This document shows, in pieces, positions 1-64,000 of a DNA stretch of 64,000 bases. The notes below the pieces were generated by a model. It had not been told where the DNA came from. It did not search any database and was given only the letters and a program-made list of their open reading frames with translations. Each line of letters opens with the position of its first letter. Position 1 is the first letter of the stretch. The DNA lies in the NCBI RefSeq assembly GCF_900217815.1, contig NZ_OBMT01000001.1:558001-622000 (forward strand), read 5' to 3'. The DNA is from Rhodobacter maris. GTDB lineage: Bacteria > Pseudomonadota > Alphaproteobacteria > Rhodobacterales > Rhodobacteraceae. Made by a program: the position numbers and the translations under genes.

Positions 1-947
1 GCCAGATTGGTCAATTGCGACAGGACGAGGCGGACAGCCTGGTCAAAACCGCGCTCGACTCGGGCATCAATTTCATCGACACCGCCAATGTCTATGCGGG
101 CGGCGAGAGCGAGCGGATCCTTGGGCAGGCGCTGCGCAATCTCGGCATTGCCCGCGACGATGTGGTGATCGCCACCAAAGTGCTCGGCCCGATGGGCGAG
201 GGGCCGAATGCGCGCGGCGCCTCGCGCGCGCATATCCTCGCCCAGGCGAAGGCGAGCCTCGGGCGGCTGGGGCTCGATCATATCGACCTCTACCAGATCC
301 ACGGCTTCGATCCGCTCACCCCGATCGCCGAAACGCTCGAAGCGCTCGACACGCTCGTGCGGCAAGGCCATGTGCGCTATATCGGCCTGTCGAACTGGGC
401 CGCCTGGCAGATCGTCAAAGCGGTGGGCATCGCCGAGGCGCGCGAGCTGGCGCCGATCCTGTCGTTGCAGGCCTATTACACGCTCGTTGGCCGCGATCTC
501 GAGCGCGAAATCGTGCCGATGCTGCAAAGCGAAGGGATCGGGCTGATGGTCTGGAGCCCGCTTGCGGGAGGGTTCCTCTCGGGCAAATACACCGGCACCA
601 CGTCCACGACCGAAGGTCGCCGGACCAGCTTCGACTTCCCGCCCGTCGATCTGGCCCGTGGGGATGCCGTGATCGCGGTGATGCGCGAGATTGCCACAGC
701 CCGGGGCTGCAGCGTGGCGCAGGTGGCGCTTGCCTGGCTCCTGCATCAGCCGGTGGTGACATCCGTGATCGTGGGCGCCAAACGGGTCGAGCAGCTGCAA
801 GACAATATCCGCGCCACCGAAGTGCATCTCTCGCCGGATGACCTCGCGGCCCTTGATACGGTGACGCATCTCCCGGCCGAATACCCGGGCTGGATGCTCG
901 AACGTCAGGCCCAGTATCGCGCGTCCTTCGCCACGTCAAAGCGCTGA
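1..947 (+). CDS. Aldo/keto reductase (5' end outside window)
   Basis: NAD(P)H-dependent reductase of the aldo/keto reductase family, cytoplasmic; the substrate cannot be told from sequence. The reading frame is open from base 3 onward (codons for Q-I-G-Q before the first possible start, TTG at 15), and about 30 N-terminal residues normal for the family are missing, so the gene begins upstream of the window. Counting from the TTG, the catalytic tetrad is visible as Asp22 and Tyr27 (in FIDTANVY), Lys55 (in VIATK) and His96 (in LYQIHG). The C-terminal cofactor region (SVIVGAKRVEQLQDN) is intact. A strong stem-loop lies 12 bases after the stop codon. Confidence 0.9.
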   Translation, partial: QIGQLRQDEADSLVKTALDSGINFIDTANVYAGGESERILGQALRNLGIARDDVVIATKVLGPMGEGPNARGASRAHILAQAKASLGRLGLDHIDLYQIHGFDPLTPIAETLEALDTLVRQGHVRYIGLSNWAAWQIVKAVGIAEARELAPILSLQAYYTLVGRDLEREIVPMLQSEGIGLMVWSPLAGGFLSGKYTGTTSTTEGRRTSFDFPPVDLARGDAVIAVMREIATARGCSVAQVALAWLLHQPVVTSVIVGAKRVEQLQDNIRATEVHLSPDDLAALDTVTHLPAEYPGWMLERQAQYRASFATSKR

Positions 948-958
948 AATGCGCGAAG

Positions 959-984
959 CGCCCGCCCGCATGCTCGGGCGGGCG
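959..984 (+). terminator. Stem-loop after aldo/keto reductase
   Basis: A perfect 10-bp GC-rich stem (959-968 with 975-984) with a 6-base loop, CATGCT. It starts 12 bases after the stop codon. Only two T residues follow at 986, so it is terminator-like rather than a textbook intrinsic terminator. Confidence 0.6.
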
Positions 985-1339
985 GTTGGCAAACGCCGGA
1001 AGCCGCCGGGCATGTGACGCTGCGGCGTTCATCCGGGATGGGCGGCGCGCTGTCGTGGCGCGCCACCAGCGCGACGGCGGCCGTTTTCGGCTAGCGGAAC
1101 CGCGTTGCGCCCGGTCCAGATCCCTTACAAAGGCCCTGAGTCGAATCCCTCCGGGGGCACATATGCGCGGCCGTCAACCCCCCTTTGTGGCGGAGCGTGC
1201 CCGTTTTGGAAAGCCCGCCCGGAAAACTTGGTTAAAAGGCGATGTTTTTTGCCGTTCGGCATTAAAGACCCGACAATACATTGCGCTGCATTTTCAACAT
1301 GTAATCTGAAAATGACATCGACATCGGGAATCCTGTTCC
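985..1339 (+). other. Intergenic stretch with tRNA-3'-end-like fragment
   Basis: No convincing gene in 355 bases. Around 1139-1163 the sequence TCGAATCCCTCC then GGGGGCAC reads like the T-loop, 3' T-stem and 3' acceptor of a tRNA whose CCA has become CAT. The 5' partner strands are absent: the preceding bases do not pair with CCCTC, so it is not a tRNA gene. Such 3' halves are typical of integration sites, and the DNA downstream looks less GC-rich by eye. The last 100 bases are A/T-rich and carry a candidate promoter. Confidence 0.35.
1249..1277 (+). promoter_or_regulatory. Candidate sigma-70 promoter for transporter gene
   Basis: TTGCCG at 1249-1254 and GACAAT at 1272-1277 are separated by exactly 17 bases, each matching 4 of 6 consensus positions. 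They sit about 65 bases before the ATG of the transporter gene in unusually A/T-rich DNA. Inferred from pattern only. Confidence 0.35.
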
Positions 1340-1666
1340 ATGCGATCCTACTTTATCCTCCTGGGCATTGTTGCTTTCACCATCCTGGGAGACTACGCGC
1401 TCAAATCCGCAGCGTTGCGCGCCTCTCCTTTTGCAACGACATGGTTTGCGGGTGGTGCGCTGCTCTATGCCCTGACGGCTCTGGGATGGGTCTGGCTGAT
1501 GCAGACCCAGAACCTCGCACAGATCGCCGTCCTCTACAGTTCCGCAACGATCCTCGGGCTGACCGCGGTAGGTGTCGCCTTCTTTGGCGAGACGCTTTCG
1601 CTGCGGCAGGTCGTCGGGCTCGGCGCCGCGCTGTTCTCCGTGCTCGTCATGGAAGCCGAAGCCTGA
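1340..1666 (+). CDS. Small multidrug-resistance/EamA-like membrane transporter
   Basis: A 108-residue inner membrane protein with four predicted helices (about 3-22, 30-52, 58-80 and 86-106). This size and layout is that of small multidrug resistance and half-size drug/metabolite transporters, which work as dimers. The charged residue in helix 1 that binds substrate or protons in EmrE-type proteins is a Glu; here the likely equivalent is Asp17 in ILGDYALK. The region looks less GC-rich by eye than the surrounding genes, which hints at transfer. It is followed after 35 bases by the SET-domain gene on the same strand. Substrate unknown; the family is fairly sure, the exact subfamily is not. Confidence 0.7.
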   Translation: MRSYFILLGIVAFTILGDYALKSAALRASPFATTWFAGGALLYALTALGWVWLMQTQNLAQIAVLYSSATILGLTAVGVAFFGETLSLRQVVGLGAALFSVLVMEAEA

Positions 1667-1701
1667 AAACGTAAACGAAAAATTAACCAAGAGGTCCCAC
1701 G

Positions 1702-2097
1702 ATGCTCTTAGTGAAACACTATGTTGCACAAAGCCCGATCCATGGTTTGGGAGTCTTCACGAAAGTGCCGATCCACGCGGGCGAAACGGTCTGGAGGTTT
1801 GATCCGATGTTCGATGTGGACATCCCGGCTGCAGCCCTTGAACATTTCCCCGCCGAGGCGGTCGAAACTGTCTTGCGCCATGCCGAGTACATTCCGCATC
1901 TGGAGACATTCCGCCTCGGCAATGACGGCGACATGTTCATGAACCACAGCGACCAGCCAAGCCTGATCGATTGTGGCGAGGAGATGATTGCCGCCTTTGA
2001 TCTGCCCGCAGGAACAGAACTGACCTGCAATTATGCCGAGGTTTGTGTTATTGCCTTTGAACAGGAACGTTCCGGTGCCATGAGGATCGCCGCCTGA
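1702..2097 (+). CDS. Small SET-domain protein (putative lysine methyltransferase)
   Basis: A 131-residue protein that is almost entirely one SET domain, the fold of protein lysine methyltransferases using S-adenosylmethionine. The N-terminal strand motif IHGLGVFT (about 13-20), the MNHSDQP motif (about 80-86) that builds the SAM pocket, and the C-terminal ELTCNYAE motif with the catalytic-type Tyr are all visible. No pre-SET or post-SET cysteine cluster is present. The start ATG follows an AAGAGGT ribosome binding site. The stop TGA overlaps the ATG of the following c-di-GMP gene (TGATG), so the two are translationally coupled. Substrate unknown; bacterial SET proteins of this size are uncommon. 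Confidence 0.75.
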   Translation: MLLVKHYVAQSPIHGLGVFTKVPIHAGETVWRFDPMFDVDIPAAALEHFPAEAVETVLRHAEYIPHLETFRLGNDGDMFMNHSDQPSLIDCGEEMIAAFDLPAGTELTCNYAEVCVIAFEQERSGAMRIAA

Positions 2098-4253
2098 TGA
2101 AACTCAATACCCTCCCGAGCCAGATCGTGGTCCTCGTGACCTCGGTTCTGCTCGCGGTTCTGGCGGTATTGTGGCTGTCGCTCCTTTCGGTGCGGCATAC
2201 GATGGACGTCAATGCTGTGGAGGAATCGACCAAGCGCGTCATGGGGCGCCTGCGGAGCATGCAGGAAGAAGTCTCGCTCATCGCGAGTGACTATCATAAC
2301 TGGACCGATCTCTATCTGGATGCGAAATCCCTCGCGATCGATCAGCTTGCCTCGAATTACGGGATTACGGCCGAGCGCGGCGACGTGTTCCAATATGCCG
2401 AGATTTTTGACGGACCCTTTGCGGCACCGCTTTCATGGCAGTCCGGGGCGGGCCTAGCGCCGCAATCCGGTTTTCTCAGGCCGTCGACGCTCGAGGTGCT
2501 TCGCGCCGTCGTGCCCGGGCTCGACAGCGCGCACCGGGAGACCTACGATTTTTTCGGCATGCGGGATGGACGGCCGGTAATGTTCAGCTCCTCCTATCTC
2601 CTGCCGGAAAATGCGGGGCTTCTGGCGCAAGTCGATCGAAAGACTGTCGCCATCGCCACGATCGGCAAGCTTCTCGAAGCGAGCCGGCTGCAAGATATGG
2701 AGCGCGAGCTCTCGATTGCCGGGCTTGAGGTGCTGACAGAGCAGCCTCCGGCCGGCTCGGTCTCGATACCGCTGACGGGTGTGAATGGTGACCCGGTGGG
2801 ATGGTTGAGCTGGACGCCTCCAAAGCCCGGAACCCTTCTGTTTTGGAAAATGTTCCCGATCATGGGCGGGATCAGCATCGTTTTCGTGCTGATTTCCTAT
2901 TCCTCCGCCCTGCTGTTGCGCTCCAAGGCAGAGGGGCTGATCGAACGCGAGGCCATTTCCTTCAGCCGCGCCCGGATCGACGCGCTGACACAGCTGCCAA
3001 ACCGTTACGCGATGCGCGAACATCTGGAACGGCTGCACGCAGAAGGCGACCTGCATTGCGCGGTGATCACCATCGATCTCGTCCGGTTCAAGACCATCAA
3101 CGACACCGTGGGTCATCTGGGGGGCGACGCCTTTTTGGTGGAATTTGCGTCTCGCCTGCATGCGATGATGGATGACACGACCTTCGTGTCGCGTTACGGC
3201 GGAGACGAGTTCTTCGTCGTGATCGCTTGCGCCGAGGGGCTGGAAGAGACCGTGGACCGCAAATGTCGCGAACTCGAGGCGCTGTCGACAGAGCCGATCA
3301 TCTGCGACGGGGTCAGTTTCGAGGTTCAGGCGTCGAAAGGCCTGGCGTTCGACGAAGATCGCACGCTTGACCATGAGGAACTCCTGCGGCGCGCGGACCG
3401 GGCGATGTATTCCGCGAAACTGAGCGAGACCCTCGACGTCGTGCGCTACGACAAACGCATGGAAATCGAGGATCTCGATCACAAGCGCATCGAAAGGGAG
3501 CTGCGCCGCGCGCTCGCCGATGGCACCGGGTTCGAGATGTACTACCAGCCCATCGTGCCCGTTGGAAGCGTGACCCAACCGGTGCGTTACGAGGCCTTGG
3601 CGCGCTGGGTCTCGCCCGAGATGGGGCGCATTGCGCCAGATCGGTTCATCAAGGTCGCCGAAGCGAGCGGCTTGATCATGCCGCTGGGCTGGGTTCTGCT
3701 GGACCTGGTCTGCAAGGACATGCAGCGGTTCGAGGGCGCGCGCATCAACATCAATGTTTCTCCCATGCAATTGATGAGTAACGGATTTTCCCAGAAGTTC
3801 ACGGAAATGGTGCTGACCCATGGCATCGAGCCCGGACAGATCGAGGTTGAAGTGACAGAGCAGATCGTGCTGCGCGACGACGCGACGATCTCTCAGGAAC
3901 TCATTGCGCTGAGCGCGAACGGGTTCACTCTGGCGCTCGACGATTTCGGAACCGGCTTCGCCTCGATCGGCTATCTGATGCGGATCCCCTTTGACACCCT
4001 GAAGATCGATCGCTCCTTCGTACGCTCCATCGAAGGGGGGCAGCACGGGCTGCGCATGATCCGATCGATCATCGGGTTGGCGCGGGCGATGGAACTCACG
4101 ATCGTCGCGGAGGGGGTCGAAACCGAACTCGACGCCACACGCCTGGCCATGGCCGGGGCAGATTTCCTGCAAGGGTATCACTTCGGGCGGCCCGAACCGC
4201 TGGACACCCATCTTCAAAAACGCGACCCTTCCGCGCGGGCCAGCGCGATTTAG
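2097..4253 (+). CDS. CHASE4-GGDEF-EAL c-di-GMP enzyme
   Basis: A 718-residue inner membrane protein that can make and/or break the second messenger c-di-GMP. Helix 1 is about 8-30, followed by a periplasmic CHASE4-like sensor (about 35-255, with the typical SDYHNWTDLY), a second helix at about 255-275, a GGDEF domain with intact GGDEF at 368-372, and an EAL domain. In the EAL domain the main residues are present: EAL at 499-501, NINVSP, EVEVTEQ, the DDFGTG loop, Lys in LKIDRSFV and Glu in IVAEGVET. The product-inhibition RxxD site before GGDEF is absent (DDTT). Both domains therefore look competent; net activity cannot be predicted. It overlaps the SET gene by one base. Confidence 0.9.
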   Translation: MKLNTLPSQIVVLVTSVLLAVLAVLWLSLLSVRHTMDVNAVEESTKRVMGRLRSMQEEVSLIASDYHNWTDLYLDAKSLAIDQLASNYGITAERGDVFQYAEIFDGPFAAPLSWQSGAGLAPQSGFLRPSTLEVLRAVVPGLDSAHRETYDFFGMRDGRPVMFSSSYLLPENAGLLAQVDRKTVAIATIGKLLEASRLQDMERELSIAGLEVLTEQPPAGSVSIPLTGVNGDPVGWLSWTPPKPGTLLFWKMFPIMGGISIVFVLISYSSALLLRSKAEGLIEREAISFSRARIDALTQLPNRYAMREHLERLHAEGDLHCAVITIDLVRFKTINDTVGHLGGDAFLVEFASRLHAMMDDTTFVSRYGGDEFFVVIACAEGLEETVDRKCRELEALSTEPIICDGVSFEVQASKGLAFDEDRTLDHEELLRRADRAMYSAKLSETLDVVRYDKRMEIEDLDHKRIERELRRALADGTGFEMYYQPIVPVGSVTQPVRYEALARWVSPEMGRIAPDRFIKVAEASGLIMPLGWVLLDLVCKDMQRFEGARININVSPMQLMSNGFSQKFTEMVLTHGIEPGQIEVEVTEQIVLRDDATISQELIALSANGFTLALDDFGTGFASIGYLMRIPFDTLKIDRSFVRSIEGGQHGLRMIRSIIGLARAMELTIVAEGVETELDATRLAMAGADFLQGYHFGRPEPLDTHLQKRDPSARASAI

Positions 4254-4715
4254 GCGCGCCCGCAGGGAACAGGCCTTTCATCAAACGGCACGTTCCCGGC
4301 GCATCTGCCGGGGGCTTATTGCGGATCGGCCTCCGCAGGCGCGATGATATCGTCGAGGGAAGATGTTCGAATTCCCCACCGCCCCCTTTGCTCATCGTCA
4401 TCGCCGCATGCCCGAAAAGCGCGAGGCATCGAGCCGCAACTCCCGGTGAGGCGGATGGAAAGCGCCTTTTACGGCCGCGGGCTAATCCGCCGGGTTCATG
4501 GCCTGAAGCCCGGTATCGATGCCGAGCGCAGGCCCAGAACCTCGCGCAACCGCAAAAGCTCTCGCGCGCAGGGAGAAATTCTAAAGCGGCAGATCGGCAA
4601 CGCCATCGCGCGCGATCAACGCCGCCGCCCCCGGCCAGAGCCGCGATATGGCGCGCAAGGCCTCGGCAAACCCCGCAATCTCAAGCGCGTGGATTTAGGG
4701 CTTAGGGGGTGAGGA
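4254..4715. other. Intergenic stretch between convergent genes
   Basis: 462 bases between the c-di-GMP gene and the end of nasA. I see no supported gene: the open frames on both strands are short, lack ribosome binding sites and have no recognisable motifs. A 37-codon frame on the minus strand (4581-4694) in phase with nasA has no start codon. Confidence 0.5.
4295..4312 (+). terminator. Weak stem-loop after GGDEF-EAL gene
   Basis: CCCGGC (4295-4300) pairs with GCCGGG (4307-4312) around a GCATCT loop, followed by GGCTTATT. Six base pairs and a poor T-run; it lies 42 bases after the stop codon between two convergent genes. Confidence 0.3.
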
Positions 4716-7373
4716 TCATTCCGCGGCCAGGCCACTGCGGGCCTGCGCGAGCAGCGCGGCAAGTTCGGGGCGACAGGAGCCACAGTTGGTGCCCGCCTGA
4801 AGCGCCTCACCAATCGCCTCGACCGAAGTGAGTCGCTGCGCGGCAATCGCCGTGAGGATCGTGTTCACGCCCACATCGAAACAGGCGCAGATCGTGGCGC
4901 CGGGGTCGGGGCGGTCGGCCCCCGCGCGCCCGGCCAGAAGCGCGGGCTGATCGCATGCGCCGATCAGGGCTGCCACATGCCCGCGTGACACGGCAACAGG
5001 TTCACAAGCAACGAACAGTGCAGCGGCGACGCGCCCCTCCTGCAAGAGGGCCACGCGGGCAAGGCCGCGCGCGGCGTCGATCATCGTGATCCTCGTTGCC
5101 CCGGGCAGGCCAAACAGATCCGCTGCGAAAGCTTCCCAGTTGCCGGGGGTCTCACGCCCCGCGAGTTCAATGCGCCAGCCTGCCTTGCTGCGCGCCTTGG
5201 CCCAGTAGTCGCAGCCGGGATAAACGTCTTTTACACTCACCGCGAAGCCAAACCAGCCCACCTCGAACGGGACGATCCGCACCGCCGCTCCCTTGCTTTC
5301 GGGCTGGCCCGACACCGGGTCGACATCGGCCGTCACCAGCGCATCGACGCGCCCCGCCGCGGCAGTTTGCGCGCTCCAGTGCATCGGCGCAAAGACGGTG
5401 CCGGGCGGTACGCGCGAACTTTCGAGCACCCGCAGGATTACCCGTCCATGCGCATTCGAAACTTCCGCCAGATGGGCAGGCGCAAGGCCAAGGCGCGCGA
5501 CATCCTCGGGGTGAATTTCAAGATAAGGCTCGCCCATGTGTGCGCTGAGGCGGGGCGACTTTGCGGTGCGGGTCATCGTGTGCCAATGATCGCGCACCCG
5601 CCCGGTGTTGAGCCGGAAGGGCGTGGCGGCGTTGAGCACTGATTGCGGCATCCGGGGGGTGATGGCGAGCATGCGCGCCTTGCGGTCCGAGGTGTAGAAA
5701 TGCCCCTCGGCAAAGAAGCGCCCCCCCCGCTTCGCCCCCGATTGCGGCCAGACGAAGGGGGCGAGGGTGTCATAGTCCTCCTCGGAAATCGTGGCGAAAT
5801 CAGAAATATCAAAATCCCGCCCGAGGATCCCCGCAAGCCCGGAAAGCGCGGCATATTCGCGAAAGATCTCGGCCGGGGTCTTGTAGCTGAACTGGTCGCC
5901 CCACCCCATGCGGGCCGCCACGTCGCACAAAATCTGCCAGTCGGCCCGCGCCTGCCCCGGCGCGGGCAGCGCCGCGCGCTGGCGCGAGATGCAGCGTTCC
6001 GAGTTGGTCACCGTGCCATCCTTCTCGCCCCAGCCGGTGGCGGGCAGCACCACATGGGCCAGTTGCGCCGTGTCGGTTTGCGCGGTGAGATCGGAGACGA
6101 CGACGAAATCGCAGCCCGCGATCGCAGCCCGCACCCGGTCTGCCTCGGGCATCGAGACGGCGGGATTGGTGCAGATGATCCAGAGCGCCTTGATCTGCCC
6201 GGCCTCCACGGCGCGGAACATGTCCACGGCTTTCAGCCCCGGCCCCGGTGCCATGGTGGGGCTGGCCCAGAACCCCTGCACCGCAGCGCGATGATCGGGG
6301 TTTTCGATGTCGAGATGGCAGGCGAGCATATTGGCAAGCCCGCCCACCTCGCGCCCGCCCATCGCATTGGGCTGGCCGGTGACCGAAAAAGGCCCCATGC
6401 CGGGGCGGCCGATGCGCCCGGTGGCAAGGTGGCAGTTGAGGATCGCGTTGACCTTGTCGGTGCCGGAGGAAGACTGGTTCACGCCTTGCGAATAGACGGT
6501 GACGACCTTCTCGGCGCTGATCCAGAGCCGGGTGAAATCTGCAAGCTCTGCCGCCGAGAGGCCGGTCAGGGCGATGTCGGAGGCGCGGGCCGCCTCCAGC
6601 GCCGCATCAAACCCGCTCACATGGGCCGAGACATAGTCCCGGTTCACCGCACCTTGCGCGGCGATCTCGGCCAAGAGCCCGTTGAAAAGCGCGGCATCCG
6701 CCCCCGGCGCAATGGCAAGGTGCAGATCGGCAAGGTCGCAGGTCGCGGTGCGGCGCGGGTCGACCACCACCACGCGCAGGTCGGGGTTGGCGGATCTGGC
6801 CGCGGCGATGCGCTGGTAAAGCACCGGATGGCACCAGGCGAGGTTCGAGCCCACAAGCACGATCACCTCGGCTTCCTCGAAATCCTCGTAAAGCCCGGGC
6901 ACCGTGTCCGTGCCAAAGGCGCGGCGGTGCCCGGCCACCGAAGATGCCATGCAAAGTCTTGAATTGGTGTCGATATTGCCTGAGCCGATGAAGCCTTTCA
7001 TCAGCTTGTTGGCGACATAGTAATCCTCGGTCAAAAGCTGCCCCGAGACATAGAAGGCCACCGCATCGGGCCCATGCTCGGCAATGGCGGCGCGGAATTT
7101 GCCGGCCACCAGATCAAGCGCCGCGTCCCAGCTTGCCTCCTGCCCGCCAATCTGTGGCGCAAGCAGGCGGTCTTCAAGCCCGACCGTCTCGCCCAAAGCC
7201 GAGCCCTTGGAACAGAGCCGCCCCGCGTTTGCCGGATGCGCCTTGTCGCCCCGGATCTCAAGCCCGCCCGCGCCATCGGGCCGGGCCAGCACGCCGCAGC
7301 CGACGCCGCAATAGGGGCAGGTGGTGCGGATCGCCCCTGCTGCGCTCTCCTGCGCCTCTTCGCCCGTGCTCAT
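4716..7373 (-). CDS. nasA: Assimilatory nitrate reductase, catalytic subunit
   Basis: An 885-residue cytoplasmic molybdopterin enzyme reducing nitrate to nitrite. N-terminal [4Fe-4S] ligands are Cys19, Cys22, Cys26 and Cys54. The Mo-ligand type Cys is in NSRLCMAS, as in NapA/NasA enzymes. The molybdopterin-dinucleotide binding domain follows, and at the C-terminus is a BFD-like [2Fe-2S] module (Cys829, Cys831, Cys864, Cys867). There is no signal peptide. It is the last gene of the nas operon, 13 bases after nirD, with a GAGAGGG ribosome binding site. No NasB/NasC-type flavoprotein or ferredoxin gene is next to it, so its electron donor is unclear from context; the C-terminal module probably receives electrons from a partner encoded elsewhere. 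Confidence 0.93.
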   Translation of the reverse strand: MSTGEEAQESAAGAIRTTCPYCGVGCGVLARPDGAGGLEIRGDKAHPANAGRLCSKGSALGETVGLEDRLLAPQIGGQEASWDAALDLVAGKFRAAIAEHGPDAVAFYVSGQLLTEDYYVANKLMKGFIGSGNIDTNSRLCMASSVAGHRRAFGTDTVPGLYEDFEEAEVIVLVGSNLAWCHPVLYQRIAAARSANPDLRVVVVDPRRTATCDLADLHLAIAPGADAALFNGLLAEIAAQGAVNRDYVSAHVSGFDAALEAARASDIALTGLSAAELADFTRLWISAEKVVTVYSQGVNQSSSGTDKVNAILNCHLATGRIGRPGMGPFSVTGQPNAMGGREVGGLANMLACHLDIENPDHRAAVQGFWASPTMAPGPGLKAVDMFRAVEAGQIKALWIICTNPAVSMPEADRVRAAIAGCDFVVVSDLTAQTDTAQLAHVVLPATGWGEKDGTVTNSERCISRQRAALPAPGQARADWQILCDVAARMGWGDQFSYKTPAEIFREYAALSGLAGILGRDFDISDFATISEEDYDTLAPFVWPQSGAKRGGRFFAEGHFYTSDRKARMLAITPRMPQSVLNAATPFRLNTGRVRDHWHTMTRTAKSPRLSAHMGEPYLEIHPEDVARLGLAPAHLAEVSNAHGRVILRVLESSRVPPGTVFAPMHWSAQTAAAGRVDALVTADVDPVSGQPESKGAAVRIVPFEVGWFGFAVSVKDVYPGCDYWAKARSKAGWRIELAGRETPGNWEAFAADLFGLPGATRITMIDAARGLARVALLQEGRVAAALFVACEPVAVSRGHVAALIGACDQPALLAGRAGADRPDPGATICACFDVGVNTILTAIAAQRLTSVEAIGEALQAGTNCGSCRPELAALLAQARSGLAAE

Positions 7374-7386
7374 CGCTCTCGCCCTC

Positions 7387-7719
7387 TCACGCCGCGCTTT
7401 CTGTCTTCATCTGTGCGGCATCGAGCAGAACCCGCCCGGCCTCGACCTTTGCCGCAAAGGTCTGCACCTGCCCAGTGTCCGCCCCCTGCGCCTGCCCGGT
7501 TTCGAGGCTGAACACCCAGTTGTGCAGCGGGCAGGTGACCTTGTGGCCATGCACGATCCCCTCCGAGAGCGGGCCGCCCTTGTGCGCGCAGCGATCTGCA
7601 AGCGCGAACACCCGGTCATCGGCGGTGCGAAACACCGCAACGCAGCCCAGTTTGGTGCGCACGACGCGCGCGCCCTGCGCGGGGATGTCTTCGAGCGCTC
7701 CGATATCGACAAAGCTCAT
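7387..7719 (-). CDS. nirD: Nitrite reductase (NADH) small subunit, Rieske-type
   Basis: A 110-residue Rieske-like protein, partner of the large siroheme subunit NirB in reducing nitrite to ammonium with NADH. The cluster-binding motifs are complete: Cys-Ala-His (CAHKGGPLSEG) and Cys-x2-His (CPLHNW). Many NirD proteins, such as that of E. coli, have lost these ligands, so a real [2Fe-2S] cluster is likely here. The ATG overlaps the nirB stop codon (ATGA), supporting equal production of the two subunits. Confidence 0.92.
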   Translation of the reverse strand: MSFVDIGALEDIPAQGARVVRTKLGCVAVFRTADDRVFALADRCAHKGGPLSEGIVHGHKVTCPLHNWVFSLETGQAQGADTGQVQTFAAKVEAGRVLLDAAQMKTESAA

Positions 7720-10154
7720 TCGGCGGCCTCCTTCGTCAGATCGGCAAGCGGCGACCAGGCGCGCTGATAGTCCGGCGTGGCGCGCTCGGCCCAGGGGTCT
7801 TTTTGATAGATGGATTGCGAGAGATCGAAGCGCGCGATCAGGCAAGCGCGGTTTTCGAGGTCGTCCACCACCTGCGCGCGGATCCAGCCGAGCCCGCCGG
7901 TCTTGGCGATCCACTTGTAGGGCCGGTCAAGGTAGTTCGCGCTCTCGCGGTAAAGCTGCACGAACGCCACGGTGATGTCGATCACCTCCTCCTCGCTGGC
8001 GACTTTGGCGAGCGGCTCGGTCTCTTTCAGCTCCATCCCGGCCGCCCCGCCGACGCCGATCTCATAGCCGCTCTCGACGCAGATCACGCCCAGATCCTTG
8101 CAGGTGGCCTCGGCGCAGTTGCGCGGGCAACCGGTGACGGCGAGCTTGAACTTATGCGGCGTCCACGAGCCCCAGAGCCGCTTTTCGAGCTTGATGCCAA
8201 GGCCGGTGCTGTCTTGCGTGCCAAAGCGGCACCAGTCGGTGCCGACGCAGGTTTTTACCGTGCGCAGCCCCTTGCTATAGGCGTGACCCGAGACCATCCC
8301 TGCTGCATTCAGATCGGCCCAGATATGGGGCAGGTCTTCTTTTTTGATGCCCAAAAGGTCGATCCGCTGCCCGCCGGTCACCTTTACGGTGGCGTTGTAT
8401 TTCTTTGCCGCCGCGGCGATGGCCAGCAATTCATCGGGCGTGGTCATGCCGCCCCACATCCGCGGCATCACGCTATAAGTGCCGTCTTTCTGAATATTGG
8501 CGTGGTTGCGCTCGTTCACAAAACGGCTTTGCGGGTCGTCTTTATACTCCAGCGGCCAATCGGCGAGCAGGTAATAGTTCAGCGCCGGGCGGCAGCTGTG
8601 GCAGCCGTTTGGCGTTTTCCAGCCAAGCTCCTGCATCACCGCAGGCATGGATTTGAGCGCCTTCGCCTTGATCAGGCGGCGCACATCCTCATGCGGATGC
8701 TCGGTGCAGCCGCACATGGGCCGCGCGGTGGGGGCAACGAAGGCATCCCCCAAGGTCACGGCCAGCACCTGCTCGACCAGCCCGGCGCAATTGCCGCATG
8801 AGGCGCTGGCCTTGGTGGTGGCCTTGATCGCATCGAGCGTGGTGGCGCCATTCTGGATCGCCGTGACGATGGCGCCCTTGCACACGCCGTTGCAGCCGCA
8901 GATCTCTGCGTCAGCCGGTAAGGCTGCAACGGCCGCCATAGGGTCCGCGGGCGCGCCCCCCTGAAAGGCCGGGCCAAAGATCAGCGTCTCGCGCATCTCG
9001 GAGACATCGGTTGCGTCCTTGATCAGGCCAAAGAACCAGTTGCCATCCGCCACATCGCCATAAAGCACCGCGCCAATCAGGCGGTTTCCCTCCAGCACGA
9101 GGCGCTTGTAAACGCCGCGCGCCGGGTCGCGGAACACGATATCCTCGCGCTCCGGGCCTTCGGCAAAGTCGCCCGCCGAGAAGAGATCGCAGCCGGTGAC
9201 CTTGAGCTTGGTCGAGACCTCGCGCGGCGTGAAGCTCGCGCTTTCGCCCGAGAGCGTTGCGGCGGCAACCTTGGCCTGATCGTAAAGCGGCGCGACGAGG
9301 CCGAAGAGCTGGCCCTCGAACTCGATGCATTCCCCAAGCGCGAGCACATCGGGGTTCGAGCTGCGCATCTGCGCATCGACCTGAATGCCGCGCCCGACCG
9401 CGAGGCCCGCCGCGCGCCCCAGGGCGGAGGCCGGGCGGATGCCCACGGCCATCACAAGGAGGTCACAGGGAAGTTCGGTGCCGTCATCCAGCCTCAGCGC
9501 CCGGACCTTGCCGTTTTCGCCCAGAATCTCTTTGGAATTGGCCGAACAGAGCACTTCGATGCCACGGTCCACCAGCGCCCGGCGCAGCAGATAGCCCGCG
9601 GCCGGATCCAGCTGCCGCTCCATCAGATGCCCCATCAGGTGAACGACCGTCACCTCCATGCCGCGCAGCCGCATGCCCGCCGCCGCCTCAAGGCCCAAGA
9701 GTCCGCCGCCGATCACCACGGCGCGCGCGCCGGGCGCCGCGGCCTCGATCATCCGGTTGGTATCCTCAAGGTCGCGGTAAGCGATCACGCCCTCCAGATC
9801 GCGCCCCGGCAGCGGGATCATGAAGGGCTCCGAGCCGGTGGCGATGACGAGCTTGTCATAGGCCACCGCGCCCTTTTCGCCCGTCACTTCCTTGCGGGCG
9901 GTGTCGATGCTCACCACCCGTTCGCCAAAGCGACAGGTGACGCCATGGGCCTCATACCAGCCCGCATCATGGGTGACGATTTCCTCAAAGCTTTTCTCGC
10001 CCGAAAGCACCGGCGAGAGCATGATGCGGTTGTAATTGCCACGTGGCTCCGCATTGAAAAGGGTGACGTCCCATTCTCCCGGCGCCACCTCGAACAGATG
10101 TTCGAGCATCCGCCCGGAGGCCATGCCCGCCCCGATTACGACCAGCTTTTTCAT
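7716..10154 (-). CDS. nirB: Nitrite reductase (NADH) large subunit, siroheme
   Basis: An 812-residue cytoplasmic enzyme reducing nitrite to ammonium. From the N-terminus: an FAD/NAD(P) binding module beginning KKLVVIGAGMASG, the second nucleotide motif (VVIGGGLLGLEAA), BFD-type [2Fe-2S] cysteines (ICGCNGVC and SCGNCAG), a second cysteine pair (MCGC and CHSC), and the nitrite/sulfite reductase half with siroheme-[4Fe-4S] ligands CVGTDWC and CPRNC. I chose the ATG at 10154 because it has a strong GAGGAGG ribosome binding site and starts directly with the FAD motif; the longer open frame runs back into the preceding gene. It follows the GAF gene by 10 bases and overlaps nirD. Confidence 0.94.
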   Translation of the reverse strand: MKKLVVIGAGMASGRMLEHLFEVAPGEWDVTLFNAEPRGNYNRIMLSPVLSGEKSFEEIVTHDAGWYEAHGVTCRFGERVVSIDTARKEVTGEKGAVAYDKLVIATGSEPFMIPLPGRDLEGVIAYRDLEDTNRMIEAAAPGARAVVIGGGLLGLEAAAGMRLRGMEVTVVHLMGHLMERQLDPAAGYLLRRALVDRGIEVLCSANSKEILGENGKVRALRLDDGTELPCDLLVMAVGIRPASALGRAAGLAVGRGIQVDAQMRSSNPDVLALGECIEFEGQLFGLVAPLYDQAKVAAATLSGESASFTPREVSTKLKVTGCDLFSAGDFAEGPEREDIVFRDPARGVYKRLVLEGNRLIGAVLYGDVADGNWFFGLIKDATDVSEMRETLIFGPAFQGGAPADPMAAVAALPADAEICGCNGVCKGAIVTAIQNGATTLDAIKATTKASASCGNCAGLVEQVLAVTLGDAFVAPTARPMCGCTEHPHEDVRRLIKAKALKSMPAVMQELGWKTPNGCHSCRPALNYYLLADWPLEYKDDPQSRFVNERNHANIQKDGTYSVMPRMWGGMTTPDELLAIAAAAKKYNATVKVTGGQRIDLLGIKKEDLPHIWADLNAAGMVSGHAYSKGLRTVKTCVGTDWCRFGTQDSTGLGIKLEKRLWGSWTPHKFKLAVTGCPRNCAEATCKDLGVICVESGYEIGVGGAAGMELKETEPLAKVASEEEVIDITVAFVQLYRESANYLDRPYKWIAKTGGLGWIRAQVVDDLENRACLIARFDLSQSIYQKDPWAERATPDYQRAWSPLADLTKEAAE

Positions 10155-10164
10155 CCGGGCCTCC

Positions 10165-11097
10165 TCACACATACCAGGCGACGACATGGGCGATCTCTTC
10201 GCCGCGATGGATCGGCAGGGCGACCATGGTGGAATAGCCTGCCGCGATCGTCTCCCCCGAGGAGACGACGGGCACGCCCGAGCCCAGCACCTGCCCGATC
10301 GGCCCTTGCCAGATCTGTGCGCGGCGGGGATTGTCTTCACTCCAGAGCGGGCCTTCGCGCTCACAGATGCCGTCGATCAGCACTGCGCCACCGTCCTTGC
10401 CGAGCCGCGCCTCGCGCGCGTCCCAGATCTCGAAGCGGCGCGCAATGGGGGTTCCGCGTGCCGAAAGCAGCGTCGCCACATAGGTTTGCCCGCCCGGCAC
10501 CGGCACCGGCAGGCCGAGCCCGGTCGTCAGCCCCGCCGCTCCCGCGCTTTCTGAGCGGATGAAGCGGTAACCCGAACCAAGGTCACGAAACAGCATCGGC
10601 GTTTGCGCCGCCCAGACCCCGCCCGGAAGCCCCTGCCCTTTCGGGAAATGCGTGTGCTGGCTGACCCATTCGAAATGTTTGGCCGCACCGTAATAGCCGT
10701 CGTCGAGCATCAGAAGCCCATCGCGCTCAGCCCAGACCTCGATCGCACCCGTGGTGGTTTCATCCTCGCCGCAAAGGACGACGAGCACGGCATTCAACCT
10801 GTCTCCGGCAAAGACCGGCAGCGCCACTGCCGCGGTGAGGCCCGCCTCCTGCGCCGCCTCCTTGCGCTTGAACGACACCGGGTCAAAGCCCTTGAACACC
10901 ACCGGGCGGGCCTCGGCCCAGGCCTTGCCGGGCAGGCCTTCGCCATAACCGAAGCTCGTCTGCATCGAGGTCTGCTCGAACGCGCCCAGCGCGCCATAAC
11001 TGCCCTCGGCCAGCACGAGCCGGTCGCCCTCGGGCACCCAAACCTCGCTGACGGTGATGAAACTGCGGGGAGAAAGAGCGTTTGCGGTGTCCATCAT
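10165..11097 (-). CDS. GAF-repeat protein of the nas operon, function unknown
   Basis: A 310-residue soluble protein with no signal peptide or helix segment. I see two clear copies of a GAF-like unit (about 10-125 and 125-250): each has a G-x-G-LPG-x-x-W motif (YGEGLPGKAW, KGQGLPGGVW) followed by an ALPV/GLPVPV strand and a closing IEVW/FEIW. A shorter third copy is at about 250-310 (GPIGQVLGSG, MVALPIHRG). GAF folds usually bind small ligands or haem. It is translationally coupled to nasD (ATGA overlap, GGAGG site) and precedes nirB, so it is made together with the importer and the reductases. A sensor or assembly role is possible; I have no sequence evidence for a specific function. Confidence 0.7.
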   Translation of the reverse strand: MMDTANALSPRSFITVSEVWVPEGDRLVLAEGSYGALGAFEQTSMQTSFGYGEGLPGKAWAEARPVVFKGFDPVSFKRKEAAQEAGLTAAVALPVFAGDRLNAVLVVLCGEDETTTGAIEVWAERDGLLMLDDGYYGAAKHFEWVSQHTHFPKGQGLPGGVWAAQTPMLFRDLGSGYRFIRSESAGAAGLTTGLGLPVPVPGGQTYVATLLSARGTPIARRFEIWDAREARLGKDGGAVLIDGICEREGPLWSEDNPRRAQIWQGPIGQVLGSGVPVVSSGETIAAGYSTMVALPIHRGEEIAHVVAWYV

Positions 11098-12749
11098 GCG
11101 GCCTCCGACGTTTTTGCGGGCTTGTGGCCCTTTTCATATTCTTCAAGGAAGTTGAGCACCTGCTCGCGGTAGAGGTAGTAATCGGGGTGTTCGAGCAGGG
11201 CCTTGCGGGTGCGCGGGCGCGGCAGATCCACCTTCATCACGCGCCCGATTGTGGCGCGCGGCCCGTTCGTCATCATCACCACCCGGTCGGCGAGCAGGAT
11301 CGCCTCGTCCACATCATGGGTGACGCAGACGGCGGTGACCTTGGTGCGCGACCAGACCTCCATCAGCACCTCCTGCAGCTCCCAGCGAGTGAGGCTGTCG
11401 AGCATGCCGAAGGGTTCGTCGAGGAGCAGCAGTTTGGGCGAGAGCGCGAAGGCGCGGGCAATGCCGACGCGCTGGCGCATGCCGTTCGACATTTCGCTAG
11501 CGGGGCGGTCCATCGCATCGGCAAGGCCGACGCGCTCGAGGTAGTAATCGACCACGTCCTGCCGCTCGGCGCGGCTCGCCTTCGGGTAGACCTTGTCCAC
11601 CCCCACGGCGACGTTTTCGCGCGCCGAAAGCCAGGGGAAGAGCGAGGGTGACTGGAACACCACGGCGCGTTCCGGGTCTGCGCCCTTCACCTCGAAGCCG
11701 TCGAGCTTGATACCGCCGAGCGAGACATCGGTGAGCCCCGCGGTCATCGTGAGCACGGTAGATTTGCCGCAGCCCGAATGGCCGATGAGAGAGACGAATT
11801 CGCCCTTTTTTAGCGTCAGATCAAAATTTTCCACCACGGTGAGCGGGCCTTTCGGCGTCGGGTAGACTTTGTGCAGCCGGGAGTAGTCCAGATAGCGATC
11901 TTCCAGCGCCGAACGCGCCGCCTCGGACACCGCCTTGGGCAGCGCATGGAGCGGCACCACGTCGGGCAACTGCCGCGCGCCCTCGCGTTTGGCCGAAATG
12001 CCGACATCCATCAGATAGGTGGTCACATCGGCGCGCAGGCGCTTGAAGGCGGCATCATGGTTCATCGCGCCCCGGTCGCGCGGACGGGGGATCTTCACCT
12101 CGAAGCTTTGGCCGAGCGAGCCATCGGGATTGAGCGCAATGATCCGGTCGGCGAGCACGATCGCTTCATCCACATCATTGGTGATCAGCACGCAGGTTTT
12201 GCGGTCGGCCTCCCAGATATGCTCGATTTCATCCGCCAGATTGGCGCGGGTGAGCGCATCGAGCGCCGAGAGCGGCTCGTCGAGCAGCAGCACCTCGGGG
12301 TTCATGGCGAGCGCGCGCGCCACGTTCACCCGCTGGCGCATGCCGCCCGAAAGCTCGGCCGGGCGACGCAAGGCGGCATGGCTGAGGCCAACCATCTTGA
12401 CGAAATGCGCCACCTTTTCGGCGCGCTCGTTGCGCGGCAGGCCGGGGAAGATCGTGTCGACTGCGAGCGCCACGTTTTCGCTCACTGTCAGCCAGGGCAT
12501 CAGCGAGTAGTTCTGGAAGATCACGCCGCGCTCGGGGCCGGGGCCGGTGATGGGGGCGCCCTTGAAGCGGACCTCCCCTTCGGTCGGCATCTCGAGCCCG
12601 GCCATCAGGTTGATCAGCGTGGTCTTGCCGGTGCCCGAAAAGCCCAGAAGCACCAGAAACTCGCCTTCCTGCACGCTCAGGTCGATATTGCACAACACGG
12701 GCGTGGTGCCGAAGCTTTTGGAGACGTTGGAAAACTCTAAGATCGCCAT
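11094..12749 (-). CDS. nasD: Nitrate ABC importer, fused double ATPase
   Basis: A 551-residue protein made of two ABC ATPase domains in one chain, driving nitrate/nitrite uptake with NasE and NasF. Domain 1 has Walker A GFSGTGKTT (36-44), signature LSGGM (133-137) and Walker B LLLDEP, but Asn191 where the H-loop His should be. Domain 2 has Walker A GHSGCGKST, Walker B LLLDEP and H-loop His478, but a changed signature MSNGM (420-424). A linker of about 70 residues joins them. The start at 12749 has a GAGGG purine run and lies 5 bases after the nasE stop; an in-frame GTG at 12758 has no ribosome binding site. Confidence 0.9.
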   Translation of the reverse strand: MAILEFSNVSKSFGTTPVLCNIDLSVQEGEFLVLLGFSGTGKTTLINLMAGLEMPTEGEVRFKGAPITGPGPERGVIFQNYSLMPWLTVSENVALAVDTIFPGLPRNERAEKVAHFVKMVGLSHAALRRPAELSGGMRQRVNVARALAMNPEVLLLDEPLSALDALTRANLADEIEHIWEADRKTCVLITNDVDEAIVLADRIIALNPDGSLGQSFEVKIPRPRDRGAMNHDAAFKRLRADVTTYLMDVGISAKREGARQLPDVVPLHALPKAVSEAARSALEDRYLDYSRLHKVYPTPKGPLTVVENFDLTLKKGEFVSLIGHSGCGKSTVLTMTAGLTDVSLGGIKLDGFEVKGADPERAVVFQSPSLFPWLSARENVAVGVDKVYPKASRAERQDVVDYYLERVGLADAMDRPASEMSNGMRQRVGIARAFALSPKLLLLDEPFGMLDSLTRWELQEVLMEVWSRTKVTAVCVTHDVDEAILLADRVVMMTNGPRATIGRVMKVDLPRPRTRKALLEHPDYYLYREQVLNFLEEYEKGHKPAKTSEAA

Positions 12750-12754
12750 GGCCC

Positions 12755-13840
12755 TCACCGATTGTTCGAGAAGGTGAAAAGCGACTGGATTGCGAACATC
12801 ATCCGATCAAGCACGAAGCCGATGATGCCGATGGTGAACACCGCCACCATGATCCGCGCGAGGCTGTCCGAGGAGCCGTTCTGGAATTCGTCCCAGACGA
12901 ATTTGCCAAGGCCGGGGTTTTGCGCCAGCATCTCGGCGGCAATCAACACCATCCAGCCCACGCCGAGCGAAAGGCGCAACCCGGTGAAGATGAGCGGCAG
13001 CGCCGAGGGCAGCACGAGCTTGGTGATCTTGGTCCAGGTGCTCATTTTCAGCACTTTGGAGACGTTGACGAGATCGCGGTCGATCGAGGCAACGCCAAGG
13101 GCGGTGTTGATGATTGTGGGCCAGAGCGAGCAGAGCGTGACGGTGATGGCCGAGATCAGGAAGCTTTTCGAGAACATCCCGTCGGTCGTGGTGTAGAGCG
13201 CGGAGACGACCATGGTGACAATCGGCAGCCACGCGAGCGGGGAGACCGGCTTGAAGATCTGGATCAGCGGGTTCATCGCCGCATTGGCGGTTTTGGAAAG
13301 CCCCGCCATGATGCCCAGCGGCACGGCGATCACGGTGCCGATCAGAAAGCCGAAGAACACGGTCTTGATCGAGGTCCAGATCTGCAACGGGTAAGTGGGT
13401 TTGCCAGTGTAATCGCGGCTCTTGACCTTGTCGGCCTTGCCCTCGGCAATGAGCTTGGCGTTGCGCGCGTCTTGCCGGGAGTAAAAGTCAGCGGCCTTTT
13501 GCGCCTCGCGCTGATGGTCAGCCCAGAGCACGCCGACCTGATCCCAAACCTGCGCCGGGCCGGGGATGGCGCCAAGCGAGGTTTGGACCTTGGGCGCGAG
13601 CGCGGCCCAGGCGCCAAGGAAAAGCGCAATCGCAAGCAGCGGCACGCCGAGCAGTTGCCAGATCTCGCGGCCCTGCGCTTTCGGGTCATCGCCCGCCGCA
13701 ATGCGCAGCATCGGCGTCAGCCAGGCGAGGCCCAGCACCTTGAACCAGCCATCGGCACGGGTGATGCGGGCATGAAACACGGCGCGGCGCTCGGCGCGGG
13801 CGGCGCTTTGGGCGAGGGTTTCGGGGTCAATCGCGGTCAT
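12755..13840 (-). CDS. nasE: Nitrate ABC importer permease
   Basis: A 361-residue inner membrane permease of the NrtB/TauC type. A long cytoplasmic N-terminus precedes a first helix at about 65-82. A periplasmic segment of about 75 residues, rich in charged residues, separates it from the core helices (about 160-185, 205-222, 230-250, 290-310 and 325-345). The EAA-type loop that contacts the ATPase is the SKVLKMSTWTKITKLVLP region. It lies 71 bases after nasF, separated by a stem-loop, and 5 bases before nasD. In a nitrate importer it would work as a homodimer on the fused ATPase. Confidence 0.9.
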   Translation of the reverse strand: MTAIDPETLAQSAARAERRAVFHARITRADGWFKVLGLAWLTPMLRIAAGDDPKAQGREIWQLLGVPLLAIALFLGAWAALAPKVQTSLGAIPGPAQVWDQVGVLWADHQREAQKAADFYSRQDARNAKLIAEGKADKVKSRDYTGKPTYPLQIWTSIKTVFFGFLIGTVIAVPLGIMAGLSKTANAAMNPLIQIFKPVSPLAWLPIVTMVVSALYTTTDGMFSKSFLISAITVTLCSLWPTIINTALGVASIDRDLVNVSKVLKMSTWTKITKLVLPSALPLIFTGLRLSLGVGWMVLIAAEMLAQNPGLGKFVWDEFQNGSSDSLARIMVAVFTIGIIGFVLDRMMFAIQSLFTFSNNR

Positions 13841-13879
13841 GGCGGTCCTCTGGGAGCTGGCTCGGTCCGGGCGAAAAAT

Positions 13880-13903
13880 GGCGGAGGGGGGGCACCCTCC
13901 GCC
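13880..13903 (-). terminator. Intercistronic stem-loop between nasF and nasE
   Basis: A perfect 9-bp stem GGCGGAGGG/CCCTCCGCC with a 6-base loop, followed in the direction of transcription by ATTTTTCGC. It lies directly after the nasF stop and has the form of an intrinsic terminator. In ABC operons such an element usually protects the binding-protein mRNA or lets only part of the transcripts continue, giving more binding protein than permease. Confidence 0.6.
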
Positions 13904-13911
13904 GGGGCGGA

Positions 13912-15279
13912 TCAGCCCTCGATCTTGTTGCCGACGAGGTGCTGGTCGCCCTTCAGCCCGAAGGGCAGGCTGTCGATATAGGCGTTGGGGTGGCGGCCGT
14001 CGTAGCCGATGCCGTCGATCACATCCGCGCCCGGCGTGGGCGCCTTGTAGCCATCGCTGTCCCAGGGGAAGTCGGCCTCATTGGCATTGCCTTCCTCAAC
14101 CAGCATCTTCGCGGCGTCGAGGTAGATCGCGGGCTTGTAGACCGATTTCGCGGTCTCGTCATACCAGGTGTCCGGGTGGGCTTCTGCAATCTGGCCCCAG
14201 CGGCGCATCTGGGTGAGATACCAGATCGCATCCGAGTAGAAGGGATAGGTCGCGTTGTAGCGGAAGAACACGTTGAAATCGGGCACCTCGCGCTTGTCGC
14301 CCGCTTCATATTCAAACGTGCCGGTCATCGAATTGGCGATCACCGCCGCATCGGCGCCCACATATTCGGGTCGCGACAGGATCTCCACCGCCTCGGCGCG
14401 GTTGGCGTTGTTGTCGGCATCGAGCCAGATCGCCGCGCGGATCAGCGCCTTGGTCAGCGCGAGCGTGGTGTTGGGGTTCTCCTCGACGAATTTCTCAGTC
14501 AGGCCGAACACTTTTTCCGGGTTGTTCTTCCAGATCTCGTAATCGGTCACCACCGGCACGCCGATGCCCTTCACCACCGCCTGCTGGTTCCACGGCTCGC
14601 CCACGCAATAGCCGTAGATCGTGCCGGCCTCGAGCGTGGCGGGCATCTGCGGCGGCGGGGTGACAGAGAGCAGAACCTCGGCGCCGATCTGGCCGGAGAC
14701 GTCGTCGGGCGCATAAAGGCCGGGGTTGATGCCGCCCGCGGCGAGCCAGTAGCGCAGCTCGTAATTGTGGGTCGAGACCGGGAACACCATGCCCATGTTG
14801 AAGGGCTTGCCCTCGGCGCGGTATTTTTCGACCACCGGCTTGAGCGCGGCCGCCGAGATCGGATGCGCAGGTTTGCCATCGGCGCCCACGGGCACATTGG
14901 CCTTCATCTCTTCCCAGATCGCGTTCGAGACGGTGATGCCGTTGCCGTTGAGATCCATCGAGAAGGGCGTGACGATATGCGCCTCGGTGCCATAGCCGAT
15001 GGTGGCGGCGAGCGGCTGGCCCGCCAGCATATGCGCGCCGTCAAGCTCGCCCGAGATCACACGATCAAGGAGCACCTTCCAGTTCGCCTGCGGTTCAAGC
15101 GTGACGTAAAGCCCCTCGTCTTCGAAAAAGCCCTTTTCATAAGCGATGGCGAGCGGCGCCATATCGGTGAGCTTGATGAAGCCGAGCGTGAGTTCGTCCT
15201 TCTCGAGATCCAGCATCTCCGCGAAGGCGGGGCTGGCGAGGAAGGTCGTGGCGGCCATCACGGCCAGGAGCTTTTTCAT
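13912..15279 (-). CDS. nasF: Nitrate ABC importer, periplasmic binding protein
   Basis: A 455-residue NrtA-type nitrate/nitrite binding protein. The first 20 residues ([20 protein letters not shown]) form a Sec signal peptide ending in AFA, so the mature protein is periplasmic. The family features [20 protein letters not shown] and [12 protein letters not shown] are present. I chose the ATG at 15279, which begins the signal peptide and follows AGGGACAG; an upstream in-frame ATG would put 20 extra residues before it. It is the first gene after the NasT-responsive leader and precedes the permease and ATPase. Its nearest relative in the window is NasS, which lacks a signal peptide. Confidence 0.92.
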
Positions 15280-15309
15280 CGGTTCTGTCCCTGTTGCATC
15301 TGCATGCGC

Positions 15310-15386
15310 CGAAAACGAAAAAGCCGCCCGACCTAACACGCGTCTTCCGGGGAGGTGGAAGAGAAGCGATCAGGTCGGACGGCTTT
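15310..15386 (-). terminator. Leader terminator upstream of nasF (antitermination target)
   Basis: In the transcript AAAGCCGTCCGACCT (15386-15372) pairs with AGGTCGGGCGGCTTT (15334-15320): 15 pairs with one G-U. The 37-base loop holds a minor TCTTCC/GGAAGA hairpin. A T-rich run (TTTCGTTTTC, 15319-15310) follows. It ends about 30 bases before the nasF ATG, so transcription would stop before nasF unless antiterminated. Confidence 0.85.
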
Positions 15387-15393
15387 GTCCTGA

Positions 15394-15445
15394 GCCCCGC
15401 CGCGATGCGGGGCGGAATGTCGAGGTTCGGAACGCCCTTGCTCCG
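15394..15445 (-). promoter_or_regulatory. Double-hexaloop ANTAR (NasT) binding RNA motif
   Basis: Two adjacent hairpins in the nasF leader. P1 (15445-15428) is CGGAGC-AAGGGC-GTTCCG and P2 (15413-15394) is GCCCCGC-ATCGCG-GCGGGGC, with a 14-base linker. Both loops are six bases with A at position 1 and G at position 4, the rule described for ANTAR-domain targets. The terminator stem starts 7 bases after P2. NasT, encoded just upstream, has an ANTAR domain, so binding should prevent termination when nitrate is present. Confidence 0.82.
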
Positions 15446-15555
15446 ATATTCATAAAATGCGCGACCGACCGCCGCAGGGTCAAGCGTGCCGAACCATTCT
15501 GCGCCCGCGCAGGCTGCGTTTTCTGCGGCTGCGTTAAGAACTGCTTACGAAAGCG

Positions 15556-16734
15556 TCATGCGGACGCGGAAGGGTCAAAAATCCATCCGTCGAAAAACGC
15601 ATCGGCAGGCAGAATCACCTTTCCCTGCTTGGCGGGAAAGGCTGTGGGGCGGTGCAGGCCACCCTCGATCTTGTCGCGCGCAGCGGGGAGATCCGCCCCC
15701 AGATCGGCCAGATTCGCCGCATAAAGATCGGTCCGGCAGATCGCGCGGGCGGCGGCGCGGGCGGGGTCGGGGGCAAGGCCGTGGCGCGCGGCGAGCCTTG
15801 TCGCCACAAGGGCCGCTTGCGACGCCCAGGGAAAACTGGCCGCGCCCGCATGGAAGGTCATGTAGCCGGGCGTTGCCCGCATCTCCCCGCGCGGCGAAAT
15901 CACCAGATCGCCCGTCAGCGAGCGTTCGATGAGCTCGGGCGGAAGGTCCAGATAGTCGGGCCGGGCGAGGATCTCGGCGGCGGTGAGCAGGTTCTCCGCC
16001 GCGCCAAGCCAGCGCGTAGCTTGCCAGACCGCGCGCATCAAGGCCCGCGTCAGCGCGGGCTCCGCCTCGGCCCAGTCGTGTCGGACGGCCAGCACTTTCT
16101 CGGGCGCAGTGGCCCGGATTGCGGTGCCCGGAAGGAGCATCTCTCCCACGCCCAGTTCCACCGCAATCGAGCCCCAGGGCGCGCCCACGCAAAAGGCGTC
16201 GATCTCGCCCGCGCCGAGTGCCTTGGCCATCAGCGGCGGCGGCACGCTGCGCATCTCGAAATCGTCCGGTGCGCGCAGGCCGAGCGCCGCGAACCAGTGA
16301 TGCAGCAGCTCGGCATGCATCGAGAAAGGGAACGGCACGCCGACCCGGAGCGGTCCGGAGCGCGCCGCGATCAGCGCCGCGCCAGCGGCGAGCGCATCGG
16401 CAAAATCGAACCCGTGGCCCGCCGCGCGCATCTTTTGCGCCAGATCGCGCGAGACGCCGATCGAATTGCCATTGAGCGAGAGCACCTGCAGGATGTCGAC
16501 CCTGCTGGGGGCGCCGCCGAGCCCGAGCGCCGCCGCAATCGGCATCGGAAACAACATATGTGCCGCCGCGATCTGCCCGCGCAGGAGCTGATCGCGCAAG
16601 AGCGACCAGCTCGGCGCCGCCCGGAGCGTGAGCGCGAGCCCCTCTTGCTCGGCAAAGCCAATCTCGCGCGCGATGATCAGCGGCGCGGCATCGACAAGCG
16701 GGATGTAACCCGCAGTGATCGGCCGTCCGGTCAT
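15556..16734 (-). CDS. nasS: Nitrate sensor NasS, NrtA-like, cytoplasmic
   Basis: A 392-residue homologue of the nitrate binding protein without a signal peptide: it starts MTGRPITAGYIPLVDAAPLI, entering the binding fold at once. In the known NasS-NasT system NasS binds nitrate or nitrite in the cytoplasm and releases NasT, which then acts as an antiterminator. The ligand region FCVGAPWGSIAV corresponds to [12 protein letters not shown] of NasF. The ATG overlaps the nasT stop codon (ATGA), as expected for partners that form a complex. The gene ends about 110 bases before the first leader hairpin of nasF. Confidence 0.9.
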   Translation of the reverse strand: MTGRPITAGYIPLVDAAPLIIAREIGFAEQEGLALTLRAAPSWSLLRDQLLRGQIAAAHMLFPMPIAAALGLGGAPSRVDILQVLSLNGNSIGVSRDLAQKMRAAGHGFDFADALAAGAALIAARSGPLRVGVPFPFSMHAELLHHWFAALGLRAPDDFEMRSVPPPLMAKALGAGEIDAFCVGAPWGSIAVELGVGEMLLPGTAIRATAPEKVLAVRHDWAEAEPALTRALMRAVWQATRWLGAAENLLTAAEILARPDYLDLPPELIERSLTGDLVISPRGEMRATPGYMTFHAGAASFPWASQAALVATRLAARHGLAPDPARAAARAICRTDLYAANLADLGADLPAARDKIEGGLHRPTAFPAKQGKVILPADAFFDGWIFDPSASA

Positions 16735-17315
16735 GACAAAAGCCCGGCTGCGGTGACGAGTGCGGCCGCCACATCGGCGACTTTCCGGCCCTGATCCATC
16801 GCCGTCTTGCGCAAGAGTGCATAGGCGGCATCTTCGTCGATGCCGCGCGCCTTCATCAAAAGGCCCTTGGCACGGTCGATCACCTTGCGCTCCTCAAGGG
16901 CGCGCTTGGTGGTCTGCAATTCGATGCGCATCCGTTGCACCATGTTGAACCGCGCAATCGCCGCATCCATGATCGGCTGGATCCGGTCCGCGCGCAGCCC
17001 GTCGACCACATAGGCCGAGACGCCCGCATCGATCGCCACCTTGGTGGCGCTGCTGTCGGGCCGGTCGACGAACATCGCCACCGGGCGTTCGAGCGGACCA
17101 GACGCAAGGGTGAGTTCCTCGAGCATGTCGCGCGAGGGGCTGGCCATGTCGATCAGCACGATATCGGGATTGATCCCGGCGATGCGGCGCGCAAGGCCCG
17201 TGGTTTCGGGAATAACGGTGATCTTGTAGATCCCCGCCTCCCGCAGGCTTTCGGCAATCAGCCCCGCGCGCTCGGGATCAGTTTCGACGACAACAATGGA
17301 CAGCGTTTCAGGCAT
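16731..17315 (-). CDS. nasT: Nitrate-responsive antiterminator NasT (ANTAR)
   Basis: A 194-residue regulator with an N-terminal pseudo-receiver domain (about 1-120, starting PETLSIVVVETDPERAGLIA) and a C-terminal ANTAR RNA-binding domain (about 130-190; coiled helix, then ERKVIDRAKGLLMKARGIDE). It should bind the double-hexaloop RNA before nasF and allow transcription of the nas operon. I chose the ATG at 17315 because GGAAAG lies upstream at good spacing and the protein then has the usual NasT length. A longer frame would start at 17342, but that ATG is part of a TATAATG promoter-like box. Confidence 0.9.
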   Translation of the reverse strand: MPETLSIVVVETDPERAGLIAESLREAGIYKITVIPETTGLARRIAGINPDIVLIDMASPSRDMLEELTLASGPLERPVAMFVDRPDSSATKVAIDAGVSAYVVDGLRADRIQPIMDAAIARFNMVQRMRIELQTTKRALEERKVIDRAKGLLMKARGIDEDAAYALLRKTAMDQGRKVADVAAALVTAAGLLS

Positions 17316-17340
17316 CGGCGGCACTTTCCGGATTGCGCTC

Positions 17341-17346
17341 ATTATA
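17341..17346 (-). promoter_or_regulatory. Candidate -10 box of the nasTS promoter
   Basis: A perfect TATAAT on the minus strand 25 bases before the chosen nasT start, very rare in DNA of this GC content. It predicts a leader of about 20 bases. No good -35 box is seen at 16-18 bases (CTTCCG is the closest), so an activator may help. Confidence 0.45.
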
Positions 17347-17693
17347 TCCACGCGCCCCGTGACCGGAAGCGACAACGCCCCTGCCCGCTGCCGCATCGGT
17401 CAACGAGGCAAAGGCGTGGGCAGTATTTGCCGCGACGCCCAAATTTGAGGCAGCTTCGTTCTTGCTGCCCGTGCATCGCCTCGGATTTGATCAGATCGCA
17501 CGGGCCGAACCCTGGGCTTGGGCGGCAGCGGTGCTGGTTTTGCTTGCGAGTCACCTGCTGGCTTCCTAGCGTTGAGGCAGCGACAACGGTGTCGCTGTTT
17601 CCCGAACCTGGGATGATGGGCAAGGCTGCTCGACTCTGCACGACACAGCTCGTGCGGGTGTCGGCGGCCCTTTTGCGTTTGAGGAGCTGAGAG
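17347..17693. other. Divergent intergenic region nasT / uroporphyrinogen methyltransferase
   Basis: About 350 bases between divergent genes. I see no coding region here. The end before the plus-strand gene holds a GAGGAGCTGAGAG ribosome binding site. I could not find a convincing sigma-54 or NtrC site by eye. Several partly palindromic GC-rich patches have no clear function. Confidence 0.4.
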
Positions 17694-18605
17694 ATGACAG
17701 ATTTCCCGATGGTCCTGCAGAAGAACGGGCGCCGTGTCACGCTGGCGCGCCGGTTGCGCGGTGTGGTGGTGGCGGCGTTTTCGCGCCGCGCGTTCCGGGA
17801 GCGGGCCGGCGCCAAGATCCTGGAAGCCCGCGTCGACGGGTCTCAAAGCCATCACAAGACCGGACATATTGCGCTTGTTGGCGCGGGGCCCGGCGCGCGC
17901 GACCTGCTGACCCTGCGCGCGGTGCGACGCCTGCAGGACGCGGATGTGATCTTTTATGACCGGCTCGTCGACCCGGATGTTCTGGAGATCGCACGGCACG
18001 ATGCCATGCGGGTCTATGTCGGCAAAGATCTGGGCACAGCGGCCTCGTCGCAGGCGCGGATCGACCGAATGATTGTGACCGAGGCCGCGCGCGGCAAACG
18101 GGTCGTGCGGTTAAAATCAGGCGATCCCTCGATTTTCGGGCGCGCCACCGAAGAAATCGATGCCGCGCGCGCCGCCGGAATCGAAATTGAAATCGTGCCC
18201 GGGATCACCGCAGCCTCGGCGGCGGCGGCCGCCGCCTGCCAGCCACTGACCGAACGCGGCGAAACCGACACTTTCGTCATCACGACGGGCACTTGCCGTC
18301 CGGGTGACGCCGCACCCGATCGCAGCCTCCTGGCGCGCCCCGGAACCACGATCGCTTTCTACATGTCAGTCGAAAAGGCCGCGCAGGTGCAGGCGGAGCT
18401 GATCGCGGCCGGAGCCCCCGCGACCTGCCCGGTGCAAATCCTGGCCGCGGTTTGCACCCCGCGCGAGAAGCGCGCCGAGACGACACTCGCCCATCTGGCC
18501 GAGACCGTGCGTGCCGAGGGCATTCTCAACCCGGCGATCCTCATGGTGCGTTACCCGAAATCGCTCGCACAGGCTGTCCTTCGCGGGGCGCGCGTCGCCG
18601 CCTGA
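17694..18605 (+). CDS. cobA: Uroporphyrinogen-III C-methyltransferase with N-terminal remnant
   Basis: A 303-residue SAM-dependent methyltransferase turning uroporphyrinogen III into precorrin-2, first step to siroheme and cobalamin; siroheme is the cofactor of NirB. The SUMT domain starts at about residue 58 (IALVGAGPGARDLLTLRA) and shows RVVRLKSGDPSIFGR and EIVPGITAASAA. The first 57 residues begin TDFPMVLQKNGRRVTL, which resembles the start of full CysG proteins, but the NAD-binding G-x-G-x-x-A region is missing. This looks like a deleted precorrin-2 dehydrogenase/ferrochelatase domain, so the later siroheme steps must be supplied by another gene. It is divergent from nasT. Confidence 0.88.
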   Translation: MTDFPMVLQKNGRRVTLARRLRGVVVAAFSRRAFRERAGAKILEARVDGSQSHHKTGHIALVGAGPGARDLLTLRAVRRLQDADVIFYDRLVDPDVLEIARHDAMRVYVGKDLGTAASSQARIDRMIVTEAARGKRVVRLKSGDPSIFGRATEEIDAARAAGIEIEIVPGITAASAAAAAACQPLTERGETDTFVITTGTCRPGDAAPDRSLLARPGTTIAFYMSVEKAAQVQAELIAAGAPATCPVQILAAVCTPREKRAETTLAHLAETVRAEGILNPAILMVRYPKSLAQAVLRGARVAA

Positions 18606-18718
18606 TGCTGTGAGCGGCCGGGCAATCCCTGCGGCGCGCTCCGCCCCGGACGCCCCCCTTGCAGCCCGGATTATGCCGCGCGATGCCGCACCGACTTGCA
18701 GCCGGGAACAAAATCGAC

Positions 18719-19642
18719 ATGATGGCCGCGACTGCGTTCATGGGTGCACAAATGCTGCTGGAAAACTGGGATGAAATCCGTACCGCTTATCAGGTGGCGC
18801 GCGTCGGTACGGTTTCGGGCGCGGCAGAGGTGCTCGGTGTGCACCATGCAACGGTGATCCGCCATGTCGATGCGCTCGAGGCCCGGCTCGGCACCAAGCT
18901 CTTCCAGCGCCATCCGCGCGGCTATACGCCGACCGAGGCGGGAGTCCAGCTTCTGGCCGTGGGTCAGGCGACCGAGGATCAGTTCGCCCAGCTTGCGGCG
19001 CGGATCGCAGGGGCAGGCGAGGAAATGCGCGGCGAGTTGATCATCACCTCGCTGCCGGCGCTGGCGGGCCTCGTGATGCCGGCGATGGCGGAGCTGATGC
19101 GCGAGCATCCCGCGCTGGTGCTGCGCTACATCACCGACCAGCGCGTGTTCCGGCTCGAATATGGCGAGGCACATGTGGCGATCCGCGCGGGCGCGCGGCC
19201 GACCGAGCCCGACAATGTGGTGAGCCAGCTCGGCACCAACCGCACCGCGCTTTATGCCGCGCCGGAATATCTTGCCCAATTCGGCACGCCGAAGGGGCTC
19301 GACGATCTCGCCGGGCATCGTTTCATCGGGCCGGACAGCCGCGAGAGCCGCGCGCCATTCTTTCGCTGGCTCGCGCAGACCCAACCGGCGGAAGCAGTGG
19401 TGTTCATGGCCAATGAGATCGCCTCGCAGGCGGCGGCGGTGCAGGCCGGGCTCGGGCTCGGGTTCCTGCCGGTGCTGCAGGCGCGTTCCGATCCCCGCAT
19501 CGTCGAGGTGATCGGCCCGCAGCCGGAATGGGACAGCCCGTTCTGGCTGGTCACACATGTGGACCTGCACCGCACGCCCAAGGTGCAGGCCGCGCTCAAG
19601 GCGTTGCGCACGGCGGCAGCGCGGCTTGATCTGCAGGGGTGA
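18719..19642 (+). CDS. LysR-family transcriptional regulator
   Basis: A DNA-binding activator or repressor of about 307 residues. The winged helix-turn-helix is at the N-terminus (VSGAAEVLGVHHATVIRHVDALEARLG in outline, cited here by its key residues SGAAEVLG and VHHATVIRHVD), followed by the LysR effector domain. The start is uncertain: ATG codons at 18719, 18740 and 18752 are in frame and none has a strong ribosome binding site; relatives usually begin close to ENWDEIRTAYQ, which favours 18752. The gene ends 10 bases from the end of opgC on the other strand. Its target is unknown; the divergent layout offers no clear candidate. Confidence 0.85.
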   Translation: MMAATAFMGAQMLLENWDEIRTAYQVARVGTVSGAAEVLGVHHATVIRHVDALEARLGTKLFQRHPRGYTPTEAGVQLLAVGQATEDQFAQLAARIAGAGEEMRGELIITSLPALAGLVMPAMAELMREHPALVLRYITDQRVFRLEYGEAHVAIRAGARPTEPDNVVSQLGTNRTALYAAPEYLAQFGTPKGLDDLAGHRFIGPDSRESRAPFFRWLAQTQPAEAVVFMANEIASQAAAVQAGLGLGFLPVLQARSDPRIVEVIGPQPEWDSPFWLVTHVDLHRTPKVQAALKALRTAAARLDLQG

Positions 19643-19652
19643 GCCGCGGCGC

Positions 19653-20825
19653 TCAGGCCGCCGCAGCTTTTGCCGGATGGGTGGGGTGCGGCTTGATATA
19701 TTCGCGGATCGCCGCGAAGGCCCACTGGATCGCGAGCCCCCCGAGGATCAGCACGCTGTCTTGGGCAAAGCCCGCCGGATGCGAGGTTTTCACCGCCTGG
19801 CTCAGGATCGCGAGCACGGTGCCGAGCGCGAAGACCTGAAGCCCCTGCTTGCCGAGGGTGCGGATCGGCTTGGCCCAGCGCGCCGCGGCAAGTTTCGGCA
19901 CCCCCCAGGGCAGCGAAAGCACATAGGCGAGCGCCATGAAGTGCAGGAGCCGCGGCCCCGAGACATAGGTCTTGTCGAATTCCACAAGGAAGAACGGCAC
20001 GCCCCATTGCCGCATCAGCCAAATTGCATGGCCGAGACCCTCCATCATCCCCGGGGACTGCACCCAGATCGCGGAAAAGATCAGCCAGGCCACTGCGGGC
20101 CAGATCAACCAGGGGGTCACCGGCACGAACCTTTGCCCTCCGCGCAGCGCGAGCCCGGTGAGGATGCCGAGGCAAAAGAGGAGTTGCCAGGCGAAGGGGT
20201 TGAAGAACCAGCCCCCCTCGAACGGGTAGTTCGGCGGATCGAGCCGGGTAAAGCCGGTCAACACCCAGAAGCCGAAGGTGAAGGCCAAAAGCCCCTTTGG
20301 CGAGCGCTGGCCAAGCCGGATCAGGAACGGCGCGCCGAGCAGGATCACCGCATACATCGGCAGGATGTTCACATAGCCGAGCTGATGGCCGAGTGTGGCG
20401 ATGCCGATCAAAAACTGCAACGGCCGATCGTTGAGCGGGCCGAAGGCATTGTGGTGCAGCATCTCCTCGCCGCCGAACCATAGCGCGGCGCTGGCCGCGA
20501 TGGCGATGGCCCAGACCGCTGTCAGGATATGCACCATGTAGAGAAGCCAGGCCCGGCCCCAGATCTTGCGGATACCCGGCCAGTTCATGCCGTCCCTGAG
20601 CCGCGGGCCATAGGCGAGCGCGGCCGCACACCCCGACATGAACACAAACCCTTCCGCCGCGTCGGAATGGCCGAAATTGCGCGAGGTGAAGTTCTCGTAG
20701 ATCGTGCCGGGCACATGATTGATGTAGATCATCACGAGGCTCAGGCCCCGGAAAAAATCAAGACGCGGATCCCGCGCCCCCTGCGGCAAGCCGCCGGGCT
20801 GCGGAGCGGAACGAAAATCAAACAT
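19653..20825 (-). CDS. opgC: Periplasmic glucan succinyltransferase OpgC
   Basis: A 390-residue polytopic inner membrane protein of the OpgC/acyltransferase-3-like type. It adds succinyl groups to osmoregulated periplasmic glucans, making them anionic. About ten helices are visible, beginning with RLDFFRGLSLVMIYINH near the N-terminus, which is the OpgC signature region. The longer open frame carries 45 extra residues that overlap opgH; the ATG at 20825 overlaps the opgH stop by 8 bases and matches the family start. It is the last gene of opgGIHC, as reported for R. sphaeroides. Confidence 0.88.
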   Translation of the reverse strand: MFDFRSAPQPGGLPQGARDPRLDFFRGLSLVMIYINHVPGTIYENFTSRNFGHSDAAEGFVFMSGCAAALAYGPRLRDGMNWPGIRKIWGRAWLLYMVHILTAVWAIAIAASAALWFGGEEMLHHNAFGPLNDRPLQFLIGIATLGHQLGYVNILPMYAVILLGAPFLIRLGQRSPKGLLAFTFGFWVLTGFTRLDPPNYPFEGGWFFNPFAWQLLFCLGILTGLALRGGQRFVPVTPWLIWPAVAWLIFSAIWVQSPGMMEGLGHAIWLMRQWGVPFFLVEFDKTYVSGPRLLHFMALAYVLSLPWGVPKLAAARWAKPIRTLGKQGLQVFALGTVLAILSQAVKTSHPAGFAQDSVLILGGLAIQWAFAAIREYIKPHPTHPAKAAAA

Positions 20826-22641
20826 GCTGAGCAGCAATTCCCTTGGCTGGTGCGGCCACCTTGGCCGACTGGCGCGGTTCCTGAGCCTCGGCGCGCTCTG
20901 CGTCAAGCGCCCAGCGGTCCAGGATGACATCGTGTAGCACCACCACGGCGGGCTTGGCATATTCGCTCGGCACGCCCATCAGCCGCGAGCGCGAGGGGCG
21001 CGAGGACCAGGCAAGGATTGCCGGTGCGAGCACCATCGGCAAGCCCACAGGCACGAGCCAGAGGAAAAGGCCGGGCGCGAAAGTCCAGGTGGCCATCAGC
21101 CCGACGAGACCGATGGTAACGATCCAGTGCGACGCGGCAAAGGCATCCTTGAGGCTCAACGTGCCGTCGCCACGGTTGTTGGTGGGCCAGCCCCCGTCGC
21201 GGCCGAGCAGAACCTGAAGCACCGAGCGGGTGGAATAGAGCAGCAGAACCGGCGCGGTGATGGAGGAAAGGAGCAGTTCCGCGAGGGTCGAGACGAAGGC
21301 GATGACAGGACCGCCGAACGCTTTGGCCTCCCGCGTGAGGGCCGCCCGCGCCGCGATCAGGATCTTCGGCAACAGCAGCAGCCCGAAGATGCCGATGGCG
21401 AGACCGATCGCCTTCGAGGCCTCCGACGGCGGGAAATAGGGGATCGGCCAATCGGGAATCGGGAAGTAGTCCGGCGGTGGGGCCAACAAGGGCGCGGCAA
21501 TCGAGGCAAGAATGAAACCGAGCCAGAACAGCGGCGCGATATAGGCCATGATGCCCTGCGCGAAGACGAAGCGAGACCAGGGTTTTAGCCCCGGCGCGCC
21601 GATGATGCGCGAATGCTGCAGGTTGCCCTGACACCAGCGCCGGTCGCGCTTGGCATGATCGACGATATTTTCAGGGCCTTCCTCGTAGCTGCCGCCGAGA
21701 TCGTCATCGAGACGCACGGTCCAGCCCGCCCGCGCGAGCATTGCCGCCTCGACATAGTCATGGCTCATCACATGGCCGCCAAACGGCGGCTTGCCGCGCA
21801 AGGGCGGTAGCCCGCAGCTTTCGGCGAAGGCGCGCACGCGCACAATCGCATTATGGCCCCAGAACGGGCCGGTGTGGCCCTGCATCATCGCCAGCCCCCG
21901 CGCGAAGACGGGCGAGAAGAAGGAGGCAGAGAACTGCATCGCCCGGCCAAACCGCGAGCGCGCGCGGATCACCTTGGGCAGCGTCTGCAAGAGGCCAAGG
22001 CGCGGCTCCGCCTCGATCCGGCGGATCATCTGCAGGATCGTCTCGCCTTCCATCAGGCTGTCGGCATCAAGGATGAGCGCATACTCATAGGCGCCGCCCG
22101 AGCGGGTGATGAAATCTTCGATATTGCCGGCCTTCTTGCCCGTATTCTGTTCGCGGCGGCGATAGAAGAACCGGCCAAGCGCGTTCCTCTCGGCCACCAG
22201 CTGCGCAAAGACCTGCTTTTCGCGCGCGGCGATCAGATCGTTGCGGGTGTCGGAAAGAACAGCGAAATGCACTTCGGCGGGATCCCCCGTCGCCGCAAGC
22301 GAGGCATCCATCGCCGCGATCCGGGCAAAGGTGACCATCGGATCTTCGTTATAGACCGGCACCAGAACCACAGTGCGGCCGCGGATCGGCGCTTTCGGAT
22401 CATAAGCGGGAGGGCGGGCCCGGGAAGTGAGCCCGATCAGCGCCTGCACCGCCCCCCAGGCGAGCCAGAGCGTCGAGATCAGGATCAGAACCGCGCGGGT
22501 GACATCGAGCGTGTCGATCCCGTCGGCCGCGCCGAACTGCAAGAACAGCACGAAAGCCCCGCCCCCGGCACAGAGGCTCAGCGCCACGGCAAACGCGCGC
22601 AGCGCATAGAGCCCTGCGCGAGAGAGGGCAGAAGGCATCAT
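20818..22641 (-). CDS. opgH: Periplasmic glucan glucosyltransferase OpgH
   Basis: A 607-residue inner membrane glycosyltransferase of family 2 that polymerises glucose from UDP-glucose into the backbone of osmoregulated periplasmic glucans. Helices lie at about 10-32 and 45-65. The cytoplasmic catalytic domain follows with VVLVPVYNEDP, the DADS metal motif, HDYVEAAMLARAGW and the RRWCQGNLQH acceptor motif. Five or six C-terminal helices begin at about 365. It lacks the long N-terminal cytoplasmic extension of E. coli OpgH. Two adjacent ATGs (22641 and 22638) are possible starts. It lies 4 bases after opgI and overlaps opgC. Confidence 0.92.
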   Translation of the reverse strand: MMPSALSRAGLYALRAFAVALSLCAGGGAFVLFLQFGAADGIDTLDVTRAVLILISTLWLAWGAVQALIGLTSRARPPAYDPKAPIRGRTVVLVPVYNEDPMVTFARIAAMDASLAATGDPAEVHFAVLSDTRNDLIAAREKQVFAQLVAERNALGRFFYRRREQNTGKKAGNIEDFITRSGGAYEYALILDADSLMEGETILQMIRRIEAEPRLGLLQTLPKVIRARSRFGRAMQFSASFFSPVFARGLAMMQGHTGPFWGHNAIVRVRAFAESCGLPPLRGKPPFGGHVMSHDYVEAAMLARAGWTVRLDDDLGGSYEEGPENIVDHAKRDRRWCQGNLQHSRIIGAPGLKPWSRFVFAQGIMAYIAPLFWLGFILASIAAPLLAPPPDYFPIPDWPIPYFPPSEASKAIGLAIGIFGLLLLPKILIAARAALTREAKAFGGPVIAFVSTLAELLLSSITAPVLLLYSTRSVLQVLLGRDGGWPTNNRGDGTLSLKDAFAASHWIVTIGLVGLMATWTFAPGLFLWLVPVGLPMVLAPAILAWSSRPSRSRLMGVPSEYAKPAVVVLHDVILDRWALDAERAEAQEPRQSAKVAAPAKGIAAQHV

Positions 22642-22645
22642 GGGT

Positions 22646-22861
22646 TCAGTGGCCGGTGCCGGCGGTGGGCGCGGCCGGGGGCAGCATGCCCGCCAAAAGG
22701 CGGCGCATCAGCCCGATGTCGTGCTCAATCACCTGATGGGGCATCGCGAGCGGCGCGAAAGGCAGCGCGCAGGGCCCGGCGATCAGCTCGTCGGCAGAAA
22801 GGTTTACGCGGGACGCGGGGTCAGACGCGAGCGCAGCGGGAGGGAGGGTATGCGCGGTCAT
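22646..22861 (-). CDS. opgI: Small protein OpgI, needed for glucan backbone synthesis
   Basis: A 71-residue protein between opgG and opgH. Its ATG overlaps the opgG stop codon (ATGA) and its stop is 4 bases before opgH, so it is clearly translated within the operon. It has no helix or signal peptide; it is rich in Pro and Ala at both ends, with a central segment LPFAPLAMPHQVIEHDIGLM. By position it corresponds to opgI of R. sphaeroides, which was reported as necessary for backbone synthesis. I infer the identity from gene order, not from a recognised motif. It may supply the missing N-terminal part of OpgH. Confidence 0.72.
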   Translation of the reverse strand: MTAHTLPPAALASDPASRVNLSADELIAGPCALPFAPLAMPHQVIEHDIGLMRRLLAGMLPPAAPTAGTGH

Positions 22862-24507
22862 GCGTGGATCCATTGGTAAAGCCAGGTTTCAGTCAGCTTG
22901 CGACCATAACCCGCGATATGGGCAGCGAGTTCCACGGTGTCACCCCCGGTCGGGCGCACATCGAGGACAAGTCTCCAGATTCCATCGGTTTGGTTACGGG
23001 AAAGTACCTTGGTCACAATCTCGCCATTCATCGCGCTGGCGACGATGGTGAGATCTTCCGAAGCGTCATGCGGCAGAGCGTCCATCAGCCCGCCCACGAA
23101 GTCGATCACGAACTTGCGGGTGCCGTTGGTGTTCTCTACCCCGGAGACCCCGCCCTCGCCCGCGCGCGTCTCCTTCACATGGGCGCGCTCGTCGGCCGGG
23201 TCGAAGGGGATGTCGCCCCAGCGCAGCCGATAGGAAAACTCCCGGCTCTCGCCTGCCTGCGCCAGCGTGTCGGGGATCCAGAAGGCAACGATATTGTCGT
23301 TCACCTCGAGGTCGGAGGGGATCTCGACCAACCGAATCAGGCCCTTGCCCCAATCGCCGATCGGCTCGACCACGCAGGAGGGGCGTTTTTCATAATGCGC
23401 CGCATCGTCCTGATAATGGTCGAATTCGCGGTCACGCTGATAGAGCCCGAAGGATTTCGGCGCGGTTTCCGAGAAATAGGAGGAGGCGAGCCGCGGCGGG
23501 TTGGCCAGCGCGCGCCAGAGCACATCCCCATCGGCCCGCGTGATGCCCAGCCCGTCGCTGTCGTGCACATTCGGACGGTAGTCATCAAAGGCGGCGCGAT
23601 TGCGCTCGGCAAAGAGGAACATCGACGTGAGCGGCGCAATGCCAAGCTGCTCGACATCGGCACGGAAGAAGAGCCGCGCCGTCACCTCCATCACCGTCTC
23701 GAATCCGGGGGTGATGGTAAAACGATAGGCCCCGGTGAGCGAGGCGCTTTCCAGCGCCGCCCAGACGGTGATGGTTTCCGAGCCCGGCTCGGGGCGCTGG
23801 ATCCAGAATTTCGTGAACCGCGGGAATTCCTCGGCGATCGAGAGCCCGGTATTGACCGCGAGGCCCCGCGCCGAGAGCCCGTAGGCCGAATTGCGGCCGA
23901 GCGCGCGGAAATAGGAGGCGCCCTGAAACGCGACGAGCTCGTCGAAAAGATCGGGGCGGTTAAGCGGCGCATGAAGCCGGAACCCGGCCACACCCGGCAG
24001 CGGCACATGCGCGGGCACCTTGTCGCGGCTTTCGCGCTCGTAAATGAAATCGTCGGTGCCGAACTCCATCGGCTGCGCCATGCCGTTCTCGACCTGATAG
24101 AGCAGGACAGGTTCCTTGAAGAGCCAGCCCATGTGGAAGGCATGCAGCAGGAAATGGCTGTTCTCGACATCGGCAAAGCGCGCGCGCTCGGGATCGAAGC
24201 GGATCAGCCGGTAAAGATCATAGGTGAGCTTCGACAGGAAACTGTCGGGCAGCGTCGCGGGCGCGTCGGGGCCCGCAGCGGCCAGCGCGCGCATCGCGTC
24301 GGTCAGGGTGTCGAAGCTGAACGGCTGCTGCATCGCGGCGGGCGGTGCGGCGGGCACCGGGGCCTCCGCCACGGGGGGGGCGATGTCCTGCGCATTGAGC
24401 CGCGCAGGCACAAAGCCCGCTCCGGCCAGAACCGCAGCCGAAGACAGCGACGCCAGAAGCTGACGGCGGCTCAGGGAGAGAGAAGGATCTGCACGGCGGG
24501 AGGACAT
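22858..24507 (-). CDS. opgG: Periplasmic glucan biosynthesis protein OpgG
   Basis: A 549-residue periplasmic protein of the MdoG/OpgG family, needed with OpgH to make the glucan backbone. The N-terminus has a twin-arginine-like signal (SRRQLLASL then a hydrophobic stretch ending near ARLNA), so export is probably by the Tat route, as for OpgD of E. coli. The conserved family regions FHMGWLFKEPV, GASYFRALG and GLSARGLA are present. It is the first gene of opgG-opgI-opgH-opgC, with a good promoter 60-90 bases upstream. Full length for the family. Confidence 0.92.
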   Translation of the reverse strand: MSSRRADPSLSLSRRQLLASLSSAAVLAGAGFVPARLNAQDIAPPVAEAPVPAAPPAAMQQPFSFDTLTDAMRALAAAGPDAPATLPDSFLSKLTYDLYRLIRFDPERARFADVENSHFLLHAFHMGWLFKEPVLLYQVENGMAQPMEFGTDDFIYERESRDKVPAHVPLPGVAGFRLHAPLNRPDLFDELVAFQGASYFRALGRNSAYGLSARGLAVNTGLSIAEEFPRFTKFWIQRPEPGSETITVWAALESASLTGAYRFTITPGFETVMEVTARLFFRADVEQLGIAPLTSMFLFAERNRAAFDDYRPNVHDSDGLGITRADGDVLWRALANPPRLASSYFSETAPKSFGLYQRDREFDHYQDDAAHYEKRPSCVVEPIGDWGKGLIRLVEIPSDLEVNDNIVAFWIPDTLAQAGESREFSYRLRWGDIPFDPADERAHVKETRAGEGGVSGVENTNGTRKFVIDFVGGLMDALPHDASEDLTIVASAMNGEIVTKVLSRNQTDGIWRLVLDVRPTGGDTVELAAHIAGYGRKLTETWLYQWIHA

Positions 24508-24566
24508 GGTTTTCGTTCAAACTCATATAGTTCTAAAGGCCGCCCGAAGGCTGCCTAACTGCTGTT

Positions 24567-24596
24567 TCTATAGTCACAGCGCTTAAAAACTGGCAA
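24567..24596 (-). promoter_or_regulatory. Candidate sigma-70 promoter of opgGIHC
   Basis: On the minus strand TTGCCA (24596-24591) and TATAGA (24572-24567) are spaced by 18 bases, with 5 of 6 and 4 of 6 consensus matches. It is placed about 60 bases before the opgG start. Confidence 0.5.
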
Positions 24597-24717
24597 GAGA
24601 GATTGCGTCACACCCCCGTCAAATGGGCGGTACTCCCCCGGTTTCGGCGCAAAGTTGCGCAACCCCGGGGCGAAGCGTGCGAAAATTACGGATTCTGCGC
24701 AAGCGAAGGCGTTTCAT

Positions 24718-24772
24718 CGCCGGAAAACAAGGCCTTCCGGCGTGATCCTTCGGGCGGATTTTCGCCCGAAGG
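24718..24772. repeat. Two tandem perfect hairpins
   Basis: Hairpin 1: CGCCGGAA (24718-24725) with TTCCGGCG (24735-24742), 9-base loop. Hairpin 2: CCTTCGGGCG (24747-24756) with CGCCCGAAGG (24763-24772), loop GATTTT. They lie in the 383-base region between opgG and the asparaginase gene, which I otherwise see as non-coding. No T-run follows on either strand. They could structure the asparaginase 5' leader. Confidence 0.5.
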
Positions 24773-24890
24773 AGGTTGCGACGGCGCGCCGGGCAGGGTG
24801 AGTCGCGGCTTTGGCAGCCTTCGGCCTTGCGCCAACGGCCGCTCTGCGGCAAGGCCGGGATGCAGGCGGCCAGCACAGGGAGGGGCTCAG

Positions 24891-25739
24891 ATGCTTCTGC
24901 TCATCCACACCGGTGGCACGATCGGCATGGCGCCGGGGCCCGAGGGTCTGCGGCCCGAGCCCGGGCTCGTGGAGGCGGCGATCGCCGCGCGCCTGCCCAA
25001 AGGCTGCGCGCTCGTGTCGCATCTCTTTTCGCCATTGCGCGACAGCGCCGATATCGGCCCAGCCGACTGGAACAGGATGCTCGATCAGATCGAGGCGCAT
25101 CCCGGCTCTGCCGTGTTGATCACCCATGGCACCGATACGATGGCCTTCACCGGCGCGGCGCTGGCCCAGGCGCTGGCGGGGCGTCCGCGCAGGGTGGTGC
25201 TTTGCGGCTCGATGCAGCCGCTCGGCCAGGGGGGCGACGCGGAGCGCAACCTCGACCTCGCGCTTGCCGCGGCGCGGGCGCCCGGTGCGGGGGTCGATCT
25301 CGCGTTCAACGGGCGGCTTCTGCCCGCCGCGGGGCTGGTGAAACATCACAGCCATGCGGCAGACGCCTTTCGCAGCCAGCCGCAAGAGCCAGCGCCGTCA
25401 CCGGCGCGGCGGCGGTTTGACACAACGCGTCGCCTCGCCGTGCTCACCCTTTCGCCCGGCCTGCCCGCCGCCGCCCTCGCCGCGATGCTTGCCCCCCTCG
25501 ATGCAGCGGTGCTGCGCGTCTTCGGGGCGGGCACGGTGATGGGCGATGCGGCAGTGCTTGCCGTTCTGAAAAAGGCCATCCTCTCGGGCAAGCGGCTGCG
25601 CGCGACAAGCCAGTGCGAGGCGGGCGGGCTCGCGCCCGGCGCCTATGCAGCGGGCGCCGCACTCTGGGCCGCGGGAGTTGAGAACGGCGGCAGCGAGACC
25701 CCCGAGGCGGCACTCATCCGGCTCTGGCTTTCCCATTGA
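24891..25739 (+). CDS. L-asparaginase-family amidohydrolase
   Basis: A 282-residue cytoplasmic protein of the bacterial asparaginase family, which splits asparagine to aspartate and ammonia. The nucleophile motif LIHTGGTIGM (Thr10) and the second catalytic motif THGTDTMAFT are intact, and a Lys is present in GLVKHHSHAADAF. The protein is short compared with the usual 320-340 residues; the C-terminal domain is reduced, so substrate preference may differ. I chose the ATG at 24891, which has an AGGGAGGGG ribosome binding site and begins directly at the first strand; the longer open frame adds 96 residues without motifs. Confidence 0.8.
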   Translation: MLLLIHTGGTIGMAPGPEGLRPEPGLVEAAIAARLPKGCALVSHLFSPLRDSADIGPADWNRMLDQIEAHPGSAVLITHGTDTMAFTGAALAQALAGRPRRVVLCGSMQPLGQGGDAERNLDLALAAARAPGAGVDLAFNGRLLPAAGLVKHHSHAADAFRSQPQEPAPSPARRRFDTTRRLAVLTLSPGLPAAALAAMLAPLDAAVLRVFGAGTVMGDAAVLAVLKKAILSGKRLRATSQCEAGGLAPGAYAAGAALWAAGVENGGSETPEAALIRLWLSH

Positions 25740-25742
25740 AAA

Positions 25743-25760
25743 GGGCCCCTTGCGGGGCCC
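25743..25760 (-). terminator. Intrinsic terminator between convergent genes
   Basis: GGGCCCC and GGGGCCC pair (7 bp) around a 4-base loop. On the minus strand TTTTC follows, so it ends transcription of the DUF4405-like gene. On the plus strand there is no T-run. Confidence 0.7.
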
Positions 25761-25783
25761 CGGATCAACGATCATCCAGAAGT

Positions 25784-26284
25784 TTATTGCGCGGGCGGCG
25801 CAACCAGCGCGGCGGCCAGCGCCTCGACCGACTGGCCCGAGCCTTCGGCCACGGCGGTCAGGCTCTCCGTCGGATCGGTGACAGTGAAGCCGGCAGCGGC
25901 GAGTTTCGCCGTGAGACCGACACCGTCGGTGCCAAGGATCGGCGCAACATCGCTCACCGACCCCTGCATCACTTTCATCGCGAGCGCGAATTGCGGCGGG
26001 CCGGAGCGGCCCTCGCCCGAGGGGATCGCAAACGGCACGGCCACGGCAAGCGAGACAGCAAGGCCGATCCACATCGGGGCGCGTTTGAGATAGGTCAGGA
26101 CGGAGCGCCAGTTCTTCCAGACATGGAGCACGAAGGGCGCGATCAGCACCATCGAGAGGATCTCGTGCATTTCGTGGAAACTTGACTGGCCGACATGGAA
26201 AAAGAGCGCGACGCCCGAGACGAGCGAGACGAGGAAGAGGCCGGAGATGAAGGGGGTCGCGTAACGGCTGAGAACGGCGTTCAT
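25784..26284 (-). CDS. DUF4405-like membrane protein
   Basis: A 166-residue inner membrane protein. Helices lie at about 10-30, 42-60 and 72-90, with His in HVGQSSFHEMHEIL and VLHVWKNW at places where cytochrome b-like small membrane proteins hold haem; the pattern fits DUF4405. The C-terminal half (about 95-166) is soluble, Ala-rich and looks like a helical repeat (GVGLTAKLAAAGFTV, SVEALAAALV). No function is known to me. A set of alternative hairpins lies just before the start codon. Confidence 0.6.
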   Translation of the reverse strand: MNAVLSRYATPFISGLFLVSLVSGVALFFHVGQSSFHEMHEILSMVLIAPFVLHVWKNWRSVLTYLKRAPMWIGLAVSLAVAVPFAIPSGEGRSGPPQFALAMKVMQGSVSDVAPILGTDGVGLTAKLAAAGFTVTDPTESLTAVAEGSGQSVEALAAALVAPPAQ

Positions 26285-26306
26285 GGCATGTCTTTCTGCG
26301 ATGGTT

Positions 26307-26352
26307 AACGGGGCACGAGCCCCGTTTGGGAAGGTTCTCTCGCCAAACGGGG
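26307..26352 (-). promoter_or_regulatory. Mutually exclusive hairpins in the DUF4405 leader
   Basis: Hairpin A pairs AACGGGGC (26307-26314) with GCCCCGTT (26319-26326). Hairpin B pairs CCCCGTTTGG (26320-26329) with CCAAACGGGG (26343-26352). They share 26320-26326, so only one can form at a time. They lie 23-68 bases before the ATG. This is the form of an attenuator or a translational switch, but no T-run follows. Confidence 0.4.
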
Positions 26353-26439
26353 CAGGCTAACATTTCCGTCGCCCTGTGCCGGAAATTCCTTGCAGACTGG
26401 TTACTTGCGCAAATAACGCCGGGCCGCCCCGCCGTTGGT

Positions 26440-27675
26440 TTATGCCTCTGCGGCGCTTTGTAGCAGCCGCATGCAGACAGTTGTGGCCTGCGCCATGTCC
26501 TGCACGGAGATCCATTCGAGCGGCCCGTGAATGTCTTGCATGCCGGTGAAGATATTCGGGCAGGGCACACCCATTTCCGTGAGCCGCGAGCCATCGGTGC
26601 CGCCGCGGATCGGCACCGAGAGAGGCTCGACCCCGGCCTCGCGGCAGGCTTTTCGAGCCAGTTCGACCGGGGTCATGTCCTTCTCGAGCCAGTAACGCAT
26701 GTTGCGGTACTGCGGGCGGATCGTGCAGGTGATCGTTGCACGCGGTTCGGTGGCGGCGACCGCGGCGCAGACTTGCTGCAAGAGCGCCCCGCGCGCGGCA
26801 AGGCCCTCAAGCTCGAAATCGCGCAGGATGATGGAAAACTCGACCTCCGCCGCCGTGCCCGCAATATTGGTGATGTGCCAGAACCCCTCGCGGCCCTCGA
26901 CCATTTCGGGGGTCTGCGTGGCTTGCGGCAGCATCTCGATGATCTTCGCCGCCAGATGCAACGCATTCACCATCTTGCCCTTCGCGGTGCCGGGATGAGT
27001 GGAAACGCCCACCACCTTCACCTTTGCGCCATCCGCCGAGAAGCTCTCATATTCGATCTCGCCCACCGCGCCGCCATCGAGCGTATAGGCGAAATCGGCA
27101 CCAAGATCGGCGGGCAGGCGCGCATCGACCCCGCGGCCGATCTCTTCGTCGGGGGTGAAGGCGAGGCGCAGCCTTCCGTGCGGAATCGAAGGATTGGTGA
27201 TGAGATGCTCGGCGAGTGTCATCAGGATCGCCACGCCCGCCTTGTCATCGGCGCCCAGAAGCGTCGCCCCCGAGGCGGTGATCAGATCATGGCCGACCTT
27301 CTCGCCAAGGTAGGGATTCTGTCTCGGCGAATTCACCAGCCCCGGCGCATCCGGATAGGTGATCTCGCCGCCATTGTATCCACGGATCACCCGCGGCTTC
27401 ACGCCGGTCGCATTATAGGCGGGGGCCGTATCCATATGCGCGAGCATACCGATCACCGGCCCCTCGGCGGTGGCCGGAACCGTTGCCAGAACCGCCCCGT
27501 ATTCGGTGACCGTGACATCCTCGGCGCCGATCTGTTGCAACTCCTGCGCCAGCATATTGGCGAGATCGTACTGGATCGCTGTGCTGGGCGAAGTGAGGCT
27601 TTCCTCGTCGCTTTGCGTATCAACGGCACAATAGCGGGTCAGACGCTCTTCGAGGCGGGGGCAAAAATCGGTCAT
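26440..27675 (-). CDS. pepT: Peptidase T (tripeptide aminopeptidase)
   Basis: A 411-residue cytoplasmic zinc peptidase of family M20B that removes the N-terminal residue from tripeptides. Two-metal site residues are visible: His in LAHMDTAPA, Asp in LLGADDKAG, the Glu pair in TPDEEIGRG, Asp in YTLDGGAVGE and the C-terminal His in MQDIHGPLE. The N-terminal family motif RYCAVDTQSDEES is present. The ATG at 27675 has an AAAGGAG ribosome binding site. It is divergent from tex, about 100 bases apart. Confidence 0.93.
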   Translation of the reverse strand: MTDFCPRLEERLTRYCAVDTQSDEESLTSPSTAIQYDLANMLAQELQQIGAEDVTVTEYGAVLATVPATAEGPVIGMLAHMDTAPAYNATGVKPRVIRGYNGGEITYPDAPGLVNSPRQNPYLGEKVGHDLITASGATLLGADDKAGVAILMTLAEHLITNPSIPHGRLRLAFTPDEEIGRGVDARLPADLGADFAYTLDGGAVGEIEYESFSADGAKVKVVGVSTHPGTAKGKMVNALHLAAKIIEMLPQATQTPEMVEGREGFWHITNIAGTAAEVEFSIILRDFELEGLAARGALLQQVCAAVAATEPRATITCTIRPQYRNMRYWLEKDMTPVELARKACREAGVEPLSVPIRGGTDGSRLTEMGVPCPNIFTGMQDIHGPLEWISVQDMAQATTVCMRLLQSAAEA

Positions 27676-27778
27676 GTGAGGCTCCTTTGGCGTCAATGGG
27701 CGCCTCAGCCCGCACCATGTCAAGCCTTGCCCGAGGGCTTCGGGGCGGCTACATCACCCCTCCAGCCCGGAGGAACGC

Positions 27779-30088
27779 ATGGACACTGTCACCCGTATCG
27801 CCTGCACCATCGCCAGTGACATCGGCGCCACGGCAGCGCAGGTCAACGCCGCGGTGGGGCTTCTGGACGAGGGGGCAACGGTGCCCTTCATCGCCCGCTA
27901 CCGCAAGGAGGCGACCGGCGGGCTGGATGATACGCAGTTGCGCAAGCTCGCGGAGCGGCTCGAGTATCTGCGTGAGCGCGAGGCGCGGCGCGCGGCGATC
28001 ATCACCTCGATCACCGATCAGGGGAAGATGACGGACGATCTCGCCAAGGCGCTGGTCGCTGCCGAGACCAAGGCCGAGCTTGAAGACCTTTACCTGCCCT
28101 ACAAGCCCAAGCGCCGCACCAAGGCGATGATCGCGCGCGAAAACGGCCTCGCCGGGCTGGTTGATGCGATTCTCGCCGACCGCAGGGCCGCGCCCGAGGC
28201 GCTGGCGGAGGGATATGTCAGCGAAGCGGTGCCAACGGTGAAAGAGGCGCTCACCGGGGCGCGCGAGATCGTGGCCGAGAGCCTGGTCGAGAACGCGCCG
28301 CTGCTCGGCAGCTTGCGCGATTTCCTTGCCCGGGAGGCGTATCTGACCGCCAAGCTGGTCGAGGGCCAGCAGGAGAAGGGCGCGAAATTCTCTGACTATT
28401 TCGACCACCGCGAGCGTTGGGCCGATGTGCCGAGCCACCGTGCGCTGGCCATGCTGCGCGGCGCAAACGAGGGCGTGCTGACGCTCGACATCGCGCCCGA
28501 TGACGAGGGCAAGGCGCGCGCCGAGGCGATGGTGGCCGCCGTGCTTGAGGCCCGCACGGCCACGCCGGGCGATACCTGGCTGCGCGCCTGTGCGGGCTGG
28601 ACTTGGCGGGTGAAGCTGAGCCTTTCCATGATGCTCGACCTTCTGGGCGAGATGCGCGCGCGCGCGCAGGAGGAAGCGATCCGCGTTTTTGCCCGCAATC
28701 TCAAGGATCTGCTTCTGGCCGCCCCGGCGGGGGCAAAGGCGACCTTGGGCCTTGATCCGGGCATCCGCACCGGCGTGAAAGCCGCTGTGGTCGATGCCAC
28801 GGGCAAGCTCTTGGCCACGGATACGCTCTATCCCTTCCCGCCCAAAAGCGATTTGCGCGGCGCGCAGGCGGCGCTTGTGCGGCTGATCACGGCGCATCGG
28901 GTGGAGCTTATTGCCATCGGCAATGGCACCGCGAGCCGCGAGACCGAGCGGATGGTGGCGGAAACGCTGAAAATGCTCCCCACCAGCGTCAAGGCGCCGG
29001 TCAAGGTGGTGGTCTCCGAGGCCGGCGCCTCGGTCTATTCCGCCTCCGAACTCGCCGCGCGCGAGTTCCCCGAGCTGGACGTGTCCTTGCGCGGCGCGGT
29101 TTCGATCGCGCGGCGGCTGCAAGATCCGCTCGCGGAACTGGTGAAGATCGAGCCCAAATCCATCGGCGTTGGCCAATATCAGCACGATGTTGACCAATCC
29201 AAGCTTGGCCGCGCGCTTGAGGGCGTGGTGGAAGATGCGGTGAACGCGGTGGGGGTTGATCTCAACACCGCCTCCGCGCCGCTTCTTGCCCATGTCTCGG
29301 GGCTCGGGCCGGGCTTGGCCGAGGCTGTAGTGGCACATCGCGACACGAATGGCGCCTTCAAGAGCCGCAAGGAGCTTCTCAAAGTCTCCCGCCTCGGGCC
29401 GCGGGCGTTTGAGCAATGCGCGGGCTTTTTGCGCATCACGGATGGGGCCGAGCCACTTGATGCCTCCTCCGTCCACCCCGAGGCCTATGATGTGGCCCGC
29501 GCCATCGTGAAGGCCTGCGGGCGCGACATTCGCAGCCTGATGGGCGACAGCGCGGCGCTGAACCGGCTGAAAGCGCAGGATTTTGTTACCGAAAAATTCG
29601 GCCTGCCCACGGTGCGCGACATCTTGAGCGAACTCGAAAAACCCGGCCGCGACCCGCGCCCGAGCTTTGTCACCGCGGCCTTTGCCGAGGGGGTCGAAGA
29701 CATCAAGGATCTGCGCCCCGGCATGCAGCTTGAGGGCACCGTCACCAACGTCGCCGCCTTTGGGGCCTTTGTCGACATCGGCGTGCACCAGGACGGGCTC
29801 GTCCATATCAGCCAGTTGGCCGACCGCTTCGTGAAAGACCCGCATGAGGTGGTGAAGGCGGGCGATGTGGTGAAGGTGCGCGTGACCGAGGTCGATGTGC
29901 CGCGCAAGCGCATCGGGCTCACCATGCGCAAGGATGGGGGTACCTCGGCGCGCGAGGACCGCGCCGCGCGCGGGCCCGAGAACGCGAAGGGGCCGAAAGG
30001 CAAGGCCCCGATGCAGGCAGGCCCCAAGGGGGGCAACAGCACCGGCGCGCTTGGCGCCGCCCTTCTCGATGCGATGAAGCGGCGCTGA
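27779..30088 (+). CDS. tex: Tex-family S1 RNA-binding protein
   Basis: A 769-residue cytoplasmic nucleic-acid-binding protein of the Tex family, linked to transcription and RNA turnover. Domains in order: the N-terminal helical region ([17 protein letters not shown] near 40-57), a YqgF-like RNase-H fold ([15 protein letters not shown] at about 325), helix-hairpin-helix motifs (about 500-570, beginning [10 protein letters not shown]), and an S1 domain (about 640-715; [21 protein letters not shown]). A Gly/Lys-rich tail ends the protein. ATG at 27779 with CCGGAGGAA upstream. Full length for the family. Confidence 0.95.
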
Positions 30089-30113
30089 GCAGCCCCGCAA
30101 ATTCCCTGCACCT

Positions 30114-30139
30114 GCCGCGCTTTGGCCGCAAAGCGCGGC
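30114..30139 (+). terminator. Stem-loop after tex
   Basis: GCCGCGCTTT (30114-30123) pairs perfectly with AAAGCGCGGC (30130-30139) around the loop GGCCGC, 25 bases after the tex stop. No T-run follows. Confidence 0.45.
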
Positions 30140-30187
30140 GAGGCTGGGGCAACGGCTGAAAACGGCCCAACCGCACGGAGAATCCAA

Positions 30188-30331
30188 ATGCACAAGCTGT
30201 TCCGCCTTCTGGCGCGTCTGCGCCCGACCGAAGACGCCAAATTTGCCGCACGCCTTTCTGCGCTGTGCAGCACGCCGCAGAGCGGCTCCGAGCACGGGCA
30301 TATTTCGCCCTTCCGGGCGGCTAGGGCCTGA
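30188..30331 (+). CDS. Possible 47-residue small protein
   Basis: A short frame starting MHKLFRLLARLRPTEDAKFA with a GGAG ribosome binding site 8 bases upstream. The N-terminal part would form a basic amphipathic helix. It follows the tex stem-loop and ends 3 bases before the mipZ stop on the other strand. No family recognised; it could be non-coding. Confidence 0.35.
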   Translation: MHKLFRLLARLRPTEDAKFAARLSALCSTPQSGSEHGHISPFRAARA

Positions 30332-30334
30332 GCC

Positions 30335-31144
30335 TCAGAAATCGACCTCGACACCCGGCAGATTGAGCATCCGCACCAGATCGCGCAGTTCCTGACGCGC
30401 CGCGACATTGGAGATGTTGAGGTTCTCCACGCCGAGATCGCGCAGATCCAGAAGCGTCATGCCGCGCGGGAAAAGCTCGCGGAAGATCACGCGCTCTGAA
30501 AACCCGGGCGCAACGCGAAAGCCGATCCGCTTGGAAAGCTGGTCGAGCGCCTCGCCCACCTTGCGCTTGTTATGGGCCTGTTGCGCGCCCATCCGGTTGC
30601 GCAATACGATCCAGTCGATCGGTTTCAGCCCGGCGCGCGCGCGCAACTGCCGCGCCGACCACACCATTTCGGAATAGATCGAGGGGCCGGTCACTTTCGA
30701 GGTTTCCGGGTCGATGCGGGCGAGCAGGTCGAAATCGATGAAGCTGTCGTTGAGCGGCGTGATCAGCGTATCGGCGAGCGAATGCGCGACCTGGCTGAGC
30801 CGCGTATGCGAGCCGGGGCAGTCGATCACCACGAAATCGCAGATCGGATCGAGCTCGGCCACAGCTGCGGAGAGCCGGTGGTCATAGGGGTTCTCGCCGG
30901 GGGCAAGCACCGCCGGATCGGCCTCGGGCAGTTCGCGGTACTCCGGGCTCGGCAGATCGAGCCCCTCGCGCGCGACGAAGGCGAGCCGGTTCTCGATATA
31001 GCGCCCGAAGCTGCGCTGGCGCAGATCAAGGTCGAGCGCGCCGACCCGGTGCCCCATGCGCACGAGCGCCGTGGCCAGATGCATGCTGGTGGTGGATTTT
31101 CCCGACCCACCCTTCTCATTGCCGACAACGATGATATGCGCCAC
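30335..31144 (-). CDS. mipZ: Division-site ATPase MipZ (ParA family)
   Basis: A 269-residue cytoplasmic P-loop ATPase that forms a gradient from the chromosome-segregation complex and blocks FtsZ near the poles, placing the septum at mid-cell. The deviant Walker A is VGNEKGGSGKST at the N-terminus; LDLDLRQRSFGRYIENR, FVVIDCPG and TPLNDSFIDFDLL match MipZ rather than ParA or MinD. The likely start is the GTG at 31144, with GGGGTG upstream; the longer open frame adds 12 residues. It is divergent from the multi-PAS c-di-GMP gene. Confidence 0.88.
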   Translation of the reverse strand: MAHIIVVGNEKGGSGKSTTSMHLATALVRMGHRVGALDLDLRQRSFGRYIENRLAFVAREGLDLPSPEYRELPEADPAVLAPGENPYDHRLSAAVAELDPICDFVVIDCPGSHTRLSQVAHSLADTLITPLNDSFIDFDLLARIDPETSKVTGPSIYSEMVWSARQLRARAGLKPIDWIVLRNRMGAQQAHNKRKVGEALDQLSKRIGFRVAPGFSERVIFRELFPRGMTLLDLRDLGVENLNISNVAARQELRDLVRMLNLPGVEVDF

Positions 31145-31525
31145 TTCTGCACCCCGTTTTCCGGCCGCAACGGGCCGCAACGCTTATAAGACGCTCCGGC
31201 TATCGGGGAAAGGGGCGCGGCGCAAGGGGGCTGCGGCCTGCCGCCGCCCACCCCGCCGCCACGGCGCCGGCCTTCCGCCCCGCCCGCACCGCCGGGCAAA
31301 ACTCCGCCCGTCACGGGCTCGCGCGCCCCGTGCCTGCAAGCTGCTCTGAAAGCGTTCTTTTTCGCGCCCACGCCCGCCCGGACGCGCGGAAAACCGCGGA
31401 TCTGCCGCATTTATGAGAAATTTCTTCGAGGATATTAACGGCAGGTTAACCTTGACCTGTTGTGGTGTCGCCATCGGACAGGATGCCTTCGGCGGGTCTA
31501 CCGGCGAAGACGGCGGAGGTCTCGG
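31145..31525. other. Divergent intergenic region mipZ / multi-PAS GGDEF gene
   Basis: 381 bases with no supported gene. The half near mipZ is very GC-rich. The half near the plus-strand gene turns A/T-rich at about 31405-31450 and holds a CtrA box and a TTGACC element, so it is the promoter region of the multi-PAS gene. Confidence 0.55.
31435..31457 (+). promoter_or_regulatory. CtrA binding box with adjacent TTGACC
   Basis: TTAA (31435-31438), seven bases, then TTAAC (31446-31450) is an exact match to the full CtrA site TTAA-N7-TTAAC. TTGACC at 31452-31457 lies right behind it and fits a -35 element. The site is about 75 bases before the start codon of the multi-PAS GGDEF protein. Confidence 0.75.
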
Positions 31526-34500
31526 ATGACGATCGAACTGGTGAGTGCACAGCTGGCCCGCGGGGCTTCCCTTCCCGCAAACCCCCTCCCCGCGCCGGCA
31601 GAACCGCCCGCAGCGGGGTTCGCCTTTGATGGTGACGGCCTTCTGATTGCCGCCGATCCGGCACTTTGCGCCCGGCTCGGGCATGCCTCCGAGACCCTGC
31701 GGCAGCAACCGATGAGCGCGCTTCTGGCCGAGGCGGACCGCGCCGCAGTGCAGGACTGGCTCGCCTCCGAAGCGACCGAGGCAACGCTCGCGCTCCCCGC
31801 CACCGCCGGCACCCTTTCCCTGTCGGCCAACGCGCTCCTTTTGGTGCTGCTGCGGCTCGGCCCGGGCTTGCCGGGACGCGGCCTTCTGGTGGAACACCCG
31901 CCTGTCAAAGCCTCCGCGGCACCGATCCGGGGCTCACAGGATCCCCTTGCGGCCCTGATCGAGAGCGCCGATCTCGGTCTGTGGCAATGGAATGTGCAGA
32001 CCGGAGAGACGCTCCTGAGCGAGCGCTGGGCCGAAGTGCTCGGGTATCAGCTGAGCGACCTCGACCCGATTGACGTCGAACGCTGGGCGGGGCTCTGGCA
32101 CCCCGAGGATCTTGTCCGCGCCCGCGCCGAGCTCGCGCGTCATTTTGCGGGCGAGAGCGAATGGTACGAGATCGAGGCGCGGCTGCGCCACAAATCCGGC
32201 CGCTGGGTCTGGGTGCGCGATCTTGGCCGGGTCCGGAGCTGGACGGCGGACGGCCGCCCCGAGTGGATGTCTGGCATCCACCGCAACATCGACGCCTGGA
32301 AACGGCGTGAATCGCGCCTCCTGCAATCGCAAGATCTGCTCGAACGCGCGGGCATGCTGGCCGGGCTCGGCGGTTGGGAGGTCGATCTGCGCAGTGGCGA
32401 GCTGTTCTGGTCCGACGAGACCTGCCGGATCCATGGCGTGCCGCCGGGCTACAGCCCGACGATGGAGGAAGCGATCGCCTTTTATGCGCCTGAGGCGCAA
32501 CCGCTGATCCGCGCCGCGGTGACGCGTGGCATCGAAAATGGCATGCCCTGGGATATCGAACTGCCCATCCTGCGCCCCGATGGCGAAAGGGTCTGGGTGC
32601 GCGCGGTGGGCGAGGCCGCTTTCGAGGACGGCAGACCGGTGCGGCTGAACGGCGCGTTCCAGAACATCTCCGACCGCAAGGAAACCGAACACCAGCTCGC
32701 CGAGGCGGCGACGGTGGCCCAGCGCTCGCGCGACCGGCTCAACACGCTTGCCGACAATGCGCCCGGCGCGCTTTTCGAGCACCGTGAATCCCCCTCGGGG
32801 GCGATCGATCTGCCCTATTTCAGTGCGCGCCTGCCTGAGCTGATGGGCGTTTCGCGGGAAGAAATTCTCGCCGATGGCGCCGCCGCCGCCAAGAATATCC
32901 ATCCCGAGGATGCCGAGGCGCTGGGGCGGGCGATCGCGCAATCGCGCACGCAGATGCGCCCGCTCGAGGTGCGCTACCGCCTCAACCATCCGCGCCGGGG
33001 GCTGCGCTGGATGCAGCTGACTTCGGTCCCCTATCACGCGCCCGACGGCTCGGTAACCTGGCATGGAAGCGTGTTCGATGTCACCGAAGAAAGCGAGACC
33101 GTCGAAGCCCTGCGCATCGCTCATGAGCGGCTCAACACAATCGCCGAAAACGTGCCCGGAGCGCTTTTCGAATACCGCCGCGAAGCTGACGGGCGTGCCT
33201 GGTTTCCCTATTTCACGCAGAAGATGCCCGACCTTCTGGGGATCGCCCCGGAAGATCTCGGTGCAGATCCGGACCGCACCTTCGCCCATGTTCCCCCGGA
33301 AGACCGCCAGAAGATTGTCGAGCGTTTTACCGCTTCGCGTGAAAGCCTGACGCTTGTGGAGTTCCGCACCCGTGTCTGCCCCGATGCGGGCGAGCAACGC
33401 TGGCTGCATGTCTGGGCCGCCCCCTTCGCGCGCCCGGACGGCACGATCACCTGGTTTGGCAAGGCGGTCGACATCTCCGACCGGGTCGCGGTGGAGGCGC
33501 AGGCCCAGGCCGCGGCCGAAGAAGTGCGCCTTGCTCATGCGCGGCTCAATTCGATCACCGATATCGCGCCGGTGGGGCTCTTTGAATTCCGGCTCTATCC
33601 CGACGGGCGCACCGAATACCCCTATGCCAGCGCACGTTACAAGGAACTGCTCGGCGTCGGCCATCTCGAGTTCAACGGGCTCGGCACGGCGATGGTCGAC
33701 CGCGTCGTCCCCGAGGACCGCGCCCGGATGCATGCCTTGACACTCGAGAGTGCGCGCAACCTCACCCCCTGGCGGATGCGGTTCCGCTTCCTGCATCCGA
33801 AACGCGGCCTGATCTGGCTGAGTGCCGCCTCGCAACCGGTGCGGCAGAACGACGGCACGATCGTCTGGACCGGCGGGCTGCATGACGTTACCGCCGATGT
33901 CGCGCGCGAGACCGAACTGGAGCGTGCCTATGGGCTCGCGGAACGGATGCGCGCGCGCAACGAGCATCTGGCGCTGCACGACGGGCTCACCGGACTGCCG
34001 AACCGGCGCTATTTCGATCGTCGCCTCGAGGACCGGATGCAGGCCGCCCGCGCCGGCACGCTGGCACGCGACTGCGCGCTGATCCAGATCGACATCGATC
34101 ACTTCAAGCATATCAACGACACGCTCGGCCACGAGGCGGGCGACCGGGCACTGTGCCGGGTGGCCGAGGTACTGCGTGGCTGCCTTGACGCCGAGGATTT
34201 CGCGGCGCGGCTCGGCGGCGACGAATTCTCGGTGCTGCTGGCACCGGGACGCACGCGCGCGCAGGCCGAAACGATTGCGGCGCAGATGCGCGCGGCGCTG
34301 CGTGAACCGTTCCATTACCGCGGCACGCAGAGCCGCATCAGCGCAAGCTTCGGCATCGTCTGCGTGCCCGATGTGACCGGGCTGACGGAAGAATTGCAGA
34401 TCAGCGTCGATGCCGCGCTCTACCGCGCCAAAGCCGCGGGCCGCGACCGGATCGAGGTGGTCTCCGGCAATCTGACACGGCGCTTGCATGACAGCCGCAC

Positions 34501-35299
34501 CCTGGTGATGGATCTGCAGGAGGCGATCGAGGCCGATGTGTTCGAGCCGTGGTTCCTGCCCCAGATCTGCGCCCGGACCGGGGCGCTCGGCGGCATCGAG
34601 GCACAGCTGCGCTGGCGTCACCCGAAGCGCGGGCTGCTTGCCCCCCGGGTGTTCCTGCCGCTCGCGGAACAGCTTCAGATCCTGCCCGAACTCGAGCGCA
34701 TTCTCGTAGAAAAGAGCGAGGCCGTGCTGGCCGGGCTGACTGCGCGCGGGCTGTTTGTGCCAAAGATCGGCTTTGATCTCTGCACCGATCATCTGCCCCA
34801 TGCCGAATTTCTCAAGCACTGGCGCGGGCGCGATTTCGGCGCCACCCAGGTTGCGGTGCAACTGCGAGGGGCGCTCCGGCTCGACGCCGCCGCGGGGCAG
34901 ACGGGCAGCCATCTGCGCGCGCTCAAAGAATCCGGTATCGCGATCGAGATCGCCGGTTTCGGCACCGGGCCGACAGCGCTCGTCGAGCTGACGGAACTGC
35001 GCCCGGCCGCGCTGAAGATCGCGCCTGCGCTGGTCGCCCGGCTGCACGGCAACCCGGGCAGCCGGGCGCTGCTGCGCGCGGTGATCGATCTTGCCGCTGC
35101 GCTCGGCTGCACCACCATCGCGGAAGGGGTTGAGACCGAGGCCCTCGCCGAGACGTTGCGCGAACTCGGCTGCAATCTGCTGCAGGGAGCAGGTTGTGCG
35201 GCGCCGATCGACGCGGCCCAGCTTGCCGATTTCCTCGCGCAGAGGACCCCGCCCGCGGCTCTTCGGGCGGAGCCTTGCGACGATCGCCCGGCCTGTTGA
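31526..35299 (+). CDS. Multi-PAS diguanylate cyclase with degenerate EAL domain
   Basis: A 1257-residue soluble protein. A weak N-terminal PAS-like region is followed by five PAS units of about 125 residues each (from about 130 to 800). Three of these begin with the same RLNT(I/L) or RLNS pattern (DRLNTLADNAPGALFE, ERLNTIAENVPGALFE, ARLNSITDIAPVGLFE), so they arose by duplication. The GGDEF domain is intact (GGDEF at 897-901, HDGLTGLPNRR before it); the RxxD inhibition site is not present (DAED). The EAL domain has EAQ at 1025-1027, no DDFGTG acidic pair (IAGFGTG) and lost Asn and Glu metal ligands, so it is probably not a phosphodiesterase. Start at 31526 with GGAGG. Confidence 0.9.
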   Translation: MTIELVSAQLARGASLPANPLPAPAEPPAAGFAFDGDGLLIAADPALCARLGHASETLRQQPMSALLAEADRAAVQDWLASEATEATLALPATAGTLSLSANALLLVLLRLGPGLPGRGLLVEHPPVKASAAPIRGSQDPLAALIESADLGLWQWNVQTGETLLSERWAEVLGYQLSDLDPIDVERWAGLWHPEDLVRARAELARHFAGESEWYEIEARLRHKSGRWVWVRDLGRVRSWTADGRPEWMSGIHRNIDAWKRRESRLLQSQDLLERAGMLAGLGGWEVDLRSGELFWSDETCRIHGVPPGYSPTMEEAIAFYAPEAQPLIRAAVTRGIENGMPWDIELPILRPDGERVWVRAVGEAAFEDGRPVRLNGAFQNISDRKETEHQLAEAATVAQRSRDRLNTLADNAPGALFEHRESPSGAIDLPYFSARLPELMGVSREEILADGAAAAKNIHPEDAEALGRAIAQSRTQMRPLEVRYRLNHPRRGLRWMQLTSVPYHAPDGSVTWHGSVFDVTEESETVEALRIAHERLNTIAENVPGALFEYRREADGRAWFPYFTQKMPDLLGIAPEDLGADPDRTFAHVPPEDRQKIVERFTASRESLTLVEFRTRVCPDAGEQRWLHVWAAPFARPDGTITWFGKAVDISDRVAVEAQAQAAAEEVRLAHARLNSITDIAPVGLFEFRLYPDGRTEYPYASARYKELLGVGHLEFNGLGTAMVDRVVPEDRARMHALTLESARNLTPWRMRFRFLHPKRGLIWLSAASQPVRQNDGTIVWTGGLHDVTADVARETELERAYGLAERMRARNEHLALHDGLTGLPNRRYFDRRLEDRMQAARAGTLARDCALIQIDIDHFKHINDTLGHEAGDRALCRVAEVLRGCLDAEDFAARLGGDEFSVLLAPGRTRAQAETIAAQMRAALREPFHYRGTQSRISASFGIVCVPDVTGLTEELQISVDAALYRAKAAGRDRIEVVSGNLTRRLHDSRTLVMDLQEAIEADVFEPWFLPQICARTGALGGIEAQLRWRHPKRGLLAPRVFLPLAEQLQILPELERILVEKSEAVLAGLTARGLFVPKIGFDLCTDHLPHAEFLKHWRGRDFGATQVAVQLRGALRLDAAAGQTGSHLRALKESGIAIEIAGFGTGPTALVELTELRPAALKIAPALVARLHGNPGSRALLRAVIDLAAALGCTTIAEGVETEALAETLRELGCNLLQGAGCAAPIDAAQLADFLAQRTPPAALRAEPCDDRPAC

Positions 35300-35455
35300 G
35301 GCGCGCTCCGCCCGCGCCGTACACGATCACGAAGATGTGCCGTCCACAGGCGACGCTTGAGTCGCAAAATACGACGCAATCCTTGCTATCACGCGGACAA
35401 TGCGCCAGTTTCGGCGCAATTTGAGTGACCCCCGATCCGCGGAGGACAGGATTTC

Positions 35456-36070
35456 ATGCAAGAAGACGCGATTGCCCGCAGCTATCGGCGCTGGGCGCCC
35501 ATCTATGACAGGACTTTCGGCAAGATCACCCATGCCGGGCGCCATCGCGCCGCGCATGAGGTGAACACCACAGGGGGAAAGGTGCTTGAAGTGGGGGTGG
35601 GCACCGGGCTTGCCCTCGCGCTCTATCAGCCGCATGTGGAGGTGACGGGCATTGATCTCTCGCCCGAGATGCTGGCGCAGGCGAAGGCGCGCGCGGCCCG
35701 CGAGGGGCTTGAGAACGTGCAGGGGTTGCACATCATGGATGCGCGTCGGCTCGCCTTTGCCGATGCGAGCTTCGATCACGTGGTCGCGCTCCATATCATG
35801 TCCGTGGTGCCCGAGCCGGAACGGGTGATGGCCGAGATGGCGCGCGTCTGTCGGCCCGGTGGCACGGTTTTGATCACCAATCATTTCGCGCAACAAACGG
35901 GGCTCTGGGGCTATGCCGCAAAAGCCGCCGCGCCGCTCGCCGATGCGCTCGGATGGCATTCCGATTTCGAGCGCGATCAGGTGATGGCGGAGCCGCGGCT
36001 TGAACTGATTGAGGAACACCGCCTGCCGCCGCTTGGTCTGATGACCTATCTGCGGTTCCGCCGCCGTTAA
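35456..36070 (+). CDS. pmtA: Phosphatidylethanolamine N-methyltransferase
   Basis: A 204-residue SAM-dependent methyltransferase matching the Rhodobacter-type PmtA, which makes phosphatidylcholine by three methylations of phosphatidylethanolamine. The N-terminus IARSYRRWAPIYDRTFG, motif I VLEVGVGTGLAL, the acidic SAM residue in VTGIDLSPEML and the post-motif region (MARVCRPGGTVLITNHF) are all present. There are no helices; the protein associates with the inner face of the membrane. GGAGGACAGG lies upstream of the ATG. Family is certain; the specific substrate is inferred from similarity to Rhodobacter PmtA. Confidence 0.82.
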   Translation: MQEDAIARSYRRWAPIYDRTFGKITHAGRHRAAHEVNTTGGKVLEVGVGTGLALALYQPHVEVTGIDLSPEMLAQAKARAAREGLENVQGLHIMDARRLAFADASFDHVVALHIMSVVPEPERVMAEMARVCRPGGTVLITNHFAQQTGLWGYAAKAAAPLADALGWHSDFERDQVMAEPRLELIEEHRLPPLGLMTYLRFRRR

Positions 36071-36079
36071 GCCCGGTGC

Positions 36080-36100
36080 GAGGCGCGCCTGCCGCGCCTC
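36080..36100. terminator. Stem-loop between convergent pmtA and CHAP gene
   Basis: GAGGCGCG (36080-36087) pairs with CGCGCCTC (36093-36100), loop CCTGC, 10 bases after the pmtA stop and 17 before the CHAP-gene stop. It could serve both directions; no T-run. Confidence 0.45.
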
Positions 36101-36116
36101 CGACCTTCGCGCGGCC

Positions 36117-36695
36117 TCAGCCGCGCTTCTGCTCTGCGTAGATGAAGCCCGAAACCGGATAAGGCCGCCCGAGCTCTCCGGGCTCGCTCATCACCCGCAC
36201 GAGGCTCCAGTCGTTCTTTTTCGAGACATCGATGACCTTCATCCCGAAGGAGAGCTGGTTGCGGCGCCAGTTCGCATGGTCGATGCGAATCTCGCGCTCG
36301 GAGATCACTTCGGAAACCACCGCCACATGGCCGAGCGGCAGCTTGCGGGTGGCCGAGAACGCCATCACCGCGCCAACCTTGGGCGCATGGCTGCGCGCAT
36401 AGCGGCCGTCAGCCTGCGACCACCAGCTGCGGGCATTGCCGCGCAATTCGATTCCCGAAGCATTGCGCGCAAAGGGCACGCACCAGACGCGCTGGCCGTT
36501 GGCGCGCAATTCGCGCGCCACCGAAACGGCGAAGGCCTTGCGGCCCGGGTCGATCTGCGCGGCCCCGTCCTGCGGGCTGGCGAAACGCATCTGCCCTTCG
36601 GCATCCCTCCCGGCGCAGGCCGAGAGGCTGGCGGCAAGGCTCATCGCAAGCAAAAGCTTCAGGGCGCCCGCCCCGAGTGTGGAAAGCGTCGTCAT
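36117..36695 (-). CDS. CHAP-domain lipoprotein (putative peptidoglycan amidase)
   Basis: A 192-residue exported lipoprotein. The signal peptide ends in the lipobox LSAC (Cys about 27). A CHAP domain occupies about 60-165: the catalytic-type Cys is in RVWCVPFAR, the His in LGHVAVVSEV and a further polar residue in RIDHANWR. CHAP enzymes cut amide bonds in peptidoglycan. The C-terminal tail PVSGFIYAEQ is typical of secreted CHAP proteins in Rhodobacterales. The ribosome binding site is weak. It is convergent with pmtA. Confidence 0.78.
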   Translation of the reverse strand: MTTLSTLGAGALKLLLAMSLAASLSACAGRDAEGQMRFASPQDGAAQIDPGRKAFAVSVARELRANGQRVWCVPFARNASGIELRGNARSWWSQADGRYARSHAPKVGAVMAFSATRKLPLGHVAVVSEVISEREIRIDHANWRRNQLSFGMKVIDVSKKNDWSLVRVMSEPGELGRPYPVSGFIYAEQKRG

Positions 36696-36848
36696 CGTGT
36701 CCGGTTCGTTTGTTGAACTGCTGCTCGTTGTTGGGATCTCGTTTACCGAGTCGGGACGGGACCGGGAACCCCTCGAAAGCGCGCAAGCCTTTCAACCGGC
36801 GGAAACCTGCCACTCGATCCGCGTCGAACGATGGCAGAGGGAACCGGC

Positions 36849-38228
36849 TCAGACCGTGTGCAGATAAAGCGCGTAATCGACATCGGCGATCCAGCGCGCC
36901 ACCCGCGCCAGTTCCGCCGCCTTGATCGCGGTAAAGGTGCGGTGCATGTCCGCGCCCAGCGCCTCGCGCAGGAAGCGCGACGCTGTGGCCGCCTCGATCG
37001 CCTCGCGCCAGTCGCGCGGGATTTTCAGCGCGTCATCGCCCGCATAGCCGTTGCCGGTGGTCTCCGGACCCGGGTCGATGCGGTTGGCCAGCCCGTGGCG
37101 GATCCCCGCGAGCACGGTCGCCGCCACCAGATAGGGGTTGGCATCGACGCCCGAGGGGCGATGCTCGATGCGCCGCGCCTTCACCGGGCCTGCCGGGATC
37201 CGCAGCGCCACCGAACGGTTGTTCACGCCCCAGCTGGGCGAGACCGGCGCATAGCTCTGCCCCACGAAGCGGCGCCAGGAATTGCCATGCGGCGCAAACA
37301 CGAGCATCGATTCGCCCATCGTCTCGCGCAGACCGCCGAGCGCATGGCGGATCGTTTCCGTCCAGTCGCCTTCCTGCGCCTCGGCAAAGATGTTGCGGCC
37401 GCTCGAATCGCACAGGCTCACATGAAAGTGCATTCCCGAGCCCGCGTATTTCTCGATCGGCTTCGCCATGAAACAGGCCACCACGCCATGCCGGCGCGCC
37501 TGCAGCCGCACGATCCGCTTGAGCCGCACGAGGTCATCGGCGGCCTGCATCACGTCGGTACGATAATCGAGCGTCAGCTCATATTGCCCCGGGGCATATT
37601 CCGAGATCACCGTCTCGGCACGAATCCCCATCGCCTCTGCGGCGCGGTAGATGTCGGAGAAGAGCGGCTCCATCCCGTGCAGGTGATCGACCGAATAAAC
37701 CTCGGTCCAGTCGCTGCGTCGCCCGTCGAGCACCGCGGCGGCGGGGCGCACGCCCTGTGCGGTCTCGGGATCGAGAAGGAAGAATTCAAGCTCGAAAGCC
37801 CCCGCGGGGTGCAGTCCCTCGGCGGCCATCGCCTGCACCTGACGGGCAAGCGCATGACGCGGGTCGGAGGTCATTTCGGCGCCATCGAGATGATACATGC
37901 TCATCAAGACCTCGCCCCGCGCCGGGTTCGTGCCGTGCAGCGCCTTCAGCGTGCCCGGAATCGGCCAGGCGCGCAGGTCGCCATCGCCCTGATCCCAGAT
38001 CAGCCCGGTTTCATGCACATCCTCGCCCACGATGTCGAGCCCGAGGATCGAGATCGGCAGATGCCGCCCGCCCGTATAAAGGCCAATGAGCTCGTGACGG
38101 CGGATGATCTTGCCGCGGCCGATGCCGTTGGCGTCATGCAGCACGATGTCGAAGGCTTCGATCCCGGGATGGGTGGCCAGAAAGTCTTCGGCTTCCCGCA
38201 CGGAGGAGCCGGTGGGCGAAAGGGTCAT
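36849..38228 (-). CDS. Glutamine synthetase-like ligase (glutamyl-amine type)
   Basis: A 459-residue protein with the glutamine synthetase fold. The N-terminal beta-grasp (about 20-110) and the catalytic domain with FELEFFLLD (Glu ligands), YEL-type motif QYELTL, GSGMHFHVSL (catalytic His) and NRSVALRIP are present. It lacks the features of the main nitrogen-assimilation enzyme and resembles PuuA-type gamma-glutamylpolyamine synthetases, which join glutamate to an amine. It follows the class III aminotransferase by one base (TGACATG), so the two form an operon, probably for use of an amine or polyamine as nitrogen source. The substrate is inferred. Confidence 0.8.
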   Translation of the reverse strand: MTLSPTGSSVREAEDFLATHPGIEAFDIVLHDANGIGRGKIIRRHELIGLYTGGRHLPISILGLDIVGEDVHETGLIWDQGDGDLRAWPIPGTLKALHGTNPARGEVLMSMYHLDGAEMTSDPRHALARQVQAMAAEGLHPAGAFELEFFLLDPETAQGVRPAAAVLDGRRSDWTEVYSVDHLHGMEPLFSDIYRAAEAMGIRAETVISEYAPGQYELTLDYRTDVMQAADDLVRLKRIVRLQARRHGVVACFMAKPIEKYAGSGMHFHVSLCDSSGRNIFAEAQEGDWTETIRHALGGLRETMGESMLVFAPHGNSWRRFVGQSYAPVSPSWGVNNRSVALRIPAGPVKARRIEHRPSGVDANPYLVAATVLAGIRHGLANRIDPGPETTGNGYAGDDALKIPRDWREAIEAATASRFLREALGADMHRTFTAIKAAELARVARWIADVDYALYLHTV

Positions 38229-38229
38229 G

Positions 38230-39597
38230 TCAGGTCTCGATCAGTTGGGCCGTCACCGCATCGAAGGCGGCGATCAAATGGTCGATCTGCCGCCGTGTCG
38301 TGGCGGGCGAGATCAGCATCATGTTGTGGAAAGGGGCAATCAGGCAGCCGCGGTTGAGAAGACCCAGATGCAGCGCCGCCTCCAGCGCGGGGGCATGGGC
38401 GGCGGCGGCCTCGGCACCGTTCCGAAGCGGGCCCGACGCGCAGATGAATTCGACCCGCGCGCCCACCCGCACCACATGCCAGGCCAGCCCGCGGCGGGCG
38501 ATAACGCGCCCGAGCCCGGCTTCAAGCCGGGCAGCGCCCGCCTCCATGCGCGCATAGGCCTCGGGCGTCATCACCTCGGCCAGCGTGGCAACAAGGGCCG
38601 CGAATTGCAGCGGATTGGCTGAAAGCGTCGTGCCCATGCCGCTGTGGCCCGAAGGGCGGGCGGCATCATAGGCGGCAAAGCGCGCGGCGATCTCGGGCGA
38701 GAGCCCCCAGACCGCGGTGGCCACGCCCCCGGCCACGCATTTGCCCACCACGAAGATATCGGGTTTGAGACCTGCACCGGCCGTGTAGCCGCCGAGCCCC
38801 GAGGAGATCGTATGAGTTTCGTCGAGGATCAGCACCACACCATAGCGCGAAGCCAGCGCCCGCAACCCGGCATGAAAGCCCGGCTCGGGCAGCACCATGC
38901 ATGAATTGGTCATCACCGGCTCGGTCAGGATCGCGGCGACCTCGCCCCCCGCGAGCGCCGCCTCCACGGCCGTCAGATCGTTGAAGGGCACTGCCTCGGC
39001 CACGAGCCGCAGATCTTCCACCTGCCCCACGAGCCCCGGACGCGCCGCAGTCTGCCCCGCCACGAGGCAGACCATCGTATCGTCGAGCGTGCCGTGATAG
39101 CAGCCGTCGAAAACCAGCACCTTGGGCCGCCCCGTCACCGCCCGCGCGACGCGGAGCGCAAACCGGTTTGCATCGGTCGCGGTGGTGGCGATCTGCCAGA
39201 GCCTTTCGCCGAAGCGTTCGTTCAACAGCCGCCCCGCCTCCTGCGCCGCCGCGCCCGGCAGCATGTAGGTCAGCCCGCGGCCCGCCTGAGCGCGGATCGC
39301 GCGCGCGACCGGTGCGGGGGAATGGCCGAACATCGAGCCGGTATCGCCCAGGCAGAAATCGGCGATGCGGTGGCCATCGAGATCCTCGATCACCGCGCCG
39401 CGCGCCTGTGTCACCACCATCGGGAAGGGCTGCGGCCAGTCGCGCATCCAGTGCATCGGCACACCGCCGAGCCAGGGCGCCGCGCCCGCCTCAAATGCGG
39501 CACGGCTCAGCGGACGCGCCTGCGCGTAGATCCCGGCCTCGTGCGCCGCAAAAGCGGCGATCCGCGCCCGTTTCACTCCACCGATCCGCTCGCCCAT
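38230..39597 (-). CDS. Class III aminotransferase (PLP)
   Basis: A 455-residue pyridoxal-phosphate aminotransferase. The family motifs are present: TTATDANRFALRVARAVTGR, the GCYHGT motif, the LILDETHT motif (Asp for the PLP pyridine nitrogen) and the PLP Lys in VVGKCVAGG. The usual glycine/serine/threonine-rich TGSEA phosphate-binding loop reads TTATDAN, a variant. The ATG at 39597 has AAGGAG; the longer frame is less likely. It is the first gene of a two-gene operon with the glutamine synthetase-like ligase, so an amine or omega-amino acid is a probable substrate. Confidence 0.82.
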   Translation of the reverse strand: MGERIGGVKRARIAAFAAHEAGIYAQARPLSRAAFEAGAAPWLGGVPMHWMRDWPQPFPMVVTQARGAVIEDLDGHRIADFCLGDTGSMFGHSPAPVARAIRAQAGRGLTYMLPGAAAQEAGRLLNERFGERLWQIATTATDANRFALRVARAVTGRPKVLVFDGCYHGTLDDTMVCLVAGQTAARPGLVGQVEDLRLVAEAVPFNDLTAVEAALAGGEVAAILTEPVMTNSCMVLPEPGFHAGLRALASRYGVVLILDETHTISSGLGGYTAGAGLKPDIFVVGKCVAGGVATAVWGLSPEIAARFAAYDAARPSGHSGMGTTLSANPLQFAALVATLAEVMTPEAYARMEAGAARLEAGLGRVIARRGLAWHVVRVGARVEFICASGPLRNGAEAAAAHAPALEAALHLGLLNRGCLIAPFHNMMLISPATTRRQIDHLIAAFDAVTAQLIET

Positions 39598-39691
39598 CCG
39601 CCGCTCCTTCGATCGCGCCAGATCATCATGCCGCCGCGACGAAGGCAACGGGGTGCCGTTTGCCAATTCGGCAAGCGTTATCGCAAAAGGA

Positions 39692-39733
39692 AAAGCCCGG
39701 GCCGCATCTGCGCGCCCTGGGCCGGGAGCTTTG
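39692..39733 (-). terminator. Probable intrinsic terminator of nhaD
   Basis: In the nhaD transcript AAAGC-T-CCCGGCC pairs with GGCCCGG-GCTTT, with a bulged T and one C-C mismatch, and is followed by TTCCTTTTGCG. It lies 10 bases after the nhaD stop. Confidence 0.55.
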
Positions 39734-39742
39734 TCGCAAGGG

Positions 39743-41068
39743 TCAGTGGGCGCGTGCCATGACCTCGAAGTGATGCGCGTTGATCATCAGATGCACGCCG
39801 ATCGAGGCGAAATAGCCCAGCGCGATCGCCCAGGTCCATTTCAGGTGCCCCGAGAAGGTGTAGAGCCCGCGCGCCTGCCCCATCAGCGCCACGCCCGCCG
39901 CCGAACCGATCGACAGCAGCGAGCCGCCGACGCCGCAGGTGAGCGTGATCGTCAGCCAGTCGCCGTGGCTCATGTCGGGATCCATCGTGAGCACAGCGAA
40001 CATCAGCGGGATGTTGTCGACCACCGCCGACAGCGCGCCGAGAATGGTATTGGCCGGGGTCGGGCCGAGGCCCTCGTAAAGCGCTGTCGAGAGCATGTCG
40101 AGATAGCCCAGAACGCCCAGACCGCCGACCGCGAAGATGATACCGAAGAAGAACAGCAGCGTGTCCCATTCCACCCGCTCGAACTGCTTGAAACTGTCGA
40201 GCACGAGTTCGGAATCGTTGTTGCGCTTGCCGCGGCGGGTCAGGAAATAGGAATAGATCTGCATGTAGCCCAGACCCATCATCATCCCCATCGCCGGCGG
40301 CAGGTGCAGGAAGTTCTTGAAGCTGATCGCGGTGACGATGGTCGCGGCAAAGAGCCAGACCACGACCGCGCCGCCCGGCTTCATGCGGGCATTGTCGGTG
40401 GCGGGGGGCGGCACATCGCCCGGCACGGCGAAAGACATGATCAGCGCCGGCACGATCCAGTTCGTCAGTGACGGCAGCAGCAGAACGAAGAACTCGAAGA
40501 AATCGATCACACCCTTTTGCCAGACCATCAGCGTGGTGATGTCGCCAAACGGGGTGAAGGCGCCGCCGGCATTGGCCGCGACGACGATGTTGACGCAGCC
40601 CGCGGTGACGAATTTGAGCGAGGTCCGCCCCACAGCCACCACCACGGCCCCCATCACGAGTGCGGTGGTCAGGTTGTCGAGAACGCCCGACAGGAAGAAG
40701 GCGAGCACCCCGGTCAGCCAGAACAGCTTGCGATAGCTCAGCCCCATGCCAACGAGTTTGGCGCGCAACGCATCAAAGACGCGGCGCTCCTCCATCGTGT
40801 TGACATAAGTGATCGCCACCAGCAGGAACAAAAACAGCTCGCCATATTCCTCAACGATATGGGTGGCATGCTCATGCGCCGCATCCGACATGCCGTTCAT
40901 CGCATAGGCGATGCCGATCAGCGTCCAGATCAGCCCCGCCGCCAGCATCACCGGCTTGGATTTCCGCATATGGGTCGATTCTTCAAAAATCACCAGCACA
41001 TAGGCGCCAAGAAAAATCAGGACTGACACGAAGCCGAAGACGCTCCCGGTCAGGTTGAGTTCATGCAT
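39743..41068 (-). CDS. nhaD: Sodium/proton antiporter NhaD
   Basis: A 441-residue inner membrane antiporter of the NhaD family (ion transporter superfamily), moving Na+ (or Li+) out against H+. About twelve helices are visible. Conserved functional stretches are FFLSGVLDNLTTALV (Asp-Asn in helix), GGAFTPFGDITTLMVW and ALSAVVDNIPLMFAV (second Asp-Asn), which are the ion-site segments of the family, and GVGGSLLSIGSAAGVALMG. The ATG at 41068 has GGAGAG; the longer open frame adds 21 residues from the leader. A structured 290-base leader precedes it. Confidence 0.9.
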   Translation of the reverse strand: MHELNLTGSVFGFVSVLIFLGAYVLVIFEESTHMRKSKPVMLAAGLIWTLIGIAYAMNGMSDAAHEHATHIVEEYGELFLFLLVAITYVNTMEERRVFDALRAKLVGMGLSYRKLFWLTGVLAFFLSGVLDNLTTALVMGAVVVAVGRTSLKFVTAGCVNIVVAANAGGAFTPFGDITTLMVWQKGVIDFFEFFVLLLPSLTNWIVPALIMSFAVPGDVPPPATDNARMKPGGAVVVWLFAATIVTAISFKNFLHLPPAMGMMMGLGYMQIYSYFLTRRGKRNNDSELVLDSFKQFERVEWDTLLFFFGIIFAVGGLGVLGYLDMLSTALYEGLGPTPANTILGALSAVVDNIPLMFAVLTMDPDMSHGDWLTITLTCGVGGSLLSIGSAAGVALMGQARGLYTFSGHLKWTWAIALGYFASIGVHLMINAHHFEVMARAH

Positions 41069-41359
41069 CTGTCGCTCTCCAAACTGCTCCGTCCGCCGCA
41101 AGCCGTCCCCGAAGGTCGCCCCGGCGATCACGCAGCCGCGGGCCTTTCCGCGGCCGGGCCGATGCCCCGTTTAGCCGCTCGCTCCCTTTCGGAGCAACCA
41201 CAATCGACCCGGGAGGGGCGCACCGGAGGATGTCCTGCCCGTTTTCGCGCCAGCCCGGCTGCAAGTCCCGTTCCAAGCGGCAGCGGGGCCCGCCGCGCAG
41301 GCGGTTCGGGGCCGGATCCCGCCGCGCGGGGGCAATGCGGTGCCGGCTCGGGGTATCGC
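41069..41359 (-). promoter_or_regulatory. Structured leader of nhaD
   Basis: 291 bases without a gene. In the transcript several stems can form: GCTCC-GAAAG-GGAGC, then GCGGC...GCCGC, and GCCGCGG (41154-41148) with CCGCGGC (41141-41135) around AAAGGC. The density of compensating GC-rich stems in front of a Na+/H+ antiporter suggests an RNA control element. I could not match it to a known riboswitch consensus from memory. Confidence 0.35.
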
Positions 41360-41695
41360 TCAAGAGGAGCGGCTCGCCTGCATCCGCTCGATATAGGCCC
41401 GAAGTTCCTCGGCCTCGTGGCGGGCATCGCGCAGCCCGTCCATCGCCGCACGCAGCTCCGCCTCGCTCTGGTTGAGCTGGTTCACCAGTTCAGCTTCCCG
41501 GCCATTAGCATAGGCAATCGCCTGATCGCGCAGTTCTTCCGCTTCATGCAGCGCCTGCGCCATCTGCTCAAGCTCGCCCATATCGGCCGCGCTCACCCGG
41601 GTCAGCCGGTGAATGAGCCAGGATGCGAACCAGCCCAGACAGAAAGCGAGAAACAGGATGATCGCCGTGGCGATGACGAATTCGGTTCTGTTCAT
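41360..41695 (-). CDS. Small membrane-anchored coiled-coil protein
   Basis: A 111-residue protein: one helix at about 7-30 (FVIATAIILFLAFCLGWFASWLI) cited by its core AIILFLAFCLGW, then a basic turn (IHRLTR) and a long charged coiled coil to the end, rich in Glu, Ala, Leu and Arg. It has a GAGGAG ribosome binding site and starts 10 bases after the OmpA-domain gene, so the two are co-transcribed. I do not recognise a family with a known function; an envelope scaffold role is possible. Confidence 0.7.
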   Translation of the reverse strand: MNRTEFVIATAIILFLAFCLGWFASWLIHRLTRVSAADMGELEQMAQALHEAEELRDQAIAYANGREAELVNQLNQSEAELRAAMDGLRDARHEAEELRAYIERMQASRSS

Positions 41696-41705
41696 GCCGG
41701 TCTCC

Positions 41706-43934
41706 TCAATCTTGGGCCGGGGTCAGCCCGTCGGGGCGCGGTTTCGGATGCCCGGGGGATTCGGTTCCGGGCAGGACGGGGATCTCGGATGCCGCCGCGG
41801 GCACGGGCGCATCGGGCGGAGTGGGATCAGGCGTCACGCCCGCATCGGGCGGCCCTGCCGACGTCGCCTCGGGGGCAGGCCCCTGCGGCGCGGCAGCGGG
41901 CACGGGGGGCGCATCGGCGGCGTCGGGCGCTACCGGGGGCATCGCGCCCTCGCCCTCATCGGACCCCGCGTCGGTCGGTTCGGGCATCGGCTCGCCATGC
42001 GCATCTTCCATCGGCGCATCGACAAAACCGCTCTCGTCAAACACCGCCTCGGGGGCCGCCTCGACCGGCTCGGGGACGAGCGCCTTTTCGGAAACCGGCA
42101 GATCGACCGGCGCATCCGCGCCCACCGGCGCCGCGTCAAGCAGCACGAATTCGATGCGCCGGTTCGCTTCGCGGCCTTCCTCGGTATCGTTGTCGGCGAT
42201 CGGCTGCGTCTCGCCATAGCCCTTCGCCACCAGGTTGCGGGTCAATACCCGGCGCGCGTGCAGCGCCTCAAGCACGGCCTCGGCACGGTCCTGGCTGAGC
42301 CGCAGGTTGCCTTCTTCGCTGCCCTGGCTGTCGGTGTGCCCTGCCACTTCCATGCGGAAATCCTGGCATTGCTTCATCGCCTTCGCGAGCGCGTCAAGTT
42401 GGGGCGCGGCCATCTCCGGGATTGTTGCCGAGGCGGGCTCGAACGTGACCTTGTTGCCCTGCAGCACGGCGTTGAGGCGGCGCACGCATTCCGGCCCGTC
42501 AGGCAGCGCCAGCGTTTCGTCGAGCCGCTTGTCGTATTTCACCGAGAGCGCGATCCGCGCCTCCTCGCCGAGCCGTTGCGCAAAAAGCCGCGCCGCCTTG
42601 TCGGAGGCTTGCCTGTCGCCGGTGATTCCGGTGAGCCGGATCAGATCCGGCGTCACGCTGACCGAGCCCTCATGCATCAATCGGAGCGCCTCGAGCGCGG
42701 ACAATGTGCGCACGGGCCAGCCCTGCGGCAGCTCCGGATCGAGCCGGGTCGCGCCATAGACTGCTTCGGCACCGAATTGCGCGCGCGCAAAGCTCTCCAC
42801 CGCGGCCCGGGCGCGCTCGCTCGCCACCCGTCCGCGCAGCACGACATGACCGTCCTCGCGCAAAAGCGCCGAGAAGACCGGCACGGTATCGCCGGTTTCC
42901 GCCTTTTTGGTCAGCTCTGCCTTGAGCGAGAACACTTCCGGCAGGTTCGATTCAAGCTCCCCCACCACGGTGTCAAAGCGCGCCGGATCGGTGCCTTCCG
43001 CGGCAACAAAGGCGATATCGGCATCCGAAAAGGTGACCGTGCCCGCGCCGAGTTCCTTGAGCGCGCCGAGCGCCTGTACCACCGCATCGCCCCATTGCGG
43101 CGAGGGCGTGCCCATGCCGATGGTGCAATCGAGATCACCTTTCGCGCCGGCAAGCCGCGCAGCGGCCAGAATTCGGGTGCGCGCGCGAACTGTGTCGGCC
43201 GAACAGGCATCGAACCGCGCACCGTCCTCGTCGATCAGGAACCGCAGCGTGAAAGGGGTGATCACCGGGCGCGGCGCGGCGATCTTGGCATCGAGGCGCA
43301 CATCGGCGGGGCGTTCGCGCTTGAGATTGGCCTCGACCCGGGCCTTTTCCTCGGGGCTGTCGGTGATTGCCTCCACGGCAACATGGCCCGGGTCGATCGA
43401 AACCTTGGCGCGCGGCAGCGCCTCAAGCGTGCCGAGGCCAAAATCGAGCGCCTGCGCCCAGCCCGCGGGCACCGGGTAATCGGCGATCTCGAGCATGTCG
43501 GTCACATTGCCCTCGCCCGCCAGCGGATCCAGCCGCTTGAGTAGCGCCTCGCGGTCGGTGCCCTTGGGCACGAGGCCGATCAGCGAGATCCCCTCGTCAT
43601 TGCGCAGGAGCTGCAGCGAGAAGGCGGGCGGCGCGATCGGCTTGACCACCTCGGCATCGGTGCTGTCGACCATGCGGGAGCTGTCGACCACGCTTGAGAC
43701 GATGGTGAGCGCGCGGAACCGCTCAGCCTCGCTTGGCGCCGTGCCCACAAGGTTGACAAGAAGCCCGTCGGTATGGACCTGCACCCAGGATTGGCCCCCG
43801 GCCTCAAGCGCAAGCCGCACGGCCTTGCGCGAGCGTTGTTCGATGATCGTCGCCGAGCCGCCCGCGACGAAGGCAGAAGCCACCAGCGCGAGCACGAAAA
43901 TGGCGATGGTCAGGGCGGTGATGCGGGCGCGCAT
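41706..43934 (-). CDS. BON/OmpA-domain envelope protein with Pro/Ala-rich tail
   Basis: A 742-residue protein anchored by an N-terminal helix (about 5-27, possibly an uncleaved signal). Several BON-like units of about 70-80 residues follow (for example VHTDGLLVNLVGTAPSEAE and SVTPDLIRLTGITGDRQAS). An OmpA-type peptidoglycan-binding domain occupies about 485-600, with MEVAGHTDSQGSEEGNLRLS and YGETQPIADNDTEEGREANR as key regions. The last 120 residues are a low-complexity Pro/Ala/Glu tail, which may cross or extend along the cell wall. It heads a two-gene unit with the coiled-coil protein. Exact role unknown. Confidence 0.85.
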   Translation of the reverse strand: MRARITALTIAIFVLALVASAFVAGGSATIIEQRSRKAVRLALEAGGQSWVQVHTDGLLVNLVGTAPSEAERFRALTIVSSVVDSSRMVDSTDAEVVKPIAPPAFSLQLLRNDEGISLIGLVPKGTDREALLKRLDPLAGEGNVTDMLEIADYPVPAGWAQALDFGLGTLEALPRAKVSIDPGHVAVEAITDSPEEKARVEANLKRERPADVRLDAKIAAPRPVITPFTLRFLIDEDGARFDACSADTVRARTRILAAARLAGAKGDLDCTIGMGTPSPQWGDAVVQALGALKELGAGTVTFSDADIAFVAAEGTDPARFDTVVGELESNLPEVFSLKAELTKKAETGDTVPVFSALLREDGHVVLRGRVASERARAAVESFARAQFGAEAVYGATRLDPELPQGWPVRTLSALEALRLMHEGSVSVTPDLIRLTGITGDRQASDKAARLFAQRLGEEARIALSVKYDKRLDETLALPDGPECVRRLNAVLQGNKVTFEPASATIPEMAAPQLDALAKAMKQCQDFRMEVAGHTDSQGSEEGNLRLSQDRAEAVLEALHARRVLTRNLVAKGYGETQPIADNDTEEGREANRRIEFVLLDAAPVGADAPVDLPVSEKALVPEPVEAAPEAVFDESGFVDAPMEDAHGEPMPEPTDAGSDEGEGAMPPVAPDAADAPPVPAAAPQGPAPEATSAGPPDAGVTPDPTPPDAPVPAAASEIPVLPGTESPGHPKPRPDGLTPAQD

Positions 43935-43995
43935 GGTCCTTGGCCTCCTCCCTTTCGGGTCGCTTTCTCTTACGGGGCGGGGCGGCGGGGATCAA

Positions 43996-44979
43996 TCACG
44001 CGATTGCCGAAGCGGCAAGAAACAGCGCAGCCAAGAGCCCGGTATCGCGGCTTTTGCGAAAGAGACTCAGGCAGATATCGGCATTGTCGATGTCGAGCCG
44101 ACGCAGCTGGCCAAGCATGTGCCAGCCCATCGCCCAAGGCGCACAGATGCCCAGGACAAGCGCGAGCGGATTGCCGAGCGGCAAAAGGGCTGCAAGCACG
44201 GAGCCCGTCATCAGCGTGACGGTAAGCACCAGAAACAGGCTCAACCAACGTGGGGTATGGGTGCCAAAGAGCCGCGCGGTGGATTTCACGCCGATCAGCG
44301 CGTCGTCTTCCTTGTCCTGATGGGCGTAGATCGTGTCATAAAAGAGCGTCCAGACGAGGCCCGAGAGGTAGAGCAGCACCGCCGCCCAGGAGAGGCTGCC
44401 GGTATGCGCGACCCAGCCCAGAAGCGCGCCCCAGTTGAAGGCGATGCCGAGAAAGACCTGCGGCCACCAGGTGAAGCGTTTCGCGAACGGGTAAACCGCA
44501 ACCGGAAGAAGGGCGAGCACCCCCATGCCGATCGCCGCCCAGTTGAATGTGAAGAGAATCAGCGCGGCAAGCGCGGTCTGCGCCGCCATGAAGCCCACCG
44601 CCTGCTTCACCGTCACCTGCCCCGAGGGGATCGGGCGCGAGCGCGTGCGCGCCACGCGGCCGTCAAAATCGCGGTCGGTGATGTCGTTCCAGGTGCAGCC
44701 CGCGCCGCGCATCAAAAATGCACCGATCGCGCAGCCGATGGCGAGCCACAGATCGAAGGGGCGGAAACCGTCGGTCGCGGCCGCGAGCGAGATGCTCCAC
44801 CAGCAGGGCAGCAACAAAAGCCAGGTGCCGATCGGCCGGTCGGCACGCGCAAGCCGCAGATAGGGGCGCGCAAACGCTGGCGCGAGATGGTCGACCCAGT
44901 TGCCGCGATAGGCATCGGCCACCTGCCCTGCCACGCCACCCGTCATCCGGGCCTCTGGCGTTTCGGTCTTGCCGGTCAT
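43996..44979 (-). CDS. ubiA: 4-hydroxybenzoate polyprenyltransferase
   Basis: A 327-residue inner membrane enzyme that joins the polyprenyl chain to 4-hydroxybenzoate in ubiquinone synthesis. Both Asp-rich motifs are present: NDITDRDFDGRVARTRSRP (about 98-116) and YDTIYAHQDKEDD (about 214-226). About eight or nine helices follow the usual UbiA pattern. The start lies 11 bases from the start of divergent rsmE, so each promoter must lie inside the other gene or overlap the starts. Confidence 0.94.
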   Translation of the reverse strand: MTGKTETPEARMTGGVAGQVADAYRGNWVDHLAPAFARPYLRLARADRPIGTWLLLLPCWWSISLAAATDGFRPFDLWLAIGCAIGAFLMRGAGCTWNDITDRDFDGRVARTRSRPIPSGQVTVKQAVGFMAAQTALAALILFTFNWAAIGMGVLALLPVAVYPFAKRFTWWPQVFLGIAFNWGALLGWVAHTGSLSWAAVLLYLSGLVWTLFYDTIYAHQDKEDDALIGVKSTARLFGTHTPRWLSLFLVLTVTLMTGSVLAALLPLGNPLALVLGICAPWAMGWHMLGQLRRLDIDNADICLSLFRKSRDTGLLAALFLAASAIA

Positions 44980-44990
44980 ACTCTCCCCCC

Positions 44991-45716
44991 ATGGAACGCG
45001 CGAAGATACGACTCTGTGTAGAGCACCCGTTGGGGGAGGGGCAAGCCGTGCCCCTCACCGTCGATCAGGCGCATTATCTGTTTGCGGTGATGCGGCTTGG
45101 CGCCGGAGCCCGGGTCGCGCTCTTCAACGGGCGCGACGGCGAATGGACTGCCGAGGTGGTGGAAGCGGGGAAAAAATCGGGCCGCCTGCGCTGTCTCGGG
45201 CAAGCCGCACCGCAGCTCGACCCGCCGGATCTGTGGCTTCTCTTCGCCCCGATCAAGAAGGAGCGCACCGATTTCATCGTCGAGAAGGCGGCGGAATTGG
45301 GCTGCGCAAAAATCCTGCCGGTGCAGACCGAATTCACCAATGCGCAAAGGATCCGGCAGGACCGGCTGCAGGCCCATGCGCTTGAGGCGGCCGAGCAATG
45401 CCTGGGCACCTATGTGCCCGAAGTCTGCGATTTGCAGCCCCTCGCCGCGGTGCTCAAGGGCTGGGATCCGGCGCGGCGCCTCCTCTGGGGAGACGAATCG
45501 CTCGTCGGCCCCGCCGAAACGCTGGCGGGGCTCTCGCCCGGCCCCTGGGCCATCCTGATCGGGCCCGAAGGCGGGTTTTCCGAGCCCGAGCGGGCGCGCC
45601 TGCGCGGGCTCGATTTCGTCACTCCGGTCTCGCTTGGCCCGCGCATCCTGCGCGCCGATACCGCCGCCTGCGCGGCGATCACGCTGTGGCAATCCGCGCT
45701 GGGGGACTGGCGGTGA
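44991..45716 (+). CDS. rsmE: 16S rRNA m3U1498 methyltransferase
   Basis: A 241-residue SPOUT-class SAM methyltransferase acting on U1498 of 16S rRNA. The N-terminal PUA-like part (LTVDQAHYLFAVMRLGAG) and the C-terminal knot with LIGPEGGFSEPE and SLGPRILRADTA are complete. The protein starts MERAKIRLCVEH at the ATG 44991; a longer open frame upstream overlaps ubiA and has no motifs. It is translationally coupled to the following membrane-protein gene. Confidence 0.93.
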   Translation: MERAKIRLCVEHPLGEGQAVPLTVDQAHYLFAVMRLGAGARVALFNGRDGEWTAEVVEAGKKSGRLRCLGQAAPQLDPPDLWLLFAPIKKERTDFIVEKAAELGCAKILPVQTEFTNAQRIRQDRLQAHALEAAEQCLGTYVPEVCDLQPLAAVLKGWDPARRLLWGDESLVGPAETLAGLSPGPWAILIGPEGGFSEPERARLRGLDFVTPVSLGPRILRADTAACAAITLWQSALGDWR

Positions 45717-46213
45717 TTCGGCCCGAGCTGCGGGCCCATCTCATGCAGCATCGTGAAACCCTCGCGGCGGGAGCCTGCCTTGCCCTAGCGCTTTGGATCG
45801 CCACGCGGGGAGGCTGGTTTCTGGCCGCGCTCGGTCTGGCGCTCGGTGCGGTCTGCGCAGCCTGGGCGCTGATGGCCTGGCGCCGCACCCGCTTCGTGCG
45901 GCCGGTCTCGGCGCCCGGCGTGGTCGATCTCGACGAGGGGCGGATCGGCTATTACGGCACCGGCGGCATGATGCTCGGCGGTTACATGGCGCTGGCCGAT
46001 CTGGTCGAGATCCGGCTTTTGCGGCTGGACGGCGCCCCCTGCTGGCGGCTCAAAAGCGCCGATGGTCAGGCGCTGCTGATCCCGGTTGCCGCCACCGGAT
46101 CGGAAAAGCTTTTCGATGCTTTCGCTGCCCTGCCCGGCATCGAGCTTGGCCGCCTCACCGCGGCGCTCGCGTCCGACATTGCCGCACAGAGCCTGTGGCG
46201 CCGCGCGGGCTGA
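45713..46213 (+). CDS. Small two-helix membrane protein
   Basis: A 166-residue protein starting at a GTG that overlaps the rsmE stop (GTGA). Two helices lie at about 20-35 and 37-52. A soluble C-terminal part of about 110 residues contains RIGYYGTGGMMLGGYMALADLVEIRL and a later WRLKSADGQALLIPV stretch, which looks like a small beta-rich domain, possibly PH-like. I do not recognise a named family. It lies between rsmE and gshA on the same strand. Confidence 0.7.
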   Translation: MIRPELRAHLMQHRETLAAGACLALALWIATRGGWFLAALGLALGAVCAAWALMAWRRTRFVRPVSAPGVVDLDEGRIGYYGTGGMMLGGYMALADLVEIRLLRLDGAPCWRLKSADGQALLIPVAATGSEKLFDAFAALPGIELGRLTAALASDIAAQSLWRRAG

Positions 46214-46276
46214 TCCGCCTTGACTTGCCCCCGGGCTCGCGCCACCTGTGGCATCGACCAAGGAAAGGGAGCCCTC

Positions 46277-47647
46277 ATGTCCATTCCGCAACAGGGCGGC
46301 GGCCCGATCGAAGACTACGCGCAACTTGCCGAATATCTCGCCTCGGGCGAGAAGCCCAAACCAGACTGGCGCATCGGCACCGAGCATGAGAAATTCGGCT
46401 ATTGCCGCGATGGCCTGAAACCGCTCCCCTATGACGGGCCGCGCTCGGTGCGCGCGATGCTGGAAGGGCTCGCCGCGATCTTCGGCTGGGAGCCCGTGCT
46501 CGAAGAGGGCAATATCATCGGGCTGACCCGCAACGGCGCGAATGTGAGCCTTGAGCCGGGAGGGCAGCTTGAGCTTTCCGGTGCGCCGCTCGAGACGCTG
46601 CACCAGACCTGCGAGGAGGTGAACGAGCATCTCACCGAGGTGCACCGGATCGCCGACCGGATCGGCGCGCAGTTCATCGGCCTTGGGGCCGCGCCCGAGT
46701 GGCGCGCCGAAGAAATGCCGATGATGCCCAAGGGCCGCTACCGGCTGATGAACAGCTACATGGATAGCGTCGGCACCATGGGCAAGACGATGATGTACCG
46801 CACCTGCACCGTGCAGGTGAACCTCGACTTCTCCTCCGAAGCCGACATGGTGCAGAAGATGCGCGTGGCGCTGGCGCTGCAGCCCGTCGCCACCGCGCTT
46901 TTCGCCAATTCCCCGTTCCTCGACGGCAAGCCGAACGGGATGAAATCGTGGCGCAGCCATATCTGGCAGAACCTCGATGCCGCGCGCACCGGCATGCTGC
47001 CCTTCTTCTTCGAGGAGGGCATGGGTTATGAGCGCTATGTTGATTATGTGCTCGATGTGCCGATGTATTTCGTCTACCGCGATGGCAAGTATATCAATGC
47101 CTTGGGTCAGTCGTTCCGCGATTTCCTGAAAGGGGAGTTGCCCGCGCTGCCGGGCGAGAAGCCGACGCTCTCGGATTGGGCGGACCATATGACGACGGTC
47201 TTCCCCGAGGCACGGGTGAAGAAATACATCGAGATGCGCGGCGCCGATGGCGGGCCCTGGCGCAGGCTGTGCGCGCTCCCCGCGCTCTGGGTCGGGCTGA
47301 TGTATGATCAAGGCGCGCTCGATGCCGCCTGGGATCTGGTGAAGGGCTGGGATGCAGAGACCCGCGACGGGCTTCGCGTGGCCGCGGCGAAGGATGCGCT
47401 CCAGGCCGAGGTAAACGGCATCAAGATGCACGATCTCGCCCGCGAGGTGGTGGCGATCTCGAAAGCGGGCCTCGCCGCGCGCGCCATTCCCGGCGCGGGC
47501 GGGCTCATTCCCGACGAGACCTATTTCCTCAACGCGCTCGAAGAGAGCATCGACACCGGCAAGGTGCCCGCCGACCGTCTGCTCGACAAATACCACGGCC
47601 CCTGGAAGGGCGATCTGGGCCGGATTTATGGCGAGTTCTGTTACTGA
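46277..47647 (+). CDS. gshA: Glutamate-cysteine ligase (class 2)
   Basis: A 456-residue cytoplasmic ligase that makes gamma-glutamylcysteine, the first step to glutathione. It belongs to the plant/alphaproteobacterial GCS2 class: WRIGTEHEKFGYC near the N-terminus (Glu metal ligands), SLEPGGQLELSGAP, MMYRTCTVQVNLDF and SWRSHIW are characteristic. The start at 46277 has AAGGAAAGGGAG upstream; a longer open frame is less likely. A terminator hairpin follows directly. Confidence 0.93.
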   Translation: MSIPQQGGGPIEDYAQLAEYLASGEKPKPDWRIGTEHEKFGYCRDGLKPLPYDGPRSVRAMLEGLAAIFGWEPVLEEGNIIGLTRNGANVSLEPGGQLELSGAPLETLHQTCEEVNEHLTEVHRIADRIGAQFIGLGAAPEWRAEEMPMMPKGRYRLMNSYMDSVGTMGKTMMYRTCTVQVNLDFSSEADMVQKMRVALALQPVATALFANSPFLDGKPNGMKSWRSHIWQNLDAARTGMLPFFFEEGMGYERYVDYVLDVPMYFVYRDGKYINALGQSFRDFLKGELPALPGEKPTLSDWADHMTTVFPEARVKKYIEMRGADGGPWRRLCALPALWVGLMYDQGALDAAWDLVKGWDAETRDGLRVAAAKDALQAEVNGIKMHDLAREVVAISKAGLAARAIPGAGGLIPDETYFLNALEESIDTGKVPADRLLDKYHGPWKGDLGRIYGEFCY

Positions 47648-47652
47648 CACGC

Positions 47653-47673
47653 GAAGGGGGCGCCGCCCCCTTC
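47653..47673. terminator. Terminator between convergent gshA and plsY
   Basis: GAAGGGGGC pairs perfectly with GCCCCCTTC around a 3-base loop, then CTTCTTC on the plus strand. It begins 5 bases after the gshA stop and can also act for plsY. Confidence 0.65.
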
Positions 47674-47689
47674 CTTCTTCAAAGGCGCC

Positions 47690-48301
47690 TCACGCCTTCT
47701 TGCCGATCCGTGGCTCGGTTCCCGCCAGAATGCGCGCGATATTGGCACGGTGGCGCCAGAAGATCAGCACCGCCATCAGCGCACAGATCGGCATCAGGGC
47801 CTGATCCGAGAGCACCCAGGCGAGAGGCACCGAGGCCGCGGCCGCAAAGAGCGCCGAGGCCGAAGAGATCCGCCCGACCGCCGCGGCGATGAGCCAGCAC
47901 AGACAAGCCGCGAGCCCCAGAGCCCAATGCAGCGCAATCAGCGTACCGAGGAAGGTGGCCACCCCCTTCCCGCCCTTGAACTTCAGCCATACCGGGTAGA
48001 GATGGCCCAGAAAGGCCGCGCCGCCCGCAACGATGGCCGCGCTCTCGTTGCCAAGGACCGCGCGGGCGATCAACACCGCGATGGCCCCCTTCGCACCATC
48101 AAGCACCAGCGTTGCCGCCGCCGCCGCCTTGTTGCCGGTGCGCAGCACATTGGTGGCGCCGATATTGCCCGAACCGATCTGGCGCAGATCGCCCAGCCCC
48201 ATGAGCTTCGTGATGACCACGCCAAAAGGCACCGAGCCGAGCAGATAGCCCAAGCCCGCCACCGCCAAAAGGAGCGCGGCTCCCGCGTGCAGATCTGCCA
48301 T
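47690..48301 (-). CDS. plsY: Acyl-phosphate:glycerol-3-phosphate acyltransferase
   Basis: A 203-residue inner membrane enzyme transferring an acyl group from acyl phosphate to glycerol-3-phosphate, making lysophosphatidate for phospholipids. The three PlsY motifs are present: GSGNIGATNVLR (about 43-54), LKFKGGKGVAT (about 106-116) and WRHRANIARIL near the C-terminus. Helices at about 8-28, 60-100 and 125-175. The ATG overlaps the stop of the dihydroorotase-like gene by one base (TAATG), so it is expressed with the pyr genes. Confidence 0.94.
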   Translation of the reverse strand: MADLHAGAALLLAVAGLGYLLGSVPFGVVITKLMGLGDLRQIGSGNIGATNVLRTGNKAAAAATLVLDGAKGAIAVLIARAVLGNESAAIVAGGAAFLGHLYPVWLKFKGGKGVATFLGTLIALHWALGLAACLCWLIAAAVGRISSASALFAAAASVPLAWVLSDQALMPICALMAVLIFWRHRANIARILAGTEPRIGKKA

Positions 48302-49590
48302 TACTCCCCCGAGTCCTGCGCCACCTGCCCGAAAACCTGCACCCCGGCGACGAAAGTGGCAAGCACCTTCCCGCTCATTTTTGCGCCGTCAAAGGGGGTG
48401 TTCTTGGATTTCGAGGCGAGCTGGAAGCGGTCCAGAACAAAGGGCGCATCCGGGTCAAAGAGCACGAGATCTGCTGGCGCGCCCTCACAGATACGGCCCT
48501 GCGGCAGCCCGAGCAGCCGCGCCGGGTTGAGCGCCAGGGCGCGGAAAATCTGCGACAGCGAGAGGCTTCCTGCGTGATAAAGCCGCAGCGCCGCGGGGAG
48601 CAGCGTTTCCAGCCCGACCGCGCCCGCCGCCGCCTCCTCGAAGGGCAGCCGTTTGCTCTCTTCATCCGCCGGCGTGTGCATCGAACAGATGATGTCGATG
48701 GCGCCGGAGGCCACCGCCTCGACCATGGCGCGGCGGTCATCCTCGCTGCGCAAGGGCGGCGTGAGCTTGAAGAAGGTGCGGTAATCGCCCACGTCGAATT
48801 CGTTCAGCGTCAGGTGATGCACCGAGACGCCCGCGGTCACCGCAAGCCCTGCCGCGCGGGCGCGCGCCAGCGCAGGCAGCGCGCGGGCGGTGGTGATCTG
48901 GTCGGCGTGGTAGCGCACCCCGGTCACCTCGACAAGCGCGAGATCGCGGTCGAGCCCCATCTGTTCGGCAATCGGGCTGACGCCGGGCAGGCCGCGCAGG
49001 CTTGCGAATTTCCCCGAGGTAGCGGCGGCGCCCTGCGAGAGGCCCGGCTCCTGCGGATGGCCGATCACCAGCGCGCCAAGGCTCTTGGCATAGGTGAAGG
49101 CGCGGCTGAGCACCTTGGTATCGGTGGTGACATGGAACACGTCGGAAAAGGCGACGGCGCCCGCATCCATCAGAAAGCCGATCTCGGTCATCTCGCGGCC
49201 GTCGCGGCCCTTGGTCAGCGCGGCCATGTGGCGGATGCGCACCGGCACCTCGGCGGCGCGGCGGGTGACGAATTCGAGCATCTCGGGCGTGTCGATGGCG
49301 GGCAGCGTATCGGGCCGCGCGATCATTGTGGTGACGCCGCCGCGCGCCGCCGCCTGCCCCGCGGTGCGGAAGCTCTCGCGGTGGCGCTCGCCCGGCTCGC
49401 CGATCTTCACGCCGATGTCGATGATGCCCGGCGCCAGGCATTTGCCGCCGCAGTCGATCACCTCGGCTCCGGCGGGGGCCTGCATCTGCCCGATCGCCGC
49501 GATGATACCACCGTCGATCACGAGATTCGCGGTGGTTTCCCCCTCGGCTTCGGGGTCGATCAGCCGGGCATCTTGCAAAAACAGCGTCAT
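48301..49590 (-). CDS. pyrC: Dihydroorotase-like protein, probably non-catalytic
   Basis: A 429-residue amidohydrolase-fold protein of the dihydroorotase family. Active enzymes carry DxHxH metal ligands after the PGxID motif; here this reads PGIIDIGVKIGEPG, with Gly60 and Lys62 where the two His should be. The later ATDHAPH motif reads CSMHTPAD, losing the catalytic Asp and a His. Only part of the active site (GVSVHHLTL) remains. Such inactive homologues (PyrX or pDHO) are known as structural partners of aspartate transcarbamoylase, and pyrB lies in the same operon. A working dihydroorotase must be encoded elsewhere. ATGA overlap with the gene before. Confidence 0.82.
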   Translation of the reverse strand: MTLFLQDARLIDPEAEGETTANLVIDGGIIAAIGQMQAPAGAEVIDCGGKCLAPGIIDIGVKIGEPGERHRESFRTAGQAAARGGVTTMIARPDTLPAIDTPEMLEFVTRRAAEVPVRIRHMAALTKGRDGREMTEIGFLMDAGAVAFSDVFHVTTDTKVLSRAFTYAKSLGALVIGHPQEPGLSQGAAATSGKFASLRGLPGVSPIAEQMGLDRDLALVEVTGVRYHADQITTARALPALARARAAGLAVTAGVSVHHLTLNEFDVGDYRTFFKLTPPLRSEDDRRAMVEAVASGAIDIICSMHTPADEESKRLPFEEAAAGAVGLETLLPAALRLYHAGSLSLSQIFRALALNPARLLGLPQGRICEGAPADLVLFDPDAPFVLDRFQLASKSKNTPFDGAKMSGKVLATFVAGVQVFGQVAQDSGE

Positions 49591-50213
49591 TCGCGCGCAT
49601 CCCTTGCATGTTTGAGGAGCGCGAAAACCTCCGGCGCTCCGATGATATCGAAAAAGCCGACCGGCTCGATCTCGGCCTCCTTGCCGCGCCCCGTGGTGCG
49701 GCTGGCAAAGATCACGTCGCCGGCCTTGTCTCCACCCTGAAGCGCGATCTCCATGCCCGCGCGGATCGGCCAGCTCTCAAGCACCCGGCCCTTCGCCCAA
49801 TGGCGCCGCGCGATATAGGCGGCGCGGTCGGAGAGGGTAAAGAACGTGTCGTTGCGCCGCATCCGCTCATCAAGAAGCGTCACGACAAGCGCCGCGACGC
49901 CAAGGAGGCAAAGCACGAGCCCGACCAGCCAGAACAGGCTCCCCTCGCGGGCCGCAGCAAGGCTCAGCGCGCCGCCGATGCCGCAAAAGCCAAGCGCAAA
50001 CACGACGCCAGCGACCAGCTTGCCCCAGCGGATGCGGCGGATCGGCTGTCCGCGCCACAAGATCCGCTCGCCGGGCTGCATGATGCCGTCCCAGCCCGCG
50101 GGCAGCTGCACGGCAGGGGCGGGCATCGGCGGCGGCGGCTCGGAAAGCCGCACCGGGGCGGCCTGTGCGGCAGCCTCCCGCTCGGCCCGGGTGGGGGCGC
50201 GGGGTGGTCTCAT
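49587..50213 (-). CDS. Membrane protein with PH-like domain
   Basis: A 208-residue protein. A Pro/Ala-rich N-terminus (about 1-40) leads to MQPGERILWRGQP, then two helices (about 65-87 and 92-113), then a beta-rich PH-like part beginning TFFTLSDRAAYIARRHW. The layout (PGE motif, two helices, TLSDRR-like strand) is shared with the preceding gene product, so the two are probably paralogues. The gene overlaps both neighbours (ATGA). Function unknown. Confidence 0.72.
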   Translation of the reverse strand: MRPPRAPTRAEREAAAQAAPVRLSEPPPPMPAPAVQLPAGWDGIMQPGERILWRGQPIRRIRWGKLVAGVVFALGFCGIGGALSLAAAREGSLFWLVGLVLCLLGVAALVVTLLDERMRRNDTFFTLSDRAAYIARRHWAKGRVLESWPIRAGMEIALQGGDKAGDVIFASRTTGRGKEAEIEPVGFFDIIGAPEVFALLKHARDARE

Positions 50214-50695
50214 CGGCGGCTCCGGGCACGGGCGGCGCGCGCCGCCTCGATTGCGGCCATCACCGGCGCCGCCTCGGCCAGATGCCGGATCAGGTGCTTG
50301 TCACCCGCTTTCGTGACGATCTGCACATCGCCCATCAGCGCGCGCACGGTCTCGATTTCGAGCAGCATCACCTGCCGCCCCTGCGGGCCGATCAGGCGCC
50401 GGTCGGTCAGCTGCCAGCGCCGGGCAAAGGCTTCGGAGCGAAAATAAAGCGCGCGGAGCGCCATGCCGACAAGGATCGCAATCACCGCGACCAGCACCTG
50501 ATCGAGCTTGCCAAGCCAGATCAGCACCGCAGAGACGAGCACCGCGCCCAGCCCGCCAAGAACGAGATGGTCCATCCAGTAGCGGCGCAGATCGGGGCCG
50601 AACACGTCAGAGACAGTCTCGCCCGGCTCAAGGGGCAGTTCGCTCTCTGCGCCGGGGCGATAGTTCAGAACCGGATCGCGCCGCATCTCAGACAT
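50210..50695 (-). CDS. Membrane protein with PH-like domain
   Basis: A 161-residue protein. [16 protein letters not shown] precedes two helices (about 44-62 and 65-84), followed by a PH-like part with [15 protein letters not shown] and [12 protein letters not shown]. It resembles a short version of the next gene product in the operon. The start overlaps the pyrB stop by 8 bases and the stop overlaps the next start (ATGA), so it is co-produced with pyrB. Function unknown. Confidence 0.72.
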
Positions 50696-51656
50696 CGACC
50701 GCCTCCGAAAGCGCGGCCCGGCCCCGCTCTGCGCGCAGGTTCTGTGCGAGCAGATCCATCACCGCCATGCGCACCGCCACGCCCATCTCCACCTGCTCCT
50801 GAATCACCGAGCGGTGGATGTCGTCGGCGATCGTGCCGTCGATCTCCACGCCGCGGTTCATCGGCCCGGGGTGCATGACGATGGCATCCTCTTTCGCAAA
50901 GCTCAGCTTCTCGGCATCAAGCCCGTAACGGTGGAAATATTCGCGCTCCGAAGGGATGAAGCCGCCGTCCATCCGCTCGCGTTGGAGCCGCAGCATCATC
51001 ACCACATCGGCGTCGCGCAGCCCCTCACGCATATCTTGATAGACCTCGGCGCCGATCTGATCGAAGCCCGAGGGCATCAGCGTCGGCGGGCCGATCAGGC
51101 GCACCCGGTTTTCCATCTTGCCAAGCAAAAGCAGGTTCGAGCGCGCCACCCGGCTATGGGCGACATCGCCGCAAATCGCCACGGTCAGGCGCTGAATCCG
51201 GCCCTTGGCGCGGCGAATCGTGAGCGCATCGAGCAGCGCCTGAGTCGGGTGCTCGTGCTTGCCGTCGCCCGCGTTCACCACTGCGCAATTGACCTTTTGC
51301 GCGAGCAGATCGACCGCACCCGAAGCGCCGTGCCGCACCACCAGAAGGTCGGGATGCATCGCATTGAGCGTCAGCGCCGTGTCGATCAGCGTTTCGCCCT
51401 TTTTCACGCTCGAGGTTTGCATCGACATGTTCATCACATCGGCGCCGAGCCGCTTGCCGGCCAGCTCGAAGCTCGACTGCGTGCGCGTCGAGTTCTCGAA
51501 GAACATGTTGATCTGCGTCATCCCCTCCAGCGCATCGGTGCGCTTCACCGTGCGGCGGTTGAGGTCGACATAGCGGTCGGCGAGGTCGAGGACGGTGCGG
51601 ATATCCTCGGGGGAGAGATGCTCGATCCCCAGAAGATGGCGGGCGCGGAAAGCCAT
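50688..51656 (-). CDS. pyrB: Aspartate carbamoyltransferase catalytic chain
   Basis: A 322-residue cytoplasmic enzyme making carbamoyl aspartate in pyrimidine synthesis. The carbamoyl-phosphate motif [13 protein letters not shown], the [11 protein letters not shown] motif and MLRLQRERM plus [11 protein letters not shown] are complete. The start at 51656 has GGAGGAAG upstream; a longer open frame crosses into the divergent gene. It heads an operon of overlapping genes: pyrB, two membrane proteins, the inactive dihydroorotase and plsY. No pyrI is present. Confidence 0.94.
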
Positions 51657-51750
51657 GACTTCCTCCGATGTTGTCGGGCTGCTTATGGCAAAAGGGGGGG
51701 CGTGCGTCCAGCGGCTTTGACCGGGTCGGGGGCACATGCGATAGAGAGCC

Positions 51751-52599
51751 ATGCAGAATCCTCCGCCCCCCGACACCGCTCTGGCGCCCCCCCCCGAGAT
51801 CGGCTTCGAGGCCGCGCTTGCGGCGCTCGAATGGATGGTGGAACTCGGCGTGAGCGAACCGGTGGGTGACATCCCCGTCAATGCCTATGAACTGCCCGAA
51901 CGGCTCGTGATCCCCGAGCGCCCTGCCTCCGCTCCCGCGCCGCGGGCAGACCGCCCGCAGCCCCCGGCGCGAGGCATGGCTGCCGAAGGGCCGGACCCGG
52001 TGACCCTGGCTCGGCAGGTCGCGGCGAAGGCGGCAACGCTCGAAGCCCTGCGCGAGGCGATCGAGGACTACGATCTTTGCCCGCTCAAGCAGGGGGCGCG
52101 CAACACCGTCTTTGCCGATGGCAACCCCAAGGCCCGCGTAATGCTGATCGGCGAGGCGCCGGGGCGCGACGAAGACCTGCAGGGCAAGCCCTTTGTCGGC
52201 CGCGCCGGGCAATTGCTCGACCGGATGCTGGCCGCGATCGGTCTGGACCGCGGCTCTCCCGACCCGGCGCGCGCGGTTTATATTGCCAATGTCCTGCCGT
52301 GGCGACCGCCGGTCAACCGCGACCCGGAGCCCGCCGAGATCGCGCAGATGCTGCCGTTTCTCGCCCGGCACGTCGAGCTTGTCGATCCTGACCTGATCGT
52401 TTTGATGGGCAATACCGCCTGCGCCGCGGCACTGGGCACGCGCGGCATCACCCGGCTGCGCGGCAGCTGGACCGAGGCCTTCGGCCGCCCCGCGCTGCCC
52501 ACGCTGCACCCGGCAAACCTGTTGCGCGCGCCTGCCAACAAGCGCCTCGTCTGGGCCGATCTGCTGAGCCTGCGCGCAAGGCTTGAGGGACGAGCCTGA
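51751..52599 (+). CDS. Uracil-DNA glycosylase superfamily protein
   Basis: A 282-residue protein with the fold of family 4/5 uracil-DNA glycosylases, which remove uracil from DNA. An N-terminal Pro-rich region (about 1-90) precedes the domain. The active-site loop [33 protein letters not shown] and [11 protein letters not shown] are present. The four iron-sulphur Cys of family 4 are mostly missing: the first pair reads DYDLC, the third position is Trp (LPWRPP) and the fourth is Met (AQMLPF). So no cluster is expected, as in many alphaproteobacterial homologues. Divergent from pyrB. Confidence 0.85.
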
Positions 52600-52744
52600 T
52601 TTCCGTTCCATGAATTCTTCGTGATATGCGACGGGATCACGCGGAGCGGCCGTATCTCTCGTGCAAAAGGTTGTGAAATCCGCCCGCCCTCCTACTTTCG
52701 TGCAATGCCCAAGCGGCCCCAGCCAGAGACTGCAGGACCCTGAC

Positions 52745-54214
52745 ATGCGTTTTCTCGTTCGATCTCTCACCGGGCTTTTTCTTTTCGCCCTGACGCTCGC
52801 GTTGCTGGCGGTCGGCGGCTTCACGATGAAATCGGCGATCGATGCCCGGGCCAAGGCGCCGGGGCGCATGCATGGCGCGCAGGAACGTATCTTCGCCGCC
52901 AATGTCGCCACGCTCGATTTCGGCACCCGCCAGCCGGTGCTGACGGCCTATGGCGAGCTGCGCACCCTGCGCGAACTTGAAATCCGCGCACCGGCCGCGG
53001 GCACGCTCCTCTCCCTCTCGCCCAATTTCGTCGAAGGCGGGCAGGTTGCGGCGGGCGAGCTTCTGGTCACGCTCGATCCGGCCGAGACGCAGGCGGCGCG
53101 CGATTCCGCACTCGCATCAAAAGCCGAGGCGGAAGCTGCGCTGGCACTTGCGGGCCGCACGCTGACGCTTGCCGGGGGCGATCTGGGCGCCGCCGAGCGG
53201 CAGGCCGAATTGCGGCAGAAGGCGCTCGAACGCGCCCGCTCGATCGGTGCGCGCGGCTTTGGCGCCACTGCCGATATCGAGACCGCCGAGCTTGCCCTGT
53301 CCGCCGCTGAACAGGCGGTGCTGACGAAACGCTCGGCGCTTTCTTCGGCCGAAGCCGGGCTCGATCAGGCGAAAAACGCGCTGCGCCGTGCCGAGATCGC
53401 GCTCTCCGAGGCCGAGCGGAAGCTTGCCGAAACGCAGATCCGCGCCGATTTCGCCGGTCAGTTGTCAGGGGTGAGCACGGTTGCGGGGCGACCGGTTTCG
53501 AACAACGAGATCCTCGCCACGCTGATTGACCCGGTGACGCTCGAAGTCGCCTTCCGCCTCTCTACGGCGCAATATGTCCGCCTCACCGACACCTCGGGCG
53601 CGCTGATGCCGCTTTCGGCCACGGTCTCGCTCGATCTTGGGGAGAAACGCATCACCGTTCCCGCCCGGCTTGCGCGGGCGGGGGCTGCGGTCGAGGAAGG
53701 ACAGGCTGGGCGGCTTGTGTTTGCCCGGCTCGAGGCGGTTTCCGGCCTCAAGGCGGGCGATTTCGTCACCGTCACGCTCGCGATGCCGGCGCTTGAGGCG
53801 GTGGCGCTCTTGCCCGCCGCGGCCGTGGGCGCAGATGGCAAGGTGCTGGTGCTCGATGCCGGGGAACGGCTTCATGGCGAGCCGGTCGAGGTGGTGCACC
53901 GGCAGGGCGACGATGTGCTGATCCGCGCCGCGGGGCTCAAAAGCGGGCAGGAAGTAGTGGCGGAACGCACCCCGCTTCTGGGCGAGGGGCTCAAGCTGCG
54001 CCCGCTGCGCCGCGATGCGATGGGCGCTACGATCGCGCCGCCGAAACCCGCCGATGTGGTGCTGGACGAGGCGCGCAGGGCCAGGCTCATCGCCGCGGTC
54101 GAGAGCAACAGCCGGATGGGTGCGGAGGCGAAAGCACGCATTCTGGCCCAGTTGCGACAGGAGTCCGTGCCCGCCGAGGTGGTCGAACGGATCGAATCGC
54201 GGATGGGAGGCTGA
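52745..54214 (+). CDS. RND efflux periplasmic adaptor (HlyD family)
   Basis: A 489-residue membrane-fusion protein of an RND efflux system, anchored by an N-terminal helix (about 8-26). The lipoyl-like half-motifs (LRELEIRAPAAGTLLSL and KLAETQIRADFAGQLSGV) flank a long helical hairpin (about 115-215), followed by the beta-barrel and membrane-proximal parts. A C-terminal extension of about 60 residues is unusual. It is 3 bases before the pump gene. No outer membrane channel is encoded nearby. Confidence 0.88.
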   Translation: MRFLVRSLTGLFLFALTLALLAVGGFTMKSAIDARAKAPGRMHGAQERIFAANVATLDFGTRQPVLTAYGELRTLRELEIRAPAAGTLLSLSPNFVEGGQVAAGELLVTLDPAETQAARDSALASKAEAEAALALAGRTLTLAGGDLGAAERQAELRQKALERARSIGARGFGATADIETAELALSAAEQAVLTKRSALSSAEAGLDQAKNALRRAEIALSEAERKLAETQIRADFAGQLSGVSTVAGRPVSNNEILATLIDPVTLEVAFRLSTAQYVRLTDTSGALMPLSATVSLDLGEKRITVPARLARAGAAVEEGQAGRLVFARLEAVSGLKAGDFVTVTLAMPALEAVALLPAAAVGADGKVLVLDAGERLHGEPVEVVHRQGDDVLIRAAGLKSGQEVVAERTPLLGEGLKLRPLRRDAMGATIAPPKPADVVLDEARRARLIAAVESNSRMGAEAKARILAQLRQESVPAEVVERIESRMGG

Positions 54215-54217
54215 CCG

Positions 54218-57200
54218 ATGACCTCTGCCTCTCGCGAAACCCCGCCCGAAGGCCCGGCCGCGACGGGCGCGCTCAATGCCTCCGCGGCCGCCGCGGCACT
54301 GGCCGAGGGCGAATTCGCCCGCCCCGGAGAGACCTTGCCGAAACCGCACGGCATCATCGCGCTGTTCACCCGCCACCGCACGCTTGCCAATCTGCTGCTC
54401 GTCGTGCTGCTGCTGGCGGGTGCGGTGACGCTTCCGAAGCTGCGCGCGCAATTCTTCCCCGATTCCGTTGAGGAGACGGTGACCGTCTCGGTGGTCTGGG
54501 AAGGCGCGGGCGCGGAAGAGATCGACCGGGCCATCGTGCAGGTGCTTGAACCTTCGCTGATCGCCGTCGAAGGCGTGTCGGAATCGGAAAGCCGTTCGAT
54601 CGAGGGCGCGGCGAAGATCACCCTCACTTTTGAAGACGGATGGGACATGAGCCGTGCCGTCTCTGAGGTGGAGCAGGCGGTCAATACCGCGGGGGATCTG
54701 CCGGAGGCGGCAGAAGAGCCCGAGATCGCGCGCGGGGCCTGGCGCGATACCGTTACCGATGTAGTGATCACCGGCCCGCTCTCGCCCGAGCAGATCGCCC
54801 GACTTGCAGACGAACTCGTCACACGGCTCTATGCCGAGGGGGTGACGCGCACCACGATTCAAGGATTCCTGGCGCCGCAAACGGTGGTGGAGCTGCCCAC
54901 CGCGCAGATGATGCGCCACGATGTGACACTTTCCGAGATTGCCGCGGTGATCGGCGCCGAAGCCGCGACCTCGCCCGCGGGCGATGTGGCCAGCGGCGCG
55001 CAGCGGGTGCGGATCGGCGAAGAGCGGCGGGAGGCCCGCACGATCTCCGAACTCGTGCTGCGCAAGGAGGATGACGGCGCGCTGCTCCGGGTGGGCGACG
55101 TGGCACGGGTGCGCGTCGAGGGCGGCAACCGCGAGCGCGCCTATTATGTCGGCGACAATCCGGCGATTTCCATCAACGTCGGCCGCTCCGCCGAGGGCGA
55201 TGCGATCGCGCTGCAACACAAGGTCGAAGATGTGGTCGGCCAGATGCGCCCGACGCTGCCCGCGGCGACGTCGATGGACCTGATCCGCTCGCGCTCCGAG
55301 GCGATTCAGGCGCGGCTCGACCTTCTGATGCGCAACGGCACGCAGGGGCTCGTCCTCGTGGTGGTGCTGCTTTTTCTCTTCCTCAACGCCCGCACCGCCT
55401 TCTGGGTGGCGATGGGCATCCCGACCGCGATCGCCGCCGCGCTCTGCGCGATGTATCTCGCGGGAATGACGCTCAACATGATCTCGATCTTCGCGCTGAT
55501 CCTGACGCTCGGGATCGTCGTCGACGATGCGATCGTGGTGGGCGAGCACGCCGATTTCCGGGCCCGGGATCTGGGCGAGCATCCTGTACTCGCCGCCGAG
55601 CAGGGCGCGCGGCGGATGCTGGCGCCGGTAATGGCCTCCTCGCTGACCTCGATCATCGCCTTTGGCGGGCTGACACAGATGGGCGGGCCGATGGGGCGGA
55701 TGGTCTCTGACATCCCCTGGACAGTGATTGCCGTGCTCACCGCCTCGCTGGTCGAATGCTTCCTGATCCTGCCCAATCACATGGCCCATGCGCTCGCTCA
55801 TACGGCCAAGGAGCGCTGGTACGACTGGCCCTCGCGCAAGGTGAATGCCGGGCTCGACTGGTTCCGGCTGCACGTTATGCGCCCCTTCGTGCGGATGGTG
55901 TTGCTGGCGCGCTATGCGGTGCTCGCAGGCGCGGTCTCGCTGATGCTCGCCTCTGTCGCGCTTGTGGTGGGCGGCGCAGTGCAATGGCGCTTCTTCAGCC
56001 CGCCCGAACAATCCATGGTTTCGGCCGCCTTCTCGATGCTCGCGGGCGCCAAGCGCGAAGATACGCTCGCGCAGATGCACGCCCTGCAAGCCGCGGCCGA
56101 AGAGGTGGGCGCGGGCTATGAGAAAGAATACGGCACCAATCCGGTGACCTATGTGGTGGCCCAGATCGGCGGCGCGGTCGGCCGCTCGCTCGCCTCCGCC
56201 GACAGCAAGGATGCCGATCTTCTTGGCGCGATCACCATCGAATTGATCGATCAGGATTACCGCAGCTATTCCTCTGCCGATTTTCTGGCCCGGTTCGAGG
56301 CCGCGGCAGAAAAGCATCCGCTGATCGAGGAGCTGAGCTTCCGCTCGTTCTTTTCCGGCCCCTCCTCGGATGGCATCTCAGTGAAATTCGCCGATGCCGA
56401 GAGCCGGGTTCTGAAGGAAGCGGCGGAGGATCTCAAGCTGGCGCTTGCCGCTTTTCCCGAGGTGTCCGCGCTTGAGGACAATCTCGCCTATGACAAGGAA
56501 GAGCTGATCCTCGATCTCACCCCGCAGGGGGCCGCGCTCGGCTTCGACATCGACATGCTCTCGCGGGAATTGCGCGCCCGTCTCAACGGTATCGAGGCGG
56601 CCACTTTCCCCGATGGCACGCGCGAGGCGGCAATCCGCGTCGAGATGCCGGAAGAGGAGCTGACCGCCGATTTTCTGGACCGCATGCAGATGCGCACGCC
56701 CGCCGGCGCCTGGGTGCCGCTCTCCGAGATCGTCTCGGCGCGCACCGCAATCGGCTTCTCGACGATCCGGCGCGAGGATGGCGTGCGCTCGGTCGAGGTG
56801 ACGGGCAATATCTCCGAAGACAATGCAGAGCGCGCCAACGAGATCGAGCGGCAGATGACGCAGGTGATCTTGCCACGCATCGCCGAGGAATACGGCGTGA
56901 GCTGGAGCCTGGGCGGCGCCGCCGAGCGCGAGCGCGAATTCATGGGCGATGCGATGCTCGGCCTCGCCCTGGTGCTGATCGGCATCTACATCTGCCTCGC
57001 CTGGATCTTCTCCTCCTGGACGCGGCCGCTGGTGGTTATGTCGGTCATTCCCTTCGGGCTGATCGGCGCCTTCTGGGGCCATTGGCACTGGGGCGTGCCG
57101 CTTTCCATGTTCTCGGTCGTCGGCCTCATCGGCATGACCGGGATCATCATCAACGATGCGATCGTGCTCATTTCGACAATCGACGAATATGCGGTCCGCC

Positions 57201-57682
57201 GCGGGTTGCGCCCGGCCATTGTCGATGCGGTGGCCGACCGGTTGCGCCCGGTGATGCTGACCACATTGACCACCGTGCTCGGCCTCGGGCCGCTCCTTTA
57301 TGAGCGTTCCTCCTCGGCCTTGTTCCTCAAGCCGACCGTCATCACCCTCGTCTACGGGCTCGGGTTCGGCATGGTGATCGTGCTCGTCGTCGTGCCCGCA
57401 GCCCTGGCGGCGGGCGAAGATTTTGGCCATGCGCTCCGCGCGCTGCGCCGCGGCCTCGCCGGGGCCCATGCCGGCGGCCGGCGGCTGCGCGCGGTCCTCG
57501 GCCTCGCCGCGGCGGCAATGGTGCTCTCCTTTTCCGCAACGCTTGGCCGGGCGCTCTGGGATAGCGCGGGGGTGATGCCCGCATTCGGCCTCTTCCTGGG
57601 GATCGCTGCCGCGATCACGCTCGCGGCGGGCGGGCTTGCGCCACGGCTCTTGCGCGGGCCTCGGAGGGAGGCGGCGGAATGA
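54218..57682 (+). CDS. RND-family efflux pump
   Basis: A 1154-residue inner membrane proton-driven pump of the AcrB/MexB superfamily. Twelve helices are expected, the first at about 58-76 after an unusually long, Ala-rich cytoplasmic N-terminus (about 50 residues). The helix 4 proton-relay Asp pair is in ILTLGIVVDDAIVVGEH. The helix 11-12 region (MTGIIINDAIVLISTID and RPVMLTTLTTVLGLGP) is typical. The C-terminal 90 residues contain two further hydrophobic stretches not usual for the family. Substrates unknown; the pair with the adaptor gene is clear. Confidence 0.93.
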   Translation: MTSASRETPPEGPAATGALNASAAAAALAEGEFARPGETLPKPHGIIALFTRHRTLANLLLVVLLLAGAVTLPKLRAQFFPDSVEETVTVSVVWEGAGAEEIDRAIVQVLEPSLIAVEGVSESESRSIEGAAKITLTFEDGWDMSRAVSEVEQAVNTAGDLPEAAEEPEIARGAWRDTVTDVVITGPLSPEQIARLADELVTRLYAEGVTRTTIQGFLAPQTVVELPTAQMMRHDVTLSEIAAVIGAEAATSPAGDVASGAQRVRIGEERREARTISELVLRKEDDGALLRVGDVARVRVEGGNRERAYYVGDNPAISINVGRSAEGDAIALQHKVEDVVGQMRPTLPAATSMDLIRSRSEAIQARLDLLMRNGTQGLVLVVVLLFLFLNARTAFWVAMGIPTAIAAALCAMYLAGMTLNMISIFALILTLGIVVDDAIVVGEHADFRARDLGEHPVLAAEQGARRMLAPVMASSLTSIIAFGGLTQMGGPMGRMVSDIPWTVIAVLTASLVECFLILPNHMAHALAHTAKERWYDWPSRKVNAGLDWFRLHVMRPFVRMVLLARYAVLAGAVSLMLASVALVVGGAVQWRFFSPPEQSMVSAAFSMLAGAKREDTLAQMHALQAAAEEVGAGYEKEYGTNPVTYVVAQIGGAVGRSLASADSKDADLLGAITIELIDQDYRSYSSADFLARFEAAAEKHPLIEELSFRSFFSGPSSDGISVKFADAESRVLKEAAEDLKLALAAFPEVSALEDNLAYDKEELILDLTPQGAALGFDIDMLSRELRARLNGIEAATFPDGTREAAIRVEMPEEELTADFLDRMQMRTPAGAWVPLSEIVSARTAIGFSTIRREDGVRSVEVTGNISEDNAERANEIERQMTQVILPRIAEEYGVSWSLGGAAEREREFMGDAMLGLALVLIGIYICLAWIFSSWTRPLVVMSVIPFGLIGAFWGHWHWGVPLSMFSVVGLIGMTGIIINDAIVLISTIDEYAVRRGLRPAIVDAVADRLRPVMLTTLTTVLGLGPLLYERSSSALFLKPTVITLVYGLGFGMVIVLVVVPAALAAGEDFGHALRALRRGLAGAHAGGRRLRAVLGLAAAAMVLSFSATLGRALWDSAGVMPAFGLFLGIAAAITLAAGGLAPRLLRGPRREAAE

Positions 57683-57685
57683 GGA

Positions 57686-58480
57686 TCAGGGCGCCGGGCA
57701 GCCCTCGATCTCGACGGCGCCCGCAGCGCTCACCACGGTGATGCGCAGATCGCCCTGATCGAGCGGGAAGGGCGCGCCGTTCTCGGGCACGAATTCGGCC
57801 CGCGCCATCAGCAACGGCCCCTCGCGATGCTGCAACGTATCGGAGACCCACATCGGACGCGAGGCAAGTTCGAACAGCGCCACCTCGCCCGGCATCGGCG
57901 GCAGGGCGATCGCCGCCTCCACCCGCATCCCGTCGCGGATCGGCGCCACGCGGCAGCGCGCACGGCCGGGCAGCTTGCGCGGTTCGGACGCGAGCGCTGC
58001 GGCAATCACCGGATCGGCGGCACCGGGACGATCAAGCGTGGCGGAAAGATCGAGATGCACCGGCACGCAGATCTCGTGGCAAATGCCGAAATCGAGATCC
58101 GCATGCAGCGTGACCGGCGCGCCGATCTCTTTTGGCGTGATCACCAGGGGCAACACCAGCCCGTCATGATAGCCCACCGTGCGCATGCCGTTTTGCTCGA
58201 ACACATCCGGCGCGGGCCAGACGAGGCGCAGCGCGGCAAGGTTTTCGGAGCCCCCGAACTGCAGGATCGGCGGCACCCCGGCCTCGCCCGGCACCCGCCA
58301 GTAGGTTTTCCAGCCCGGCGCAAGGCGGAGTTGCAGCGCGGCAATGCGCGTGCCATCGGCGTTGCTCCAGCCCGGCAGGATCTCCGCGCCCAGCAGGCCG
58401 GGCGGCAATGCGGCCTCCTGCGCCGCCACCGGCAGGGCAAGGGCAAGAAGGATCGGCAGAGCGGGCAGGATCGGGCGCAT
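57686..58480 (-). CDS. DsbD N-terminal-domain-like periplasmic protein
   Basis: A 264-residue exported protein (Sec signal about 1-20, ending in VAAQ). It matches the N-terminal immunoglobulin-like domain of DsbD, with the redox Cys pair in DFGICHEICVPV; in DsbD this domain passes electrons to periplasmic partners. The membrane part and the thioredoxin part of DsbD are absent, so it must work with a separate transmembrane protein, or have another role in periplasmic thiol or cytochrome c handling. Convergent with the pump gene and divergent from yqgE. Confidence 0.75.
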   Translation of the reverse strand: MRPILPALPILLALALPVAAQEAALPPGLLGAEILPGWSNADGTRIAALQLRLAPGWKTYWRVPGEAGVPPILQFGGSENLAALRLVWPAPDVFEQNGMRTVGYHDGLVLPLVITPKEIGAPVTLHADLDFGICHEICVPVHLDLSATLDRPGAADPVIAAALASEPRKLPGRARCRVAPIRDGMRVEAAIALPPMPGEVALFELASRPMWVSDTLQHREGPLLMARAEFVPENGAPFPLDQGDLRITVVSAAGAVEIEGCPAP

Positions 58481-58637
58481 GTCTTGGGATAGCCGCTGCA
58501 GCTCGGGCCTTCCAAGTCACAAAAGCGCCAAGCGCGCGATCGGGAGCGCCGGCGTGGCGGCTTTGCCGCAGACAGGGCTTGATTGCGCCGCCCGCGACGC
58601 CACCTATGGAAGGCACGGGCGCACCGAGGAGGCCAAG

Positions 58638-59189
58638 ATGGATCTGACCGGGAAACTTCTGATCGCCATGCCGGGCATGGAGGATCCGCGCTTTGAACAT
58701 TCGGTGGTGGTGGTCTGCGCCCATTCGTCCGAAGGCGCGATGGGGCTCATCGTCAACAAGCCGGTGCCGAAACCCGATCTGGGCGGGCTCTTCGAGCAGA
58801 TCGGCATTCCGCTCACCGCGGGCGGGCGGGCTTCGGCGCCGCTCCTGTTCGGCGGCCCGGTCGAAACCGGGCGCGGCTTCGTGCTGCATTCGGCCGACTG
58901 GTTCGCCGCCACGATGCCGGTGGGCGAGGGGCTGGCGATGACGGCGACGCGCGACATTCTTGAGGAATGGGGAGCCGGGCGCGGCCCCGCACAGGCGATG
59001 CTGATGCTCGGCTATGCCGGCTGGGGGCCGGGCCAGCTCGAGCGCGAGATCCTTGCCAATGGCTGGCTGATTGCAGAGCCAAATCCGGCGCTTGCACTGG
59101 ATGCCGAACATGGCACGAAATGGACCCGTGCGCTCGGCGCGATGGGGGTGGATCCGCGCTCGCTTTCGGCTGCGGCGGGGCACGCCTGA
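58638..59189 (+). CDS. yqgE: YqgE/AlgH family protein (UPF0301)
   Basis: A 183-residue cytoplasmic protein of the conserved YqgE/AlgH family. The starting region LTGKLLIAMPGMEDPRFEHSV, then GAMGLIVNKP, LLFGGPVETGRGFVLH and LGYAGWGPGQLEREI are the family hallmarks. GAGGAGG lies upstream of the ATG. Molecular function is not established. It ends 6 bases from fdsD on the other strand. Confidence 0.93.
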   Translation: MDLTGKLLIAMPGMEDPRFEHSVVVVCAHSSEGAMGLIVNKPVPKPDLGGLFEQIGIPLTAGGRASAPLLFGGPVETGRGFVLHSADWFAATMPVGEGLAMTATRDILEEWGAGRGPAQAMLMLGYAGWGPGQLEREILANGWLIAEPNPALALDAEHGTKWTRALGAMGVDPRSLSAAAGHA

Positions 59190-59195
59190 GGCGGC

Positions 59196-59408
59196 TCAGC
59201 CCGGCGGGCGGATCTGCGGCGCAGCAGCGATCACCAACGCATCAAGCCCTGTGCCCCCTTCGGCAATATGGGTGAGCAGCGCGGCCCGCATCGGCGCGGC
59301 CCAACTCTCCGAGATATGCGCCGCGACCGCCTCGGCCTGATCGCCGCGTTGCACCGCAAAGAACGCGGCAATCTGGTTTGCCATCCGGATCAGTTTTTCC
59401 TGGCTCAT
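59196..59408 (-). CDS. fdsD: Formate dehydrogenase delta subunit
   Basis: A 70-residue protein of the FdsD family (EKLIRMANQIAAFFAVQRGD, then HISESWAAPMRAAL). In NAD-dependent formate dehydrogenases it is needed for assembly of the active enzyme. It has no metal-binding motif. ATGA overlap with fdhD and last gene of the fds operon. Confidence 0.92.
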   Translation of the reverse strand: MSQEKLIRMANQIAAFFAVQRGDQAEAVAAHISESWAAPMRAALLTHIAEGGTGLDALVIAAAPQIRPPG

Positions 59409-60208
59409 GCCTTTCCCTCCTCTGGGGCGCAGAACAGCACCAGCCCGTCCGGCCCGCGCGCGATGAGCGCGAGTCCGGCCTTCCGCGCCTCTTCCACGGC
59501 AAGCGCCGTCGGGCTTGAGGCGCCAATCAGCGCCCCCGCCCCGATCATCGCCGCCTTCTGCACCAGATCAACCGAGAGCCGAGAGGTGATCACCAGGGCC
59601 CCCGTTCCCGGGGTGATTCCTGCGCGCGCAAGCGCCCCCGCAAGCTTGTCGAGCGCATTGTGCCGCCCGACATCCTCGCGGCAGAGCAGCAACCGCCCGT
59701 CACACCAGAAGCCGGCGGCATGGGTGGCGCGCACGGCATCGTGCAACACCTGTGCCTCCCGCAAGGCCTGCAGGGCAGCGCTGGCGCGGGGGGCTGGGGC
59801 GCCGAGCGCCAGCGCGGCGCCCCAGCCCCCCGCGCCCCGGGGCGCCCGCGGCAGCGGGCGCAACGCCTCGGAGAGGCTCTCGAGGCCGCAAAGCCCGCAG
59901 CCCACAGGCCCCGCCATCGCACGCCGCCGGGCCGCAAACCGCGCCGCCGCCGGGGCGGCGAGCCAGCCGCGCAATTCGACGCCACGCTCCTGCACGACGG
60001 TTTCGCTACGCAGCAAATCCCCCGCTGCAGCGATCAACCCCTCGGTGAGCGCAAAACCGAGATAAAAATCCTCAAGATCGACGGGCGTCGCCATCATCAC
60101 CGCCTGCGTCACCCCCTCGAAAACGAGCGCCACCGGCACTTCCTCGGCAAGCACCGCATCCCCGCCGCCCGGCAGGCCCACCCGCACCGCACCCGCGGGC
60201 AGGCTCAT
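59405..60208 (-). CDS. fdsC: Sulfurtransferase FdhD/FdsC for formate dehydrogenase
   Basis: A 267-residue cytoplasmic protein of the FdhD family. It carries sulphur from a cysteine desulfurase to the bis-MGD cofactor and so activates FdsA. The central CGLCG motif is present (GPVGCGLCGLESL), as are CREDVGRHNALDKL and SRLSVDLVQKAA. A Gly/Ala-rich insert (about 125-145) is not usual. ATGA overlaps with fdsA and fdsD show that it is made with the enzyme, as in the R. capsulatus fdsGBACD operon. Confidence 0.93.
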   Translation of the reverse strand: MSLPAGAVRVGLPGGGDAVLAEEVPVALVFEGVTQAVMMATPVDLEDFYLGFALTEGLIAAAGDLLRSETVVQERGVELRGWLAAPAAARFAARRRAMAGPVGCGLCGLESLSEALRPLPRAPRGAGGWGAALALGAPAPRASAALQALREAQVLHDAVRATHAAGFWCDGRLLLCREDVGRHNALDKLAGALARAGITPGTGALVITSRLSVDLVQKAAMIGAGALIGASSPTALAVEEARKAGLALIARGPDGLVLFCAPEEGKA

Positions 60209-63081
60209 TCTGCCGCCTCGATCCGCCGCGCCGCCGCCGCTTGCGCCGCGTACTCTTCTTGCCAGCTTGAGGGCCCGTTCGAGGCCGCGACCTGCACTGC
60301 CGTCACCTTGTATTCGGGGCAGTTCGTGGCCCAGTCGGAATTGTCGGTGGTGACCACATTCGCCTGCGTGTCGGGGTGGTGGAAGGTGGTGTAGACCACG
60401 CCGGGAGAGACCCGGTCGGTGATGGTGGCGCGCAGGCTCGTTTCACCCGCGCGCGAGCTGAGCCGCACCCAGTCCCCCTCGCGCAGGCCCCGCACTTCGG
60501 CATCGGCGGGGTGGATCTCCAGCCGGTCTTCGTCGTGCCAGAGCTGGTTGTCCGTGCGCCGGGTCTGGGCGCCGACGTTATACTGGCTCAAAATCCGGCC
60601 GGTGGTGAGCAAAAGCGGGAAGCGTGGCCCGGTCTTCTCTTCGGTCGGCAGGTAAGCGGTGCGGATGAACCGCCCCTTGCCGCGCACAAAGCCGTCGACA
60701 TGCATGATCGGCGAGCCCTCGGGGGCGGCTTCGTTGCAGGGCCATTGCACCGAGCCCCGCGCATCGAGAAGATCATAGCTCACCGAGGCAAAGCCCGGCG
60801 TCGTCGCCGCGATCTCGTCCATGATTTCGGAGGGGTGGGTATAACTCCACGTCGCCCCCATCGCATTGGCCAGAAGCTGCGTCACCTCCCAATCGGCATA
60901 GCCGGCCTTCGGGCGCATCACGCGCCGCACCCGGTTGATGCGCCGCTCGGCATTGGTGAAGGTGCCGTCCTTCTCGAGGAAGGTGGAGCCCGGCAGGAAC
61001 ACATGGGCGTAATTCGCGGTCTCGTTGAGGAACAGATCCTGCACGATCACGCACTCCATCGCCGCAAGCCCGGCGGCCACATGGCGGGTGTCGGGGTCGG
61101 ATTGCAGGATGTCCTCGCCCTGAATGTAAAGCGCCTTGAAGCGCCCCGCGACCGCGGCATCGAGCATGTTAGGGATGCGCAGCCCCGGCTCGGAGGAGAG
61201 CTCCACCCCCCAGGCCTTTTCGAACACCGCCCGCGCGAGGTCATCAGCCACGTGGCGGTAGCCCGGAAGCTCATGCGGGAAAGAGCCCATGTCGCACGAG
61301 CCTTGCACGTTGTTTTGCCCCCGGAGCGGGTTCACCCCCACGCCCGGGCGGCCAATGTTGCCCGTCATCATCGCAAGGTTGGCAATCGCGATAACGGTGG
61401 TCGAGCCTTGGGAATGTTCGGTCACGCCAAGCCCGTAATAGATCGCGGCATTGGGCGCGGCGGCATAGGCGCGCGCGGCCGCGCGGATCGTTTCGGCCCT
61501 CACCCCGGTCAGCGGCTCAACGGCTTCCGGCGCGTAATCGGGGCTCGCCACAAACTCGGCATAATCCGCCCATTCCTCCGCGTCGCACCGCGCCGCGATA
61601 AAGGCGGCGTCATAAAGCCCCTCGGTCACGATCACATGCGCCATCGCCACCAGCACCGCCACGTTTGTGCCGGGCCGGAGCGGCAGATGCCAGCTTTCTC
61701 CCAGATGCGGGGTCTCCAGCAGGTCGATGCGGCGCGGGTCGAGCACGATCAGCTTGGCGCCCGCGCGCAACCGCTTGCGCAGCCGCGAGGCAAAGACCGG
61801 GTGGCCATCGGTCGGGTTGGCGCCGATCACCAGCGCCAGATCCGTCGCCTCGACCGAATCAAAATCCTGCGTGCCCGCAGAGGTGCCAAAGGTCTGCTTG
61901 AGCCCGTAGCCGGTGGGGGAATGGCAGACCCGCGCGCAGGTATCGGTGTTGTTGGTGCCAAAGACCGCGCGGGCGAGCTTTTGTACCAGATAAGTTTCCT
62001 CATTGGTGCAGCGCGAGGAGGTGATCACGCCCAGAGCATCCGGCCCGTGAGTGTCGCGCGCTGCGGTGAGACGCGCGGCGGTGAACGCCAGCGCCTCTTC
62101 CCAGCTCACTTCGCGCCAGGGGTCAGAGACCCGCTCGCGGATCATCGGATGCACAATCCGGTCGCGGTGAGTGGCGTAGCCATAGGCAAAGCGCCCCTTT
62201 ACGCAGCTGTGGCCGCGGTTGGCGCCGCCGCCCTTGAAGGGCACCATCCGCACCAGCTCCTCGCCGCGCATCTGCGCCTCGAAGCTGCAGCCGACCCCGC
62301 AATACGCGCAGGTGGTGACCACGCTGCGCTCGGGCGTGCCGATCGCCTCGACCGATTTTTCAATCAGCGTCGCGGTGGGGCAGGCCTGCACGCAGGCGCC
62401 ACAGCTGACGCAATCGGATTGCATGAAGCTCTCGGCGGCGGGTGAGATCCGGGTCTCAAACCCCCGCCCCTCGATCGTCAGGGCAAACGTTCCCTGCACC
62501 TCCTCGCAGGCCCGCACGCAGCGCATGCAGACAATGCATTTGGCCGGGTCGTAGCTGAAATAGGGGTTTGAGGTATCTTTCGGGATGTAGCGCGGGTTCG
62601 GCCCCGCCCCCTCGCGCGGGCGAAAATGGGTTTCGACGGGCTGATACCGCACCTCGCGCAGGCCCACAGCCCCCGCCATGTCCTGCAATTCGCAATCGCC
62701 ATTGGCGGCGCAGGTGAGGCAGTCGAGCGGGTGGTCAGAGATATAAAGCTCCATCACGCCGCGGCGGAGCTTTTGCAGCTTGGCCGTCTGGGTCTGCACC
62801 TGCATGCCCTCGGCCACCGGGGTGGTGCAGGAGGAGGGGGTGCCGCGCATCCCCTCGATCTCCACCATGCACAGACGGCACGAGCCCACGGGCTCCACGC
62901 TGTCGGTGGCGCAAAGCTTCGGGATCGTCACGCCGGCCTCCGCGGCGGCGCGCATCACCGAGGTGCCCGCGGGCACGGTGATGGCAATTCCGTCCACCGT
63001 CAGGGTGACGGGCGCGCCTTGCCGCGCGGGCGTGCCCATGTCCTTCGTCCACTCCAGCGGCGGGATGATCAGGTCTTTCAT
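60205..63081 (-). CDS. fdsA: NAD-dependent formate dehydrogenase alpha subunit
   Basis: A 958-residue cytoplasmic molybdenum enzyme oxidising formate to CO2. It carries an N-terminal [2Fe-2S] site (Cys57, 68, 71, 85), a His117/Cys121/Cys124/Cys130 cluster site, two ferredoxin-like [4Fe-4S] sites (Cys182-192 and 224-234), and the catalytic-domain cluster (Cys258, 261, 265, 293). The Mo-ligand Cys386 and active-site His387 are in ARVCHSP, and Arg587 in NPLRGQN; these numbers equal the ones I recall for R. capsulatus FdsA. Electrons leave through FdsB to NAD. ATGA overlaps with fdsB and fdsC. Confidence 0.96.
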   Translation of the reverse strand: MKDLIIPPLEWTKDMGTPARQGAPVTLTVDGIAITVPAGTSVMRAAAEAGVTIPKLCATDSVEPVGSCRLCMVEIEGMRGTPSSCTTPVAEGMQVQTQTAKLQKLRRGVMELYISDHPLDCLTCAANGDCELQDMAGAVGLREVRYQPVETHFRPREGAGPNPRYIPKDTSNPYFSYDPAKCIVCMRCVRACEEVQGTFALTIEGRGFETRISPAAESFMQSDCVSCGACVQACPTATLIEKSVEAIGTPERSVVTTCAYCGVGCSFEAQMRGEELVRMVPFKGGGANRGHSCVKGRFAYGYATHRDRIVHPMIRERVSDPWREVSWEEALAFTAARLTAARDTHGPDALGVITSSRCTNEETYLVQKLARAVFGTNNTDTCARVCHSPTGYGLKQTFGTSAGTQDFDSVEATDLALVIGANPTDGHPVFASRLRKRLRAGAKLIVLDPRRIDLLETPHLGESWHLPLRPGTNVAVLVAMAHVIVTEGLYDAAFIAARCDAEEWADYAEFVASPDYAPEAVEPLTGVRAETIRAAARAYAAAPNAAIYYGLGVTEHSQGSTTVIAIANLAMMTGNIGRPGVGVNPLRGQNNVQGSCDMGSFPHELPGYRHVADDLARAVFEKAWGVELSSEPGLRIPNMLDAAVAGRFKALYIQGEDILQSDPDTRHVAAGLAAMECVIVQDLFLNETANYAHVFLPGSTFLEKDGTFTNAERRINRVRRVMRPKAGYADWEVTQLLANAMGATWSYTHPSEIMDEIAATTPGFASVSYDLLDARGSVQWPCNEAAPEGSPIMHVDGFVRGKGRFIRTAYLPTEEKTGPRFPLLLTTGRILSQYNVGAQTRRTDNQLWHDEDRLEIHPADAEVRGLREGDWVRLSSRAGETSLRATITDRVSPGVVYTTFHHPDTQANVVTTDNSDWATNCPEYKVTAVQVAASNGPSSWQEEYAAQAAAARRIEAAE

Positions 63082-64000
63082 TCGGCAGCCTCCCGGAACA
63101 CAGGGAAATCGTCAGGAAAATGGCGCAGCGCGGAGAGCACCGGATAGGGGGTGAAGCCGCCCAGCGCGCAGAGCGAGCCGAGCTTCATCGTCTCGCAGAG
63201 ATCTTCGAGAAGCGGCAGGGCCGCCGCGTCGCCCGCGCCGATCCGGTCCAGTGTTTCCACGCCGCGCACCGCGCCGATGCGGCAGGGTGTGCAGGTGCCG
63301 CAGCTTTCGATGGCGCAAAATTCCATCGCGAAACGCGCGAGTTTGAGCATGTCGGCGCTTTCGTCATGCACCACAAGCCCGGCGTGGCCCACAAGCCCGC
63401 CCTGCCCCGAGAAGCACTCATAGCAGAACGGCAGGTCAAAATCGGAAATCGGGTGATAGGCGCCCAATGGCCCGCCCACCTGCACCGCTTTGACCGCCCG
63501 CCCGCTCGCCGTGCCACCGCAGATCTCCATCACGAGCTGGCCCAGCGTGATGCCGAAGCCGGTTTCATAAAGCCCGCCGTATTTGACGTTGCCACCGATC
63601 TGCAGCGGGATCGTGCCGCGCGAGCGGTCCATGCCAAAGCTTTGATAGGCGGCGCCGCCATGCGCCAAAATCCACGGCACCGCGGCGAGAGAGAGGAGGT
63701 TGTTCACCACCGTCGGCTGGCCGAAGAGCCCCTTGAGCGCCGGGAGCGGGGGCTTGGCGCGCACCGTACCGCGCTTGCCCTCGATCGAGTTGAGCATAGC
63801 GGTTTCTTCGCCGCAGACATAGGCGCCCGCGCCCACCCGCACCTCAAGCGTGAAGCCGGCCTCTGCGAGCACGCCCGCAGCCTCAGCCCGCGCGATCGCG
63901 GCGCGCATCATGGTGATCGCATCCGGGTATTCGGAGCGGATATAGACATAGCCCTGCGTGGCGCCGACCGCGTGGCCGGCAATCGCCATGCCCTCGATCA
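63078..64000 (-). CDS. fdsB: NAD-dependent formate dehydrogenase beta subunit (5' end outside window)
   Basis: The C-terminal 307 or so residues of FdsB, the flavin subunit that passes electrons from FdsA to NAD. The frame stays open to the window edge (residues I-E-G before MAIAGHAVGATQGYVYIRSEYP), so the gene starts outside. Visible are the FMN/NADH region (GAGAYVCGEETAMLNSIEGK) and the C-terminal [4Fe-4S] motif CGTCTPCR with its partner Cys in GSLCALGG. The N-terminal thioredoxin-like part is not in the window. The gene overlaps fdsA (ATGA). Confidence 0.94.
   Translation of the reverse strand, partial: IEGMAIAGHAVGATQGYVYIRSEYPDAITMMRAAIARAEAAGVLAEAGFTLEVRVGAGAYVCGEETAMLNSIEGKRGTVRAKPPLPALKGLFGQPTVVNNLLSLAAVPWILAHGGAAYQSFGMDRSRGTIPLQIGGNVKYGGLYETGFGITLGQLVMEICGGTASGRAVKAVQVGGPLGAYHPISDFDLPFCYECFSGQGGLVGHAGLVVHDESADMLKLARFAMEFCAIESCGTCTPCRIGAVRGVETLDRIGAGDAAALPLLEDLCETMKLGSLCALGGFTPYPVLSALRHFPDDFPVFREAAE

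Follow-up and report, generated by a model that had tools for sequence, protein, structure and literature searches.

A putative NasT-controlled leader with three hexaloop hairpins before the nasF operon of Rhodobacter maris

The window, a 64,000-nucleotide stretch of the Rhodobacter maris genome, carries a nas locus on its minus strand. The nasT gene (16731–17315, minus strand; start assigned by homology) encodes an ANTAR-domain antiterminator (Pfam ANTAR, 79.3 bits), the sole ANTAR match in this genome at E-values up to 0.001, in keeping with its naming as the regulator in an initial annotation made from the DNA letters. It is followed directly by nasS (15556–16734, minus strand), whose NrtA-like product (Pfam NMT1_2) is presumed to be the nitrate/nitrite sensor that holds NasT; the adjacent genes and domains expected of a NasS–NasT system are thus present. 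Beyond these lies a presumed single operon (4716–15279, minus strand) in the order nasF, nasE, nasD, GAF protein, nirB, nirD, nasA. Within it, nasF occupies 15279–13912, the gene for a GAF-domain protein lies between nasD and nirB (10165–11097), and the last gene (4716–7373) encodes an assimilatory nitrate reductase-like protein, NasA, with a C-terminal BFD-like [2Fe-2S] domain, all on the minus strand. Both this operon order and the position of nasTS directly upstream of the leader agree with the initial annotation.

NasT was aligned with EutV of Enterococcus faecalis using our own numbering offset of 2. The residues aligned with EutV R142, K143, K149, E160, Y164, R168 and M172 were invariant in 10 NasT sequences, and those kept in the window's NasT include, by this alignment, the G4 contacts and the methionine plug. 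EutV N173, R175 and R177 align with D, G and K and are not kept. As the triple change of these three residues is described in the available text of PMC8934654 as abolishing EutV binding, these positions count against control of the leader by NasT.

The nasF leader lies on the minus strand between the end of nasS (15556) and the nasF ATG (15279). It contains three hairpins with six-nucleotide loops that have A at loop position 1 and G at position 4 (A1/G4 hexaloops), all closed by a C-G pair and beginning within 54 bases of one another; a scan of the whole window gave 36 such C-G-closed loops on the plus strand and 26 on the minus strand with stems of at least 4 pairs. The first hairpin, P0 (15427–15446), reads TCGGAGC-AAGGGC-GTTCCGA. 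It is followed by the middle hairpin, Pm (15394–15413; GCCCCGC-ATCGCG-GCGGGGC), and then by P2 (15377–15390; GGAC-AAAGCC-GTCC). The spacing is 13 nt from P0 to Pm, 3 nt from Pm to P2 and 36 nt from P0 to P2, and the loops of Pm and P2 start 20 nt apart (24 in eutP). An intrinsic terminator occupies 15310–15386, with a stem at 15386–15320 whose arms begin AAAGCCGTCCGACCT and end AGGTCGGGCGGCTTT, and with a U-tract; its T-run lies about 30 bases before the nasF ATG.

The initial annotation had described two hexaloop hairpins (P0 and Pm, there called P1 and P2), a 14-base linker, counted from an 18-mer form of P0 to GCCCCGC-ATCGCG-GCGGGGC, a terminator and a T-run. All of these are present on the minus strand. 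The leader was also said to be complete with two hexaloops, which does not hold, as GGAC-AAAGCC-GTCC had been missed. This third hexaloop matters because, in the available text of PMC3369931, PMC3369936 and PMC7496416, the last hairpin of ANTAR antiterminators shares bases with the terminator. Pm, which had been taken for the second ANTAR hairpin, has no such overlap. The terminator stem opens with ten bases that are also the loop and 3' arm of P2, and P2 is the only one of the three to overlap the terminator. P2 is thus likely the antiterminator hairpin, and P2 and the terminator are predicted by folding to be mutually exclusive.

The region 15470–15300 folded into a more stable structure (z = −4.05) than dinucleotide-shuffled versions of it, none of 200 reaching an energy as low. 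When folding of the growing transcript was modelled in 6-nt steps, P0, Pm and P2 were predicted together at lengths of 72–114 nt, except at 96 nt, where P2 was rearranged. The predicted energies of the isolated elements were −44.1 kcal/mol for the terminator and −4.0 kcal/mol for P2, and in the modelled series the terminator then replaces P2. The window's P2 is weak, and its GGAC/GTCC stem differs from the GAGC/GCTC usual in the family.

A probable promoter, TTGACC-18 nt-CATTTT, was found at 15454–15483 (minus strand), with a predicted start at about 15447, the foot of P0. In 70 of 95 leaders, against a mean of 10.8 in shuffles, a TTG stands 41–50 nt ahead of the P0 loop, and A/T is enriched across leaders at the −10 spacing behind it; a plain sigma-70 scan gave no promoter at its threshold. 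From these positions, transcription probably starts just before P0. A start downstream of the terminator, with which the leader would never be made, looks unlikely, the positionally conserved −35/−10 pair placing the predicted start ahead of all three hairpins. Upstream of the nasF promoter, TGC-Nx-GCA inverted repeats were enriched, most strongly with N6 (43 of 95 leaders; shuffles 5.75) and likewise with N3, N4, N7, N9 and N11. The window's own repeat, TGCGCGGGCGCA, is at 15511–15500 (minus strand), 72 nt before the P0 loop. These repeats are perhaps an operator.

NasT matches were obtained in 61 of 149 genomes from the same family as the window, its own among them, in 48 of 289 genomes of the class and, counting weak matches, in 108 of 299 of the phylum. 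Neighbourhoods were taken from part of the NasT-bearing genomes and from 80 named loci; of the 60 NasT-bearing relatives in the family survey, all except G021 and G022 were re-fetched. A first set of 59 sequences gave 54 nasS–nasF intervals, the window's included, after five that yielded no usable one had been dropped (L040, L048, L051, L060 and L061). A hexaloop feeding a T-tailed terminator was present in 51 of the 54, and in 47 of these 51 a second A1/G4 hexaloop lay 38–63 nt upstream (median 49); the P2 positions of L036 and L077 were placed by hand for this count. The downstream hexaloop of the relatives, often GAGC-AAAGCC-GCTC, corresponds to the missed P2, and the upstream one, about 49 nt away, to P0. 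Counted by their distance from 162 P2 candidates, A1/G4 hexaloops with stems of at least 4 pairs peaked at 43–54 nt (88 hexaloops) and 18–23 nt (17). Loops of 7 nt peaked at 20–22 nt (26). The shuffle expectation was about 0.06 per position.

In the larger survey P2 was found in 135 of 180 loci, duplicates and loci lacking nasS included, and clustering reduced these to 124 leaders: 103 in the family set, 20 from other alphaproteobacteria and the window's own. The label family, or Rhodobacteraceae, here denotes the route by which a sequence was fetched (the family search, or the closest named matches except L210). P0 with A1/G4 was found at 40–57 nt in 94 of the 103 family leaders, against 2.1 in shuffles, and with stems of at least 4 pairs in 70 (shuffles 0.7). 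When the loop letters were ignored, a P0 with a 6-nt loop remained in 77 leaders, with A1 in 73, G4 in 73 and the C-G closing pair in 74. Pm was found at 17–24 nt in 63 of 103 (shuffles about 4.5), as an A1/G4 hexaloop in 8 and as a 7-nt loop with G4 in 55. Its loop length varies with the scoring rule: scored as a 7-nt loop (80 of 103) it had A1 in 35, G4 in 54 and the C-G closing pair in 62; under 6-nt scoring (72 of 103) A1 was present in 31 and G4 in 30; and with loops of 5–8 nt and stems of at least 4 pairs allowed, a hairpin was present at this site in 96 of 103 (6 nt in 43, 5 nt in 31, 7 nt in 16 and 8 nt in 6). From these loop-letter counts, P0 and P2 are the strict sites in the window's family and Pm a relaxed one, so that the proper A1/G4 hexaloop of the window's Pm has a relaxed counterpart in most relatives. 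Among the other alphaproteobacteria, P0 was seen in 9 of 20 leaders, Pm in 8 and both in 4.

Alignment A2 held 86 of 95 eligible leaders and alignment A3 28 of 94. The invariance of P0 and P2 in A2 is built in, because both were chosen partly by A1/G4. The outer pairs of P0 played no part in the selection; they pair in 61, 60 and 68 of the 86 rows, with both sides changed in 30, 33 and 31. P0 pairs thus covary. Covariation in the Pm stem was weak, most stems being CCC/GGG. The mean folding energy of the P0–P2 interval was lower than that of its shuffles (−7.85 versus −5.18 kcal/mol), and there was no support for the length of the interval being compensated by the length of Pm (correlation 0.43; shuffles mean 0.27, maximum 0.51). 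All three hairpins appeared as A1/G4 hexaloops in 22 leaders from several groups, the window's included, across 2.0 Mb of mostly nasT neighbourhoods; three shuffled sets averaged 0.67. By eye, three loci from named Paracoccus species (L156, L159 and L169) also appear to have three A1/G4 hexaloops after nasS, some with short stems. No long T-run follows their last hexaloop, and termination may differ there.

These counts bear on which hairpins do the work. NasT might bind the hairpins at 15446–15427 and 15413–15394 as a complete dual motif and switch the terminator with no overlapping hairpin, and their two C-G-closed A1/G4 hexaloops, 13–14 nt apart, do have that form. Such an arrangement is very improbable given that neither hairpin overlaps the terminator, that the relatives conserve another, terminator-overlapping hexaloop as P2, and that, among the three loops, conservation is lowest in the middle hairpin. 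A more serious, if still unlikely, possibility is that NasT works through the canonical close pair of Pm and P2, with P0 no more than an accessory loading hairpin. In other proteobacteria, outside the alpha class, 13 of 20 composites have an A1/G4 hexaloop 17–27 nt before P2 and a few have another further up, and a hexaloop of this kind lies 17–24 nt before P2 in 6 of 20 leaders from other alphaproteobacteria. In the window's family, by contrast, the strict hexaloops are P0 and P2, and no more than 8 of 103 leaders have Pm as an A1/G4 hexaloop (A1 in 35 and G4 in 54 of 80 under 7-nt scoring).

Rfam models gave no ANTAR family match in 12000–30000 at E-values up to 5. Two covariance models were built, R1 from 86 leaders including the window's and R2 from 28 relatives excluding it. 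Within the window, the nasF leader scored 40.4 bits with R1 and 35.1 bits with R2 (E = 1.2e-10), and a second site at 17579–17631 (plus strand) scored 26.6 and 23.1 bits (E = 1.7e-6), respectively. A third R2 match at 27871–27961 (plus strand; 11.3 bits, E = 0.021) was taken as background. Searches of the whole genome scored the best 150 of 1,700 first-look candidates for R1 and the best 150 of 2,426 for R2, and among the latter the nasF leader was the best match. Seven further R1 matches in the genome, scoring above three others, showed, by eye, no hexaloop overlapping a T-tailed hairpin. These searches missed the site at 17579–17631, so the list of NasT targets that they provide is incomplete.

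At E-values up to 1e-4, R2 matched 36 of 100 family genomes. Of the 40 that have NasT, 35 were matched; of the 60 that lack it, 1 was, and this single match was the weakest of all. At least 9 of the 35 matched NasT-bearing genomes had supplied training leaders, which makes the 60 NasT-free genomes the cleaner control. The 41 individual matches included 33 at the expected nasS–nasF site, as judged by distance from nasT, and 2 before nasF on another contig (G008 and G022). A further 3 lay before siroheme-synthesis genes (G071, G088 and G092), and 3 were read as spurious (G098:C94, G038:C15 and G028).

The second site in the window is itself a NasT-type leader (17574–17632, plus strand), with two A1/G4 hexaloops, GAGGCAGCGAC-AACGGT-GTCGCTGTTTC and TGGGC-AAGGCT-GCTCG, the last of which is overlapped by a terminator with a U-tract (17624–17680, approximate ends, plus strand). 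It sits directly before a cobA-type gene for uroporphyrinogen-III C-methyltransferase, an enzyme of siroheme synthesis (17694–18605, plus strand), whose product has a CysG-like start and the methyltransferase half and lacks the N-terminal dehydrogenase domain. A search of the genome, run without a positive control, found no close CysG N-domain elsewhere. The initial annotation had the whole operon opened at one point, the nasF leader; with this second leader, single-point control is too strong a claim. A terminator-like hairpin in the nasF–nasE gap also speaks against it (13903–13880, minus strand; 9 pairs, 8 of them G-C, with a T-tail). It may lower expression of the operon genes that follow, compared with that of the binding protein, and terminator-like hairpins were no commoner in the scanned region than in shuffles.

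Nineteen relatives had both NasT and a strong cobA/cysG match, and in 17 the best match was on the contig of nasT. In 16 of these 17 the gene shared the strand of nasT and lay 10–15 kb downstream of it, the position expected, by distance, for the end of a nas operon. In the remaining one, G071, a full CysG with its own leader lies 228 kb from nasT, and R1 run over 30 cobA/cysG loci matched only there and at the window's own. In G088 the gene encodes a methyltransferase that lacks the N-terminal part of CysG and lies 230 kb from nasT, and in G092 a full CysG is on a contig other than that of nasT, each with a leader. In four genera, the window's included, a siroheme-synthesis gene apart from the nasS–nasF site thus carries a NasT-type leader. 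A strong intrinsic terminator after nasS could have been an ordinary end of the nasTS transcript, with hexaloops arising by chance in GC-rich DNA. That such leaders also precede siroheme-synthesis genes far from nasT, that the model follows NasT presence across genomes and that such hairpin sets are rare in shuffles leave this explanation with almost no credibility.

On the basis of sequence and comparison, the nasF leader is classed as a member of the ANTAR leaders, in a three-hairpin variant, and the initial assignment to NasT antitermination leaders was right and is well supported. The leader is very probably a NasT-controlled transcription attenuator in which P0 serves for loading and P2 competes with the terminator. 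Transcription would begin just before P0, and the nascent RNA is predicted to form P0, then Pm, then P2. When nitrate is absent, NasS would hold NasT, and the long terminator would oust the weak P2 and stop transcription before nasF. Nitrate or nitrite would free NasT to bind the hexaloops: it would load on the emerging P0 and hold P2. The ten bases that open the terminator stem would then remain in P2, and the polymerase would read through into nasFED-GAF-nirBD-nasA. Pm could be a third NasT site or a compact spacer; with P0 and P2 36 nt apart, it would act either as an intermediate site or by compacting the interval. The same NasT would switch the divergent cobA through its own leader. The further reading, that this is a true three-hexaloop ANTAR RNA for NasT and that a leader of this kind is kept or regained by siroheme-synthesis genes that are not part of the nas operon, is put forward tentatively and with some doubt.

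Several features count against this explanation. According to the available text of PMC3369931 and PMC8934654, antitermination was impaired or lost when the eutP linker was extended to 14 nt or had 20 nt added, the 20 extra bases abolishing the EutV effect (PMC8934654), and a 3-nt hairpin spacing likewise failed. Set beside these results, the 36 nt between P0 and P2 and the 3 nt between Pm and P2 are unfavourable; for ANTAR leaders of actinobacteria, linkers of 2–25 nt are described as accepted. The lack of an Rfam match, the poorly conserved Pm loop and the weak, atypical P2 also weigh against it.

Leaders of this kind could be misplaced or overlooked under the published definition of two hairpins and a tight linker, and by that definition the wrong second hairpin had been chosen here. 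With a conserved hexaloop some 49 nt away from P2 and another hairpin in the interval, these leaders would be a natural test of ANTAR loading on nascent RNA, by one dimer moving from hairpin to hairpin or by several bound at once. The additional cysG/cobA leaders would tie nitrate sensing to siroheme supply for NirB through a searchable RNA motif.

NasT leaders ahead of nas genes are already known. An ANTAR leader with three hexaloops was not found described in the available main texts of the open-licence literature, and the three-hexaloop variant is new only as far as that literature goes. In Paracoccus denitrificans, as far as the available text describes, NasT binds the nasA leader (PMC3795266), nasTS is upstream and the leader lies between nasS and the structural genes, as in the window, with the difference that it controls nasABGHC and not a nasFED-nirBD operon. 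Two hairpins, HI and HII, are named there, with no three-hexaloop structure described in the available parts of PMC3795266 and PMC5424462. They are placed 137 and 91 bp before nasA (PMC5424462), a difference of 46 bp that is close to the P0–P2 spacing of the window's relatives. HI was needed for growth on nitrate, and a change in HII left nitrate induction roughly intact and doubled the basal level (PMC5424462). Equating HI with P0 and HII with the terminator, by analogy, would fit; if HII were instead P2, the result would speak against the attenuator reading. After nitrate, NasT was in a state broadly consistent with a hexamer (PMC3795266), from which we infer that three NasT dimers could occupy three loops.

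In Pseudomonas aeruginosa, nirBD-PA1779-cobA is likewise a nitrate-assimilation operon under antitermination and includes cobA (title cited in PMC6759348), whereas the window's cobA is separate and divergent, with its own leader. The NasR-nasF leader of Klebsiella oxytoca shares with the window the A1/G4 hexaloops, the C-G closing pair, the overlap of P2 with the terminator and, presumably, the nitrate signal, and differs in having two hairpins and a one-component NIT-ANTAR sensor (PMC7496416, PMC3369936). The eut leaders of E. faecalis have two hairpins with 5–12-nt linkers, in contrast to the three hairpins and 36-nt P0–P2 spacing of the window, and show the exclusion between P2 and the terminator and the recognition of the hexaloop through G4 that are predicted for the window (PMC3369931, PMC8934654). 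A dimer of EutV is reported to hold a single hexaloop at any one time and is proposed to pass from P1 to P2 (PMC8934654), and this successive binding, first of an upstream hairpin and then of the antitermination hairpin, resembles the loading order proposed here for NasT.
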